This document shows positions 1 through 64,000 of a DNA stretch of 64,000 nucleotides, piece by piece; position 1 is the stretch's first letter; each line of letters starts with the position of its first letter. Position numbers and translations under genes: made by a program. The DNA comes from Spinacia oleracea (lineage: Eukaryota; Streptophyta; Magnoliopsida; Caryophyllales; Amaranthaceae). Location: positions 106,054,141-106,118,140 of the forward strand of contig NC_079487.1 in assembly GCF_020520425.1 (NCBI RefSeq). The letters are read 5' to 3'. The notes beneath the pieces were generated by a model. That model was not told the DNA's origin, did no database searches, and saw only the letters and a list, made by a program, of their open reading frames with translations.

Positions 1-121
1 TTCATTAACAACGGTCCCCTTTTATGACGGGTTTGCGACAGAAAATTTCGTCGTTAATAAACGATTATTGGCCTTTAGCGACGAGATTTCCTGTCGTTAA
101 TGGTACAATTTCTTTGTAGTG
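1..121. mobile_element. Terminal fragment of a CACTA-family element (family D)
   Basis: The window opens inside an element that ends with TTTGTAGTG at 121, the inverted form of a CACTA terminus (CACTACAAA). The reverse complement reads CACTACAAAGAAATTGTACC and then words of the type TTAACGACG and GTCGTTAA. It matches the left part of the small element at 10488-10742 almost word for word (ATTGTACCATTAACGAC, then AAAGGCCAATAATCG). The other end lies outside the window, so size and coding content are unknown. Confidence 0.8.
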
Positions 122-1520
122 AACTATCATTTTAATTGCCAAAAACTCATAAATAATAAATTATACCGCCGACCACACCCATAATCAAGCAGAAATGATG
201 AAGTAAGACATAATCCAAATTCGATCATAACCAACCTAGGTATTATGTAAAGATTGAAATAATAATGAAGAGTAGACATAATCCAAAATCATAATCAAAG
301 GTAGTAAGTAATATGCTCCTTAATTATGTAGCAATATAAATTGTAATGTGGAGGTAGAAGACAAGACAATAGAGTAGTACTAGTAGTTGCCATTTCCAAT
401 CTTAAATAAAATACTTAATTTTAGATGACTGAAATTAGTGAATGCACGTGGGTCGGACCACAAAGCATACAATACACTGAATGAAGCATAAGAACATAAA
501 ACCAAAAATTAAAATTGAAAGAGTAATTAAATGAAGATACACATGAAGGGATGCATGTTCTTGTAACATGAAATCTCTAAATTGGATATATCGTCGTATG
601 CTAAGGAAGCACATTAGAAAATGAAAAACAGCAGCATATGATTCATATCTGCAACGACACACATCGATCACAACTCTGGATTTTCTTGCCACAGGAACTA
701 CTTGGTCTTTTTTGGACCATTCTTTTGCCTACCTTATACATACTAGTTGACACATGCATGCATGTATCGTTTAGATTACTAGCTTTGACGGATTTATCCA
801 ACACCTAAGATCGAATCATGTGTATTAGTCGTGTATAACATTGCATATTGTACCTTCTTCATACTTTTGACTTAGAGGATGTTTACTTCACTAGCAAGCT
901 AAATCACTAGCTCACTTCAACTGAAATCGAATAGTTAGTGTATATATGAACTTAAAGACTTACTTATTAGAACTTATTGAACCCGATTAGACGTTAGACT
1001 TGTAAAAAATATTATCAAAACTTATTAGACGTGAACGGATTTATTAAGTACTACGTACATTATTGAAATTTGTTAGTCCTTATTGAACCTTAATTATTAA
1101 GTAAGACGTACAAAAAAGACATAGTCAAAGATAATTACTCCGTATACTATTATAGTCTAAACTTTAGAGTTTAGATAGGCCAGGGACAGTAAACATTTTG
1201 TTAAATTAATGAAAATCGGATTATATGACATGCCAAAATGCAACTACGACGTAAAAAACATTTCCATGTATGGGACATAACTCGTAAGTCGTAACCAATG
1301 GTGAATAGCATGGGGGCACACTCTACCACGTGGGTGAACAGTGGCAGCTACATTTAAGGGCATGGTCTTCCTCACTCACCAGTCACCACGCAAAAATAGA
1401 AACCCAACATTTACCATACACACCCAAAAATAACTAAATGGAACTACCATTCATAAGATGAGATTCAATCTCAAATTCTACGAGTAATTAATTAACATGT
1501 CTAAATTTTTATACGGAGCA
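122..1520. other. Non-coding AT-rich intergenic DNA
   Basis: I see no coding region with splice or codon support here. From about 900 to 1110 the sequence is made of loosely repeated words such as ACTTATTAGA and CTTATTGAAC, similar to those at 1855-2110 and 9480-9620, which suggests decayed repeat DNA. A short minus-strand open frame at 435-692 has no recognisable domain and looks like chance. Confidence 0.6.
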
Positions 1521-1536
1521 TTAGTTTTCTGTATAT

Positions 1537-1742
1537 TTTGTTTTTTTTAAGGTAATATGAAGGACCATACTGTACTGGTAACTCATACAGGTATTTCCAG
1601 TCAGCTTAACAGATCAGATTTATTAGAAGTAAGGGGAGATTATAGGGGAAATCCTCACCTCCAAAAAGCCCCTAATGGGGTTTGATCCCATAACCTTGAG
1701 GTTATGAGCCAAGTATTTACCATTAGGTCAAGCATTGCTTGG
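1537..1742 (-). mobile_element. tRNA-derived SINE with target-site duplications
   Basis: Read on the minus strand, the element starts with a tRNA-like head. TGACCTAATGG near the 5' end fits a pol III box A, and GATCAAACCC about 40 bases later fits box B exactly. The body runs to an A-rich tail (seen as a T run at 1537-1548). It is flanked by direct repeats TTAGTTTTCTGTATAT (1521-1536) and TTAGTTCTCTGTATAT (1743-1758), one mismatch in 16, as expected of L1-driven retroposition. A 5'-truncated relative lies at 6462-6624. Confidence 0.8.
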
Positions 1743-1758
1743 TTAGTTCTCTGTATAT

Positions 1759-3928
1759 GTATATGTACTCCGTAGTACATACTACGTACTTCATATTAAG
1801 TGTGCTTTCTTCTCGTTCTGAAGTGAAACTCTATTGTGAGCAGTATAAAGTTCTGTTCTATTTGACTTATTTTGTCCGAAATTATATTATGTGAACTTAT
1901 CTTAACTTACGTGAACTTATTTTTTCTGATATAAACATACTTTTTTGTGAAAATGGATGAAAAAACTTATTTTTTCTAAACTAATTATCTTAATTGAACT
2001 TATCTGGACTTTTTTTCTAACGAAAACTTATTAAACTTATCTTACTTAACTGAATTTATCTAAACTTATTTATCTGAGTAAGTTGAAATAGTTTGAACTT
2101 TATATCTTGAATAAACATCTTCACATTCACATCTAACTGATTTTTCTTAAACACACTAATAGCTAATTAGATTTTGGATTAGGAAAATAAATAAAAATTA
2201 ATAATGTGAAAAGGCAAGTGTCTTTGTCCCACTTGAATCTTTATTTTTGACATCAACCCCAGTAAAAAAGTGGGAAAATATTTTGTTTTCTGTTTCGGGC
2301 AATGGGTATTACGAGAGCAAATTGTATGCTACATAGATTATAATTTTTATATTTGTACCCCACAAATGATCAAAACACAGAAAACATTAACCACGTACTA
2401 TAATTTTTTGTAGCATTATTGAATGAAATTGGACCATTACACACCATGCCCTACCTGATTTTGAATACATTTTAATATTTTTATTTATATATCAAATGTC
2501 CAATATTCCCAAACAATGACACAAGTGAGGTAGGAAATAAATAGCAGAAAGAGTTCAATTAACACGTTCTGTTTTCATCCATTTCATAAATTAACGTAAT
2601 ACGGAGTATTTATGTACGTGACGAGGAGTATCTGTATGTGATATTGTGATATACATAGTACATACTTAATTATGATTATGCTAATGATCATGCATGATTT
2701 TGGTGATTTATTTACCAGCTGTAAACCTCTTGTTATTAATTAAAAGGATTGTTAGTGTAATGGGATCAACTCAAAAACAGTAAATAAGGTATGAGCAAAT
2801 GATTTTGTTAACAAAGAGTAATTATTATGGTCTGAGAATCATTGTCCTCTTTGTCTCTAAGAGGGTGGTCTCAAAGATTACTTTTAATTGCATTGTCAAC
2901 ATAAAAATCACTTTCAAATGTACCTTAAGGGAGCATTTCATTTTCAATTAAAATGAGTGCAACTAATAGCTTAACTTTCTTTTATAGGCAATTGATGCAA
3001 TATATAGGGTATCAATGATTTTTAAAGTTATTGTTTATATGATAGTCTTAAAGATTCATAAATTATTCTCTTCATCAAATCACCCCAATTTAACATATTT
3101 CATATCTTTATTTTCCTACTTATTCGGACTTAATGACATAAGCTTTTTACGTATACTTTTCAAATTGGGTAAGACGTTCAGATTTTCAATTGTGTATGAG
3201 ATTCAAATCAATATGATGCATAATCTATCCTAACCTGCTATGAATCTCCGACAAACCATTTTATTTGAGCATGATGTTTTCACCTGGTTTGAAGGTTCTA
3301 TAAAGAAGAATCTTTACATGGTTAATTAGTTGATTTCTATAATAAAAATTTCAAGTTATATTATGATTTAAGAATACTCCGTATATATTAAGAATAGTAT
3401 TGGATTTTTGTGGCATGGAAGGTACCATGACTTATTATGAGCACCCATGTGATTTGGCTTGAATTGGGTCACTTCTTTGAAATTTTGACTTATCATAATA
3501 ATATTCATATTAATCATTTAATCATATCACTCAACCTAAGCCAGTTGGTAACTACTCACTGTAATATAGATTGAGAAAATACAAAAGTAAAAGAGGACAT
3601 TTTTAATTTTAAATTGACATTAACCTAAAATATTAAAGGGGGTCCCTGTTAATATTTTTTTTTCATGTGGGACCCATTTTGTTGCTTGCCAGTAGTGGGC
3701 AAGGAAATTTATTTGGCCCCACCTAGTTCTCATTTTTATGTCTTGTCAAAAATACCACAACTACATAAACCCCCTCAATCCCCCCGCCAATCCCCCTCTC
3801 TCTTTCTCTGCTTCACTTGAAAACATTTTTCACATCATTTTCTCTTGGACATTTTTACAAACATTTGGTGCGCAAGTTCTGTGCATAAGTTTCTACAGAT
3901 AAGAAACGTTTCGTGTTTTCTAACCAGA
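1759..3928 (+). promoter_or_regulatory. Upstream region of the ERF003-like gene
   Basis: No gene is visible in this stretch. From 1855 to 2110 it is built from repeats of ACTTATC/ACTTATT words. Just before the start codon, from about 3770 to 3830, there is a run of C-rich and CT-rich DNA (CCCCCTCAATCC, CTCTCTCTTTCTCTG) typical of plant core promoters and 5' leaders. I cannot place a convincing TATA box; ACATAAAC near 3763 is the nearest candidate. Transcription start and regulatory sites are inference only. Confidence 0.4.
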
Positions 3929-4609
3929 ATGGCAAGACCACAACAGAGGTTTCGGGGCGTTCGTCAAAGGCATTGGGGTTCGTGGGTGTCTGAAATTCGT
4001 CACCCCATTTTGTAAGTTTCTAGCTTTTCATGTTTCACTTTATCGCATTACTCACTGACGAAACGTTTCGTATGATGGTTGGATTTTTGTACTGACGAAA
4101 CGTATTTTATGAAATGATTCAGGAAAACGCGTATTTGGTTGGGGACATTTGAAACGGCAGAGGATGCAGCTCGGGCCTACGATGAAGCGGCCCGACTAAT
4201 GTGTGGGCCAAGGGCCCGGACCAACTTCCCTTACAACCCAAATGCTCCTCAAACTTCATCATCCAAACTACTTTCAGCTACTCTAACTGCCAAGCTTCAC
4301 CGATGCTATATGGCCTCATTGCAAGTAACTAAGAACTCGGCAATGCAGGCGCAACAAAGGGGGCCCGGCCCGCAATTCTCAGGGACCGGCAATGTCGTTG
4401 GCCCTAAATTTGGGGAGACATGTGCTTGGTCCCCTGAATACGGGTCAACGGATGGACTAGTGTTACCTAATCCAGAACCTAACTGGACAATGAAGGTCGA
4501 GAATGCCCAACTTGAACCACAATGCCACTTTACTATGTTAGAAGATGATCATATTGAGCAAATGATTGAAGAGTTGCTTGATTATGGCTCAATTGAGATT
4601 GCCATTTGA
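3929..4609 (+). CDS. ERF003: AP2/ERF transcription factor, ERF003-like
   Basis: Two exons, 3929-4011 and 4123-4609, with a 111-bp GT-AG intron (GTAAGT donor, TTCAG acceptor), encode 189 residues. The start [20 protein letters not shown] is the conserved beginning of this clade. The single AP2 domain covers about residues 7-65, with the [18 protein letters not shown] beta-sheet face and [19 protein letters not shown] helix. Two motifs after it, [19 protein letters not shown] and the C-terminal [17 protein letters not shown], match Arabidopsis ERF003 (At5g25190) rather than SHN1-3, which carry a different middle motif. The intron after HPIL is at the usual position in this group. The protein should act in the nucleus, binding GCC-box-like DNA; downstream targets cannot be read from sequence. 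No break is seen. It is the only intact ordinary host gene I find in the window. Confidence 0.93.
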
Positions 4610-6461
4610 TTGGTGAATTTAATTACACTTGCTAAGTCGGGCTCGTTTCATTAATTAATCACTTAATTGGCATTAGTTAGTAGTCAATTACTATTATAGT
4701 GCCCGGGAAGGCACTTTTGGACCTGAATTGGGAGAGAGTTCGGCAGTTCGCAGCCAACCGGCCCATTTATATACTCCGTATTTCGTACATTCCTTTGGCC
4801 ACATTTTCCATTATTTATCTAGACTTGGTTAGTTCCATAATTATCTTATTAGTGTCATTATGTACTGATTTTAACCCATTTTTATCGGTCGACATGATAT
4901 ATGTCACAAATATTTCCATTTTAAGTGTTTATTTTCAAATTACTTAGCTATTAGAGGTCAAAGGACTCGTATGTATAGTCATATAGTGTACTCTTAAGTA
5001 CTTCGTATTACGTACTTCTTACTCCGTATATGATATATATTATTATATGTATAATAAAGAAGTGCATTGAGCACAAATTAATCCAATCTCCTTATTTTAG
5101 AATGTCGCTACTTGTACTCATTTACATCATAAGTAGTTTTAGTAAATATGAAGTATATCATTTGTAATGTCCATAATTTTACAACCACATTTGAGACAAA
5201 GTTTTAATTAAATTTAATTAAATTTGATTTGATTTGAGAGGCTGTCTACATCATAAAATATGCTCGTTACTTATCTATTAATGGAAGAAGATATTGTCTT
5301 CCATATCTAGTAATTTTGAGGTAATTTTTATCACTTTTGAGGTAATTCTATACAAAGAAACTTTTACTACTTTTAATTTAAGATAATGACCGATGTTTAA
5401 GTGTGGTTTCAAAAATTAATTAATTGTTTAAAATATAGAGATTTTTTTAATCCTTGATAAAGTTGATATCATTATGGCCAACCAAGTTTTTTCAGGTTCG
5501 ATTTTAAGTTCAGATAAGTTAATGTCTTATCCAGTGAATACAATACATCGTATAAGAGAACATTTGAGAGATTGAGACTAAGTTTTAATTTAAGTAAATC
5601 AAGTTTGAGTTTTGACTTGAGATTGTTGATATCATGAAAAGTCACGAACGAGTACACATAAATAGGAGAAGATATTGTCTTCCATATAAATAATTTTTTT
5701 TTAAGGTAATGACCGATTTTAATATGTTATGTACATTGTTATTGTTATTTAGGAAAACACAATAACAAGTTAAAATAAAGAATGATTTTGACATCTTTAA
5801 TCAAGTTGATTTCTAATTTAACATGTAGTGATTCCAATCCACTTTTGCCATCTTATCCAAGATATACTCCATTATAAGAAATCTAAAAAAATATAACAAG
5901 GAATTCTAACTTTGTCAAAAGGTTCCAACTTCAGCCTGTTAGCCTTTAAACTTTTTAGAGCTAAATTCGTAGCGTGCTTGTGTATTTGAACTCAAAATAA
6001 GAAGGACAAAAGAAGGAAAACCAAAAGGCCATATAGTTTGACTTCTTATGATATTTGCTCTTTAAAAACACAACCATTTTAGGAAAAACATTCTAGTGTC
6101 CCGTTCCACTTAAAAGTTAGCACTGTTCACTACGATCACTATCTTACTCCACAAATTTCTCACCTTTTTCTGAAATGAAACTAAAACAAAGCTTCAAATT
6201 CCATACCATACTACTCCTTATACATTAAAGTAGGGTTGTTAATGAGTTAGATTCGGATGCGGATGTAGGTTCTTCAATCCCTCATTTATAGCGATGGATC
6301 GAGGACGGGTACAAAATCCTCCACATTCTGACCTTACTTTTACCTCTAACTTCCAGTTAATGTGAAAATTATCGGATGATTTTAAAATAAGGGTGATTTC
6401 ACGTACGAATTAATAACTATTATGGACCACACATAAGCTCGCATATAAAAAAAAATCAAAA
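4610..6461. other. Non-coding 3' flank of the ERF003-like gene
   Basis: I find no second gene. 4610-4950 probably holds the 3' UTR; an open frame at 4699-4947 shows no domain. A small hairpin word (GGAAGAAGATATTGTCTTCC) occurs at 5283-5302 and again as GGAGAAGATATTGTCTTCC at 5665-5683. Each is followed by a related AGATAATGACCGAT or AGGTAATGACCGAT segment, so a decayed repeat of about 380 bp is present twice. The rest is plain AT-rich DNA. Confidence 0.55.
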
Positions 6462-6624
6462 TTGGCCTCATAACCTCAAGGTTATAGGATTAATAATACC
6501 AACAAGGCCTCTTTTGAGGTGTGGATTTTCACTCATCTTAATGAGTCTGACCTGTAAAACTGGCTGGAAATACATGTGTAAGATACTTATTCAGTAAGGT
6601 CTTTCATCTTACCTTATAAAAAAC
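6462..6624 (+). mobile_element. 5'-truncated SINE, same family as 1537-1742
   Basis: TTGGCCTCATAACCTCAAGG at the left matches the middle of the tRNA-like head of the SINE at 1537-1742 (there CTTGGCTCATAACCTCAAGG on the minus strand). The body words CTGGCTGGAAATAC and TCATCTTACCTT also agree, and it ends in an A-rich tail (ATAAAAAACA). The first ~25 bases of the head with box A are absent. No clear flanking duplication is seen, so it is probably an old truncated copy. Confidence 0.65.
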
Positions 6625-6857
6625 AGTTTCAGATAACTTTACTTATCCATAAACAAATCCAAAATACACAAGCATTTCAAGTGATGTATGATATTGTCAA
6701 CAATATATCTTTGGATTATAGAGGAAAGAGGAACAAACCTAACTCACCTTATTAAGTGGTTATATATGATGAATTGGAATCTCATTTTCATATCAAAAGA
6801 GGAAAAATTGCTAAGAAAACTGTTGACACTACTAGTGAATACAGAACGAAGGAGTTA

Positions 6858-7125
6858 CTCCCTTTGTCCCGGAATACTTGTAACGGTTTGACTTTTTGCA
6901 TTATTCACATAATTCAGTTTGACCCTATTTATTTATAATATATGAAAATAAGTATTAGCATATAATATATTGTTGGCTTCATCTTAATATATATTTTCAA
7001 AATATAAATATTTTTTAAGTTTTTATAATATACAAATGAAAATAGTGATGGTCAAAGTTATACATTGATAAGTGTGTTCAGTCAAAACGTTGAGAGTATT
7101 CCGGAGTATTCCGGAACAAAGGAAG
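6858..7125. mobile_element. Stowaway-like MITE
   Basis: The termini are inverted: CTCCCTTTGTCCCGGAATAC on the left and, read in reverse complement, CTTCCTTTGTTCCGGAATAC on the right. TA precedes the left end. The interior shares long words with the MITE at 49351-49607 (ATAATATATTGTTGGCTTCA), so both belong to one family. The right TA is not intact, which suggests an older copy. Confidence 0.75.
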
Positions 7126-7444
7126 GACATAATAAGATGCTAAACAAATCAAAGGAAATAGAGACAAGACAAATGACATGTTCATCCTAATTATGTTTTT
7201 TGAAATGATTTTTGTATTCTTTAAGACAAAAAGGGGGACAGCCAAATTTTCGTAGGTTTTGTAGTGTTTTGAAAATGGAAAACTCTTTTGAATAATTGTT
7301 GGGAAATTGGGATGTAAAATTAATTAAAAAAAATTGTGTGGTTAAAATTTTACTCAAGTCTTATATATAATCAAGTCATACCATTAACTTAATAGTGTGA
7401 CATGTTCACACTTATAAATAAGCCCAACGTGTTTAAAGTTCAGA

Positions 7445-8215
<771 letters not shown>

Positions 8216-10487
8216 ACATCCGTCAATAACTTTCTCCATGTTAGCTACGTGCGTCACACTATCAAATTGATGATGTGACTGGTCACACATGAAATGCGCT
8301 GTCAAACTTTAAAGGAAGATGGGTAAAAGGACTTGTAAATCTACTATACTACATGTGGTTTGGGATTGCACCTCCTACCCTTTTACAACATGGTTAAACT
8401 CATGAATGTGACACTCTTCTCTTATTGCTATTTCTACTCGAAAACTGATTTTAACACATCTGACTATTTGAGTAGAATTGTATTCTCACATGACATATAC
8501 CTAGATCAGTGTTCAACACACTTATCTATCACGTAGCTAAGAAAGCTAGCTAATACGTAGTGCTTTGTAGTGATCACTATTAATGATTGTATTAGAGAGT
8601 AGTTAATAGCCACACCAAAATATTTATAAACAACCAACACGAACAAACAATCTATACTAATAACCAACATGATCAAACAATCTATACTAATATGCAACAT
8701 GAGCAAACAATCAAATCAACCAACTGAAACAACTAATGGCGCGACGCACCCGATCGACAACCAATAACCTGTTGTCAAATAAGACCTTAATGTTCCATGT
8801 CTCGTTTGAAATAGACTGCTTGCAGAAAACATTTGTTAAATGAGAAGACAAACTACGACTAAGATTGAATAGCATTAAGCAAATCACAAGAAGTTATTCG
8901 AAAATGATAAAGGTCGAACTTGTGACCTTTAAGCCGCGTTAGAGTTATGATATATCTAGGGTTCTAGTATATTTAGGAAACTAGAGTTGTGTTAGTTTAG
9001 GAATCTAATAGAGTCCTAAACCTAATAGATTATGTTATATTTTCTATATAAATTAAACCAATGATGTAACCAAGTAATGATTAAAGCCATTCAATCGTAT
9101 TATCATCCATCAATATTATTCTCAGTAGTTTATATGCAATTTTATGCAATAGATATTGACTACAAAATTTTATCCAATAGCTTATCCAATAGATATTGAC
9201 TACAGAATTTTATCCAATAGATGCTTCTGTTAAAAGATGAATAGTATTCATTCTTATGGAAAACAAAGTATTTGTGGCAATAAGTGGCAAGAACAATAGG
9301 TTAATCAAATAAAACTCGCAATAGGTTAATCAAATAATTACAATGAAGGTAACAACCCTTGTAACAACATAAAAGATGAAGCGAAACAATAATAGAACAA
9401 TACAAAATGTCAAAAATATTTGAGATGGACTCGAACTTTTAAACATCTTGATCGTCCAATGAACCTTATATTACCGCTTAAGAAGTCCTTATATTTGTTA
9501 AACTTATCTTATTTGAGTTTAACAACCTTGTTAGATGAATCATGAATGATTTGTAAAGCTCAACTTATTTTGACTTATTATAGCCAAAAAAATTATGTGA
9601 AAATAAATTCAAATAAGTTCAGATATAATAGACAAAATGCTTTTAGTGTGACTTTAGAGAAATTAAATAAGTGATTTTAGAAGAAAAAAAATCATGCACT
9701 AAATTATAACATGGTGCTTACCTTTTCTTTATTCACTTTAATACTTAAATTTATTATTACTTTGCTTACCTTTTATTTTTATATTATTTAACTAGACATT
9801 TATTTTTTAAATAGATGATGTATAATATAATAATGAATTATTTTTTGAGTTTCTAGCTTACAAGCGTGTAATGTAAACTTTTTTTTTTCCTCTTAGTTAT
9901 TCCTATTTTGCAAATTAGACATTTAATGATTTATTTTTGTAAAAGTTGTTAGTGGGATTAACAAATTTTTAATTTTATATAAATGTTGTTTAATTATTTT
10001 CATGTTAATTAGTATATTTTTTTCGGATAAAAATCTAACCATACATATCCATATATTTAGCAATTACTAATTCTCTATAATTAAATAAGTTAATGTCCTT
10101 ATTGGTAATTTTACACAATCAAACAACTATTATATATCAGCTATTTACCAAATTACACTTTTACATAACCAGCTAATACAATCAGCTAGTCAAACAAGCT
10201 AATACCAATAGCTAGTCAAAACTGATAATACAATCAGCTACAACTAACAACTAACCGCTATTTACCAAACAGGGCCTATATTTTACCCCTTGCTGCTTAA
10301 CTTTCCATTTATAGAGTAAATTAACTTTTTCCTATACGATAGTGACTTAAATTAAATAACCTCAACAAAAAGTCTATCTCATTAATTTGTCAGATCAATC
10401 AACAATTCTGAATTAGTTGTTCTACAGTACAAAAACATAATATCATTTTACTATATCTGTCTATGTTAATTGAACCGGTAACTGCGG
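8216..10487. other. Non-coding AT-rich intergenic DNA
   Basis: No supported gene. 8930-9130 has the texture of a decayed promoter-bearing repeat (TAGGAATCTAATAGAGTCC, TTTCTATATAAA) but lacks definable ends. 9480-9620 repeats the AACTTATTTGA-type words seen at 900-1110 and 1855-2110. Around 10086-10277 the sequence TCAGCTAGTCAAACAAGC and the end CCAAACAGGGCC resemble one side of a hAT-type MITE (GGCCCTGTTTGG terminus), but I find no matching inverted end. Confidence 0.5.
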
Positions 10488-10742
10488 CACTAAAAAATTG
10501 TACCATTAACGACGGAAAATTTCATCGTTAAAGGCCAATAATCGTTGATTAATGACGGGATTTTCTATCGCAAACCCGTCACAAAAAGGTGTTTTCGTTA
10601 ATGAAAAATCCCGTCGTTAACCCGTCACAAAAGATATTTGCGACGACTGTTCTCGTATTTGTTTGGTTGTTAGCCCCGTCGTAAAAGCCATTTTTGACCA
10701 GTCGTAATTAAGTTGTCGTTAAAGATACAAATTCTTATAGTG
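10488..10742. mobile_element. Small non-autonomous CACTA element (family D)
   Basis: It starts CACTAAAAAATTGTACCATT and ends TACAAATTCTTATAGTG, giving imperfect inverted CACTA termini 255 bp apart. The interior is packed with GTCGTTAA, TTAACGACG and CCGTCACAAAA words in both orientations, typical CACTA subterminal repeats. There is no coding capacity. The three bases outside each end (CGG and TTG) do not match, so no target duplication survives. The fragment at 1-121 is the inverted left part of the same family. Confidence 0.8.
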
Positions 10743-10849
10743 TTGCATGCTTAAACACAAATGTCGTGTTTTATTCACTTGATTTTCACTTATATTATAC
10801 GTTTAAGCAGTTGAATTTGTCAAAACTATTATTCTAAAATAGGTACTAT

Positions 10850-11035
10850 CACTACTACAAAACAACCTATTTGGAGACGCTTGAGCCTCGACGCCAAGAG
10901 GGGGGCGTTGGGAGGCAAAAACAATTCCGTGTTTAGGCGACGACTTATGGCGTCGTGCATATTGCCGACAGCTTTTTGTCGACGCCATTGGCTGTCGAGA
11001 TATTTGGCTATGCGTTTAGGCGTCGGCAAAACATG
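10850..11035. repeat. Left subterminal repeats of CACTA family A
   Basis: At least five copies of CGACGCC/GGCGTCG or a one-base variant occur within 190 bases, for example CTCGACGCCAAG, GGCGTCGTGC, GTCGACGCCATT and TAGGCGTCGGC. By analogy with maize Spm, where TNPA binds repeated subterminal words, these are probably the sites of the element's own DNA-binding protein. That role is inference. Confidence 0.75.
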
Positions 11036-12639
11036 TGCCTTGCACGTGTTTCCAATTTCAAACCCGCGCTTCAAATTTGGTGGAAATTAGATTGAGCGCT
11101 ATTAATTAAAAAAAAAAGAAAATTCACGAAAAATAAGCGCTAAAACTCCCTAAAACTCAAAACCGTATACACGCACGTACATATTCTATCTCTCCCTAAT
11201 TAATTAACCCTAATTAATTAGGTGACCAGCAAAAAAACCGCGTCGTCGTCATTCTCCTCAGCCCTCTGCAAATTCGAAGCCGCTTTACTCTGCCATTGAT
11301 TTTTCAGCAAGGTTTGTCAATTTTATACTTTCTTCTTCTTCTTCGACTTCTTAGTTTTTCCGAAACTCGCGTTCGATTTATATGCTATTCGTTTTCTTCA
11401 ATTTGAAACCGTTCTATGCTTGAGTAGTTTCTTCTTGGTTTTTCTTCTTGATCTGAATTTTTAATTCTCCTCCTTCTTCTTATCATAATCCAACAAGTCA
11501 CAGTGGAAAATCGCATCGGGTGCTGATAATTCGAAGGGATTTACGTACGGCTCAATTGTGTGCTGAAATTTCTAAGGTATTTATTGCACGTGTTCTGTTT
11601 TCTCAATCGCATCCATTCCCAATTCTTATTGATATTTTCAGTTTGTTGTATCTGACATTAGAATCCTGTGACTTATGTAAAACGGAATTGCAAAGATTTC
11701 TCGTGGAATTTCTTGATTTTATTTGTTGGTGTTGTGGATTATTTATTGCTTGATTTTATTTGGCCCCTCTATTTATTGGTGTTGTGGATTATTATGTATC
11801 ACTATCACATCAAAGCAGAATATATGTGTTCTTTTGAATGGTTGCATAAACGGATAATATAGAACAAGTTGGTAGCTGTGTAGTTAGTTATTGATTCCGA
11901 AAGGATTTGAAGGTATATTTAGTTGTTTTCCATGAAGTAGTCTGCTATTTAGTTGTTTGATGATTTTTGTTTGTATTGATTAGATATTTCGGTTTGAAAG
12001 GAAAACAACGATTTGTTTGGGAGATTAAGTAATTCTAAGAAAACAATTGAGCTTAATGTTTTCGTAGCTGAATGTGTGAGGTTTGTTAAATGACTTATTG
12101 GGCTATATTCAACTTTGTAGACCTTCTCTGTAAAAGAAAATATCAATTTTAATGTTTCAAAAGGGGAAAATTTTTTTGGAGTATCAATTTTTGACCTTCT
12201 CTGTAAAAGAAAATATCAATTTTAATGTTTCCGAAAAGACCTTACACTTTTTTATTGGCTGTTAGCGTTTTAAGGTTGTTCTTAGTACTTTTTTGTGGGA
12301 GTAGATTTGCTTTTGACATGAACAATGGAGAGTATTATTTGAAAGCGTAGTTGGAGTTATCTGCTGAATATTATTTTAATATTAGGTGACTTTCGAGCAG
12401 ATTATGCAAAGCGAGGTGTAGTATGTTTTGAAAGTGTTTATAAGAGAGATTACTAAAAGCGTTCAAAGGACATAACCTTTTGTTATTATCTGCAAGTCTG
12501 AAAAAACGTGTAAAAACCTGTGAATTCTTTCCTTTTATTGCGAGCTTACTAACTTCCAACAATATAATCCGGTTGAAAGGCTTTTTTTCCCTACAAGGGT
12601 CCTTTTTTATTATGTTTTGTTTTTTAATTTTTTTTGTAG
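11036..12639 (+). promoter_or_regulatory. Promoter, non-coding leader exon and first intron of CACTA family A
   Basis: From about 11130 to 11311 the sequence resembles a 5' leader (CCCTCTGCAAATTCGAAGCC), ending at CAGCAAG followed by a GTTTGT donor at 11312. The next 1.3 kb is T-rich and intron-like, and ends TTTTTTGTAG at 12639, three bases before the transposase start codon. An imperfect TAATTAATTAACCC/TAATTAATTAGG duplication lies at 11196-11221. Within the intron a 45-bp segment (GACCTTCTCTGTAAAAGAAA onward) is present twice, at about 12120 and 12193. Confidence 0.5.
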
Positions 12640-12641
12640 AC

Positions 12642-15600
12642 ATGGATACTAGTTGGATTGATTTACGAAAAGGGACTGCCGGTTATTATAATGGTTGCAT
12701 GAAATTTTTAGAGGTTGCTAAGGAGACTCTTTTAGAGGGAATGACTCGATGCCCATGTAATAAATGCAAGTTGAATAACTCATATCCCTTAGAAGAGGTA
12801 GGAGGACACATTTTATTTTACGGTTTTTATAAGAACTATAGACAATGGGTTTTCCATTGTAAAGATGAAGAGAGTAATACCATAGAGATCCCTAGTGATC
12901 AAGCAAAGGTAGTAGGTCGAGATGATATTGATGGGTTATTAGCAGCAGCTTTTAGGGTTGACAATACTGCACAACCCACCAACGAATCCCAAGACCCATC
13001 ATTAAGTGAAGCAAATTTTGAAGATGAAGATCCGTATAACATGCATGAAGAGTTAAATTTTGATCCTGAGGAAGATGATGAGTTTCCATCAACCAACACC
13101 AATGAAGAAGAGGCAAAATATAAACGACTAAGGGAAGCTTCTGATGAGGGTTTATACGAGGGGTGTACTACTTTCTCAAAATTGTCATTTCTATTGCACT
13201 TGTTTCACCTCAAGTGTATGTTTCATTGGTCAGCTGCGTCATTTAATAAGTTGCTTGAGCTTCTATTAGACGCATTTCCTATTATTATGGAGTTTCCGTC
13301 ATCGTATTATGAAGGCATGAAGATAATAAAGGATTTGGAATTGAGTTACGAGAAAATCCATGCATGTCCAAATGATTGCATTTTATATTGGGGTGAATTT
13401 GCAGAAAAAAATGAGTGTCATATCTGTCACACATCAAGGTGGAGAAATGTGAACGGAAATGAGGGTGATACAAGTGAGAATGTTATAAAAACACGTAAGA
13501 AGGGCGTTCCAGCTAAAGTAATGCGGTATTTTCCTCTCATCCCTAGACTAAAGAGGCTTTACATGTCATCTAAAACAGCAGAGGACATGAGATGGCATTT
13601 TGACCGCAAGGATGAAAAGATCATAAGTCACCCGGCAGATGGTGAAGCTTGGAAAAAATTTGATCAAAGATATGAGGAATTTGCCAAAGACCCTCGTAGT
13701 GTAAGATTGGGTCTAGCAAGTGATGGTTTTAATCCATATCGTTTGATGAATACTAGTTACAGTACATGGCCAGTGATCCTAATTCCTTATAATTTGCCAC
13801 CATGGCTTTGTATGAAGTCAACGTCATTCATTTTGTCTTTGATCATCCCTGGTAAGTCTGGTCCCGGTATGGATATTGATGTGTACTTGCAACCACTAAT
13901 CCATGAGCTAAAATTGTTGTGGGAAGGTGTAGATGCCTTTGATGCTCATAGCGGAAAAAGTTTCAAAATGCGAGCAGCTTTGCACTCCACTATAAATGAC
14001 TTTCCAGCATATGCTATGTTGTCGGGTTGGAGTACAAAAGGTTATAAAGCTTGCCCTTCTTGTGCCGATTCTGGTTGTGCGTATAGTTTTGGTGGTAAAA
14101 TTGTCTACCCTGTAGCTCGAAAATGGTTACCAGCTGATCATCCTTATCGTTCTCAAGCCAACTTATTTGATGGGAAAGAGGAACATGGTTTTGCTCCTGT
14201 TCCTTTAAGCGGGACAGAAATTCTGAAGCAACAAGAAAGAGTTAAGTATGTTTATGGAAAGTCAAAAATTGTTTCTAAAAAAAGAGGGAGACTAGACAAT
14301 GATGAAATTGAAGAAGATGATGATGGTCAAGATGATGTTGATAAGGTTCTATGGAAAAAGAAAAGTAAACTTTTTGAATTAGAATATTGGGAATATAATC
14401 CTCTTAGACATAATTTAGATGTTATGCACATTGAGAAGAATGTATGCGACAATTTCTTAGGAACTCTTTTAGATATGGAGAAGAGTAGAGATGATAAGAA
14501 TGCTAGGTTGGCCCTTCAAGCACGGAACATAAAATCTCATCTTTGGCCTCAATCTCATCCAAATCGTGTTAAGGACTATTTGCCCTCGGCTGCATACACC
14601 ATGTCTAAAGAAGAGAAAGAACGGTTTTTAAATGTCCTACAAAAGCTTAAAGTTCCTGATGGATATGGATCTAATTTGCAAAAGTGTGTGAATATGAAGC
14701 AGCGTAAACTTATTAATCTGAAAAGCCATGACAATCATGTCCTTATGCAGGATATCCTTCCTGTTGCTTTAAGGGCATCGAATGCCACAAAAGTAATTGA
14801 TTTGCTTGATGAATTGTCAGACTTTTTCAAGAAGATATGCTCAACTTCTATTGATAGAAATGAATTAGACACCATTCAGTCAAAGCTTGTGTTGACTCTT
14901 TGTAAGATGGAGAAAGAGTTTCTGCCAACATTTTTCACAATCATGGTGCATCTACTAATTCATTTAGTGGATGAGGTCAAACTCGGCGGACCTGTTCACT
15001 ATAGGTGGATGTATCCCATTGAGAGGTCAATATCTTAAACTTTAATATTTTTTTTAATAACTTTAAAATAAGAATACATCACAAAATACTTGTCTTATTC
15101 TTTCACGTTCACAATTTTGTTCAATATATTTCAAGGTACTTGGCCTTTTTGAAATCTCATGTAAGCAATAAAGCGAAACCAGAAGGATCTATAGCAGAAG
15201 GGTACCTTTTATGGGAGACGATTGCATTTTGTTCGAGATACTTAGAAAGTGTTGAGACCATATTCAACAGACCCAAGAGGAACGAAGATGGTGTTCCATA
15301 CATCAATAACTATTCATACTACTCAGGTGGTCGTGTAGTTGGGATGAAAGAAAATGTCCGTCTGGATGACAAAAGTTTAAAGCAAGCACATCGCTATGTT
15401 TTGCTTCATTCAGATGAGATGAAACCGGTGCTTGAGTAAGTAGCTTTATGGATTAATTTTTTTGACCATATTAATTATTACGATTTTAATAACTCAATTT
15501 TCTCAATCTCTAAAGTGCCTTCATACATCAAAAACGGCAAGAGAGTCAAGTCGGAGCAGGTCATGAAAATCAATGGATAATCTATGAATTTTCTGATTGG

Positions 15601-16189
15601 TTGCAAAACCAGGTTATATGCTTCTAAGTCTAGAGTTTCCTTTTTTATTTTATATACCATTTGAGTTTAACTTAGTTTTTTCGAATTATAGGCAAATAAC
15701 CTAGATGATAGCACAAAAGAAGGGAAATTGAGAAAAGCCTTGGCCGGTGGTTTAAGCAATCGCATCAAAAGGATGAAAAGCGTTATTATTAATGGCTATA
15801 AATTTGACACCGTGGATCGTGAGAGATCTCGAAAGACACAAAATTCTGGAATTATGGTAGAAGCTGAAGGCCAAGAGTATTATGGAAAGCTTAAAGAAAT
15901 ATTAGAACTTGATTATTATGGTTCTTTCAAGGTTCTAATGTTCCGTTGTGATTGGGCTGATATACGTAGGGGTTTCAAAACATACCCGAGTGGCAGAGTT
16001 CGTGTCAATTTCTCGAAGTTGATGCACACTGGTCAAAATCTGGAAGATGATCCATTCATTTTCTCTTCTCAAGCAAAACAAGTTTTTTACATTGAGGATG
16101 AGATACAAAAAGGATGGTTTCATGTTATTAAGACTAAGCCTAGGGACTTGTTTGATATACCCGACGATGATGATAATGATGATGAGTAG
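12642..16189 (+). CDS. CACTA transposase, TNP2/TNPD type
   Basis: Four exons (12642-15025, 15136-15435, 15516-15612, 15692-16189) with GT-AG introns in consistent phase give 1092 residues and no internal stop. The start MDTSWIDLRKGTAGYYNGC is that of the transposase-associated domain, with a CPCNKCKL zinc-binding pair near residue 40. The Transposase_21 core follows over about residues 200-620; LRHNLDVMHIEKNVCDNFLG and KSGPGMDIDVYLQPLIHELK are characteristic. DUF4218 (MVHLLIHLVDEVKLGGPVHYRWMYP) spans the first splice junction into YLAFLKSHVSNKAKPEGSIA. DUF4216 (VLMFRCDWADIRRGFK ... QVFYIEDE) is near the C terminus, which ends in an acidic tail. The enzyme cuts and rejoins the element ends in the nucleus. 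I chose the ATG at 12642 because a splice acceptor lies just upstream and the family begins there. The open frame 5' of it is intron. Confidence 0.9.
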
Positions 16190-16799
16190 CTTCTAGGATA
16201 ATAGTGTTTTGGGTGTATGGAATTCTTTATCAAAGTTTATGTGTATTATTTTCTTTTGGATTTGAGTTATAAACTTCTATTCACGTGTTATATGAGATTT
16301 CATTTAGTTATACTCATTTCGGTTATAAGTCATATTTATATTGCATGTTGTATATGGCGTTTTTACATTAACAAAGCATAATAGTTTAGGGTTGGTAATT
16401 TAAATCTTCTACCATATTTCATATTATTTTGTTTCATAAAATTTCCACTGAATCAAATAATGAACAGGGTACTAGTATAATATTCTTTTAGAAGTGATTG
16501 CTAATAACCATGATCGTTTTTCTTTCTCAGGAAATTGAGGTTGTTACCCTAGTGACCTACTGACCTGACAAGCTAAGCGACCGAGTGCAATTGCTGCTTG
16601 GTAATGAATCTGAACATTACTTCATGACCACTATCAAAAAAATTTTGCATACTGTTGGTATTTGTGATCCTTGCTAGTCTTTTTATAGTTGTCAACACTG
16701 CTGCTTTGTGTCTGGTTTCGGTTATTTTTGTACCTTAAGCAATTTCTGAATGCTACCATATTGCTAGCCTCGTTTGGTGAATTGTGAGTACTTTATTAC

Positions 16800-17035
16800 C
16801 CCTTTCAGTCCAACGAGACTATTTTGTGCTGCTTTGTGTCTGCTTTGTGCTGTTTGATTGACTGTTTTGTGCTGCTTTGTGTCTGCTTTGTGCTAGTGGT
16901 TGAACTATCAACCTGTAATTGAGGCGTTGATTGTGGTTCTGTGCTGTCTGCAATGAGTGTCTGTTGTCCATGCTCTTCTGCTTTGCTGCCTGCTGCTGGC
17001 CTGTTTTAGGTTGGCCTGTGTGCTGTTGTGACATT
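16800..17035. repeat. TGCTTTGTGTCTGCTTTGTGC word repeats between the CACTA genes
   Basis: CTGCTTTGTGTCTG and TGCTGTTT-type words recur many times in a T- and G-rich stretch. A similar texture (GCTGCATTGTGTCTGCTTAT) fills the last intron of the TNPA-like gene at 21640-21850. It looks like intronic low-complexity sequence. The rest of 16190-17700 shows no exon I can support. Confidence 0.5.
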
Positions 17036-17714
17036 TATTGCTACTTGTGCTCCTAGTAACAGAACTGTGAAACAATGCTTAGGAATAACTACATGTAGTA
17101 ATAAAACCAGGTTTTTGAATCTGTGACCACAACCCCTTCAAAAGTAAAAGTATAAATTAATCTGAGACAGTTGAACTGCAATGGTAATCAATCTCCAACA
17201 ACTTCCCAGGTAATTCCCAGAATCTGATGCCCAAATTCAGATTAATTGGAGCCCAATTCAGTAAAAACCTACTGGATTTTTTTAATCTACCGAAAAAATT
17301 TGTAAAATAAATTGGAAATGCAATGCTTTAATCTGTTCAGGATAGAAGAAACAAATCAACCTTGAGTGAAACTCAATTCACAGATGACTAGGAATACATG
17401 CATCAGATTTTAATCTTTTATGTTCAGTTATTCACAGATCGAATTAGCAGTTTTATGCAGGTTTCTTATCAACAACCTGAAAGAGGCTCGGATTCTAAGT
17501 ATTTGCATTTTCCTGTATTCCAGTTTACAGTATAATTCTCGGGTTTAATTTTTTTTTAGATTCAGATGCCTTCCAGCTTACTTGCCTGTATTCCAGTTTA
17601 CAGTATGTGCTGACTGTCAAAGCTCTTGAAAATTTGAAATCTGATTACGTTTGCAACTAATGAGTATGCCTGTTTGGTTTTGTTATGTGACTTGTCTTGC
17701 AGTGCTATATAGAT

Positions 17715-18944
17715 ATGACTTATCGCAAGAGGTTTAGACCTGCTGAAATAGATGGTACACGTGGTCCAGCTACCGCACATACCTCATCTTTGAGTGGAGA
17801 TGCATCACTACCAACCAAGAAGCATGTTACTCAACCACAATCATCTCAGGTTCCTACTACCGTTGTCAAATTTGGACCATTTTCTCCACAAGGTACCGTA
17901 AAATCAGTGGTTGCACCTCCATGTTCGAGTACTTCAAAAAGTGCACTGCAAACCGATGACATACTTGGAGCTATATGGAAAAAGCCACCTACTGGATCAA
18001 CATCAAGTTCACTTATGGAAGCAACTAGAGATTCAGTTCAACCCAAGATTTCATCCAAGACTTCACCTGAAGTTCCAACTAGTATCCCACCTTCTAACAC
18101 AACCAAATCACAGAAATACCCTACATCAAAATCACAAAAATATCATGCTACTTCCTCTGGTCGTGTCCCACCTAATATCTCGCCTGCTAGTCATATCTCA
18201 CCTTATATGCCACCCAATATGACACCTATTATCCCACCTAGTCATATTAAAACATCTTCAAGAGTTTCTCAGACCAATCAACAGCAGAACAATAGCGAAG
18301 AACCAAAAGAGAACTCAACAAAATCGAAGTCCCTAAGGGTGAAGTCATATCCGGATTGGCCTGTAACTATAGATTTTGATGACAAGGAGGAGGTTTTGAC
18401 CATTGGTAAGTCACTAGCAATATCCTTGATATTTATCCATTTTCACAACTATTATCTGACTTATCTCACTCTCTCATATTCAAACTGAGAATACGTTGTA
18501 TTGCGATCCTTGCTATTTATCTATTTTCACAACTGTTATCTGACTGAAAGTGTGTGCAGTACAGCAGTCCACACTTCTTTAGCATAGTCACAACTGATGA
18601 GTAATCATAGAGGCTGCAATTACCAATCTCTTCCAGTACAGAGGCTGCAAGTACCAACTGCAATTTATCCATTTTCACAACTGTTGCATCTGCCTTAATC
18701 TTCATTCATGTGCATCAGTTCTGAAATGCATTAATCTTCGTTTGAAATCATTTGCATCAGCATTAATCTTCGTTCATATTATAATATCATGAAACGGAGA
18801 ATACGTTTTATTATGACGTAAATGCAAATATGATACAACCCTACCAAAACTAAACCGAATGCTTCCAAAAGAATCACCAGTATACCTGTTATGTTATATT
18901 CTGCCCTTATGTTGCTGAATATACGTCTTGTTCTTGTAATCTTC

Positions 18945-18978
<34 letters not shown>

Positions 18979-21900
18979 TACATAGTATATATGTTACTTA
19001 TTCTTTTTTTTTTATGCAGATGCTAAGGGAAATGTTAAACTGGTGAGTGGTTCTATTCAAACCATCGACCTCTGGAGTAACAATGGCGTGCAGTACTATG
19101 TTGAATTCAATGACCTTTACCAACCGCTTAGGAAAGGTGGACAAATGTTGGTCAGATTCATTGGTAGTATTGTAAAGGTAGAGACCTACTGTCCACTTGG
19201 AGAAGGGGATTGGTCTGATATCGACAAAGATTCAAAAGCTAAGATGGTAGAAGAAATAAGAGTAAGTTCAAGTCTTTATTCGCTTTTCTAGAAGTTTATT
19301 TTATTTCAATAGCATAAAAATTCTGATTTTGTAAATGCTTTTCTCGAAGGAACGCTTTGTTATTCCCGCTCATCCGGAATATAACAAACAAATCCTCAAG
19401 CGCGCCAATAAAAGTTGGAGGCAGTATAAACACTCTCTTAAGGTGAGATACTACAAACCAGATGAGAAAACACTTGCTGAGATGTGCGATATTGTGCCAA
19501 GACATGGAATTACCAGTACTCAATGGAGAAAGTTGGTTAAGTACTGGGCTTCGGATGAAGGGCAAGTAAGTACCATGAATTGATCTGCTTAAGTATATGT
19601 CCTGACAGTTGGTTGAGCTTAAGTGCTAGTTTTTTTCACTTTTTTGGGATACTGAATTTAAAATCAGTCATAGTTACACTAAGCATGTTTGTTTTGAAAT
19701 CCAACAAGTATACTGCTTGTATATTCTTGTTTTTAGTTCTCTCTTGGCATGTTGAAAACTTGGTTCCTTGTGCTACTCTTATTTTGAAAGTACTTGGTAA
19801 ACTGAACTTTTGAGTGGTTTATTAAGTATACCTGTTATATTGTCAGTTGTCAATGTCCTTGAAGCCATTCTCTTTTTATGTTAATGGAGCTTCTCTTAAT
19901 TGCTTCTTTCAATCATTGATCATGTATTGCTTGGTAAAACATAACCTTGTTTAAATGGAAAGATTTATTTCCAACTTTGTTTACTGGTTACTTTTCGGGA
20001 GTTCGATTAAGAGAGAACATATTTTGTAGCACCATTGCCTCCAAACCTGACTACGTCTGCTTTTTTATTCTGTATTTGTATGCAGTGGAGCTAGCTGTTT
20101 TTTCTTTTCACTTAGTCTGCGTCTTTTACTTCTTATGTATTTTCAACAGTAGCCAAATTAGCTATTCAAATACATATACACAATTTCTTTCTGTATCGGG
20201 GCCTAGCTGCCATTAATTTAGTTTGATCAATATATGGAACTCCGGACAAAAAATCAACAAGTAACAAAAACAGTGGCAAATAACATATTATTGACAGAGA
20301 AATTACTTTGGTAGTATAGTTGATATACCTGATAGACAACGATTGAACCATACAATCCAACAAAAACACTTGAGAAGATAGCCAATATCATACTGTACAG
20401 AGTGAGAAGATTTCAATGGTAACAGAACAAATTTGAAACCCAACAAAATACAAGCACTACAGATCCTGGAACTTGATTATTTCTTAATATATCTCTTTGA
20501 ATATGACTGCAGAGAGCATCAGAATGTGGAAAGGCTGCACGGGCATCTCAAAATCAATTTCATAGATCGGGTTCTGACAGCTATGCGAACCAACAAGCTG
20601 ATTATGTATGAATGGACTTATATGCTTTTGCTTCTCACATATTTTGTGTTGGTTAAATATATGCATCACATCTTTTCAGATTTTCTTTAATACTTTTTAC
20701 ATTGCTATTCATATATAGGAAGATGAGCATGGAAAAAAATGAGCTTATTAGCCCTTTGGGTAAAGTCTAATCGCGGCAAGGACGGGACCTTTCTTCCAGG
20801 CACAGTCACTGAAGATTTTGTGGTATAAACATTCAAATTTAATAGATTAATTAAGCTACTTTTGTTATGAAAAAGATAGGTGATTGATAAACCAATATGG
20901 GCCTGCTTCTTAATTTGTTTATACTGTTATCCTAAATTGTTGTATAGGATGATGCAAAGGCTAAGATGGAAACGTTGAGGACAGTAGATCCTTCTAAATC
21001 TGAACAAGAACTTGAAAATGCAGCTTTTGAGGACACTATGCATGGTGGAAAGATTCCCGAACGCCCTGTAGGGTACGGACTTGGAGTTCGAAAGAGCGAT
21101 GTTTATGGGGTGCATGGTGTGCTAAGGAAGAAAGGGTATGGGAAAGTTCGAGAGAGGACCGTGGTGATGGAAAGTGTGAAAGAAGAAGTGTCAGCTCTCA
21201 GCAAGAAAAATGAAAAGCTTGAGAAGGAAAATGAAAAGCTGCAAGCCCAAGTGAAAGAGAATAATTTTCTGCTTACAACTTTTATTGGACAATTTTCTCA
21301 ATTCGTAGGTCAAGTTCGTACAGGAACTGCTTCTACAGAAGCTCTAAGTTTAGCACAGCAAGTCTTGGGCATGGCACACCAAAGGGTATATATTCTAATC
21401 TCTTATCATTTGAACTCTTTTAACATGTTATATGTTGCTTGGCAAGACAATTATTTGGATGCACAAACATTCAGTCATGCACAAAATTTGTCCCTGCGCG
21501 CATTCATTCAGTCATGAAGTTGGCTGCATCCATCTGCATTTGTCCTGCATCATAAAGATATATTGTTATTTGTATCCAGAGTACATTCAGTCACAAGAAA
21601 GTTTGATGTTGTCTCGACGCCTTGTGCATATATGTACCTGCTGTGCAAGCTGCCAGGGCTTACTGCAGGTCTGCAGTTCTGCCTGTAGTGCAGTTGTTGC
21701 ATTGTGTCTGCTTATTTGCTGCATTGTATCTTTGTTGTTGCTGTGCTCTACTACTAACAAAATTCTTGCTCTGCTGACTGCTTAATCCACATTGCTGCTT
21801 GCTTATCTGCTGCATTGTGTCTGCTTATCTGCTGCATTGTAAGCTTAAATAGTCTGAAAACATCAGCATATCTCAAAATACCTATAAATATTGATCTAAA

Positions 21901-22418
21901 AAAATAGAATTTAACAAATGCATTCCAGATCTTCAACTTCCCCGACCTCTAACTTAGGAGACTCAGTAACAATTGAAATTATCTTTTAATCATTAACAAT
22001 CTCAAGTTTCCTAGCTACCAGTAGTCGTCATAACCGTCATCAGATGCATTGTGTTCTGAACTTCCATCATCTTCAGCCTTGTATTCTTCAGCCTCTGCTG
22101 CGTGTTCTGCTGCGTGCTCTACTAATGTGCTCTGCTGCGTGCTCTCCTGATGTACTCTGTTGTGTCCACTGCAGTTTAACTGCCTTTGTGTTGTTTGGCT
22201 AGTGTTTTGCGTTTGCTTATGTGTAATAAAAACACGGAGTATGTCTTATTACCAAATAAATAAATAAATAATATGTTTATAGTTAATAATTGTGTTGTAA
22301 CTTTATTAGGGGCGGAGGGGCCTCATATGAGCTTTGGTATATTTTATTTTTACTTATTATTATTCTTTATTTTGTTTTGAAGGTTGTCCAACGTGATAAA
22401 GGAGCAACAAAAGAATGA
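17715..22418 (+). pseudogene. TNPA-like CACTA protein (Transposase_24), one frameshift
   Basis: Seven exons fit: 17715-18405, 19020-19261, 19350-19565, 20513-20605, 20719-20822, 20948-21385 and 22383-22418. The N-terminal ~230 residues are Ser/Thr/Pro-rich, with repeated PPNMTP/PPSH-type words. The Transposase_24 core follows: WRQYKHSLKVRYYKPDEKT, then ITSTQWRKLVKYWASDEGQ, RASECGKAARASQNQ and HRSGSDSYANQQADY. A coiled coil (KKNEKLEKENEKLQAQVKEN) suits dimerisation, and the short last exon ends DKGATKE. Exon 5 has 104 bases where 105 would keep frame; the run of seven A at 20732-20738 is one short of what the conserved continuation needs. The gene is therefore either newly broken or affected by a sequencing error. 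By analogy the protein binds the subterminal repeats and cooperates with the transposase. Confidence 0.85.
18945..18970. repeat. Short TA microsatellite in TNPA-like intron
   Basis: About 13 TA units followed by CACACACATACATA, inside the first intron of the TNPA-like gene. A second TA run of similar size lies at 22779-22805, downstream of the gene. Confidence 0.9.
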
Positions 22419-22777
22419 ACCAGCCTGAGACACTTGAGCTTCATATTAGCTACTACGAACAATCGTCTGTATAGCTAGCTAGTTATTTTAGTCTTTATTA
22501 TCTACTGTACTATGAACCATCGTCTAGGAACAATCCTAGTTAGTTATTTTAGGCTTTTTTTTCCTTTTAATTACCATGAATTTTAGTTTTTCTAGACTTA
22601 ATTAGTAATATCAATGTACGTACTATGGATTTGTAACGTACTTATTTATACATTCTAGATAGTATGGATTTTAATATTAACTACGTACTTAATTAGCTTA
22701 TTATATTGGTGATTAATAAAATTTTATTATTTGCCAAAAAAATATGTTACGTACATTGTTCGATGAAGTGAAGATCA

Positions 22778-22810
<33 letters not shown>

Positions 22811-22909
22811 GGTGAAAAAAGCTTACAAAAAAATTGTGGACACGTTATGATGTCGTTGTGATTGTTTTACATTATTTATGTTTTAAATTTCCCGCCATAA
22901 CTCTTTGTG

Positions 22910-23337
22910 ATGTCGCAGAAAAGCGTCAAGAACAATGTGGATGACAAATGATGTCTAGAATAAGGACCCAAAAGGGCGTCGACAAATTTTTTCAATCTAG
23001 GTTTAATTTTATGTTTCTCGACGCCTAAAAAACCATTACAACGATTTAAGGCGTCGAGAATCACGACGCACCTCTCATTTTCTGGACACCTAAAGGCGTC
23101 GCCATTATCGACGCTGCACTACACAGTAGACGTTGTAAGGCGTAGCAATTCTGGACGCCTTACTCATGACCTGGACAGCGGAGAGCGTCCCCATTCTCGA
23201 CGCCATAAGGTGTCGCCAATTCTCGACTAACGATTCCTCGACGCGGATGGCAGGCGTCGAGGCCTATTATCTCGACGCCTTTACGCGTCGCTAATCAGCT
23301 CAAAAGGCGTTGCCATAACACGGAAATTCTAGTAGTG
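22910..23337. repeat. Right subterminal repeats of CACTA family A
   Basis: A dozen or so copies of CTCGACGCCT, GGCGTCGCC and close variants, in both orientations, fill the last 430 bases before the TIR. Neighbouring copies can pair as hairpins. The density is higher than at the left end, as is common in CACTA elements. They are probable binding sites for the TNPA-like protein. Confidence 0.75.
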
Positions 23338-23340
23338 TAT

Positions 23341-23667
23341 GAAAATAAGGTGAGTAAAACAGAGTCCAAAAAATCTACTCCGCCGTCTCTTTTGATTCTT
23401 TACGTATTTATTATGGGTGTCTCATTTTAATCTTTGCGTTTGGAATATTTAATTTTATATTATAACATAAATCTCTTCATATTATGTCAGAAATTGTGTC
23501 AAGTGATTATTTTTTTCAATTAAATTCATTGGCATTTAATCTCTCACACTTTCCCATTAAGTTAAATCTCACCTTCGTCAATGTCATAATTTAGATAGAA
23601 TTGAAAACATTATAAATAGACGTAATTTACATTGCTTAAACAAATAATAAAAAATAATCTTAATCCA
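23341..23667. other. Non-coding spacer between the CACTA and the element nest
   Basis: AT-rich DNA without a gene. The part around 23375-23420 (CTACTCCGCCGTCTC, TTTGATTCTTTACG) resembles a decayed MITE terminus but no partner end is evident. Confidence 0.5.
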
Positions 23668-23845
23668 TACTCCCTCCGTATGTATTTAAGGGATACACTT
23701 GCCTTTTCCGGCCGTATTTATTTAAGAGATAGACTTTTTTTTTTTGATAAGCAAGTAGTATTATATATTGCAACATCATATACAACTCAGACAAAGATCA
23801 AGAGGACATGCCCTCTGATCAGAAACACAGGCAAACCTGTGAACA

Positions 23846-26800
23846 CTACCATGTGACCAGGGCTAAAAACCAGCTATGATCCCTAGTGCTAACAACCCTA
23901 GGTAAGACAGTAGAAATCCTATTATGTATAGTTTTCTGTATGGTATCACACACCTTGTCTACTCTTCTAATCTGTGCATTCCAGAGTGCATTATTCCTTT
24001 CCTTCCATATATGGTAAACTGTACAAAGTATACCAGTGATAGTCACTCCCTTTCTGAATTTTGAAATTTTCCTTTTTTGAACCCAATGAATCAATCTGTG
24101 AAGATCAGAGATAGCTGGAGCTATACCAAGCCATTTAGATACATTATCCCAACATTTGGAGCTGTATTCACATCTAAAGAACAGGTGGTTCTGATTTTCC
24201 ACTGCTGTCCCACACAAGAGACAGAGATTATCATCAGTAACACCTATTTTCATCAGTTTCTCCTTGGTGTTAATTCTATCCAGCATAGCCAACCAAGTGA
24301 TAAATCTGTGTTTTGGAACCCCCAACCTATCCCAAATAACAGTTGCCCATGGCTGTCTGGCATTTACAGGAAGCAAACTGTTGTAAGCCAGTTTGATGGA
24401 ATATTTAGGCATAGCCACAACTTGTTCAAAAGAGAGGTATCCCTTCATTATATCCTTGACTTGACAAATTGTTCTCCAATACCAACTGTCACCAGCTTTG
24501 GGAGCATAATCCCACCAGTTGCTATCTTTAATGTACACTGAGTGCACCCATTTTACCCAAATGTTGTCTTTCTTTGTTGCAATCATCCACACATGTTTTC
24601 CCATTGCAGCAATATTCCACAATTTTTTGGTTCAGCAACCCAAGGCCACCCACTTTTTTTGATTTACAAACATTACTCCAAGCTACTTTCCCAGGAATAC
24701 TGTAATCAGCAGAACCACTCCATAAAAGGTTCCTGCAGATACTATTAACAGCTTTGAAAACACCTTTTGGCAAGATCATGATTTGTGACCAGTATGACTG
24801 TAAGGTCATTAGCACAGAATTCACCAATGTGAGTCTACCAGCAAATGACAAATTCCTGGAACTCCAAAGTTTCACTCTAGCACACATCTTCTCAACTATC
24901 TTTTCACAATCAGCTATTGAAATTCTTTTAGAGCAGATAGGGATACCCAAGTATCTGAAAGGAAAACAACCTTTAACAAACCCTGTCATATCCAAAATTC
25001 TCTGAACATCAGCTTCAACCATGCCAGAACAAAACACTGAAGTTTTTGAGGGACTGGCTTTTAGACCAGTAGTGTCAGAAAAGAGTTTAAACCCTTGCAT
25101 CATGAGATGGACAGATCTGAACTAACCTTTGCAGCATAAAATTAGGTCATCAGCAAAACACAAGTGAGTTAACTTGGATTGTTTACATTTTGGGTGAAAA
25201 CTGAATCCATCCTTTTCCCCTACCATCAGAAGAAGTCTAGACAGATATTCAATGCAAAGAACAAAAAGCAATGGAGACAAGGGATCACCTTGCCTTAATC
25301 CGCTTTTTCCTTCAAAGAATCCATGAAGAGCTCCATTGATAGAGAGTGAATATCTAGGAGTTCTGACACATTGCATAATCAGATGTGTAAAGTGAGCAGG
25401 AAACTGTAAGCTAACCAACATCTCTTCCACAAAATCCCATTCAACTGTGTCATAAGCCTTTTGGAGATCCAGCTTTATAATGCAACCAGCACCCCCATTC
25501 TTCCTTTCATAACCTTGTGCTAAATCTTGACACACCATAATGTTGTGAGCTATGAACCTACTGTGCACAAAAGCTCCTTAATTCCGAGATATCAACTTAG
25601 GTAATACATCCCTTAATTTGTTACACAGGACCTTTGAAATGCATTTGTAGAGGATATTACAGCAAGAAATAGGTCTAAAATCTTGAACATTTTCTGGACA
25701 GTTACCTTTTGGGATGAGAGTAATACTGGTTGTATTAATCTCCCTCAAAAGTTTCCCACTATTCAGGAAATCCAAGATAGCAGAACAAACATCACCCAGT
25801 ACATCCTCCCAGGAACCCTTAAAAAATGAACTCCCAAAGCCATCAGGGCCAGGTGCTTTGTTCCCATCTATATCCCACATAGCAGCTTTAATTTCCTCAT
25901 TTGTGTATCCTGTGTTCAGTAGATTTCTCATTGCATCAGTAATCAAGGGACCTTTGTTCACTACATCCTGCTTTACATGTGTTCTATCACAATTACTAGT
26001 ACCCAACAGCCACTTGTAGTAATCCAAGAATGCACCAAGAACCTGAGAAGGATCACTGGTCCAATTTCCATGCATGTCTTTTATGGAGAAGATGCTATTG
26101 TGAATGTGTCTCTGCCTAATGGATCTGTGAAATAGAGCAGTATTATCATCACCCCCTTTGATCCAATCTGTCTTTGCTTTATGTGACAAAAAACTCAAAT
26201 AAGCTGAATGAGCCAAACTGTATTCCTGTAAAGCAACCCTTTCCTGATCAGCTAGCTCCCCATCAGATGGATTTAGATGGAGTGCAGTTTGAATTGTACT
26301 GAGGTGCTGAGAAGCTTTAAATTCTATAACCTCAATTTCACCAAACCCTTCTCTGTTAAATTTCTTTAAAACTATCTTCACATTCTTCAGCTTCTGCACC
26401 ACGTGGAACATTTTAGTGCCTTGCTGAGCACCATTCCAAGCAGTATTGACAATGTCATTATACTGTGGAGCTGCTTGCCACATGGAGAAGTATTTAAAGG
26501 GTTTCCTCCCACCTGCCACTTGAGGATACACTGTGATAACCCCTAGACAATGATCAAAATAACCCTCATTCCTGAAACACACCTCAGTGTTAGGATATTG
26601 ATTACTCCAGGCTTGATTAATTAGTACTCTATCAAGCTTAGAAAACACCCTCTTATCCCCTTGCTGCTTATTGTTCCATGTGTAAAAGTTTCCACTTGAT
26701 TTAGCATCCTCAACTTGACACTTGCTAATGCAATTTTGAAAATCCTGAATTTCACCAAGTCTAACTGCACTCCCCACCCTTTCACCAGTGTGAAGAACAT

Positions 26801-27269
26801 AGTTGAAATCACCCATCAAAATCCAGGGGCCATTCAATCTTGCAGCAATATCACCAAGATCTTTCCATAATGCCACCCTTTCTTTTTGTGAATTATGACC
26901 ATAGATGAAAGAACACCAGAAACTACTGCCATTCTTCACAACTATTTCACAATGTATTAACTGACTGGAACAAAACATAGGATTCACTTGGAAATCACCA
27001 GGGTTCTAAGCTAAAATTATTCTCCCACCAGGGTGGGACATGGTATTGGATGTGAAGGACAATCCCTTAAACAGATTAAGGTACAAAGCACCAAGATTCT
27101 TTTCTTTGACCTTTGTTTCCAGGAGACAAACAAGGCTACACCTGTTATTGTACAGAAAAGACTTGACATCTCTCTGCTTGGTGCCCTTGTTTACTCCCCT
27201 GACATTCCAGAACAATAATCTATCCATCAATATCAGGAGGTATTCCACCTCCATCACTTGATGAACCAT
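23846..27269 (-). pseudogene. LINE ORF2: endonuclease, reverse transcriptase, zf-RVT
   Basis: From the 5' side (27269) the order is: an APE-type endonuclease (LLFWNVRGVN, CLLETKV, WILMGDFNYVL, SKLDRVLIN), then a reverse transcriptase (KAPGPDGFGSSFFK, TSITLIPK, FRPISCCNILYKCISKVL, GLRQGDPLSPLLFVL and the catalytic FADDLIL), then a zf-RVT domain (WDRLGVPKHRFITWLAMLDR, CLLCGTAVENQNHLFFRC). This is the plant L1 arrangement and near full length. I see three in-frame stops, at about 27005 (after RIILA), 25575 (a TAA where relatives have Q in SRNQGAFV) and 25120 (after LCCKG), plus a frameshift in an A-rich run near 24630. The start codon lies inside the end of ORF1 in another frame. Confidence 0.92.
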
Positions 27270-27364
27270 TTCTCAAACTTCCTGAAACAATCAGCCTTTC
27301 CCCAATTTCTTCTGGTGCACATTGAGTATCCAACACCTGGAAAGAGTTGTTCACCATAACAAGT

Positions 27365-27600
27365 CACTAGTAGAAAAAACCCCTGTTGCAGCCCCCTTGT
27401 TGCAGCGTACATGTATTAATACGCTTCAACAACCAGCCGGTCAACGCGGGTCAAACCCTTTAAAGGGTTGTTGCAGCGTACAATTTAATTGTTCCCTGCA
27501 ATAAACATTTTTGGAGGGGGCTTTTATTTGTTCGCTGCAATAGCCTCTATCCTGTTGCAGCGTACATCTCTTTGTTCGCTGCGACGGGCCAGTCTAAAAT
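27365..27600. repeat. Left subterminal repeats of CACTA family B
   Basis: TTGTTGCAGCGTAC and variants (CTGTTGCAGCGTAC, TTCGCTGCAATAG, TTCCCTGCAATAA) recur in both orientations. They share the core GCAGCGTAC with the right end but are less regular. Confidence 0.75.
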
Positions 27601-28500
27601 TAATTTGTTCCCTGTAACAGTCTCAAAAATTTACTCGCGTTCAAGGGACTTAATTTTATTTTTCATTTTCAAAATTTTCAATTCTTCCATTCTTCCCTCA
27701 CCTCAGCTCTACCGGAAACACCACCCTTCTTCTTCTTCTTCGATCTTCCTCTCAACTTTGTTCACCTTCCCACCTACATTGTTCATCTTCCTCTCTACTT
27801 TGTTCAACTTTGGGTTTTTTCTCTCTCCTCTGCTTCTCAGTCACTCTCCTCTACTCCTCTTATCTGGTGCGGTAGAAAAATATTTCGCAAGCAGACCTAA
27901 CTTGCCGTAATTCAACCACGGAGACCTAGGTTGCCGGGATTTCACAAGCAAACCTAGCACGACGGCACCATTCCCTTCTCTTGCCGGGATTTTGATTTGT
28001 AATTAAGTTTAAGAAATTAGGGTTTGTGAAGAATTTCGGGATTTGGGAGTTCGGGCGTTTCGTATCGGCGGCAAAGCACTACTCGGAACCACTCCACAGC
28101 AGCAGCGGAGTGACGGACGACAGCCCGCGGTGGTGGTTGACGGAGCTTGCTAGGTCTGTTTTTTATTTTTGTATTTTCAATTAAAATTACTAATTAAATT
28201 GTATTTGAATTATTTTGTGCAATTATGTTTTATACTTTGTAAATATAAATTGAAGAATCGAGAGCCTTGTGCACTGCGATTGTAGGTTGGTTTGATTTAG
28301 TTAATTGGAGTTGGCAAGTTAACCAAAGTATCAGTTTAGTGGTCAGTTGGGAAATTAATTAATTAAGCAATGGATTACCTGGTCTGGCTTTATGGTATGC
28401 AGGCTTTAAGTTAATAGACTGATGTCTGGTTGAATCATGAATCAATTTCGATTTAGTCATACTGATTATCCCTCTTTCTTGCCCTGTTTCTTGTTTTAGG

Positions 28501-29054
28501 ATGATTGGTGAATGGTGGTTCCTTCAATGTCAGAAATTAAAGCCATGGTTGCTGACATGCTAGACTTGCGTTTCGCGGATGATTCTTTTGATGTGGTTAT
28601 TGAGAAAGGAACAATGGTAAGAACACCATTTCTAGTCTGGACTTCATTTTTTTTCTTTCGAAAGTGCAATTTGGCTTTTAATCTGCCAAGTTTGAATAAA
28701 CTTGTGATTCAAGGATGTATTGTTCGTGGACAGTGGTGATCCGTGGAACCCAAAACCTGAAACCGTAAGCAAGGTAACGACAATGCTTCAAGGCATCATC
28801 GGGTCTTGAAGCCAGATGGTATCTACATATCAATTTCTTTTGGGCAGGTAAATGCATTCGAAATTTTGTTTTCTGAGCTAGTGCATAAGTTTAAAAGGTT
28901 TGCCGTTTCTTCTCTTTACTGTTCCTTAACTTTCTGTTATATGTTGCAGCCACACTTCAGGTGTCCGTTATTTGAAGCTCCTAATTTTACATGGTCTATG
29001 AAATGGAGTACCTTTGGTGATGGATTCCATTATTTCTTCTACACTCTAAAGAAG
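28501..29054 (+). pseudogene. Captured fragment of EEF1AKMT4-like methyltransferase gene
   Basis: Three exon-like blocks with intact GT-AG borders are visible: up to 28616 (MLDLRFADDSFDVVIEKGTM), 28714-28847 (DVLFVDSGDPWNPKPETVSK ... LKPDGIYISISFGQ) and 28950-29054 (PHFRCPLFEAPNFTWSMKWS ... FGDGFHYFFYTLKK). These match the central and C-terminal part of the plant and animal EEF1A lysine methyltransferase 4 (ECE2-like) family, an SAM-dependent fold. The N-terminal SAM-binding exons are absent. A TGA lies in frame just before the first block, and one base appears lost in the second (GGCATCATCGGG where HRVLKPDG needs GGCATCCATCGGG). It is a dead gene fragment carried by the CACTA. 27680-28150 looks like 5' leader and first exon DNA from the same or another gene. 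Confidence 0.82.
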
Positions 29055-29216
29055 GTTAGTTTAATTGCTTATGGTTGTATAAACACTACGTAGAAAGTAT
29101 AAACTAGGTTAGATTTTAAGCCTGAGAACATGAACAACAATTACTAAAATAAAATCTTTATTGATTCCTATTATCTGCATTTTGAAATTGCTATTAAGTT
29201 GCAATTCGAAGTCGTA

Positions 29217-29640
29217 CAAAACGACATTTTCCCTCCCAACTATGAACTAAAGAACCTAAGCACTCATTCTAAACTTACTAAATGTTTTATATGCTTAGTT
29301 TTAACTTTCTAGGACTCATTCCAATCCATTTATTCACATTTAAGGCTCGTTGTGTCTTTATAGGTCATATTTAGGCTAAAATGACATTTTCGTTCCCAAC
29401 GTTAACTAAAGAACCTAAGGACTCATTTTAAACTTATTATATGATTAATATGCTTAGTTTTAAGTTTCTAAGACTTATTATAATCTATTTATACATATTT
29501 AAAGCTTGTTTGATCGTTATAGGACATATTTAGGCTAAAACGACATTTTCGCTCCCAACTTTGAACTAAAGAACCTAAGGACTCATTTTAAATCTTTTAC
29601 ATGATTAATGTGCTTAGTTTTAAATTGCAACTTTTGATTG
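29217..29640. repeat. 160-bp tandem repeat, short block
   Basis: Nearly three units. The anchor CGACATTTTC/TGACATTTTC recurs at 29222, 29382 and 29541, spacing about 160. Each unit contains CAACTTTGAACTAAAGAACC, GACTCATT, TGCTTAGTTTTAA and GGTCATATTTAGGCTAAAA. The same repeat fills 41857-43865 on the other side of the copia element. About 50 bases of other sequence separate this block from the copia insertion. Confidence 0.85.
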
Positions 29641-29690
29641 AAGTGCCCTCTATGTTAACCTACTTCTTAGAGACTTATAGACCACTATAT

Positions 29691-31102
29691 TGTTAGGTTA
29701 TGATACATATGACATTACATAGATCATGCGGAAACAACCATTAACCCAGGACAACATATTATTTACACATAATCATATAGCATAATTTAGATGTATACTC
29801 TTTGTTGCGTGCCCTCCCTAGCTGCGCGCGGACCGAACAAGAACAAGTCTTTAGGACTCCAAGTGTCGTCCCTCCGTAAATAGTCCACAGCACGTCCGGA
29901 TCCGCCTTAAGATTGACCAACTAGAATCGCCCTTAAGGTACTAGAAAATTTCGGCACTTTTATGAGCAAGATGTGTGTTTTAATTTTCTCTCAAAAAACT
30001 CACTTTTGAATACTTTTAAACTTGTTATAAATTGTGAGCCCTAGCCTCATATTTATAGGGGTATGGAAAGGGAATCGAAATCCTATTCAGATACAAATTA
30101 ATTAAACCTAGAATCCTACAAGAACTCTAATTTAATTAATTTATCAAATAGAATTAGGAATTTAATCATTAACCGAACTCTGCATGTTTTAGGAAACGTG
30201 CACGAACACAAACACTTGCACACACACGCACGGCTGCCATGATGGGCCCCATGCGTGCGCGCGAGCAGCAGCCCACGCAGCGCCCGCGCGCGCTGCGCGC
30301 TGCGCGTGCTGTGCGCGCTGTGCGCGCTGCGCAGCCTGCTGGGCCTGGCCTTGCGCTGGGCCTGGCGTGGCTGTTTGTGCGGCGCGCTTGGCTTGCTGGG
30401 CGATGGCCTGGCTTCGTGCTGGGCCTCGTCCGGCAGGCCTCGTCCGATGCTTATTCGTACGATGCGCTTCCGATTAAATTTTCCGATTCCGGAATTCATT
30501 TCCGATACGAACAATATTTAATATTTCCGATTCCGGAATTAATTTCCGTTTCGAACAAATATTTAATATTTCCGTTTCCGGAATTATTTTCCGATTCCGG
30601 TAATATTTCCGATTCTGACAATATTTCCGTTTCCGGCAATATTTCCGATTCTGGCAATATTTCCATTTCCGATAATATTTTCCGATACGTACCATGTTTC
30701 CGTTTCCGGCAACATCTACGACTTGGATAATATTTATATTTCCGATACGATCCATATTTCCGTTTCCGGCAATATCATCGTTTCCGGAGTATTCATTTCT
30801 TGCCTGTGACGATCTTAGCTCCCACTGAAACCAAGATCCGTCGGTTCCGAATATTCATAGATGGAGTATTTAATGCCATTAAATACTTGATCCGTTTACG
30901 TACTATTTGTGTGACCCTACGGGTTCAGTCAAGAGTAAGCTGTGGATTAATATCATTAATTCCACTTGAACTGAAGCGGCCTCTAGCTAGGCATTCAGCT
31001 CACTTGATCTCACTGAATTATTAACTTGTTAATTAATACTGAACCGCGTTTATTAGACTTAACATAGAATGCATACTTGGACCAAGGGCATTATTTCCTT
31101 CA
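29691..31102 (-). repeat. Left LTR (3' LTR of the copia fossil)
   Basis: 1412 bp, bounded by TGTTAGG and CCTTCA on the plus strand. It holds a GC-rich block (about 30230-30440) and an array of short TTTCCGATTCCGG/TTTCCGTTTCCGG units (about 30470-30790). Open frames across both blocks are composition artefacts. Confidence 0.93.
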
Positions 31103-33420
31103 GTCTCCCACTTGTCCTTAGGGACAAGTGTGCATTTCCTAATTCCTTTGTCGCTCGATGCTTGCTCTTGAACATAAGGTAAGAGTTGTCATCCTTATTA
31201 CGTCTAGAGGTGTTCCTCGGTTTCAGAGTTCAACTGATCAAATAAACAGATAATCATAGCCTATGATTCATCCGAGCACGGCCATGCATTTCACAGTTTC
31301 TAGCTCTCCGAGTGGCCTTGTACAACTTTTAAGCATCTCATCCCGATTTATGGGAGGACAATCCCAATCTTGCGATCTTGAGATTAGACTTCGTTTGATA
31401 GGTGATTACCTGAGCGTTGCCTTTATAGCCTCCTTTTACGGTGCGACGGTTGGTCAACGTCAAAGCAACCAGTTCTCAAACAAGTAATCTCAAATCACTC
31501 AGGTATTGAGGATTTAGTGTCTAATAATTTAATGAAATTTACTTATGACAGACTTTCATCTCTTACAGTAAAGTTTCATAGGTCTTGTCCGATACTAGTC
31601 TTCCCAAAGTAAGTATCTATGCAAATGATTATGACATTGCCATGTCCACATAGTTCAAGAAACAGAACTACTAGTCATCTTGCATTCTAATCGTCTAACG
31701 TTTTCTATGCGTCCAATTTTATAGAAAACTCCGATTAGGGACCATTTTCAACCTTTGACATTCAAGTTCACTTGATAGACATTTCTTAGTCACAGGACTG
31801 GTCCTGACAGTCCATCTTGAATATATTGTCAAATTGAAGGGACTCATCATTTAATACTAAACCAAGATTAAATGGAATATGAAAACACATTTCATATATG
31901 ATAAATGTTCAACCCCAATGTTTTATAACCATGGGCCTCAAACCCATCTTTAAAACAGTTCATGGAATTCAAAGCTATGCTTGATTTCCAGTGCTACAAT
32001 GTGAGTGTTGTTTCTCACTTGTTGTATAGGTTTAGTTATCATGCTTTGCCAATCTTAACATCCTTTTCATCGAATGTTCTTTGAGATATGATGATAAGAT
32101 CTTTTCGAGTTTGTTTATTATGTGATCTAGTCTTTCTTACTTCGATGGTGGTTTTACTCATTTTGCAATGAAGAACCATCAAGTTAGCAGACGTTTTTCT
32201 TGCTTCAAGAGTGGTTCTACGCATTTTTCAATGAAGAACCATTAAGCCAGCAGATAGGTGATCTACCCAAGTTCAGTGAAGAACTTTAAACAACCCTGTT
32301 TTATTGCTTCTTAGGCAATAATTACTTTTACTTCAACTGTATAGGTTGCTAGTGATGCTTTGTTTGGATTTACCTATCCAAGCAGTTCATAGATATGTGG
32401 AAGACTCTCCAACTATATCTTTATTATTTTAATTTCCCACGCAACAACTCATGGTCTCCAACCCATGTTGCCATTTTCAAAACACGATGCTCTATAGCTC
32501 GTCCTTATCAATGGTTAACTCCAAAGGGTCTTGCTTGATCCTTTGCCAGTGTTTATGCGTGTAGCATCAATATTTAGCATATCTTTATTTCCTTGAATCA
32601 AGAACTATTCCTATGTACCATTTCAAGTACCATAAGTATTCTTGATCTCAATCTAGTTGATCTTCACTTAGATCAATAGAGATTGGTATATGTTCGTCAT
32701 GCCTAAAGTCATACGATACGGTTTTGGCGATCCTCATATTATATCATACATGATAAATTCTTTTGCAGAATATTTCCCAATTGAATTCTATTCATGTAAC
32801 TTTAGCTTATCTAGTTTCAGTAGATACTAAATTCAGCTAAATTCTTTGACATATAATATAGGTTAAGAATCTCATTTAGACTCTTTGATGTTTAACTTAG
32901 TAAATGCTTATACATAGTTCAAACATCCTTTACTTAGATTTATTCACATGGGTCGAATATCTCCAATGGAGACTTTCGTGTTTGATTTAGTAAATGCCAT
33001 TACTTAATCTAAAACAATATTATAAGATCTTTGTAAATAGATCTTAATACCCAATATGTACTAAGTTTCGCCATGGTTCATCATTGATGAATAATTTCAA
33101 ATCTAAGTCATTAGCATTTGAATGTTATTTTACAATAGAGAGATATGTGTGTGATACACATAGGACCAATTAAGTTTTATGTACTCCCACTAAACTTCTT
33201 ATATATCTATAAGAATCATGTACATTTTATGAAACTAAAATACTTATTAGCTTCACTAAAATACATTTCTAATTCCCAATTGCTTGCTTAAATCTGTACT
33301 TAGATTTCATAAGCTAGCTTTCTTTTTCAAGCATTTATTTGGATCCACAAATCCTATGACATACCATGTACATAGTTTATTCCAACATTTGATTGAGGAA
33401 TACGTTTTGTCATCCAATTG

Positions 33421-33633
33421 CTATATGTACCAATATGCAATCATTGCTTGATTTATAGACTTGAGCATTACGATTATGCATGAGGTTTCAACACAATCCA
33501 TGTCATGAATTTGCTTGTAACCTTTAGCAACTAATCTAGCTTTGCGTGTGAACACAATTTCATGTTTGATGGTTTTTATCCTTAAAACAAACTTGCAACC
33601 AATAGGTGTGAAACTATTCTTGCAAATCAACAA
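33421..33633 (-). mobile_element. Copia reverse-transcriptase remnant
   Basis: A short stretch keeps recognisable copia polymerase words (KARLVAKGYKQIH, MLKSI) in the expected place for a minus-strand element. It is part of the decayed interior of the copia fossil and is used only to place the family. Confidence 0.75.
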
Positions 33634-36600
33634 AATTTTAATTTTGTCATCAAAACATTGAGTATGTTTTATGGCCTTTAACCATCTAAAACATTTGAGT
33701 CTATATATGGCCTCTAACCATTTTAGGGAATCTGGGTTTCGTCATAGCTTTCTTACAGGTCACAAACTCATTAATCTACATGATAATAGTTTGACTGTAA
33801 GTTGTAGGTTTCTTCACTATCTAATAGAAGAATTGCATAGTTTCAGTGACCTGAACTCTATGCCTACTTTGGGTATAGAACATCAAACAAATAGAATATC
33901 AATAGCCACTTAAAAGTCCTTTGAATATTTTGTTCTCCTTGAAGCACTTGTAAAGTCTTCTAAGAGATGTTTATTCTTTAAAGCCACTTCTAAAGTCCTT
34001 AAAGAATAAGTTCGGATTTTCTGAAGCACTTCGAAAAGCCTCCGGAATGTCCGTTTATGTTTGTTGTTCGCCTCGAAGACTTTCGAGGTCTATTTTCTCC
34101 CACTTGTCATTTTGGAAACGAATCTCCAAAAGGACATCATTTCGAGCAAACAAACATTATGTTCTCAAAAATTCGTGGTAGAAACAATACCCTTGTGTCT
34201 CATTTGAATAAATCACAATGAAACATATATCTAGACTTGGGCCTTAGTTTGTTGAATAACAAACACTAAGCTCCCACTGAGTTTAGCAACTCTCTAGATA
34301 TATATTATCGAAAAGATATTCTGAAATTTCTTTTCTATAGCTTTGACGAATTTAGTTTAGTTTGGTGGTAGTTGAGCATTTTGTTTTAGAAATTAAAGGA
34401 AAAGTCTTTATGATCCATCATTGATCGAATCAAGTACTAATCGACTTCGATCATTCCAATTTAGATATGCCATATCTTATGGAGCTAGATTGTGAATTTT
34501 ACTAACAATCATTGATGATCATATTTTATTTAAGTAATCATCAACATGATCTAACCTAGATCTTTGTGATTTCTTACCAAGTGGGATTTATACTTCTGAA
34601 TCTTTGAACTAGCCAAACAGATTCAACTTATATCACATTTGAGTAAATAAACCTACATTCACTCAAATCTATGTGAAATAATAAAGTCATAAAATCTTTC
34701 TTTAGCTTTGAACTCTATTGTCTAGGCGTTCTAACAATAGTTCATATCTTTTGTTACTTTCAACAAGTAAGACTAGTCGTCTTAAATTGATCTAGAAATC
34801 AATGAACTTTCAAAAGTCCATAAAAATAGAGTTTTTGAATGTTATCTTGTTGATATGGTCTAAGCAACAATGCCAAAGATTAGTGGAACTCAAATCAAGG
34901 GGTTGATTTGAACCTAGTAAAGTTCTATAAAGAGTTGTTTGTTTTAATCAAGCATATTGACTCATCCTGTAATTGACCATTTCATTCAAATAAACAAACA
35001 ACCATTGTTTTTGTTTTTCTTGAATGTGAGTCTTTCTGTGTTTGAAAACAGAAATTTAGGTATGTTGATTATGGAACAAAATAGCCATTAGGTTCCAGCC
35101 TTTGAAAGGACTTAAAACAAACTAGATGACCCTACAACTAATGTAGCATTGCCATGCTTCATTTCCCACTTGTAGGTCATTAGTGTATCCTAGCTTCCAT
35201 TGTTTGAGTTATTATCGAAGTAAGAACCTCAAGCGGTATATGATACCAAGGAAGTTTGATTGCTAGGTCACTTCTCTTTAAACATAAACTTATAGGTAGA
35301 AACAGAATCGTAAATTCCTTTCATTTGTTCCTCGTTTTCCTATTTCTTGTACCCTTTCTTATAGTCTTAAGAATTGAATTCTTTAGTGTTGACTTTTATA
35401 CTTTGTTAGACATGTCCAATGTCACCAACAAGGTTTTTACCATTTTAATTTATGTTGAATATTCTGTTTCAACTAGATGATCTTACAAGAAGCTTCTAAA
35501 GTTCTCTAAGCATCGATCTATTCGAATGTCTAGGGACTAGACTCATTCGAGAATTAAATGGACAAAGATATTAGGTTGTTAACCATTGGTAAAGCTGAGC
35601 GTATTAGACTCAATGCTTTATGATCTCAAAACTACAGTGTATTTTGAATTCACAAGCACCAATTGGTTTGCCATTCGACTTTGATGTTCGAAAACAACCA
35701 TAAAAGTCGCTATAAGAAACGTACATTTTAAATTGCTCACTTTCTCTCATTTCCGTGAATCGTTCTTGGATTCACTACCAATCGAGGAAATTTACTGTTA
35801 CCTTTCTAAAAGGATTTATTGCAGTGCAAGATATTTAATTATAAACAATAATTAAAACATACATTGAAGCATGCAAAGTCTAAACATTTATCATGAATAA
35901 TAACTTGAAATTAAAGCAACCATGCAATTCAAACAAGTTATTAGCATTTTATTCGATTTTATTGTTCCGGCAGGTGTGAATAAAATGATTCCAAGATCCT
36001 AAAATCATTGAAGAACTAAGCACAGTTTGTCGACTTAATCCTAAAACATCTTAGGTAAGCAAAAGCCTTTTGCTAATAGTCTAGAAACTATTCTTGGTTG
36101 ATAGGTACGTCTAAGAACTTATTAGGTAAACCTATCGATTTTGCCACGACATAAAAGGACTCCTTACTTATATCGTTGAGTTTCACCAAAACTAACGTGT
36201 ACTCACAATTATTTGTGTACCTTGCCCCTTTAGGACCAATAAGTAACACCTCGCTGAGCGAAAACTATTACTAGATTGATGTAAAGGATATCCAAGCAAG
36301 TGTATATTTTGGCATGGCACCTTTTAACTCAATTTTTTAAGTTTGGAACTTAAGCTCTTACTATGTTGGTTAGATTTTAAGTGAACTAAAATCCTTAATC
36401 ATGCAACATAATCAAGCTTTGATCTCATGCATTTTAAGACATATTTAAAACAATAAATAACTTAAAACATGCATAAGATAAATGTGATCTAGTATGGCCC
36501 GACTTCATCTTGAAGTTTTGACTTCAAAGTCCGTCTTGAAAATCTCCGTGGGAGGCACCATTTTCTTCAAATAGGATAAGTTATAACTAATTACAACTAT

Positions 36601-37269
36601 TTGATGGTACGCAGACCATATTTGAATTGAAAAATAACTTTGGTACTTTAGACCAATTACATTCAAATTAATGGTACGCAGACCATATTTTCTATCCTAT
36701 TTGGGCCATACTAGTCACTTCATAACCTGCAAAACAGTTCATATACAATATATACCATTCACCCATTCATTATCATGAATGGCCCACATAGCTGGTTAGT
36801 AAAACACATTATGCATCACGTAAACATTTGCAGCAATTAATCAAGGGCACCAATAATCTACCAATTATTCAGTCCTTATTAATTCTAATCAAGTTGTTTT
36901 AACCTTAAGGATTTGTAGACCTAATCAAGAGTTTATGACTAAAATACGCTCCCACTTAAACCAATAAATTCATATGCTTTACTAATTTTAAACATAAAAA
37001 TGTATTTCTAGTCTAACCGGAAACATACAAATTTAATTAAAATTTAAAGCTCATATAAATTTATAATTGAATCCAAAAAGTTTAATTTAATTTCAGTCGT
37101 TATTTAAATTAATTCATGATTTTAATTTTAGTAAAATAATTAGAATAAATAACATTTATTATAATTACAATATTCAAAATTAAAATCCAAGAAAATAATT
37201 TAAATTATTAATTTTAAAATTAATTAAAATTACGTGAACTGAAATTTTCAAATTAAACATTCAAAACGA

Positions 37270-37870
37270 TCTAATCGTAACGCAAACACCCTACGCATTG
37301 CACGCCCATGGGTCGCACGCACACAACCATTGCTGGCCATGTGCGCGCAGCCCATGCGCTCGTCGCATAGCTGCTGCATCCCCATCGCAAGCCTCCGCAC
37401 GCATTGGTGCTCGCTGCGCGCGCCAGCGCTCATCGCACGCGAGCTATCGCTCGCAGTGCGCGCGCGACATCGCTCGCTGGGCGTGCGACATCGCTCGCTG
37501 TGCGTGCGAGCCATCGCTCGCTGGGCGGGCGACATCGCTCGCTGTGCGCGCGAGCAATGCTGGCTGTGCGCGCGAGCAATGCTGGGCGCAGCGCTCGTGG
37601 CACGCGAGCTTGCGCTCGCTGCGCGCGAGGCTGCGCGCTCTTGTGCGAGGCAGCGCGCGTTGTGGCGCAGCTCGCTTGCTGCCCACACGCGACTGCCTTG
37701 GCTCGCCCTTCGCCCATGCCCATTCGTCCATTGCTCGTGGCACACGACACAAGGCAGGGCTGCTGCCTTGTGCTCGTGCACTACGCCCTTGCTCATTGCA
37801 TTCGTGCCGCACGGGCGACGAGCTCCCTTGCTCGTCGTCGCATGCCCGCATTATACAACACCCCTTAAGG
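37270..37870. repeat. GC-rich CGCTCGCTG-type repeat block inside the copia fossil
   Basis: About 600 bases of very high GC in otherwise AT-rich DNA, made of words such as GCGCGAGC, CATCGCTCGCTGTGCG and GCTCGCTGGGCG. It lies about 0.8 kb inside the primer-binding-site end, in the untranslated leader region. Long frames on both strands (Ala/Arg-rich) come from composition. Confidence 0.75.
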
Positions 37871-38645
37871 GTAACACGAAGCGTCCATTGCTTCGTGCGT
37901 GCAAGTTTTATGAACGAATCGCATAAAAATTTAAAATTTATATTTAAAATTAATGAAAAATTAATAAATAATATTAATTTCATAATTTTAGGGCGAAAAA
38001 ATCGAAAATTTATTATCCAATTGATTTCCGATTGTTATGGATTCAAGTCTAGGTCATAAAAATTTAAAATTTATCATAAATTTACAATTTTTATGGTGGT
38101 TTTTAATCATAGGTCTCTAATTAAATTACAATTAATTATGAAAATCAAATTAATTCTAAATTATTCTAATTTTCAACAAATTAATCATAATTACAAATTA
38201 GATTGCATAATTAACAAGACTAGGCATTCAAACTTGTTAAACATATGCAGTAGGTCAATCAAAAATTCAAGATTTATCAACAAGAATCGCAAATATTTAA
38301 TTTAACATCTTAAATTTACGAAATTTTGCATTCGAAAAACTAAAACCTTCGAAAAGTCATAGTTAGGCTTCGAATTTGATAATTCTGGGTTCGGCAGAAA
38401 AAGACTATTTTTGTCAAAATTTTAGAATGCCTTTTACATGCGGAATTGACACAAAAATCACTCAATTCGGATGAGTAACGAAGAAACTGCCGAAAAACTG
38501 CGTACGTATAATTAAATAAACGCAATTTGCAATTAATTAACAATTACGAAAATTAATCACCCCTTTTAATTCTTGCAAATTTGTAATATTTAACCATGTT
38601 CATGCAATTTAGATTATGAAAATAATAAGGGGCTCGTGATACCAC

Positions 38646-39987
38646 TGTTAGGTTATGATACATATGACATTACATAGATCATGCGGAAACAACCATTAAC
38701 CCAGGACAACATATTATTTACACATAATCATATAGCATAATTTAGATGTATACTCTTTGTTGCGTGCCCTCCCTAGCTGCGCCCGAACCGAACAAGAACA
38801 AGTCTTTAGGACTCCAAGTGTCGTCCCTCCGTAGATAGTCCACAGCACGTCCGGATCCGCCTTAAGATTGACCAACTAGAATCGCCCTTAAGGTACTAGA
38901 AAATTTCGGCACTTTTATGAGCAAGATGTGTGTTTTAATTTTCTCTCAAAAAACTCACTTTTGAATACTTTTAAACTTGTTATAAATTGTGAGCCCTAGC
39001 CTCATATTTATAGGGGTATGGAAAGGGAATCGAAATCCTATTCAGATACAAATTAATTAAACCTAGAATCCTACAAGAACTCTAATTTAATTAATTTATC
39101 AAATAGAATTAGGAATTTAATCATTAACCGAACTCTGCATGTTTTAGGAAACGTGCACGAACACAAACACTTGCACACACACGCACGGCTGCCATGATGG
39201 GCCCCATGCGTGCGCGCGAGCAGCAGCCCACGCAGCGCCCGCGCGCGCTGCGCGCTGCGCGTGCTGCGCAGCCTGCTGGGCCTGGCCTTGCACTGGGCCT
39301 GGCGTGGCTGTTTGTGCGGCGCGCTTGGCTTGCTGGGCGATGGCCTGGCTTCGTGCTGGGCCTCGTCCGGGAGGCCTCGTCCGATGCTTATTCGTACGAT
39401 GCGCTTCCGATTAAATTTTCCGATTCCGGAATTCATTTCCGATACGAACAATATTTCCGTTTCCGGAATTATTTTCCGATTCCGGTAATATTTCCGATTC
39501 TGACAATATTTCCGTTTCCGGCAATATTTCCGATTCTGGCAATATTTCCATTTCCGATAATATTTTCCGATACGTACCATGTTTCCGTTTCCGGCAACAT
39601 CTACGACTTGGATAATATTTATATTTCCGATACGATCCATATTTCCGTTTCCGGCAATATCATCGTTTCCGGAGTATTCATTTCTTGCCTGTGACGATCT
39701 TAGCTCCCACTGAAACCAAGATCCGTCGGTTCCGAATATTCATAGATGGAGTATTTAATGCCATTAAATACTTGATCCGTTTACGTACTATTTGTGTGAC
39801 CCTACGGGTTCAGTCAAGAGTAAGCTGTGGATTAATATCATTAATTCCACTTGAACTGAAGCGGCCTCTAGCTAGGCATTCAGCTCACTTGATCTCACTG
39901 AATTATTAACTTGTTAATTAATACTGAACCGCATTTATTAGACTTAACATAGAATGCATACTTGGACCAAGGGCATTATTTCCTTCA
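38646..39987 (-). repeat. Right LTR (5' LTR of the copia fossil)
   Basis: 1342 bp, nearly identical to the left LTR apart from a few substitutions and differences in copy number within the repeat-rich middle. The primer-binding site abuts it at about 38628-38644. Confidence 0.93.
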
Positions 39988-39992
39988 TATAT

Positions 39993-41856
39993 TTCTCACA
40001 CTATCTTTTAGGGAAGTACCTTAATCTCCTCTTTCAGCCGCATCCAAGTAAATATTCCCAAGTTCAAATTGAGTTGGTCACCATAATGACATATGCCTTC
40101 GTATGATATTCATATTTGCTGCTTATCTTTATATACTGACAATACTTCAAACATTGTTACCCATCTAGGATGAGATATGAAACTCAAAAGTAACCACAAA
40201 AGTTCCCCTAAGTTAATTTTTTATTCTTCTTCTGCACCTGCTTAGAAGACTGCAGTATTGAAAAATGTTTTATTTGGCTGCATATGATAATGTATTCTCG
40301 TCTGAAAATTATGTATTATGCTTTCTGTTGATTGGATTTTGGATGGAGCTTCATATATACTGGGTTTTAGGGAGAAAAACGTGATAGTACAAAAATAGTA
40401 TCTAGCGGATGTAAAGTAGTTGTTGCCTGTTTTGCTGCCCTCTGCCATAAATTAAGACAATAATAAAATCTTCATTTACTGTCTGGGTTTTTTCTGCAAC
40501 TAATAAAATATTTCCATCTTCTGATTTTAGTCCATTGAGTGAGAGTGTTGGTACTGTTGGTGCTGGAGTAGTAGTGTCCGCTGAACATTCTGGACATATG
40601 CCAATGGCTGAGGTCTTCAAGCTTTCTGTTTCCAGCTTCAAAGTCCATAATTGGAGCCTTTTTAACCCTTAAGGATGTTATTCTTGGTAAATAGCAGTGG
40701 TGCACCCTAGTTTGGTAGACGATCGAGGTACTCTAATCATATATATCCCTCAATTAATTTGTTCAATGTAGAATTTCCCTACCAGAAAGTTAATACTTTA
40801 ATTTGTCAATGATTTACTTCACCTCTTGTATTACAAACTCCATGATAAAAACAAATAAATAGTGATATGTCTGTTACAGATATTGTTTTTCAAGCATTAA
40901 ATGGAATCAAGATGGGTGATAAAACCCCTTACTGTTCGGCGTGCTAACCAGGGTACTTAACAACCAAAGCCAGAGCAAGAGAGTGTATATATGCATGCCC
41001 AACAGCAGATTGCATTGCAGGTTATATATATTGTCCATATTCTATTTGCCACTGTCGTGTTTGAGACCTTGCTAATATTTTTCGCACTTTGTCTTCTGTA
41101 CTCTGTAGTGCCACCAAAGAAGCTTATTTTACAGGTTCTAAGCTAGCTCATACAAGCACAAGCTAGTCATGATTGCACTTGATAACAGCCTTAGGTTCCT
41201 AGCCAAGCTAAACCTGTAATTAGCCAACACAGATTTCAAGCAACTTACTCATTTCTAACCTTTTACTTACTGATGTAATGTCTCTTATGCAGTCGTTCGT
41301 GCTGTTTTGGACGTATCCTTTCCCCAACTTTGATTCATCTTCCACTTGGTTAGTAGATCTGTTTTTTATTTCTACTTTTGCATGCATAATTCTGGTCGAT
41401 TGCAGAATTCAGAGTTTGGTTCCCGTGTCCTTTGCTCTCCATCTTATTGTGAGTCGACACTCTATCTTAATACATCCATGTCTATCCCACTATGCTTTTA
41501 CTACACACATCCCAACAACTGGTAAACAATCTATATGCCCACCTTAGTTCAAGAGGTATAATTTAAGAAAACTTGTGTTGACACCAGAAATATCAGTGCA
41601 TTGTAGACAAGGTGATATGCATAAATCAGAATAGAATCAGTTAATGTTGAGAAAGATGGGAAACTCTTCATTCCAATCTATTTAAGGCACATTTAAGGCA
41701 ATTATAAGCATTGTATTCCTTTTCACTTTGTCCGTACTTCTCATAAGCGCTATTTATAGAAGAACAAAAAAGTGAAAAACAATATGAAGCTATTAAAGTG
41801 AAGTACATAACTGAAACATATGAGCTAATTAATCTTATACTTCAGGCCACCTAAGA
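39993..41856. other. CACTA family B interior right of the copia insertion
   Basis: Mostly non-coding. One candidate exon follows a TTCTGATTTTAG acceptor at about 40533 and reads PLSESVGTVGAGVVVSAEHS and onward to a stop near 40671. I do not recognise it, and it may be a fragment of another captured gene. Intron-like T-rich stretches surround it. Confidence 0.45.
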
Positions 41857-43865
41857 ACCTAAGGACTTTCGTTCCAATTTTAACCTAAATAACCCAGGGA
41901 CTCATTTCAAACTTATTACATGAATAATATGCTTAGTTTTAAGTTTTCAATACTCGTTCCAATCTATTTATGCACATTTAAGGATCATTGGATCGTTATA
42001 GGTCATATTTAGGCTAAAATGACATTTCCGCTCCCAACTTTGAACTAACGAACTTAAGAACTCATTTCAAACTTACTACATGATTCATATTATTAGTTTT
42101 AACTTTTCAAGACTCAATCCAATCTATTTATGCACATTTGAGACTTGTTTGGCCATTATAGGTCATATTTAGGCTAAAATGACATTTTCGCTCACAACTT
42201 TGAACTAACGAACCTAAGGACTCACTTCCAACTTATTACATGATTAATATGATTATTTTAAGTTTTCAAGACTCAATCCAATCTATTTATGCACATTTGA
42301 GACTTGTTTGGTCATTATAGGTCATATTTAGGCTAAAATGAGGCATTTTCGCTCCCAACTTTGAACTAACGAACCTAATAACTCATTTCAATCTTACTAC
42401 AAGATTCATATGATTAGTTTTAACTTTCCAAGACTCAATCCAATCTATTTATGCACATTTGAGACTTTTTTGGCCATTATAGGTCATATTTAGGCTAATA
42501 TTACATTTTCGCTCCCAACTTTGAAGTAACGAACCTAAAAGCTCATTTCAAACTTACTACATGATTCATATGATTATTTTTAACTTTTCAAGACTCAATC
42601 CAGTCTATTTATGCACATTTGAGACTTGTTTGGCCGTTATTGGTCATATTTAGGCTAAAATGACATTTTCGCTCACAACTTTTAACTAACGAACTTTAGA
42701 ACTGATTTCAAACTTATTACATGATTCATATGATAAGTTTTAAGGTTCCAAGACTCAATCCAATATATTTATGCACATTTGAGACTTGTTTGGTCGTTAT
42801 AGGTCATATTTAGGCTAAAATGAGAAATTTTTGCTCCTAATTTTGAACTAAATAACCTAAGGACTCATTTCAAACTTATTACATGATTAATATGATTAGT
42901 TTTAAGTTTTCAATAATCCTTCCAATCTGTCTATGCACATTTAAGGATCATTGGATCTTTATAGGTCATATTTAGGCTAAAATGACATTTTCGCTCCCAA
43001 CTTGAACTAACGAACTTAAGAACTCATTTCAAACTTATTATATGATTTATATGATTATTTTTAACTTTCCAAGACTCAATTCGATCTGTTTATGCACATT
43101 TGAGACTTGTTTGGTCGTTATAGGTCTTATTTAGGCTAAAATGAGACATTTTCGCTCCTAACTTTGAAATAAAGAACCTAAAGACTCATTTTAAACCCTT
43201 TACATGATTAATATGCTTATTTTAAGTTTCAAGACTCTTTCCAATCTATTTATGCACATTTGAGACTTGTTTGGCCATTATAGGTCATATTTAGGCTAAA
43301 ATGACATTTTCGCTCCCAACTTTAAACTAACGAACCTAAAAACTCATTTCAAACTTACTACATGATTCATAAGATTATTTTGAACTTTTCAAGACTCAAT
43401 CCAATCTATTTATGCACATTTGAGACTTATTTGGCCGTTATAGTTCATATTTAGGCTAAAATGACATTTTCGTTCACAACTTTGAACTAACGAACTTAAG
43501 AACTCATTTCAAACTTATTACATGATTCATATGATTAGTTTGTCCGTTATAGGTCATATTTAGGCTAAAATGAGGCATTTTCGCTCCGAACTATGAACTA
43601 AAGAACCTAAACACTCATTTTAAACCAATTACATGATTAATATGCTTAGTTTTAAGTTTCCAAGTCTCATTCCAATCTATTTACGCACATTTAAGGCTAA
43701 AATGATATTCTCGCTCCCAACTTTGAACTAACGAACCTAAGAACTCATTTCAAATTCATTACACGATTCATATGCTTAGTTTTAAGTTTTCAAAACGCAT
43801 TCCAATCTATTTATGCACATTTAAGGCTTATTGGGTCGTTATAGGACATTATTTAATTTGCATTT
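41857..43865. repeat. 160-bp tandem repeat, long block of about 12 copies
   Basis: The anchor TAGGCTAAAATGACATTTTCGCTC recurs with its GACATTT part near 42021, 42181, 42341, 42501, 42661, 42821, 42982, 43142, 43302, 43462, 43571 and 43703. Spacing is about 160 except for two shortened units at the right. Units differ from each other by several percent, so the array is old. It is the same repeat as 29217-29640. Confidence 0.9.
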
Positions 43866-43907
43866 AATTTAATCTTTGGTTTAATTGAAATTTCTGCTTT
43901 TGTGAAG

Positions 43908-43991
43908 GTCTATACTCCGAGGAATGCGCCTTATGCTATTGAGGAAATTGATGTGGTTCGTGAGCAATGGGCTAAGTTTTTTACCAGCTAG
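43908..43991 (+). pseudogene. Orphan terminal exon, 27 residues, near CACTA family B right end
   Basis: After a T-rich stretch ending TTTTGTGAAG comes VYTPRNAPYAIEEIDVVREQ, then WAKFFTS and a stop, in one frame. The motif (a conserved-looking E-I-D-x-V-R-x-x-W-A-x-F end) resembles C termini of plant Ulp1-type cysteine proteases carried by CACTA and MULE elements, but 27 residues are too few to be sure. It could also be the end of a captured host gene. About 190 bp of 3'-UTR-like DNA follow before the subterminal array. Confidence 0.4.
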
Positions 43992-44283
43992 GAAGTATTT
44001 ATTATTTAATTTGTCTGAGCGCGCTTGATCGAGTTGGTTTAGATGTCATAGAACAATCTTTTATATTAAAATGTATGCGTACGTTGAAATTGGAACGTAT
44101 ATATATTTAAATGTATGTGGTACGTGCACTTTGATTTTGGAATATATACAAAACAACAGTTATTGTTTTTTATATTTGTTGTACAGGTTGCGATATTCTA
44201 TCATTGTTGTGACAGGTTTCTATATTTGGTGCAAGGCACTCTAGGTATCCCTAAACAAAACTAAAATTTTCCCGCCAAAAGTG

Positions 44284-44625
44284 CTTTGTTGCAGCGTACA
44301 TATATATGTGTACGCTGCAACAAGGGTGTAAAATTTGGCAAAATTTCAGACTTGTTGCAGCGTACAAATAGATGTACCCTGCAACAGGTGGGGTCTTTTG
44401 CAGCGTACATGAATTTGTACGCTGCAACAAGTCAAGATTTTGGCCAAATTTTTAATACTTGTTGCAGCGTACATGTATATGTACGCTGCAAAAAGTACTT
44501 TTTGCAGCGAACATTATACGCTGCAACAAGTCTAGAGTTGTTGCAGGCCCCCCAGTTGCAGCATACGATGTACGCTGCAACAGGGGTCTAAAAGCCCGCT
44601 GCAATAAGGGTTTTTTCTACTAGTG
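44284..44625. repeat. Right subterminal palindrome array of CACTA family B
   Basis: Six consecutive hairpins, starting near 44288, 44353, 44397, 44459, 44500 and 44539, each have a left arm of the type TTGTTGCAGCGTACA and a right arm TGTACGCTGCAACAA around a 4-8 base loop. Arms match over up to 15 bp. They are likely binding or fold-back sites used in transposition; this is inferred from other CACTA elements. Confidence 0.8.
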
Positions 44626-46057
44626 AGTGCTGTCATCTCCTTCCTGTGTTGAACAGTTTTAGTAGCCTGCACAAATGTCTCAACTGGTTTTCCCACTACA
44701 AGGAGTGTAGGTTTGTTCACCACCTTTGGCACCCACTTCTTTTTACCCTTCTGCTTCCTACAATCCACAGCAAGGTGACCTAGAAGCTTGCAATGTTCAC
44801 ACACTATGGGCTTCCATTCATACCCTATATTAATGCATTTCAGTCCACCATGTTCATCATGAAACTGCACCTTTTCAGGGAGATTCTGAGTTATTGCAAC
44901 CTCAATTTGAACTCTAGCATACTGCAGTTTGTCTCTATGGATTGTTGCTTGGTCAGCTTGTATGAATTTACCAATAGTCCCAACAATCTTACTTAGACTA
45001 CGCAACCCCCAAAATTTCAATTCCAGATTCATCAATTGAATCCAAATAGGAACCACCTTCACCTCATCTTTAAAATGTACAATATCCTTGTGCCATGGTT
45101 TACAGATCACAGGCTTCTTATAAAAAGTAGGTTTGATGTCTGCAAGAACCTTATCACGATTCTCCATGGTAAGAAATCGAACAATGAAAACTCCATGTTC
45201 AATTTCTACTACTTTATCAACCCCTAAATTCTTCCAAATACGCCTAAAAAACCCCTCAATAATAGATAATGGAGGATTAGCCCCCAACACAGCACACACA
45301 ATAGCTGAATTCCAGTAATCAACCTCTTCTTGAATGTCATCTAACTCTATGCTAACAATATTATTGCTAATACAGTCATCATCATCATCATCACAATCAG
45401 TTTGCAGTATAGGAATAGGGATTACATGATCCTTCGCATTTCGCCCATTCCCCGATTTCATCACCGACAACCAAGAAGAAAAGGTTATGTGTGCCTCCGA
45501 TCGAGTTTTCAGAGTAGAGAGCGAAGTTCTAGGTGAAAGAATCTCATCCTCCTCTTCTGTGGAAATTGTTGCGTCGTCACATGTTTCAACCTCCATAGCT
45601 GCAACACCCAACACCTCATCCATGGATTTCGTCTTCTTTGCTTGAGACTCCGAAGTAGGACCAATCGGCTTGCTTAGTTTCTTCCGAGCTTTGGATTTTC
45701 CTGCCATGGCGCCAGCGTAGGATAAGAGGAAAACCCTAACCTACGCCGAGAGAAAAACTTGGGCGGGAAGAAAACTTGATTTTTTAAGAGATACACTTGT
45801 CATTTTTAGTAACTTATCAACCCCACCATCTAATTAAATAATACATCTAATATACCCTATCACCCACCATCCTATTAAATAAATAATTTCATAAACCCAC
45901 CCCACCCTCCACCCACCAAAATGACATGGTCCCCACATGTTTAATTATTAAAATATCTATCCAACCCCACTTGCTTTATTATTTTATTTCATTCAATTAT
46001 TCTTCTTAATACCCGTGTCCGGCTAAGTGTATCTCTTAAAAAAATACGGAGGGAGTA

Positions 46058-47382
46058 TTAATTAATCGTTAGATCACGTACATGATATCAAACGTAAAAA
46101 ATTTAAAAAAAAATGGGAAAGTACTTGCTTACAAAACATATAAATGAATCATGCATATATATGAACTTGAAATCATATTGCCACAAACTTCCCTCCCAGC
46201 CTCGTTATTCAATTATCATCACATCGTTGGTTCAAATTATACTATTAACACGTAAAACATAATAATCGCATCCGAAGGCAATATAAGGATATTACTGTGC
46301 GAGTCTCCTTGTTTTCTATCTGTAGACTATTCTCTCTCTCTTTTTTTTGCCTCCTTAGTTAGTGGAGCCAAGGTTCATGATTGTAAGCCTGTTCCCATAT
46401 CAAATTTGTTCCCCACATTGATTAATTAAATTAAATAAATAAAGTTAGTTACACTCATTGTAAATCATTTATCCCTCCCGTATTTATTGTTAGGAATGTG
46501 GTTATATGAGTAGCATGCATGTTAGTGAGTTTAGCATCATCAAGTATATATTTGAACCAAGGTCATCCCGTACGGAACTCTCCAAAGTTGAATTTTTCTT
46601 CACCACATTATATGATGTCTATGTTACATTGTAATCATAAGTTCAATAAGTATTATAACGTTTTCCATTCAAATAGCGGAAAGGAAAAGATCATAAAAAG
46701 ATATTTAACATCTTATGTCACTGGATTCTTATAAAACAGTAATATATAGACTACATATAATGTGGAGATCGATCTGAAGATAATGTTGGATCAGACCTGC
46801 ATTATTGAGGAACAATACCACAAGACATAGTTCAACCTGACAAATTTACAACTTACGTTAAAGTGAGTGAAATTTGTCTTGGACTATTAAGCACGACTTG
46901 TTTGGACTTAGACTCGGGCCATGCATTTTAGGGTTGTGGGCACAAACGTAACTTAACCACTAGCCGGCAGCCATATATAGATGGCTATAGAAGTAAATAG
47001 TCCTAGATACAATAGATGGAGTTTGTAGCAAACTGAAAGATTGAGTCCGAAAGTGGTTAATAATCTCCATCATTTCACAACAACTGAAAGAGAAACACTA
47101 CGTCTCTTAAAGTCAAAAAAGGAGTTTGGAGATCTTCTTGACAATAAAAGATAAAATATAAAGTGGTCAAAACCAATTATGGTAAACCCAATCATCATGG
47201 TGTACATTGTGTATATTAATATCTAGAATCTCATGTGAAATTGTGGAAATGTTGGTGAATATAGACAATCATCACCTACGTCCTCTTAATTCCAACCTAT
47301 GCTAGCCCATTTCTTCTCAAAAAAGTACCATTGCCGTTAAGATGTTAAGTGTAAGTGTGAATACTCCGTTTTAATCACCAAG
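46058..47382. other. Non-coding intergenic DNA
   Basis: No gene, RNA or bounded repeat recognised. Short open frames (for example 46519-46734) have no domain signal. Confidence 0.55.
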
Positions 47383-47600
47383 CACTCCCTTGGCCTAATG
47401 GAAAGGGTTACACCTTTCAATTAAATGGTTAGGGGTTACACTTTAAGGGAGAGTTCTCCTTACCATTCTCCCACTCTCAAAGTGTCTTGCTCGCTAACCC
47501 GGATCGGGTTGATACGTGTGTGGTTCCGGCCCGGGATGAAACAGACTCAAAGTGTAAATGTTTGTCAATCTCACATTCAAAGAGCTTTATATAGTTCAAG
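47383..47600 (+). mobile_element. Possible tRNA-derived SINE
   Basis: TGGCCTAATGG at 47391 fits a pol III box A exactly and recalls the SINE head at 1537-1742 (TGACCTAATGG). A GC-richer segment with GGATCGGGTTG and GGTTCCGGCCCGG follows. Box B is imperfect, and I find neither a clean A-rich tail nor flanking duplications, so the boundaries and identity are tentative. Confidence 0.4.
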
Positions 47601-47714
47601 TGATGGACCTTATTTGAGCTATGTTAGTGGACTTCTATTCCTCATTGTCTGTCCTCAAATTGACATCTAACTTTGCATTGTCTTAATGATATTGTTTGTA
47701 CTATAAAAGAAAGG

Positions 47715-48568
47715 TTTTCAATGACTACAATAAAATTGTAGCCACTATATTATTTGAATCTCAAACCATCATTTTTTAAAAGCAATCTCGTCCTTCCATT
47801 TGATTGACTTTTGTATAATTCAATTTTAACCAATTAGAAACCACATTATACAAAAGATTAAAAATTAAAATATTATAAACCTGAAATCTTGCTTTCATGT
47901 CCTCAACATTGAAAAAAAACCAGAAAAAATTCTTGGTTTACGAACTTACGATCAAATGAAAAACTTCCTATTAATATGATAATTATTTACAGTTTATAAT
48001 TCTCTCAAAAAAATATACACTTTATAAACTATAAAAAATAAAAATCTACAGTTTATAAGGAAAACTAATAATAACCGCAATTAATCATATTGAGATTATT
48101 GTTCAACCCCTTTCCATTCTAGTTTCTCACATGTTGATCACGGGAGCTCTTTGTTTAACCGATTCTTGAGTCCTTCTTGTCGATTTTCTTTTCTAATTAG
48201 TTTGACGATTGTTATTGTAAAAGATGATTATATTTGCATTGGTTCAATGGTTGTAAATTAGAAAGAGGATTATCAATTATATCTTCATATTAGTTTGACA
48301 ATTGTTACTGTAAAAGATGATTATATTTGCATTGGTTCAATGGTTGTAAAGTAGAAGAGGATTATCGAAAATATCTTCATTTTTTTTACAGTGTGGGTGG
48401 ATAATTGTTTGAGAGAACCGTTTAAAAGAGAGAAAATATTATTTTTTAAATTTCTTTTTGCTGTAGTTTTTGGTCAACAATATCAAACGGTTCTAGTTGA
48501 ATGCAAAAAATCAAAGGTGTAGATTTTGTTTTTATAGTGGCTACATTTTTATTGTATTCATTGTAAAA
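47715..48568. mobile_element. Non-autonomous element with ~35-bp inverted termini (MULE-like)
   Basis: The left end CAATGACTACAATAAAATTG followed by TAGCCACTATA and the right end, in reverse complement CAATGAATACAATAAAAATG followed by TAGCCACTATA, agree at about 30 of 33 positions. No target duplication is clear. The interior is non-coding and has a ~94-bp segment (TTGTAAAAGATGATTATATT ... GGTTCAATGG) present twice in tandem, near 48207 and 48302. Termini this long suggest a Mutator-type MITE, but hAT or others cannot be excluded. Confidence 0.6.
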
Positions 48569-49036
48569 TCATCCACTACAAAAATAAGTCCATACTTATT
48601 CATATAAGTTTGCATAAGTTATTTCGAAGTATAAATCCGTATAAATCATGCCTATATATTAAGACAAATTTAGACAAAATAAGTTAAACCAAAAAGAGAA
48701 TAATACATGACCCTACTAATAGACAAAGCAAAGAAATTCCTCTTACAATTAAAATGGGCCTTATTTGGGCTAGGTTACCAAATAAAATATATAGCAAGTA
48801 CAATCACGACCTCACGGGAAAGATTGTTCAGATAGGAAGTAAGTAAGTAACACATGGTTCTTATGGGCTGCCCATCATATAAAATGGTTTATGAACGAAT
48901 AAGTCGGATATATACCTATCATTCTATCAAGTGCGGAGTATGAAGCTTTTTCTTTTCTTTTCTTTTCTTTTTTGTTTATTTTCTCGGGAAAAAGTATGAA
49001 GCTTCTTTTTCCCCCCAAAAGTTTATCTTCACTATC
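48569..49036. other. Non-coding spacer
   Basis: AT-rich DNA with a TTTTC run at about 48950-48970. No feature recognised. Confidence 0.5.
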
Positions 49037-49038
49037 TA

Positions 49039-49309
49039 CTACCTCCGTTCCTAAATGATCTTTACGGTTACTATTTGCACGGTAATTAAGGAATTTTGGT
49101 GAACATGTGATGGTGGGGTAACAAATGGAAAATGAGTGGCTATAAATTGTCCACCAATGTGAGTGGGTGGAAACTAATATTAAAGTATTGTGAGTGGGTA
49201 AGTTATGGTGGGCCAAATAAGAGTAAAAATGGAATAAAGTAGAAGTGTAAAGAACTTTCAGGAACGGACTAAAACGGAAAGCGTAAAGAACTTTTAGGAA
49301 CGGAGGTAG
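49039..49309. mobile_element. Stowaway-like MITE with TA duplication
   Basis: Starts CTACCTCCGTTCCTAAATGA and ends TTTTAGGAACGGAGGTAG. The inverted termini match over about 17 bases and are flanked by TA on both sides (49037-49038 and 49310-49311). A second, internal copy of the terminal word (AGAACTTTCAGGAACGGA) lies near the right end. Confidence 0.88.
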
Positions 49310-49350
49310 TATTAGATTATTGTTATTCATAATAGATGCATGTGGAGTTA

Positions 49351-49607
49351 CTCCCTCCGTCCCTTAATACTCGACCTACTTGTTTTTGCATTATTTACCT
49401 AATTCATTTTGATCCTATTTTATTTCTAGTATATGAAAATAAATGTTAGTATATAATATATTGTTGGCTTCATCTTAATATATATTTTCAAAATATAATA
49501 TTTTTATAAATTTTTATAATAATGTAATTAAAGAAATTCGTGGTCAAAGTTGTGCATTGACAAGCGTGTCCGGTCAAAACAGGTCGATTATTAAGGGACG
49601 GAGAGAG
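49351..49607. mobile_element. Stowaway-like MITE, same family as 6858-7125
   Basis: Starts CTCCCTCCGTCCCTTAATAC and ends TATTAAGGGACGGAGAGAG, with TA before the left end. The interior shares ATAATATATTGTTGGCTTCA and neighbouring words with the copy at 6858-7125. Confidence 0.85.
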
Positions 49608-50877
49608 CATTTGGTTGTTCGAAAAACATTTGAGCACAAGAAAATGGTGGTATAGAAGACTCAAAACCAAAATCAAATATACGAAGTTGTCGCTAAATTA
49701 TTTATCCAGTCTTCCATTAGGGCATTAGGTGATGGACCTGATGGTTTCACTTCCCGCCAGTGGCGTAGCCTGCATAACAAAAAATAAATAAATTAGTTTA
49801 GCTTCCATTAATTTTTCAAAAAAAATACTCGGCGCATAATTTTAGAAATTTCATAAATTTTTATATTTAGTGATCCTGGTACCTATATTTTTTGGATTCG
49901 CTACGGCTTTCCGTGGTTAATTACATAAACAATTTTCTATCCTTAATTTATAGAATGTGAAAATGCTCTTAAAATTGCAAAATCATATAAATAAACCCAA
50001 ACGATTGACAATAAGAATAAAATCATATAGCCAATCTAATCAAACTTGAATAATTGAAAACGATGTCCATGCAATGCACCAATAACTAAAACAAATTATT
50101 GAGGAATACTTGTTGAATGAGGCAACATTGTAATGGCAATTTTCACAAATTTTCTTATAATTAGAACTTTATAATTATAATTTGAATGATTGTCCTTTTT
50201 AGGTTAGGTTGCACGCCTTGGATCAAGTGAGTCACACAAATTTCCGAAAAGGCAAAATTATGGAAATACATAATTCATAGTGAGAAAATTAAAAAAGTTT
50301 GGTATGCATATTGGCATGCATGCATGCTAGTGCTACCTGAAAAAGGGCCAAAAATACTTTTGATATACATGTGTCTTCTAAATCAGTGACCTCTTTTTTA
50401 CTTGTAGCGGGAAGCCAAATCATTAGTGTCACACATTTCTATATATAATCATAATCACATTCCACATTCTTATTGATTGTTTTTAATCTGATCTGATATG
50501 ATATAAATGAATCACATATATAGACAATATAATTCACAAATAGATAGAAATACGTAGTAATTTGTGTATTGTACACATACATTCGATTCTGGTTAATTGT
50601 TTGTGATTAAATTTAGAGTTTTTTTTAATGATGTTATGTCTTATTCTAGTACTCTCATGTTTGTTGCTAAATGAAACACCATACTTTCCCATGTGAGAAC
50701 ATGTGAATATTAACATTGTACCCACATGCTACCTATATATTGTCTATTTTTGACTAATCACTTCTAGAATAATGACCAGTGATGCAAGAGTCATTTGACT
50801 AATTAAATTGTCTAACGGTTAAGAAATTGTCCTTATGAAGGAAGTAAAAATAAGGTGAATGAAACATATTTGTAGTG
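49608..50877. other. Non-coding intergenic DNA
   Basis: No gene or bounded repeat recognised in this AT-rich stretch. Confidence 0.55.
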
Positions 50878-51582
50878 TTTTTTTTTTCTTTTTCTAAAAG
50901 AAAATTATTTTATTAAAAAAAAAATCATACGACATTTACAAGAGAAATATATATCAAACAAATACAAGATAAATTAAATCAAATAAAAGTTTCCTTCATC
51001 ATAACTACGTTCGTTGAATAGACTTTTCACTGTAGAACGTCTCCTGTATAGAGAGAGGGTCTAACGATTTGTTGTAGCCGCAATGATGATTTTCATTTGA
51101 TTCATCTGAATATACTTGGAAATTTGATATCTGTTGCGATCCCGCATAAAACTTTACCAAGAGATCGTGATCAATTCTACATAAATCCACTACGGGTGAA
51201 CGACAAACCAAACATACTAAAACTAACTCCACCATAGGGAGACTAACGAACAAGGACGAACTCCGCCCATATGGTGAAAAATTATTGAATTTAAGAGGCA
51301 ATAGTTGAATTAAATGAAGACAAAGGGTTGAAAATGTTAGAAACTATACTTTGAATTATGAAAACGAAAATACATAAACTAGATTAGGACGAGCTAATCT
51401 CTGTCATTAGGATAATATTAGCCCCCGCTATATTGCCGATGGGATTCAAAGCTAATCTACCCCAAGGATTCCCTAATAATACGAACAGAATAATTCAAGA
51501 TCATCCATTTTCATGAACATGTGTTTTGTGAGAGATATGAGAAAAACTTAAGGACAACATTAACCTTTTGCATTAGATTAAA
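50878..51582 (-). other. Retroposed sequence of unknown origin with poly(A) tail
   Basis: Read on the minus strand, a 98-residue open frame (51301-51005, MPLKFNNFSPYGRSSSLFVS onward) is followed by a 3'-UTR-like stretch. That stretch holds an AATAAAATAA polyadenylation-type signal and ends in an A-rich tail at about 50877-50890. This is the form of a LINE 3' end or a processed gene copy. I recognise no domain. Its upstream part is cut by the Helitron 3' end at 51583, and 311 bp of it (51275-51582) are repeated at 53199-53506. Confidence 0.5.
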
Positions 51583-53198
51583 CTAGTGTAATACCCGTGC
51601 GATGCACGATTTAAAATCTAAACATAAATTTATACTTCATCCATTTTTTTTAATTGCACCATCTTAGGTTTTAGGACTATTCTCATATTCTTATATAGTT
51701 ATTTTTTGTGATTTATATGTAAATGTGGAATCTTGTTAGATTCTTCTCGAAATACATTTTCAAATTATCAAATTTTTATAATCTTTTCAAATGTATAATG
51801 AGAGATATTAATGGTTAAAATATTGCATTGACAAACGTGAAATCTAAGATGGTGTAATTACAAAATATGGAGGAAGTATGAAATACAGTAGACAATTATC
51901 ATCAAAATAGATCTTATAGCTATCCTCCAAATTATAATTAATGATGGTTGGTTTTGTTATTTCGCATTCGGTGTCATATTTATTAAAACAGTTAAAACAA
52001 ATAAGGGTAATAAATAAATTTATTTTCTCTTTCATTCACCTCTTGTGTCAAGAATAAACTTAATTATCTCATCCACCCTTCACTTCGACAGTAATACACA
52101 GTGAAAACTTGCACAGTCGCCCCATTAACTTCATTACCCGACCACTTAAGACCTAACTACACCATTTATTTTATTCGGTTAGAGATGAATTTGAGGCGAG
52201 GCGAGGCCTGCATACTCATACCCGCCTATAATTCTCATCTCCATCCCCTCCATCCACGATAGGAACGATACGCACGACTCTCAATTCCCGTCTCGAGAGG
52301 TACAAAGTAAAATTTATCCATGCTTCATGACTCCCCTCCGGTGCATCCAGTACCCCAGCCTAAAATACCCCACCCCTTTTACTCAGTTTTTTTTTTTTTT
52401 TGGTAATTTGAATTTACAAACTTATTTTAGAGTTTTTGACAATCCATTTATCTGATTAGAGTAATTTAGTAAATACATAAAACATTATAATGTGTAAGTT
52501 AGTAGTAACTTTTTTTTATATATTCATAATCAATTAGATGAAGGATTAGCAACGTGTGCATGTCCAATCTAAAATTTATCCTCGTTCCAGTCACTACTTT
52601 CGACAAATAATCCATTTGGGGGCGGATGCACGGGGTTTCCCAAAAAAACCTGCCCCATTGGCAATATGACATCAATGTATTGGATAAATAACCCACTTTT
52701 CTTTTCAACTAACTTTTAAATATTATGGAAAAAATATTACGATAATGAGAATGTGGCAAAATTTGTTTTTGATATTTAAGATTAAGTATAGGCTAGGGCC
52801 CGTTATAAAAAATAATATTGCTATGGGTCTCATTTTGTTAATTAAAATTGGGCATATAAAATGTTCGAGACAACCTTGTAAAATATAAAAATTAAGAGTT
52901 CAAGTTTGTTATTCATATCCGTACTCATTATATGACACTAATTCTTAGAAAGATGTTAGTATTATAATAATATAATTGATAGTATATGTTCAATTATTAT
53001 AAGATTTTCTATATCGGTTATCAGAAAATGCATGCAAAGATTCATTGGATTACAAATCATAAATGATCTAAGGTAAACATTCGTTATACATATCCGCATC
53101 CAGTATATACAAACAAAAATTGATACTGCATCTAGTAGTTTATAATTAGTCATTATTTATGTTATAAGATAGAGAGACAAATCATATAGCGACATTTC
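51583..53198 (-). mobile_element. Helitron fragment A (3' end present, 5' end missing)
   Basis: On the minus strand the element ends with a hairpin CGTGCATCGCACG, then about ten bases, then CTAG, with T next in the host. This is the Helitron 3' terminus pattern (hairpin, CTRR, insertion in A/T). The body to 53198 is non-coding. At its other side it stops abruptly at GCGACATTT, about 35 bp short of the terminal GCCTCTCTTTTAGTATAG seen in related copies at 60190-60210. Beyond it lies a copy of its own 3' flank. Confidence 0.65.
51635..51876. mobile_element. Stowaway-like MITE inside Helitron fragment A
   Basis: CTTCATCCATTTTTTTTAAT on the left and, inverted, CTTCCTCCATATTTTGTAAT on the right, both followed by an ACACCATCTTAG-type word. 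TA flanks both ends (51633-51634 and 51877-51878). The equivalent position in Helitron copy B has no such insert, which confirms it as a separate insertion. Confidence 0.85.
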
Positions 53199-53506
53199 TG
53201 AAAAATTATTGAATTTAAGAGGCAATAGTTGAATTAAATGAAGACAAAGGGTTGAAAATGTTAGAAACTATAATTTGAATTATGAAAACGAAAATACATA
53301 AACTAGATTAGGACGAGCTAATCTCTGTCATTAGGATAATATTAGCCCCCACTATATTGCCGATGGGATTTAAAGCTAATCTACCCCAAGGATTCCCTAA
53401 TAATACGAACAGAATAATTCAAGATCATCCATTTTCATGAACATGTGTTTTGTGAGAAATATGAGAAAAACTTAAGGACAACATTAACCTTTTGCATTAG
53501 ATTAAA
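53199..53506. repeat. Second copy of the Helitron-flanking sequence
   Basis: Matches 51275-51582 with only four mismatches that I can see in about 310 bp, and is likewise followed by a Helitron 3' end. The period between the copies is 1924 bp. It is a direct duplication of host flank, not part of the Helitron. Confidence 0.9.
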
Positions 53507-56084
53507 CTAGTACAGTTGTTCCCGTGCGATGCACGATTTAAAATCTAAATTTAAATTTGCACGAAATCTGGTAGACAATTATCATCAACATAGAGTTTAT
53601 AGACATTCTCCAAATAAAAAATAATTAATGATGGATAGATTTGTTATTGCTCATTCGGTATCTTACTTATTCAAACAATTAAAACAAGTAAGAGTACATA
53701 TAGATAAAATGATTTTCATTCTCATTCACCACTTGTGTCAAGCGTTAAGTTATCTCACCCGCCCTTCACTTCGATAGTAATACCCCCTTAATACTCGTAC
53801 AGTCGCCCGTCAACCTCATTACCGATCACTTAACACCTATCTAGACTTTATTGAGTTAGAGATGATCGACTCTGAGGAGGGGAAAAACATGTACACCCAC
53901 ATGCACCCGCTTACAATTCACATCTTTATCCCTCCATCCATGATAGACGATACCCACCCCTATCAACCCCCGTCTCGAGAGGTACAAAATAAAATCCATC
54001 ACCTCTTCATCACCCCCTTCCCGTGTATCCACACCCACCCCTGGACTCGAATTTTTTTATTTTTCTTTTTGGGAAGAGAATTTTGGGGTTTAAAACTCTA
54101 TTATAGATCCGCTTAAAATTCGTTTGTCTGATTAGAGTTTTTGAATAAATAAACAAAACATTATAATATGTAAGTTAATAGTGCTTTTTTATACATTTAT
54201 AATCAATCAGACGAATGACTAACGACTTGGCGGGTCTAATCTAAAACCCTATTTTGCCCCTTCACCTGCGATGAATACATTTTTTAACCCCATTATCGAA
54301 TAAACTTTCCTCCATTGTCGCCCACCACAACAGAGGCATCAGAGGGACCCTAAGGGCGACTGAAACCATCTTTGATCAAGAGGGCGATTTATGGGACAAA
54401 AAGGGAGAAAGTAGTCGCCCTCTTAGATAAGCTTTGTTATAGGTACAGGGAGGGTCTCCCAAAAAAATCTGCCCCACTGACAATCTGATATCCCTATATT
54501 CGATAAATAATCCAATTTTCCTTTCAACTAAATTTTAAATATTTTGACATAAGTTTATTACAAAGTATCATAATTGACTGTATTATCTATAATATTGAAA
54601 AATAATAATGAAATGTGATAAACATAATTAGGATTGGGTGTGTGTTCTAAAATCCAATCAATTCAAACTCCCATAATTAACAAAGTGGGTACATATTATC
54701 CTTATACCCATCAACCAAAATTCTCTTTTTGTTAGTTACCATTATTCAATCATCCACGTTTAACTTTGTCGTCAGACCAAACTAAAATCCAAACTCGCCC
54801 CATCATCAAATGTGATTCACCATTTACATATATGATTTTATTTTGCACGAAATTTTAAAGTGATATTGCATTCATTTACATTAATATATAAAAAGTATTT
54901 TGTTATTGCAAAAATATTAATAATAAGGAAACTTAATCATTTAGATCTTATGACTTTGGACATAGTTGATTGATATTTGTCAAAATTTCAATCAGCATGG
55001 TCTGAAGACTTCAATAATATGAGAGACACTACAAGAAAAAAGGTTTTTCGTGGTGATTATTATGACCTATAGTAGCGAATATATTCGCTACGAAAACATT
55101 CCCCATCAATTAGCTATTCAAGGCGGTAGCCACCGTTGCCATAGCCTTTAGTAGCGATTAGTACATTCAATGGGGTAGATCAAAACAATCGATGCGAAAT
55201 ACTATGTATAGTAGTATCGATTATTGTAGCGATTATAATCACTATAATTTTCTAATTTCACATACCAAATATATTAGTTTTAGCGGCAAAAGAATCGATG
55301 CTATTGGTAGTTATAGTGGCGAATGCAATAGACACTATTGGATACTTATCGTATCGATTATAATCACTACTATAGGTTATTTATCGTTGCGTATTTAAGT
55401 GATACTATTTATTTCGTAATTGATGCATTTGGTAAACTAACAATCCAGATTGACAATCTGTAGAGGCGATTATAATCGCTACAAAAGAGAAAATATTGAC
55501 AATTATAATTATACATGAATATAAATTTGAAATCCTAGATATTATAAGATAAAAATAATATTATAAATAAATACTCATATAGAGTAAGTCATAAGTCATT
55601 ACATATGTGATATATAATTGTCTAATAATCTTAAGAACTTAACAAAATGTTGTCTAATAATCTGTAGATGACAAGATAAATAACTAATTTACTACTACAA
55701 CGTAACAACAAAACAACTAATATAGTACTCCGTATAAATCGATAACGTCGTGTGCTTCCCAAAATAAGTCCAACTCCACCGTTTGCCAAATAAAGAGTTA
55801 TCTGCAAGTCAAAAGAATGTACGATAATTAATAATACTAGTAAGTAATAAGACAAGCAAATCGATAATTGTGTCTTTGGCTTCAACATCAAGCATACTAC
55901 GGAATGGAACTTGGTCCAGATTATAAGCATCATCAGTTAAGGAAATGCGGTGGGTGGAAGTTCAGCAACAATGTCAATATTTTCCATTGATGAATACTAG
56001 TAATTAACCTGAATAACCGATAGAACCAGACTTCAAAAATCCTTTAAGGTCTATTCTTGATTTGAATATTCCATATCAAGGTCC

Positions 56085-56215
56085 AGTATTTTTGTCTAGT
56101 ATTTTTGATTTTAACTGATATGGCCTGATCTTGATTTTAAGGTCTTGTATTTTTGATTTTAACTGATATGGCCTGATCTTGATTTTAAGGTCTAGTATTT
56201 TAACTGATATTGCAT
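56085..56215. repeat. ~48-bp tandem repeat in CACTA family C
   Basis: GTATTTTTGATTTTAACTGA followed by TATGGCCTGATCTTGATTTT occurs twice in full with a partial third copy. Short and non-coding. Confidence 0.8.
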
Positions 56216-56354
56216 TCGCCTACCTTTGTTAATTACATTGATCAAAACAAAAATACTAGACAAAAAGAACTGTCCTGACCTTGATATAACTGATATAACT
56301 GGCTCAGAACATATATTCTCCTAAATCTAGACAAAAATCAGAAGCAACAAAAGT

Positions 56355-56447
56355 TCGACCTACTGAATTCGAAACAGCAACCTAACGATTATCCGTGGGT
56401 CAATTACCAACTACAGTCCTCCGCTCTACAAACTAAGCTAAGGTCGG
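56355..56447 (-). pseudogene. tRNA-Tyr (GUA)-like sequence with intron
   Basis: Read on the minus strand: acceptor arm CCGACCT pairing 6 of 7 with AGGTCGA, D-arm TAGCTTAGTTTGTAGAGC, anticodon-arm GGAGGACTGTAG with GTA anticodon (plus 56412-56414). An intron-like TTGGTAATTGACCCACGG comes next, then a T-arm GCTGTTTCGAATTCAGT. This is the plant nuclear tRNA-Tyr layout, which always has an intron. The conserved GG of the D-loop is lost (AGTTTG) and the anticodon 3' stem is altered, so it is probably a decayed copy. Confidence 0.8.
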
Positions 56448-56609
56448 TTCTTGTATAATGGAGGTTGCAAGTTCATAATTTGACATCACAATATCTTCCA
56501 CCTCTAAGGAGAAATATATGCTCAAAAGTTGGTTTTTATATGTTAACAATAAAAAAGAAATAACATGAGGAGGATAGACAAAAATAGGAGGTAAAGATGT
56601 CCAACTTAT

Positions 56610-56690
56610 TATGACTAGGGACCTGATTATAATCAACTAACCAATTAGAGTACCCTACTCCACAAACTGACAAACTGACTAAGATCGGTC
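56610..56690 (-). pseudogene. Second, more decayed tRNA-Tyr-like copy
   Basis: Minus strand CCGATCTTAGTCAGTTTGTC, then GGTACTCTAATTGGTTAG, aligns with the tRNA-Tyr head, anticodon region and intron of the copy at 56355-56447, including the TTGGT intron start and the TATAATC 3' of it. It is too changed to function. Confidence 0.55.
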
Positions 56691-57249
56691 CATGATTAAG
56701 CAATTACTGAAATAGTTCCAATATTGAAACATAAGAAGCAAAAATAAGTGCAGTGTGATCCTACTCTCCTACACCAGCAATACTGGCTAACCTACTGATA
56801 ATATCAGGCAAAGAGACAAGCTTCTACATCCTAGTTATGTCAGAAATGTCCTAAATTTCATGTTCTTTTCAGAACATTTAACACACAACCAATGTTCTAA
56901 TAATCATAATAACCAAGGGAAATACAATTAATTCCAACATCTCTGATTGTCCAACCTAACATGACAAGAATGGGCAGCAATGGACATCGAACGCCAGATA
57001 TGGACCGGGTTATTTGAGGATCAATGAACAACAGTGCTCTAGCACTCTACTCTTACATCTCAGGCCAGGTCATGTACCATATATGCTAGAAATCCGACCT
57101 GCCAAATTCACAGTATTGACGCATATAGTCTTCTCAACTGTAGTATCCTAATCTCATCATCCTTATAAACATTAACTATGATTTCAAGAGCAGAATAGCA
57201 ATATCTATGGATCCTTTATTAGTATCAGAACTTTTGTATCTGAAAATTA

Positions 57250-57600
57250 TGCTTGTGTACTAAACAACAATACGAAAATAGTGGGTGTTATGTGTTCCAT
57301 ATAATTCAACATTCCTAAGAAAAGTTTACATGAACCAAAATTCATAACACATAGCACTGTAAAATCAGTAAGAAAGCACAAAGCAAAGAAAAAACTTTTG
57401 TAACTGATAATATTACAACTTTTGTAACTGATATTTATTACTTTGTCCACTAAACTACAATATGAAAATAGTGGTGTTAACATGTTCCATAAAATTCAGC
57501 CTTTTCTAGGAAAGGTTTCCCTGAATCAAACTTCATAACTGATAGAAATGTAAAATCAGTAAGAAAGCACAAAGCAAAGAAAAACTTCACCTGTAACAAA
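57250..57600. repeat. ~191-bp tandem duplication in CACTA family C
   Basis: GTAAAATCAGTAAGAAAGCA with CAAAGCAAAG occurs near 57358 and 57549. Upstream words (CTAAACAACAATACGAAAAT and CTAAACTACAATATGAAAAT) show the same spacing. The copies are about 85-90% alike and non-coding. Confidence 0.8.
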
Positions 57601-57684
57601 CTAGGCACTATCATAATCTGACTTGAGAATACCCAGAAAATCATCCACCCCGGAAATTAGCAAATCAGCTTAGGCCAGTTCATG

Positions 57685-57717
57685 TACAATCCTCTGTACC
57701 AACTGAGCTAAGGTTGG
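57685..57717 (-). pseudogene. Third tRNA-Tyr-like copy, 5' half only
   Basis: Minus strand CCAACCTTAGCTCAGTTGGT followed by AGAGGATTGTA preserves the acceptor 5' strand and D-arm of tRNA-Tyr, including the GG lost in the first copy. The sequence then diverges. The ~60 bp upstream (minus strand, GTCAATTATGGACTTGCAAC and neighbours) also match the 5' flank of the first copy, so a whole locus was duplicated, not only the tRNA. Confidence 0.7.
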
Positions 57718-57796
57718 TTCTTGGAAGATGGAAGTTGCAAGTCCATAATTGACAACGTCACAACATCTTCCAGTCCATATGATCTGTACATAGCAG

Positions 57797-58326
57797 TAGG
57801 GGTGAGCAAAAAGTCAGGGTACCCTGAATCGGAACTGGAACCTGTTAGGAACCTGCGGTTCCGGAACCGGAACCTGTTGTGCAGGTTCCGGTTCCGGGTA
57901 ACAAACTTGGGAACCTGTTGCAACAGGTTCCGGTTCCGGGTAACAAATTTTTAGAACGGGTACCCTGTTGGGTACCCTGTACACACTAATTTTAATGTGG
58001 AGTACCCAAAATAAGGAACTGGGCCATATGAAAATGCTTCATATGCCCAAAATATAAAACAATCCAAGCTAATTTTTGGAAAATATAAATATAGAATTGC
58101 AACTTAAGCCCAAACTATAAAACAATCAAAGCCCAAACCATAAAGTAGATAGTTTTTCAATAAAATATAAATATTTTACTTAAATTTTCAAAATTACAGG
58201 GTACCCTGAATCGGAACCTGTTGCAACAGGTTCCGGTTCCGGTTCTCATTTTAAGGAACCTGTTGCAACAGGTTCCGAGTCCGGTTCCTGGAATTTCAAC
58301 AGGGTACCCTGTTGTGCTCACCCCTA
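57797..58326. mobile_element. hAT-type MITE with 8-bp TSD, nested in CACTA family C
   Basis: Starts TAGGGGTGAGCA and ends TGCTCACCCCTA, a 12-bp exact inverted terminus, flanked by CATAGCAG on both sides (57789-57796 and 58327-58334). An 8-bp duplication is diagnostic of hAT. The arms are rich in CAGGGTACCCTG and AACCTGTTGCAACAGGTTCC palindromes; the centre is AT-rich. A diverged relative forms the right part of 62074-62916. Confidence 0.95.
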
Positions 58327-58497
58327 CATAGCAGGCAACATCAAGACATGTTAAAGAATCAAAATGATCATCTCAGGACAAGCATTAGTTGTTCAGCAGC
58401 AAAAAGTGATTATCTTTCTCCTATGCAGGGAAGCCTGTTCGCACATCAAACACACTTGTAAAAAGGACTTAACACTTTTGTCCTCCTACTTCTAGCA

Positions 58498-58704
58498 TTA
58501 AACTAAACTTGACAACTCCTTCACTGTTTTAGAGTGCTTTCCAATGACAGCTAAATGCAGTGATGTATTAAGATCCATATTAATCATTGATGTATAACTT
58601 TCACCTCCTTTTGCAAGAATGAATTTCAGAGAAACATATAGCTTAACAAGGACACAACTTCTAGAATCAGTATATGTCAACGTATTGACCCATGATGGTT
58701 GCAA
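58498..58704 (-). pseudogene. Ankyrin-repeat-like gene fragment in CACTA family C
   Basis: The minus-strand frame contains DLNTSLHLAVIGKHSKTVKE, which fits an ankyrin repeat (the N-T-x-LHLA turn-helix, G-K-H, T-V-K-E-L second helix), then a stop. Upstream residues show no further repeat. A 3' acceptor-like TACTAAG precedes it. It is probably a fragment of a host gene captured by the CACTA, or possibly a chance match. Confidence 0.45.
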
Positions 58705-59273
58705 ACTAGCTTAGTAGAAAATATCTTTGTAAATCTTACCCTTCATATGTACACATGGGTAAAGACACCCACAAGAACCAAACAAGTCAAAATACAAACC
58801 ACCAACCACCCTACCACAACCTCAACTGAGCAACCAATCAAAAAAAACTCTAAATGACCTGAAACAGCAACCCAAGCAGCCTAATTCCACACCAATCACA
58901 GAATAAAATGACTGAAACTATAAACATACATAACAATAATATGAAAAGATATCCACAATTCATAAATCTGACACAATTAAAAATATAATTGAAAGGAAAA
59001 TTAATTTAAAGGAACATATATGTATGGCGAATTGGTTGCTCTGAATACCTCAACTTTGGGTAGAAGAGAAGCGATGAGAAAGGAACAATGAAAATCGGAA
59101 TAATATGTAATTATCATCCAAATATAGAAAAGATTTAGAAAAATTCAACCAAAATTTGAAAAGAATTGGGTAAATTCAACCGAATTTCGACAATATTAGC
59201 AACCTGATTTTAAAATAATTAGGATAATTTAACTAAATTCCGAAAAGAATAAAATAAAAAGGAGGAGAATTAC

Positions 59274-59530
59274 CTGGAACTTCTTGTGAAACCAAGCTCG
59301 AGTGCGAAGGGAGTAATCTGAAATCAAGTTTAGAATCTAGGAAGTTGATGTTTTCCTGGTGAATAATGAAAACCCCAATTTGCGAACAAGACGGTTTGTC
59401 AGCAACGAGAAGGTTGTTGTTAGATGTGGAGGAATTTGATGGATGAAAATAAAAATGATCTCTTAACCCTAAGTTGAGAAAAAGAAGGAAAAGAATGAGA
59501 GTAGAGGGAACTGAAAATTTTGAGCGAATG
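59274..59530 (-). pseudogene. Captured 5'-leader-like exon with splice donor
   Basis: On the minus strand a CT-rich leader (CTCATTCTTTTCCTTCTTTT) is followed by about 200 bp of ordinary-composition DNA ending AGTTCCAG with a GTAATT donor at 59273. It sits about 200 bp inside the right CACTA end, where Pack-CACTA elements often carry promoters and first exons. No long frame is present. Parent gene unknown. Confidence 0.45.
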
Positions 59531-60339
59531 TTAAGCGCAAATTGTGAAAAGTAGAACGGTGAACTTTTAAAGTTTGAATAATATCTAATTGGTTTTTGGT
59601 CTCGATTAATTGAGGCCGGGTTAATATAACGGTTATAAAGTGCTACACTTGTCTATACTATTTCACACATGTTATTGACTTATTGTAACGATTATAAATT
59701 CGGTACTAAATATTCGCCACGAAAAGGTAAATTTCTTGTAGTGAGAACAAATTATTATATGTGATTCGTATAAAAATATTACGATAACTAAAATGTGAAA
59801 AAAGTTAATTTTGATATTTAAAATTAAGTATAATCTTCTTACTAAAGAAAGTATATGGCTAGGGGACTCATTTTGTTAGTTAACAAATGGACCACAAAAT
59901 GTTTGAGACAACCCTATTAAATACATTAAATCAATAGTTAACTTTTGTCATGAATATCTGTATTCATCATATGACACAAATTCTTTAAAAATTGATAGTA
60001 TTATAATAATATAATTGATAGTCCAAGCTAAACTATTTTAAGATTTTCTATATCAAAGGAACGTTCGAACATATTCGTACTCAGTATATGAAACAATTTC
60101 TAAACGAAACTTGATAGTACTTAAAATTAATCATTATTTATGTTATAAGAAGGCAAATCAGAGAACGACATTTGTCATCTCTACATCGATTTGCCTCTCT
60201 TTTAGTATAGTACGGAGTATATATATTTAAATTAAATTTTTTATTTACATGAGTAAGTAAGTAATTCGTAGAATTATCAATTATTATCATAAATAATTAG
60301 AAGATTTTGGGTAAAACATATACAAAGTATATTAATTAT

Positions 60340-61430
60340 TTATCATAGGTGAGTTACCAATATTATAAAAGAGGCAAATCAAAGCAGCATTTGTTCAGCT
60401 CGACATCAATTTGCCTCTCTTTTAGTATAGTACTCCGTATACATATGTTTGTTAAAAATCGATTAAAATATAAGTCAATTGTTTAGCCTAAATATTTGGA
60501 GGATATTTTTTTTAAGTAGAGAGGACTACGTGTTAGTCGGACATCATTTTTCTTGTTTACCACTTTTTCCATTTTTTTTGGATAAACCACTTTTATGTTC
60601 ACGGTTCTTAGTAAATAAATTCAACTATTAATATCTTAAATTATTAATTAGTAAAAATTATTATTAAAAAAATGGTAGTATTATGTAAGTATTTAGACAA
60701 ATCCAACAAATGCTACTGAGTACATGACTATACCATAAAGTATATTAATAATCACCAAAACACAAATGAGTAGAGGTATGTATGAATATCATAGCTAGTA
60801 TAAAAATCAAATAGTTGCATCTAAAAAATTTAGGAATTACGTAGTAAAGTAGTAGATAGATTAGATTATGCAGCAATTGCTCATGTTTAAAAAAATTACA
60901 TAATTTTGTTTTTTAAATAGTACAATATGGCGGTGATAATTTCTAAATATACTACGTATAAAATAATACGATCAATGACGGTTATAATTATCGCATAGAG
61001 TATTATTGTACTTTTTTTTGTACATTCTTATACCTTGATTGATTTTCTAATTTATTTGTATTCTATTTATGTAAATATAAATTACAAATAAGTAGACTAT
61101 TCTTAAATTTTTATAAAAATCATACTACGTACTCCAGATAATGGATCAATTTTTATATAAAGAGAATCTTATATTGGTTATACTTATTACCAAATAGAAA
61201 ATATTCAATTAAAAAGATATTCTCTATGTATAGAATGATTTTTTTTTAAAATATTATTATTTTGAGGAAAGGAGAATCAAATATTTTTTTTGAGGTAAAA
61301 GTTAACAAAATAGTTATAGAATCAACTATTTTATTTTTTATAATATTTTTTATATCTGCAAGAGAGGCGAATCAATGAGTGACATTTGTCATCATTACAT
61401 TGATTTCCTCTCTTTTAGTATGATATATAG
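60340..61430 (-). mobile_element. Two further Helitron 5'-terminus fragments
   Basis: ATTTGCCTCTCTTTTAGTAT recurs at about 60411-60428, and as ATTTCCTCTCTTTTAGTATG near 61404, in the same orientation as at 60190-60209. Each is preceded by a GAGGCAAATC/GAGGCGAATC arm that can fold back on it, with a GACATTTGTC-type or GCATTTGTTC loop region. They look like the remaining 5' ends of other copies. The DNA between is AT-rich and featureless. Confidence 0.5.
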
Positions 61431-62073
61431 ATAGGAAAATAATATGGCAGTCACCAAATAACCTCCTTTGATAAAATAAATAAATATTTAATATTTTAAT
61501 TAATTAAAATATTAATAACCGCAAAAGATTAATGTTAAATATATCCTTAACTAAATCGCGGGCGTGCTAAGTGATATGTTTTGATTAATAATATATAGAC
61601 ACTAGACATATTACCTATACTAGCACATCAAGCCCAATGCCCCACTTAGCCCAATAACACAATGCACATGGGTATATTTAAAGATATGCAAAACATCATA
61701 TTTCTTTCATGTGGGAGAATACTCCCACACTAACAAAGTGAAGACTATATAACAATCCTCCACTTAGTCTTCAATTTGACGGAATATGCATACATGAAAG
61801 TATCTTTCGATTCGAACTTTCACTTAGTAACGGTTCTTCAAAATACTAACGAAACTTATGGCAGCTAATAGCTTTTGAGCCAAAATTCCTTACGTTAGAA
61901 TCGGAAAAACCTCACACACAAATGTTTAATTTGACTATTTCCGGCCTACGACGAACAAAAAAAAAAACCCTTGAAAAAGTGAAGGAGAGAAAACGGCCAG
62001 TAAAAAAATCCGTAGTGTTTATTTGTTGCAAATTACTTTGACTTATTTTAGCAAAAATAAGATTACATACAAG
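61431..62073. other. Non-coding intergenic DNA
   Basis: No gene or bounded repeat recognised. Short poly(A) run near 61960-61970. Confidence 0.5.
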
Positions 62074-62916
62074 TAGGAGTGCAAATGAGTCGAGCCGGTC
62101 AATAAACTACCGGGGTTCGGGTTCGTTTAGAGCTCGTTCATGTTCGTTCATTTATTAAACGAGCCGAGCTTGAACAACTTTTGAAGCTCGCTTAATAAAC
62201 GAGCTTGAACATGAACATATGTATGCTCGTTCATTTAAGTTCATGAACAAATCGTTCATTTATGTTCATGAACAACTCGTTCATTTATGTTCGTGAACAA
62301 GTTCGTCTAGTTATGTTATGTATCATATTTTACCATATATAAACGTTTTTCTAATATAAATAAAAATCATGTTTTTGACTTTTGAAATCTATAATAGAAT
62401 AAAAATATTTTGAAATAAATTTTTAATTGCTAAATTAGTGCTCTTTGACTCTTTCTAAATTATTAGTTTGTTTATCAAATAAAGTAATGTACTTTAATCT
62501 TTATTATTAGATATGATTATAATTTGTTAGATTTTCAAGTGGTTATACTCTAAAACTCGTTATGATTAACTCGTTAATTTTTCGGAATAAGTACCCAATG
62601 GTTATCCTATACTCACCAATTCTAATATAGAGTATCCAAAATCATGAATGATTAACAAACAAAAAATGCTTCATTGGCACAACATATAAAACAATGCAAA
62701 CTCATTTTGTGAAAATATAAATATAGAATTTCAAATTATCTCCAAACTATAAACCAATCGAAGCACAAACCATTAATCACATTAGTTTAAGAATAATTTA
62801 GCAACAAACTAGAACCTGTTACACCTATTGTAACAGGTTCCAGTTCCGAATCCCCTTTTTGCAACATGATTCCGTTCCTGGAATTTTGACAGGGTACCCT
62901 ATAGTCCACATCCCTA
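62074..62916. mobile_element. Composite hAT-like non-autonomous element
   Basis: Begins TAGGAGTGCAAATGAGTCGA and ends GTCCACATCCCTA, imperfect hAT-like termini (compare TAGGGGTGAGCA). The left part is a GAGCTCGTTCATGTTCGTTC-rich repeat common in plant hAT MITEs. The right part (from about 62600) matches the interior and right arm of the MITE at 57797-58326 (AATATAAATATAGAATT, CAGGGTACCCTAT). Flanks ACATACAA and ACATGTAA hint at an 8-bp duplication with two mismatches. It is probably old, or two elements joined. Confidence 0.6.
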
Positions 62917-64000
62917 ACATGTAAAGACTCGGGTATTTCTCTGACCAATAACTAGATACGGATTATGATACAAATGGGCCAATGGCGCGTTTGTTATACA
63001 CTTGTACAGCACATTTTGCCCATAATTAAGTACGAGTACAACCATCGTTATTGGGCCTATATTATTAATGGGACCAATTCTATTCTCCATCTATGGTAAT
63101 AATAGATTTGTTTCCATTACTAACAGTATGAACATCATCAGCAAAAGTTGTACACAATAACATCAATGCTTGACCATTTCATCGCCAATGTCTAAATCTC
63201 ATTTACAGTATTTTTATTTTCATTTTTTGGGATCTCAATTGGAGTTTCCGCACAAAAAATTACATCACAAAGAAAGTTGCGAAGGAAATGATTCACTCAA
63301 CTGCAATTGGCTTCAAACATGGTATCCCTTGATTTTCCGTAACACCGTGCTATGTGATTAATTATATTTTTAATTTTGTTAAACCATTTGCATTCCCCAT
63401 GTTTAATGTTAATTTTGATTATTTGTTTTGGTTAAACTTATAATTTAGGGTGAATTTTGGAGGGATGTGAATAAACTAAAATATTTTCTTGAATCATTAT
63501 GTATTGTTTATTCATTGAGATCTCTTGTTTAGAGAAATGCAATTTCCCCCTAAATGAAAAGATTTAATGATTGATATTTTCTTTTTGGAATGTAAATTGT
63601 GCGGCCATAAAATTCCAAAGTAATACATGACAATATTTTATATACAAGCGGTTATACTTTGTAAATAGTACGAGTACATCCAATGACTTTGAGGGTAATT
63701 GTGAAGTATACTAATACTATCGCATACTATATGGTTTTTATTTTAATATTTTAATTGACCAGCCACAACAAAACAATTTCTTTGGCCCATTTGCTTGTAC
63801 TTGTGTTGTGACTTGTGAGCACAATTCGGATTAACAAGCTTAACTGCTTAAACATATATTGGCAGGTTGTGTTAAATGGATAGAGGTTACAAACAATCAA
63901 CATGGATGTTCCCATAAGCATTCAAGATTTGACTGTAAACATTTTATTATAAGAAGCAGCTATTGCAACAACAGTACAAGGTTAAGTTTCTCTCAAAACA
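62917..64000. other. Non-coding DNA to the window end
   Basis: I see no supported gene. The open frame at 63170-63361 has no recognisable domain. The sequence is AT-rich throughout. Confidence 0.5.

Follow-up and report, generated by a model that had tools for sequence, protein, structure and literature searches.

A four-layer nest of transposable elements in spinach with a gene-carrying Pack-CACTA as its third layer

When transposable elements of four classes lie one inside another, does the nest record the order of four insertions at one site, or the order in which four families were active? The question is raised by positions 23668-46057 of the window, the 64,000-nucleotide stretch of the spinach (Spinacia oleracea) genome analyzed here. 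This region is a genuine four-layer nest in which every boundary is located to the base (Table 1). From outer to inner, the layers are a Stowaway-type MITE, a LINE, a CACTA element and a copia element. Related copies were searched for in 894,210,420 bases of genome on 242 contigs. The boundaries, together with empty sites for three of the layers, support the insertion order MITE, LINE, CACTA, copia. The structure is very probably best explained by four successive insertions at one site, the non-autonomous elements presumably having been mobilized in trans.

Table 1. Features of the nest, with positions in the window
Feature	Position	Strand	Remark
TA target duplication, left of MITE	23668-23669		boundary
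MITE left 67 bp (TIR CTCCCTCCGTAT...)	23670-23736	+	terminates in left LINE target duplication, 23722-23736 (16 bp if from 23721)
LINE 3' portion with the poly(A) end, all of ORF2 and the end of ORF1	23737-27364	-	frames, Pfam
AGT target duplication, left of CACTA	27362-27364		boundary
CACTA left portion, holding a TIR, TTGCAGCGTACA motifs in subterminal position, a captured gene fragment and the first block of the 160-bp array	27365-29690	+
Methyltransferase gene fragment: three internal exons with introns	28420-29192	+	93.5% to donor gene, C4:166.295 Mb
160-bp tandem array, first block	29218-29623	+
TATAT target duplication, left of copia	29686-29690		boundary, empty site
copia LTR, 1412 bp	29691-31102	-
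copia internal region without gag-pol frame	31103-38645	-	tRNA-Met-like primer site adjoins right LTR, purine tract adjoins left LTR
copia LTR, 1342 bp	38646-39987	-	1342 aligned bases with 6 mismatches; indels of 18 and 52
TATAT target duplication, right of copia	39988-39992		boundary
CACTA right portion, holding captured stretches, the main block of the 160-bp array, subterminal inverted repeats and the right-hand TIR	39988-44625	+
Third stretch	40437-40870		94% to C4:55296027-55296464
Captured U2AF65 (RRM2) exon, frame broken	40864-41046	+	93% to C3:158399696-158399879
160-bp tandem array, main block	41867-43855	+
AGT target duplication, right of CACTA	44626-44628		boundary
LINE 5' portion with a short leader and ORF1, which starts with the ATG at 45707 (DUF4283; weak zinc knuckle)	44626-45783	-
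Right LINE target duplication (45784-45798) and MITE right part with inverted TIR	45784-46055	+
TA target duplication, right of MITE	46056-46057		boundary

Boundaries and empty sites

The MITE spans 23670-46055 and is flanked by TA on both sides. Without the LINE it measures 324 bp, the span of a sister MITE, and its copy number is very high (2619 first-look candidates in the genome). It thus has the TA target, terminal inverted repeats, short length and high copy number of a Stowaway MITE. An empty site for its insertion into TA was not found in a search with the right flank, 46056-46755; among the 40 places scored of 48 candidates, this flank had no match elsewhere past about 93 bp. A search for an inverted-repeat partner of the repeated stretch that adjoins the MITE found none.

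The LINE body occupies 23737-45783 on the minus strand. Its target duplication, TTAAGAGATA(G/C)ACTT, had been given as 15 bp in an earlier note on this DNA; that length stands, but 16 bp is possible with one ambiguous T, and the two sides differ by one mismatch. The MITE copy that was read (L057, 1/1) is contiguous over the LINE site, the comparison being one 96-bp stretch, and it places the changed base in the window's left duplication. ORF2 has endonuclease, RVT_1 and zf-RVT domains by Pfam, RVT_1 being above the cut-off in one of two pieces; three in-frame stops and a frameshift disrupt its reading frame. ORF1 resumes across the CACTA site as had been claimed, giving an open frame when the flanks are joined. 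The two ORFs with endonuclease and reverse transcriptase, the poly(A) end and a target duplication of the variable kind are those of a plant L1 LINE.

The CACTA element, 27365-44625, measures 17,261 bp including the copia, and has an 18-bp perfect TIR and AGT on both sides. From the 39 other places that were scored, five LINE copies with 95-98% identity to the window in the matched part were read at the insertion point, and all five are contiguous over it. Perfect 3-bp duplications flank six of the eight CACTA copies that have the methyltransferase segment and both ends in hand; the other two carry TGA/TAA (L009) and TGA/ATC (L011).

The site of the copia insertion is empty in 10 of the 11 sister CACTA copies, which read through with a single TATAT and at most one mismatch in 75 bases (L009, L010, L011, L012, L013, L015, L019, L039, L041 and L031); the eleventh (L020) has lost the stretch. 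Two further places, L035 and L036, were taken to be additional segments of the elements at L012 and L020 and do not include the insertion site. The internal 7.5 kb of the copia contains no gag-pol frame. Its sole reverse transcriptase-like stretch is 36% identical to the reverse transcriptase part of L018, with RVT_2 below the cut-off, and the gag-pol frame of an autonomous copia, with integrase before reverse transcriptase, is absent. L018 is a coding relative whose 1353-aa frame contains the gag, integrase and reverse transcriptase domains of a copia, and two stretches of the window element are 94.5% and 97.7% identical to it. The ORFs of the relatives L016, L021, L022, L024 and L026 had no Pfam match. 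With its LTRs, its target duplication and non-coding parts in common with a coding copia, the window element is a non-autonomous derivative. The names tRNA-Met-like primer site and purine tract in Table 1 are those we presume for the two motifs. When a 500-bp LTR probe was used, the best 40 of 1192 candidates were scored and all were 99-100% identical, two being the window's own; the other 38 positions include 10 neighbouring pairs spaced 8.1-9.4 kb, near the window's 8,955. These matches and the pair spacing indicate that the LTR family is numerous and recent.

The boundaries and duplications thus bear out the four-layer nest with base-exact boundaries that the earlier note had described. Its class names hold for the MITE, the LINE and the CACTA; two need refining, "copia" to a non-autonomous derivative without a gag-pol frame and CACTA to Pack-CACTA.

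The Pack-CACTA and its host gene fragments

A tblastn search of 27365-44625 with the window's own CACTA transposase detected no similarity, and no start-to-stop ORF of at least 150 aa lies wholly within the CACTA part. The long ORFs between the CACTA ends are located in the copia, apart from one that enters from the LINE. An element with CACTA-type TIRs and a 3-bp duplication, no transposase, and host gene fragments whose donor lies elsewhere is a Pack-CACTA, and the window CACTA is one. The genome does contain open transposase frames (150 Transposase_21 matches scored). An autonomous CACTA partner is not claimed, only one of the 17 C1 transposases lying within 10 kb of an exact TIR (by eye, among the matches listed of 553).

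The first captured fragment, introns included, can be aligned to the donor locus L040, where exons of the same gene, from start to stop, flank the captured part on both sides (by eye) and the methyltransferase domain matches fall in an exon outside it. The protein reading of the fragment itself matches human MGC2408 (PDB 2pxx, E=1.8e-21), which we take to be EEF1AKMT4. Of the 15 places scored in the search with this segment, twelve are CACTA copies (the window's among them), one is the donor and two are short relatives. All twelve copies hold the full segment, with 98-100% identity in eleven and 94% in the copy at C1:71.71 Mb, which bears indels. Eleven of the twelve have lost the same one base relative to the donor (L020 did not fit the test pattern), so in all likelihood the gene was already dead when the copies spread.

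Compared with its match, the U2AF65 exon carries one additional base and is broken by an in-frame stop. That locus (L054) encodes the U2AF65 linker and RRM2 (PDB match, E=3e-30); the fragment by itself matched nothing relevant in PDB. The third stretch is also 81% identical to C1:124030249. It had no match in PDB and none above the cut-off in Pfam, and no gene can be named for it. By sequence identity, the C4:166.295 Mb and C3:158399696 loci are the probable donors of the methyltransferase and U2AF65 pieces, and C4:55296027-55296464, a matching locus without a gene name, is a candidate origin of the third stretch. The 160-bp array is dispersed in the genome (1617 first-look candidates, 40 scored); outside the gene-carrying copies, CACTA 3' ends are adjoined by the arrays at C3:126.20 Mb and C5:73.08 Mb. 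The captured host genes, the array and the non-coding copia interior had gone unmentioned in the earlier note.

Could the captured fragments be functional, the CACTA yielding either a chimeric transcript or small RNAs with an effect on the donor genes? The methyltransferase and U2AF65 fragments share an orientation and the first is kept in twelve copies, which would fit such a role; the one-base loss in 11 of these copies (L020 apart) and the broken U2AF65 exon make it unlikely. The frame damage in both fragments argues against a protein, not against an RNA. On the preferred reading, that of fragments carried as dead cargo, the traceable donors let the steps of the gene-carrying subfamily be ordered: capture, then frameshift, then spread.

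Order, age and family activity

For the four successive insertions, the modes of movement that we infer are as follows. The Stowaway MITE would have inserted first, into a TA, and the L1-type LINE would have entered it through target-primed reverse transcription. The Pack-CACTA, about 7 kb and non-autonomous, with host fragments aboard and dead, would then have entered LINE ORF1, its movement presumably driven by transposase supplied in trans. The non-autonomous copia, mobilized by the proteins of a coding relative, would have entered the CACTA last.

The LTR divergence of 6/1342 corresponds to K 0.0045, or 0.0022 per lineage. At the substitution rate used for spinach, 1.3e-8 (PMC6337768), the copia insertion would date to about 0.17 million years ago. 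In an alignment of 11 CACTA copies, the partial L041 being left out, the window copy shows 6 changes private to it over 1842 columns, against 7-24 in the other ten; at the same rate the CACTA insertion would be at most about 0.25 million years old. The LINE has 4 private changes in 125 columns. These rough clocks agree with the nest order, the counts being small and the LTR and CACTA values overlapping within error. The earlier note's statement that every layer is dated by its own target duplication cannot be upheld: the duplications mark boundaries and give no dates.

At three of the 20 CACTA loci that were fetched the nesting is reversed, the CACTA lying within this copia family. In these cases copia is found on both sides of the CACTA and the 3-bp duplications match (TTG at L016, ACC at L020 and GGA at L026). 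L020 belongs to the same gene-carrying CACTA subfamily as the window. Four other loci were left out of this count as ambiguous: L014 and L018, where a copia LTR lies close to the 3' end of the CACTA, and L021 and L022, with copia on one side only. The activity of the CACTA and copia families thus overlaps. The copia stretches at the three reverse nests share 91-98.5% identity with the window copia and may thus belong to older members; the overlap holds for the copia family, not for one copia subfamily. It follows from the reverse nests that one nest orders four insertions, not family activity.

Two wider readings may be set beside four insertions with mobilization in trans. The first combines a young Pack-CACTA subfamily, carrying at least two host genes and the 160-bp array, with a co-active non-autonomous copia family, each inserting into the other, while the CACTA fragments feed small RNAs with an effect on the methyltransferase and U2AF65 donors; it is unlikely. 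The second is the earlier note's view that the nest gives an unambiguous relative order of activity of the four transposon classes. The order of events is clear at the window site and the rough clocks are in line with it, but the reverse nests contradict this view for the CACTA/copia pair, the one pair examined, and leave it very improbable. A false join of unrelated repeats in the assembly can practically be dismissed, for although these are repeat families (1192 first-look candidates for the copia LTR probe alone), a class-specific duplication is present at every junction, the joined flanks match paralogous empty sites for three layers, and the genome is consistent in size with the PacBio assembly of spinach Monoe-Viroflay (307 contigs totalling about 894.3 Mb, placed on six chromosomes; PMC8668906).

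Four successive insertions, with non-autonomous elements presumably mobilized in trans, remain the preferred explanation. Nests like this are ordinary; the present one is well resolved, three of its four insertions being backed by empty sites in paralogous copies. One such nest must not serve as a family timeline when the same genome holds reverse nests.

Comparison with known elements

The outer elements resemble well known types. The MITE has the CTCCCTCC... ends, TA target, length without the LINE and very high copy number of Stowaway (Tc1/mariner) MITEs, and differs in being split by a LINE. The LINE shares with plant L1-type LINEs a DUF4283 ORF1, an ORF2 with endonuclease, reverse transcriptase and zf-RVT, a poly(A) end and a 15-16-bp duplication; unlike them, it has three stops and a frameshift in ORF2 and an ORF1 split by a CACTA. 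The copia is like non-autonomous (LARD-like) copia elements in its complete LTRs, 5-bp duplication, long interior lacking gag-pol and parts common to the coding L018, and differs in belonging to a family of the spinach genome. The family name Stowaway, the class name L1 and the label LARD are those we take to apply to the window elements.

CMC-EnSpm is the same superfamily as CACTA. The spinach repeat survey (PMC6337768) has a CMC-EnSpm class, and the main text does not use the term CACTA. Pack-CACTAs, some with pieces of several loci, are described from maize and Arabidopsis in a survey that includes rice (PMC8903248), and the capture model is summarized in a review (PMC13317346); the word spinach is absent from the main text of both. 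No paper was found on CACTA gene capture or CACTA nested insertion in spinach. The Pack-CACTAs of that survey, which are Pack-TYPE elements from Arabidopsis, rice and maize, are like the window element in having CACTA TIRs, a 3-bp duplication, no transposase found, host fragments from more than one locus and several copies (PMC8903248). The window element differs from them in that it resides in a different genome, carries a 160-bp tandem array and was later entered by a copia.

CACTA transposases inside and outside the window

Outside the nest, the window contains CACTA transposase frames that include an 852-aa ORF with matches to Transposase_21 (1.4e-85), DUF4218 and Transpos_assoc, followed by DUF4216; no TIR pair was found around these frames. 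Across the spinach assembly, one common score of 308.2 bits is shared by 37 of the 150 scored Transposase_21 matches, which lie on many contigs, and 20 of the 37 sit in 1092-aa open frames (both tallies made by eye among the 150). These identical scores and open frames suggest a CACTA family that amplified recently in this genome. A perfect (TA)100 microsatellite occupies window positions 7508-7707.

CACTA-related features and the evidence for each
Feature	Location	Basis
Transposase frames	window 12480-16186	domain matches
Candidate second CACTA-like element	window 55027-59743	end sequences and AGA flanks
Pack-CACTA relative	L042, C6:137.58 Mb; L043, C2:33.39 Mb	sequence comparison

A candidate element and a Pack-CACTA relative

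A possible second CACTA-like element ends in CACTACAAGAAAAA on one side and TTTCTTGTAGTG on the opposite side, with AGA beside both. The relative of the Pack-CACTA, the nest's third layer, is 93% identical to it in the left part. Of the captured sequence it retains exon one and the piece of U2AF65; other captured parts and the tandem array are absent within the stretch examined.

Right edge of the MITE

Immediately right of the MITE, at window 46056-46126, 40-93 bp align with 75-93% identity to 39 further scored places in the genome. This sequence may be what is left of an older, fifth repeat lying outside the other four.
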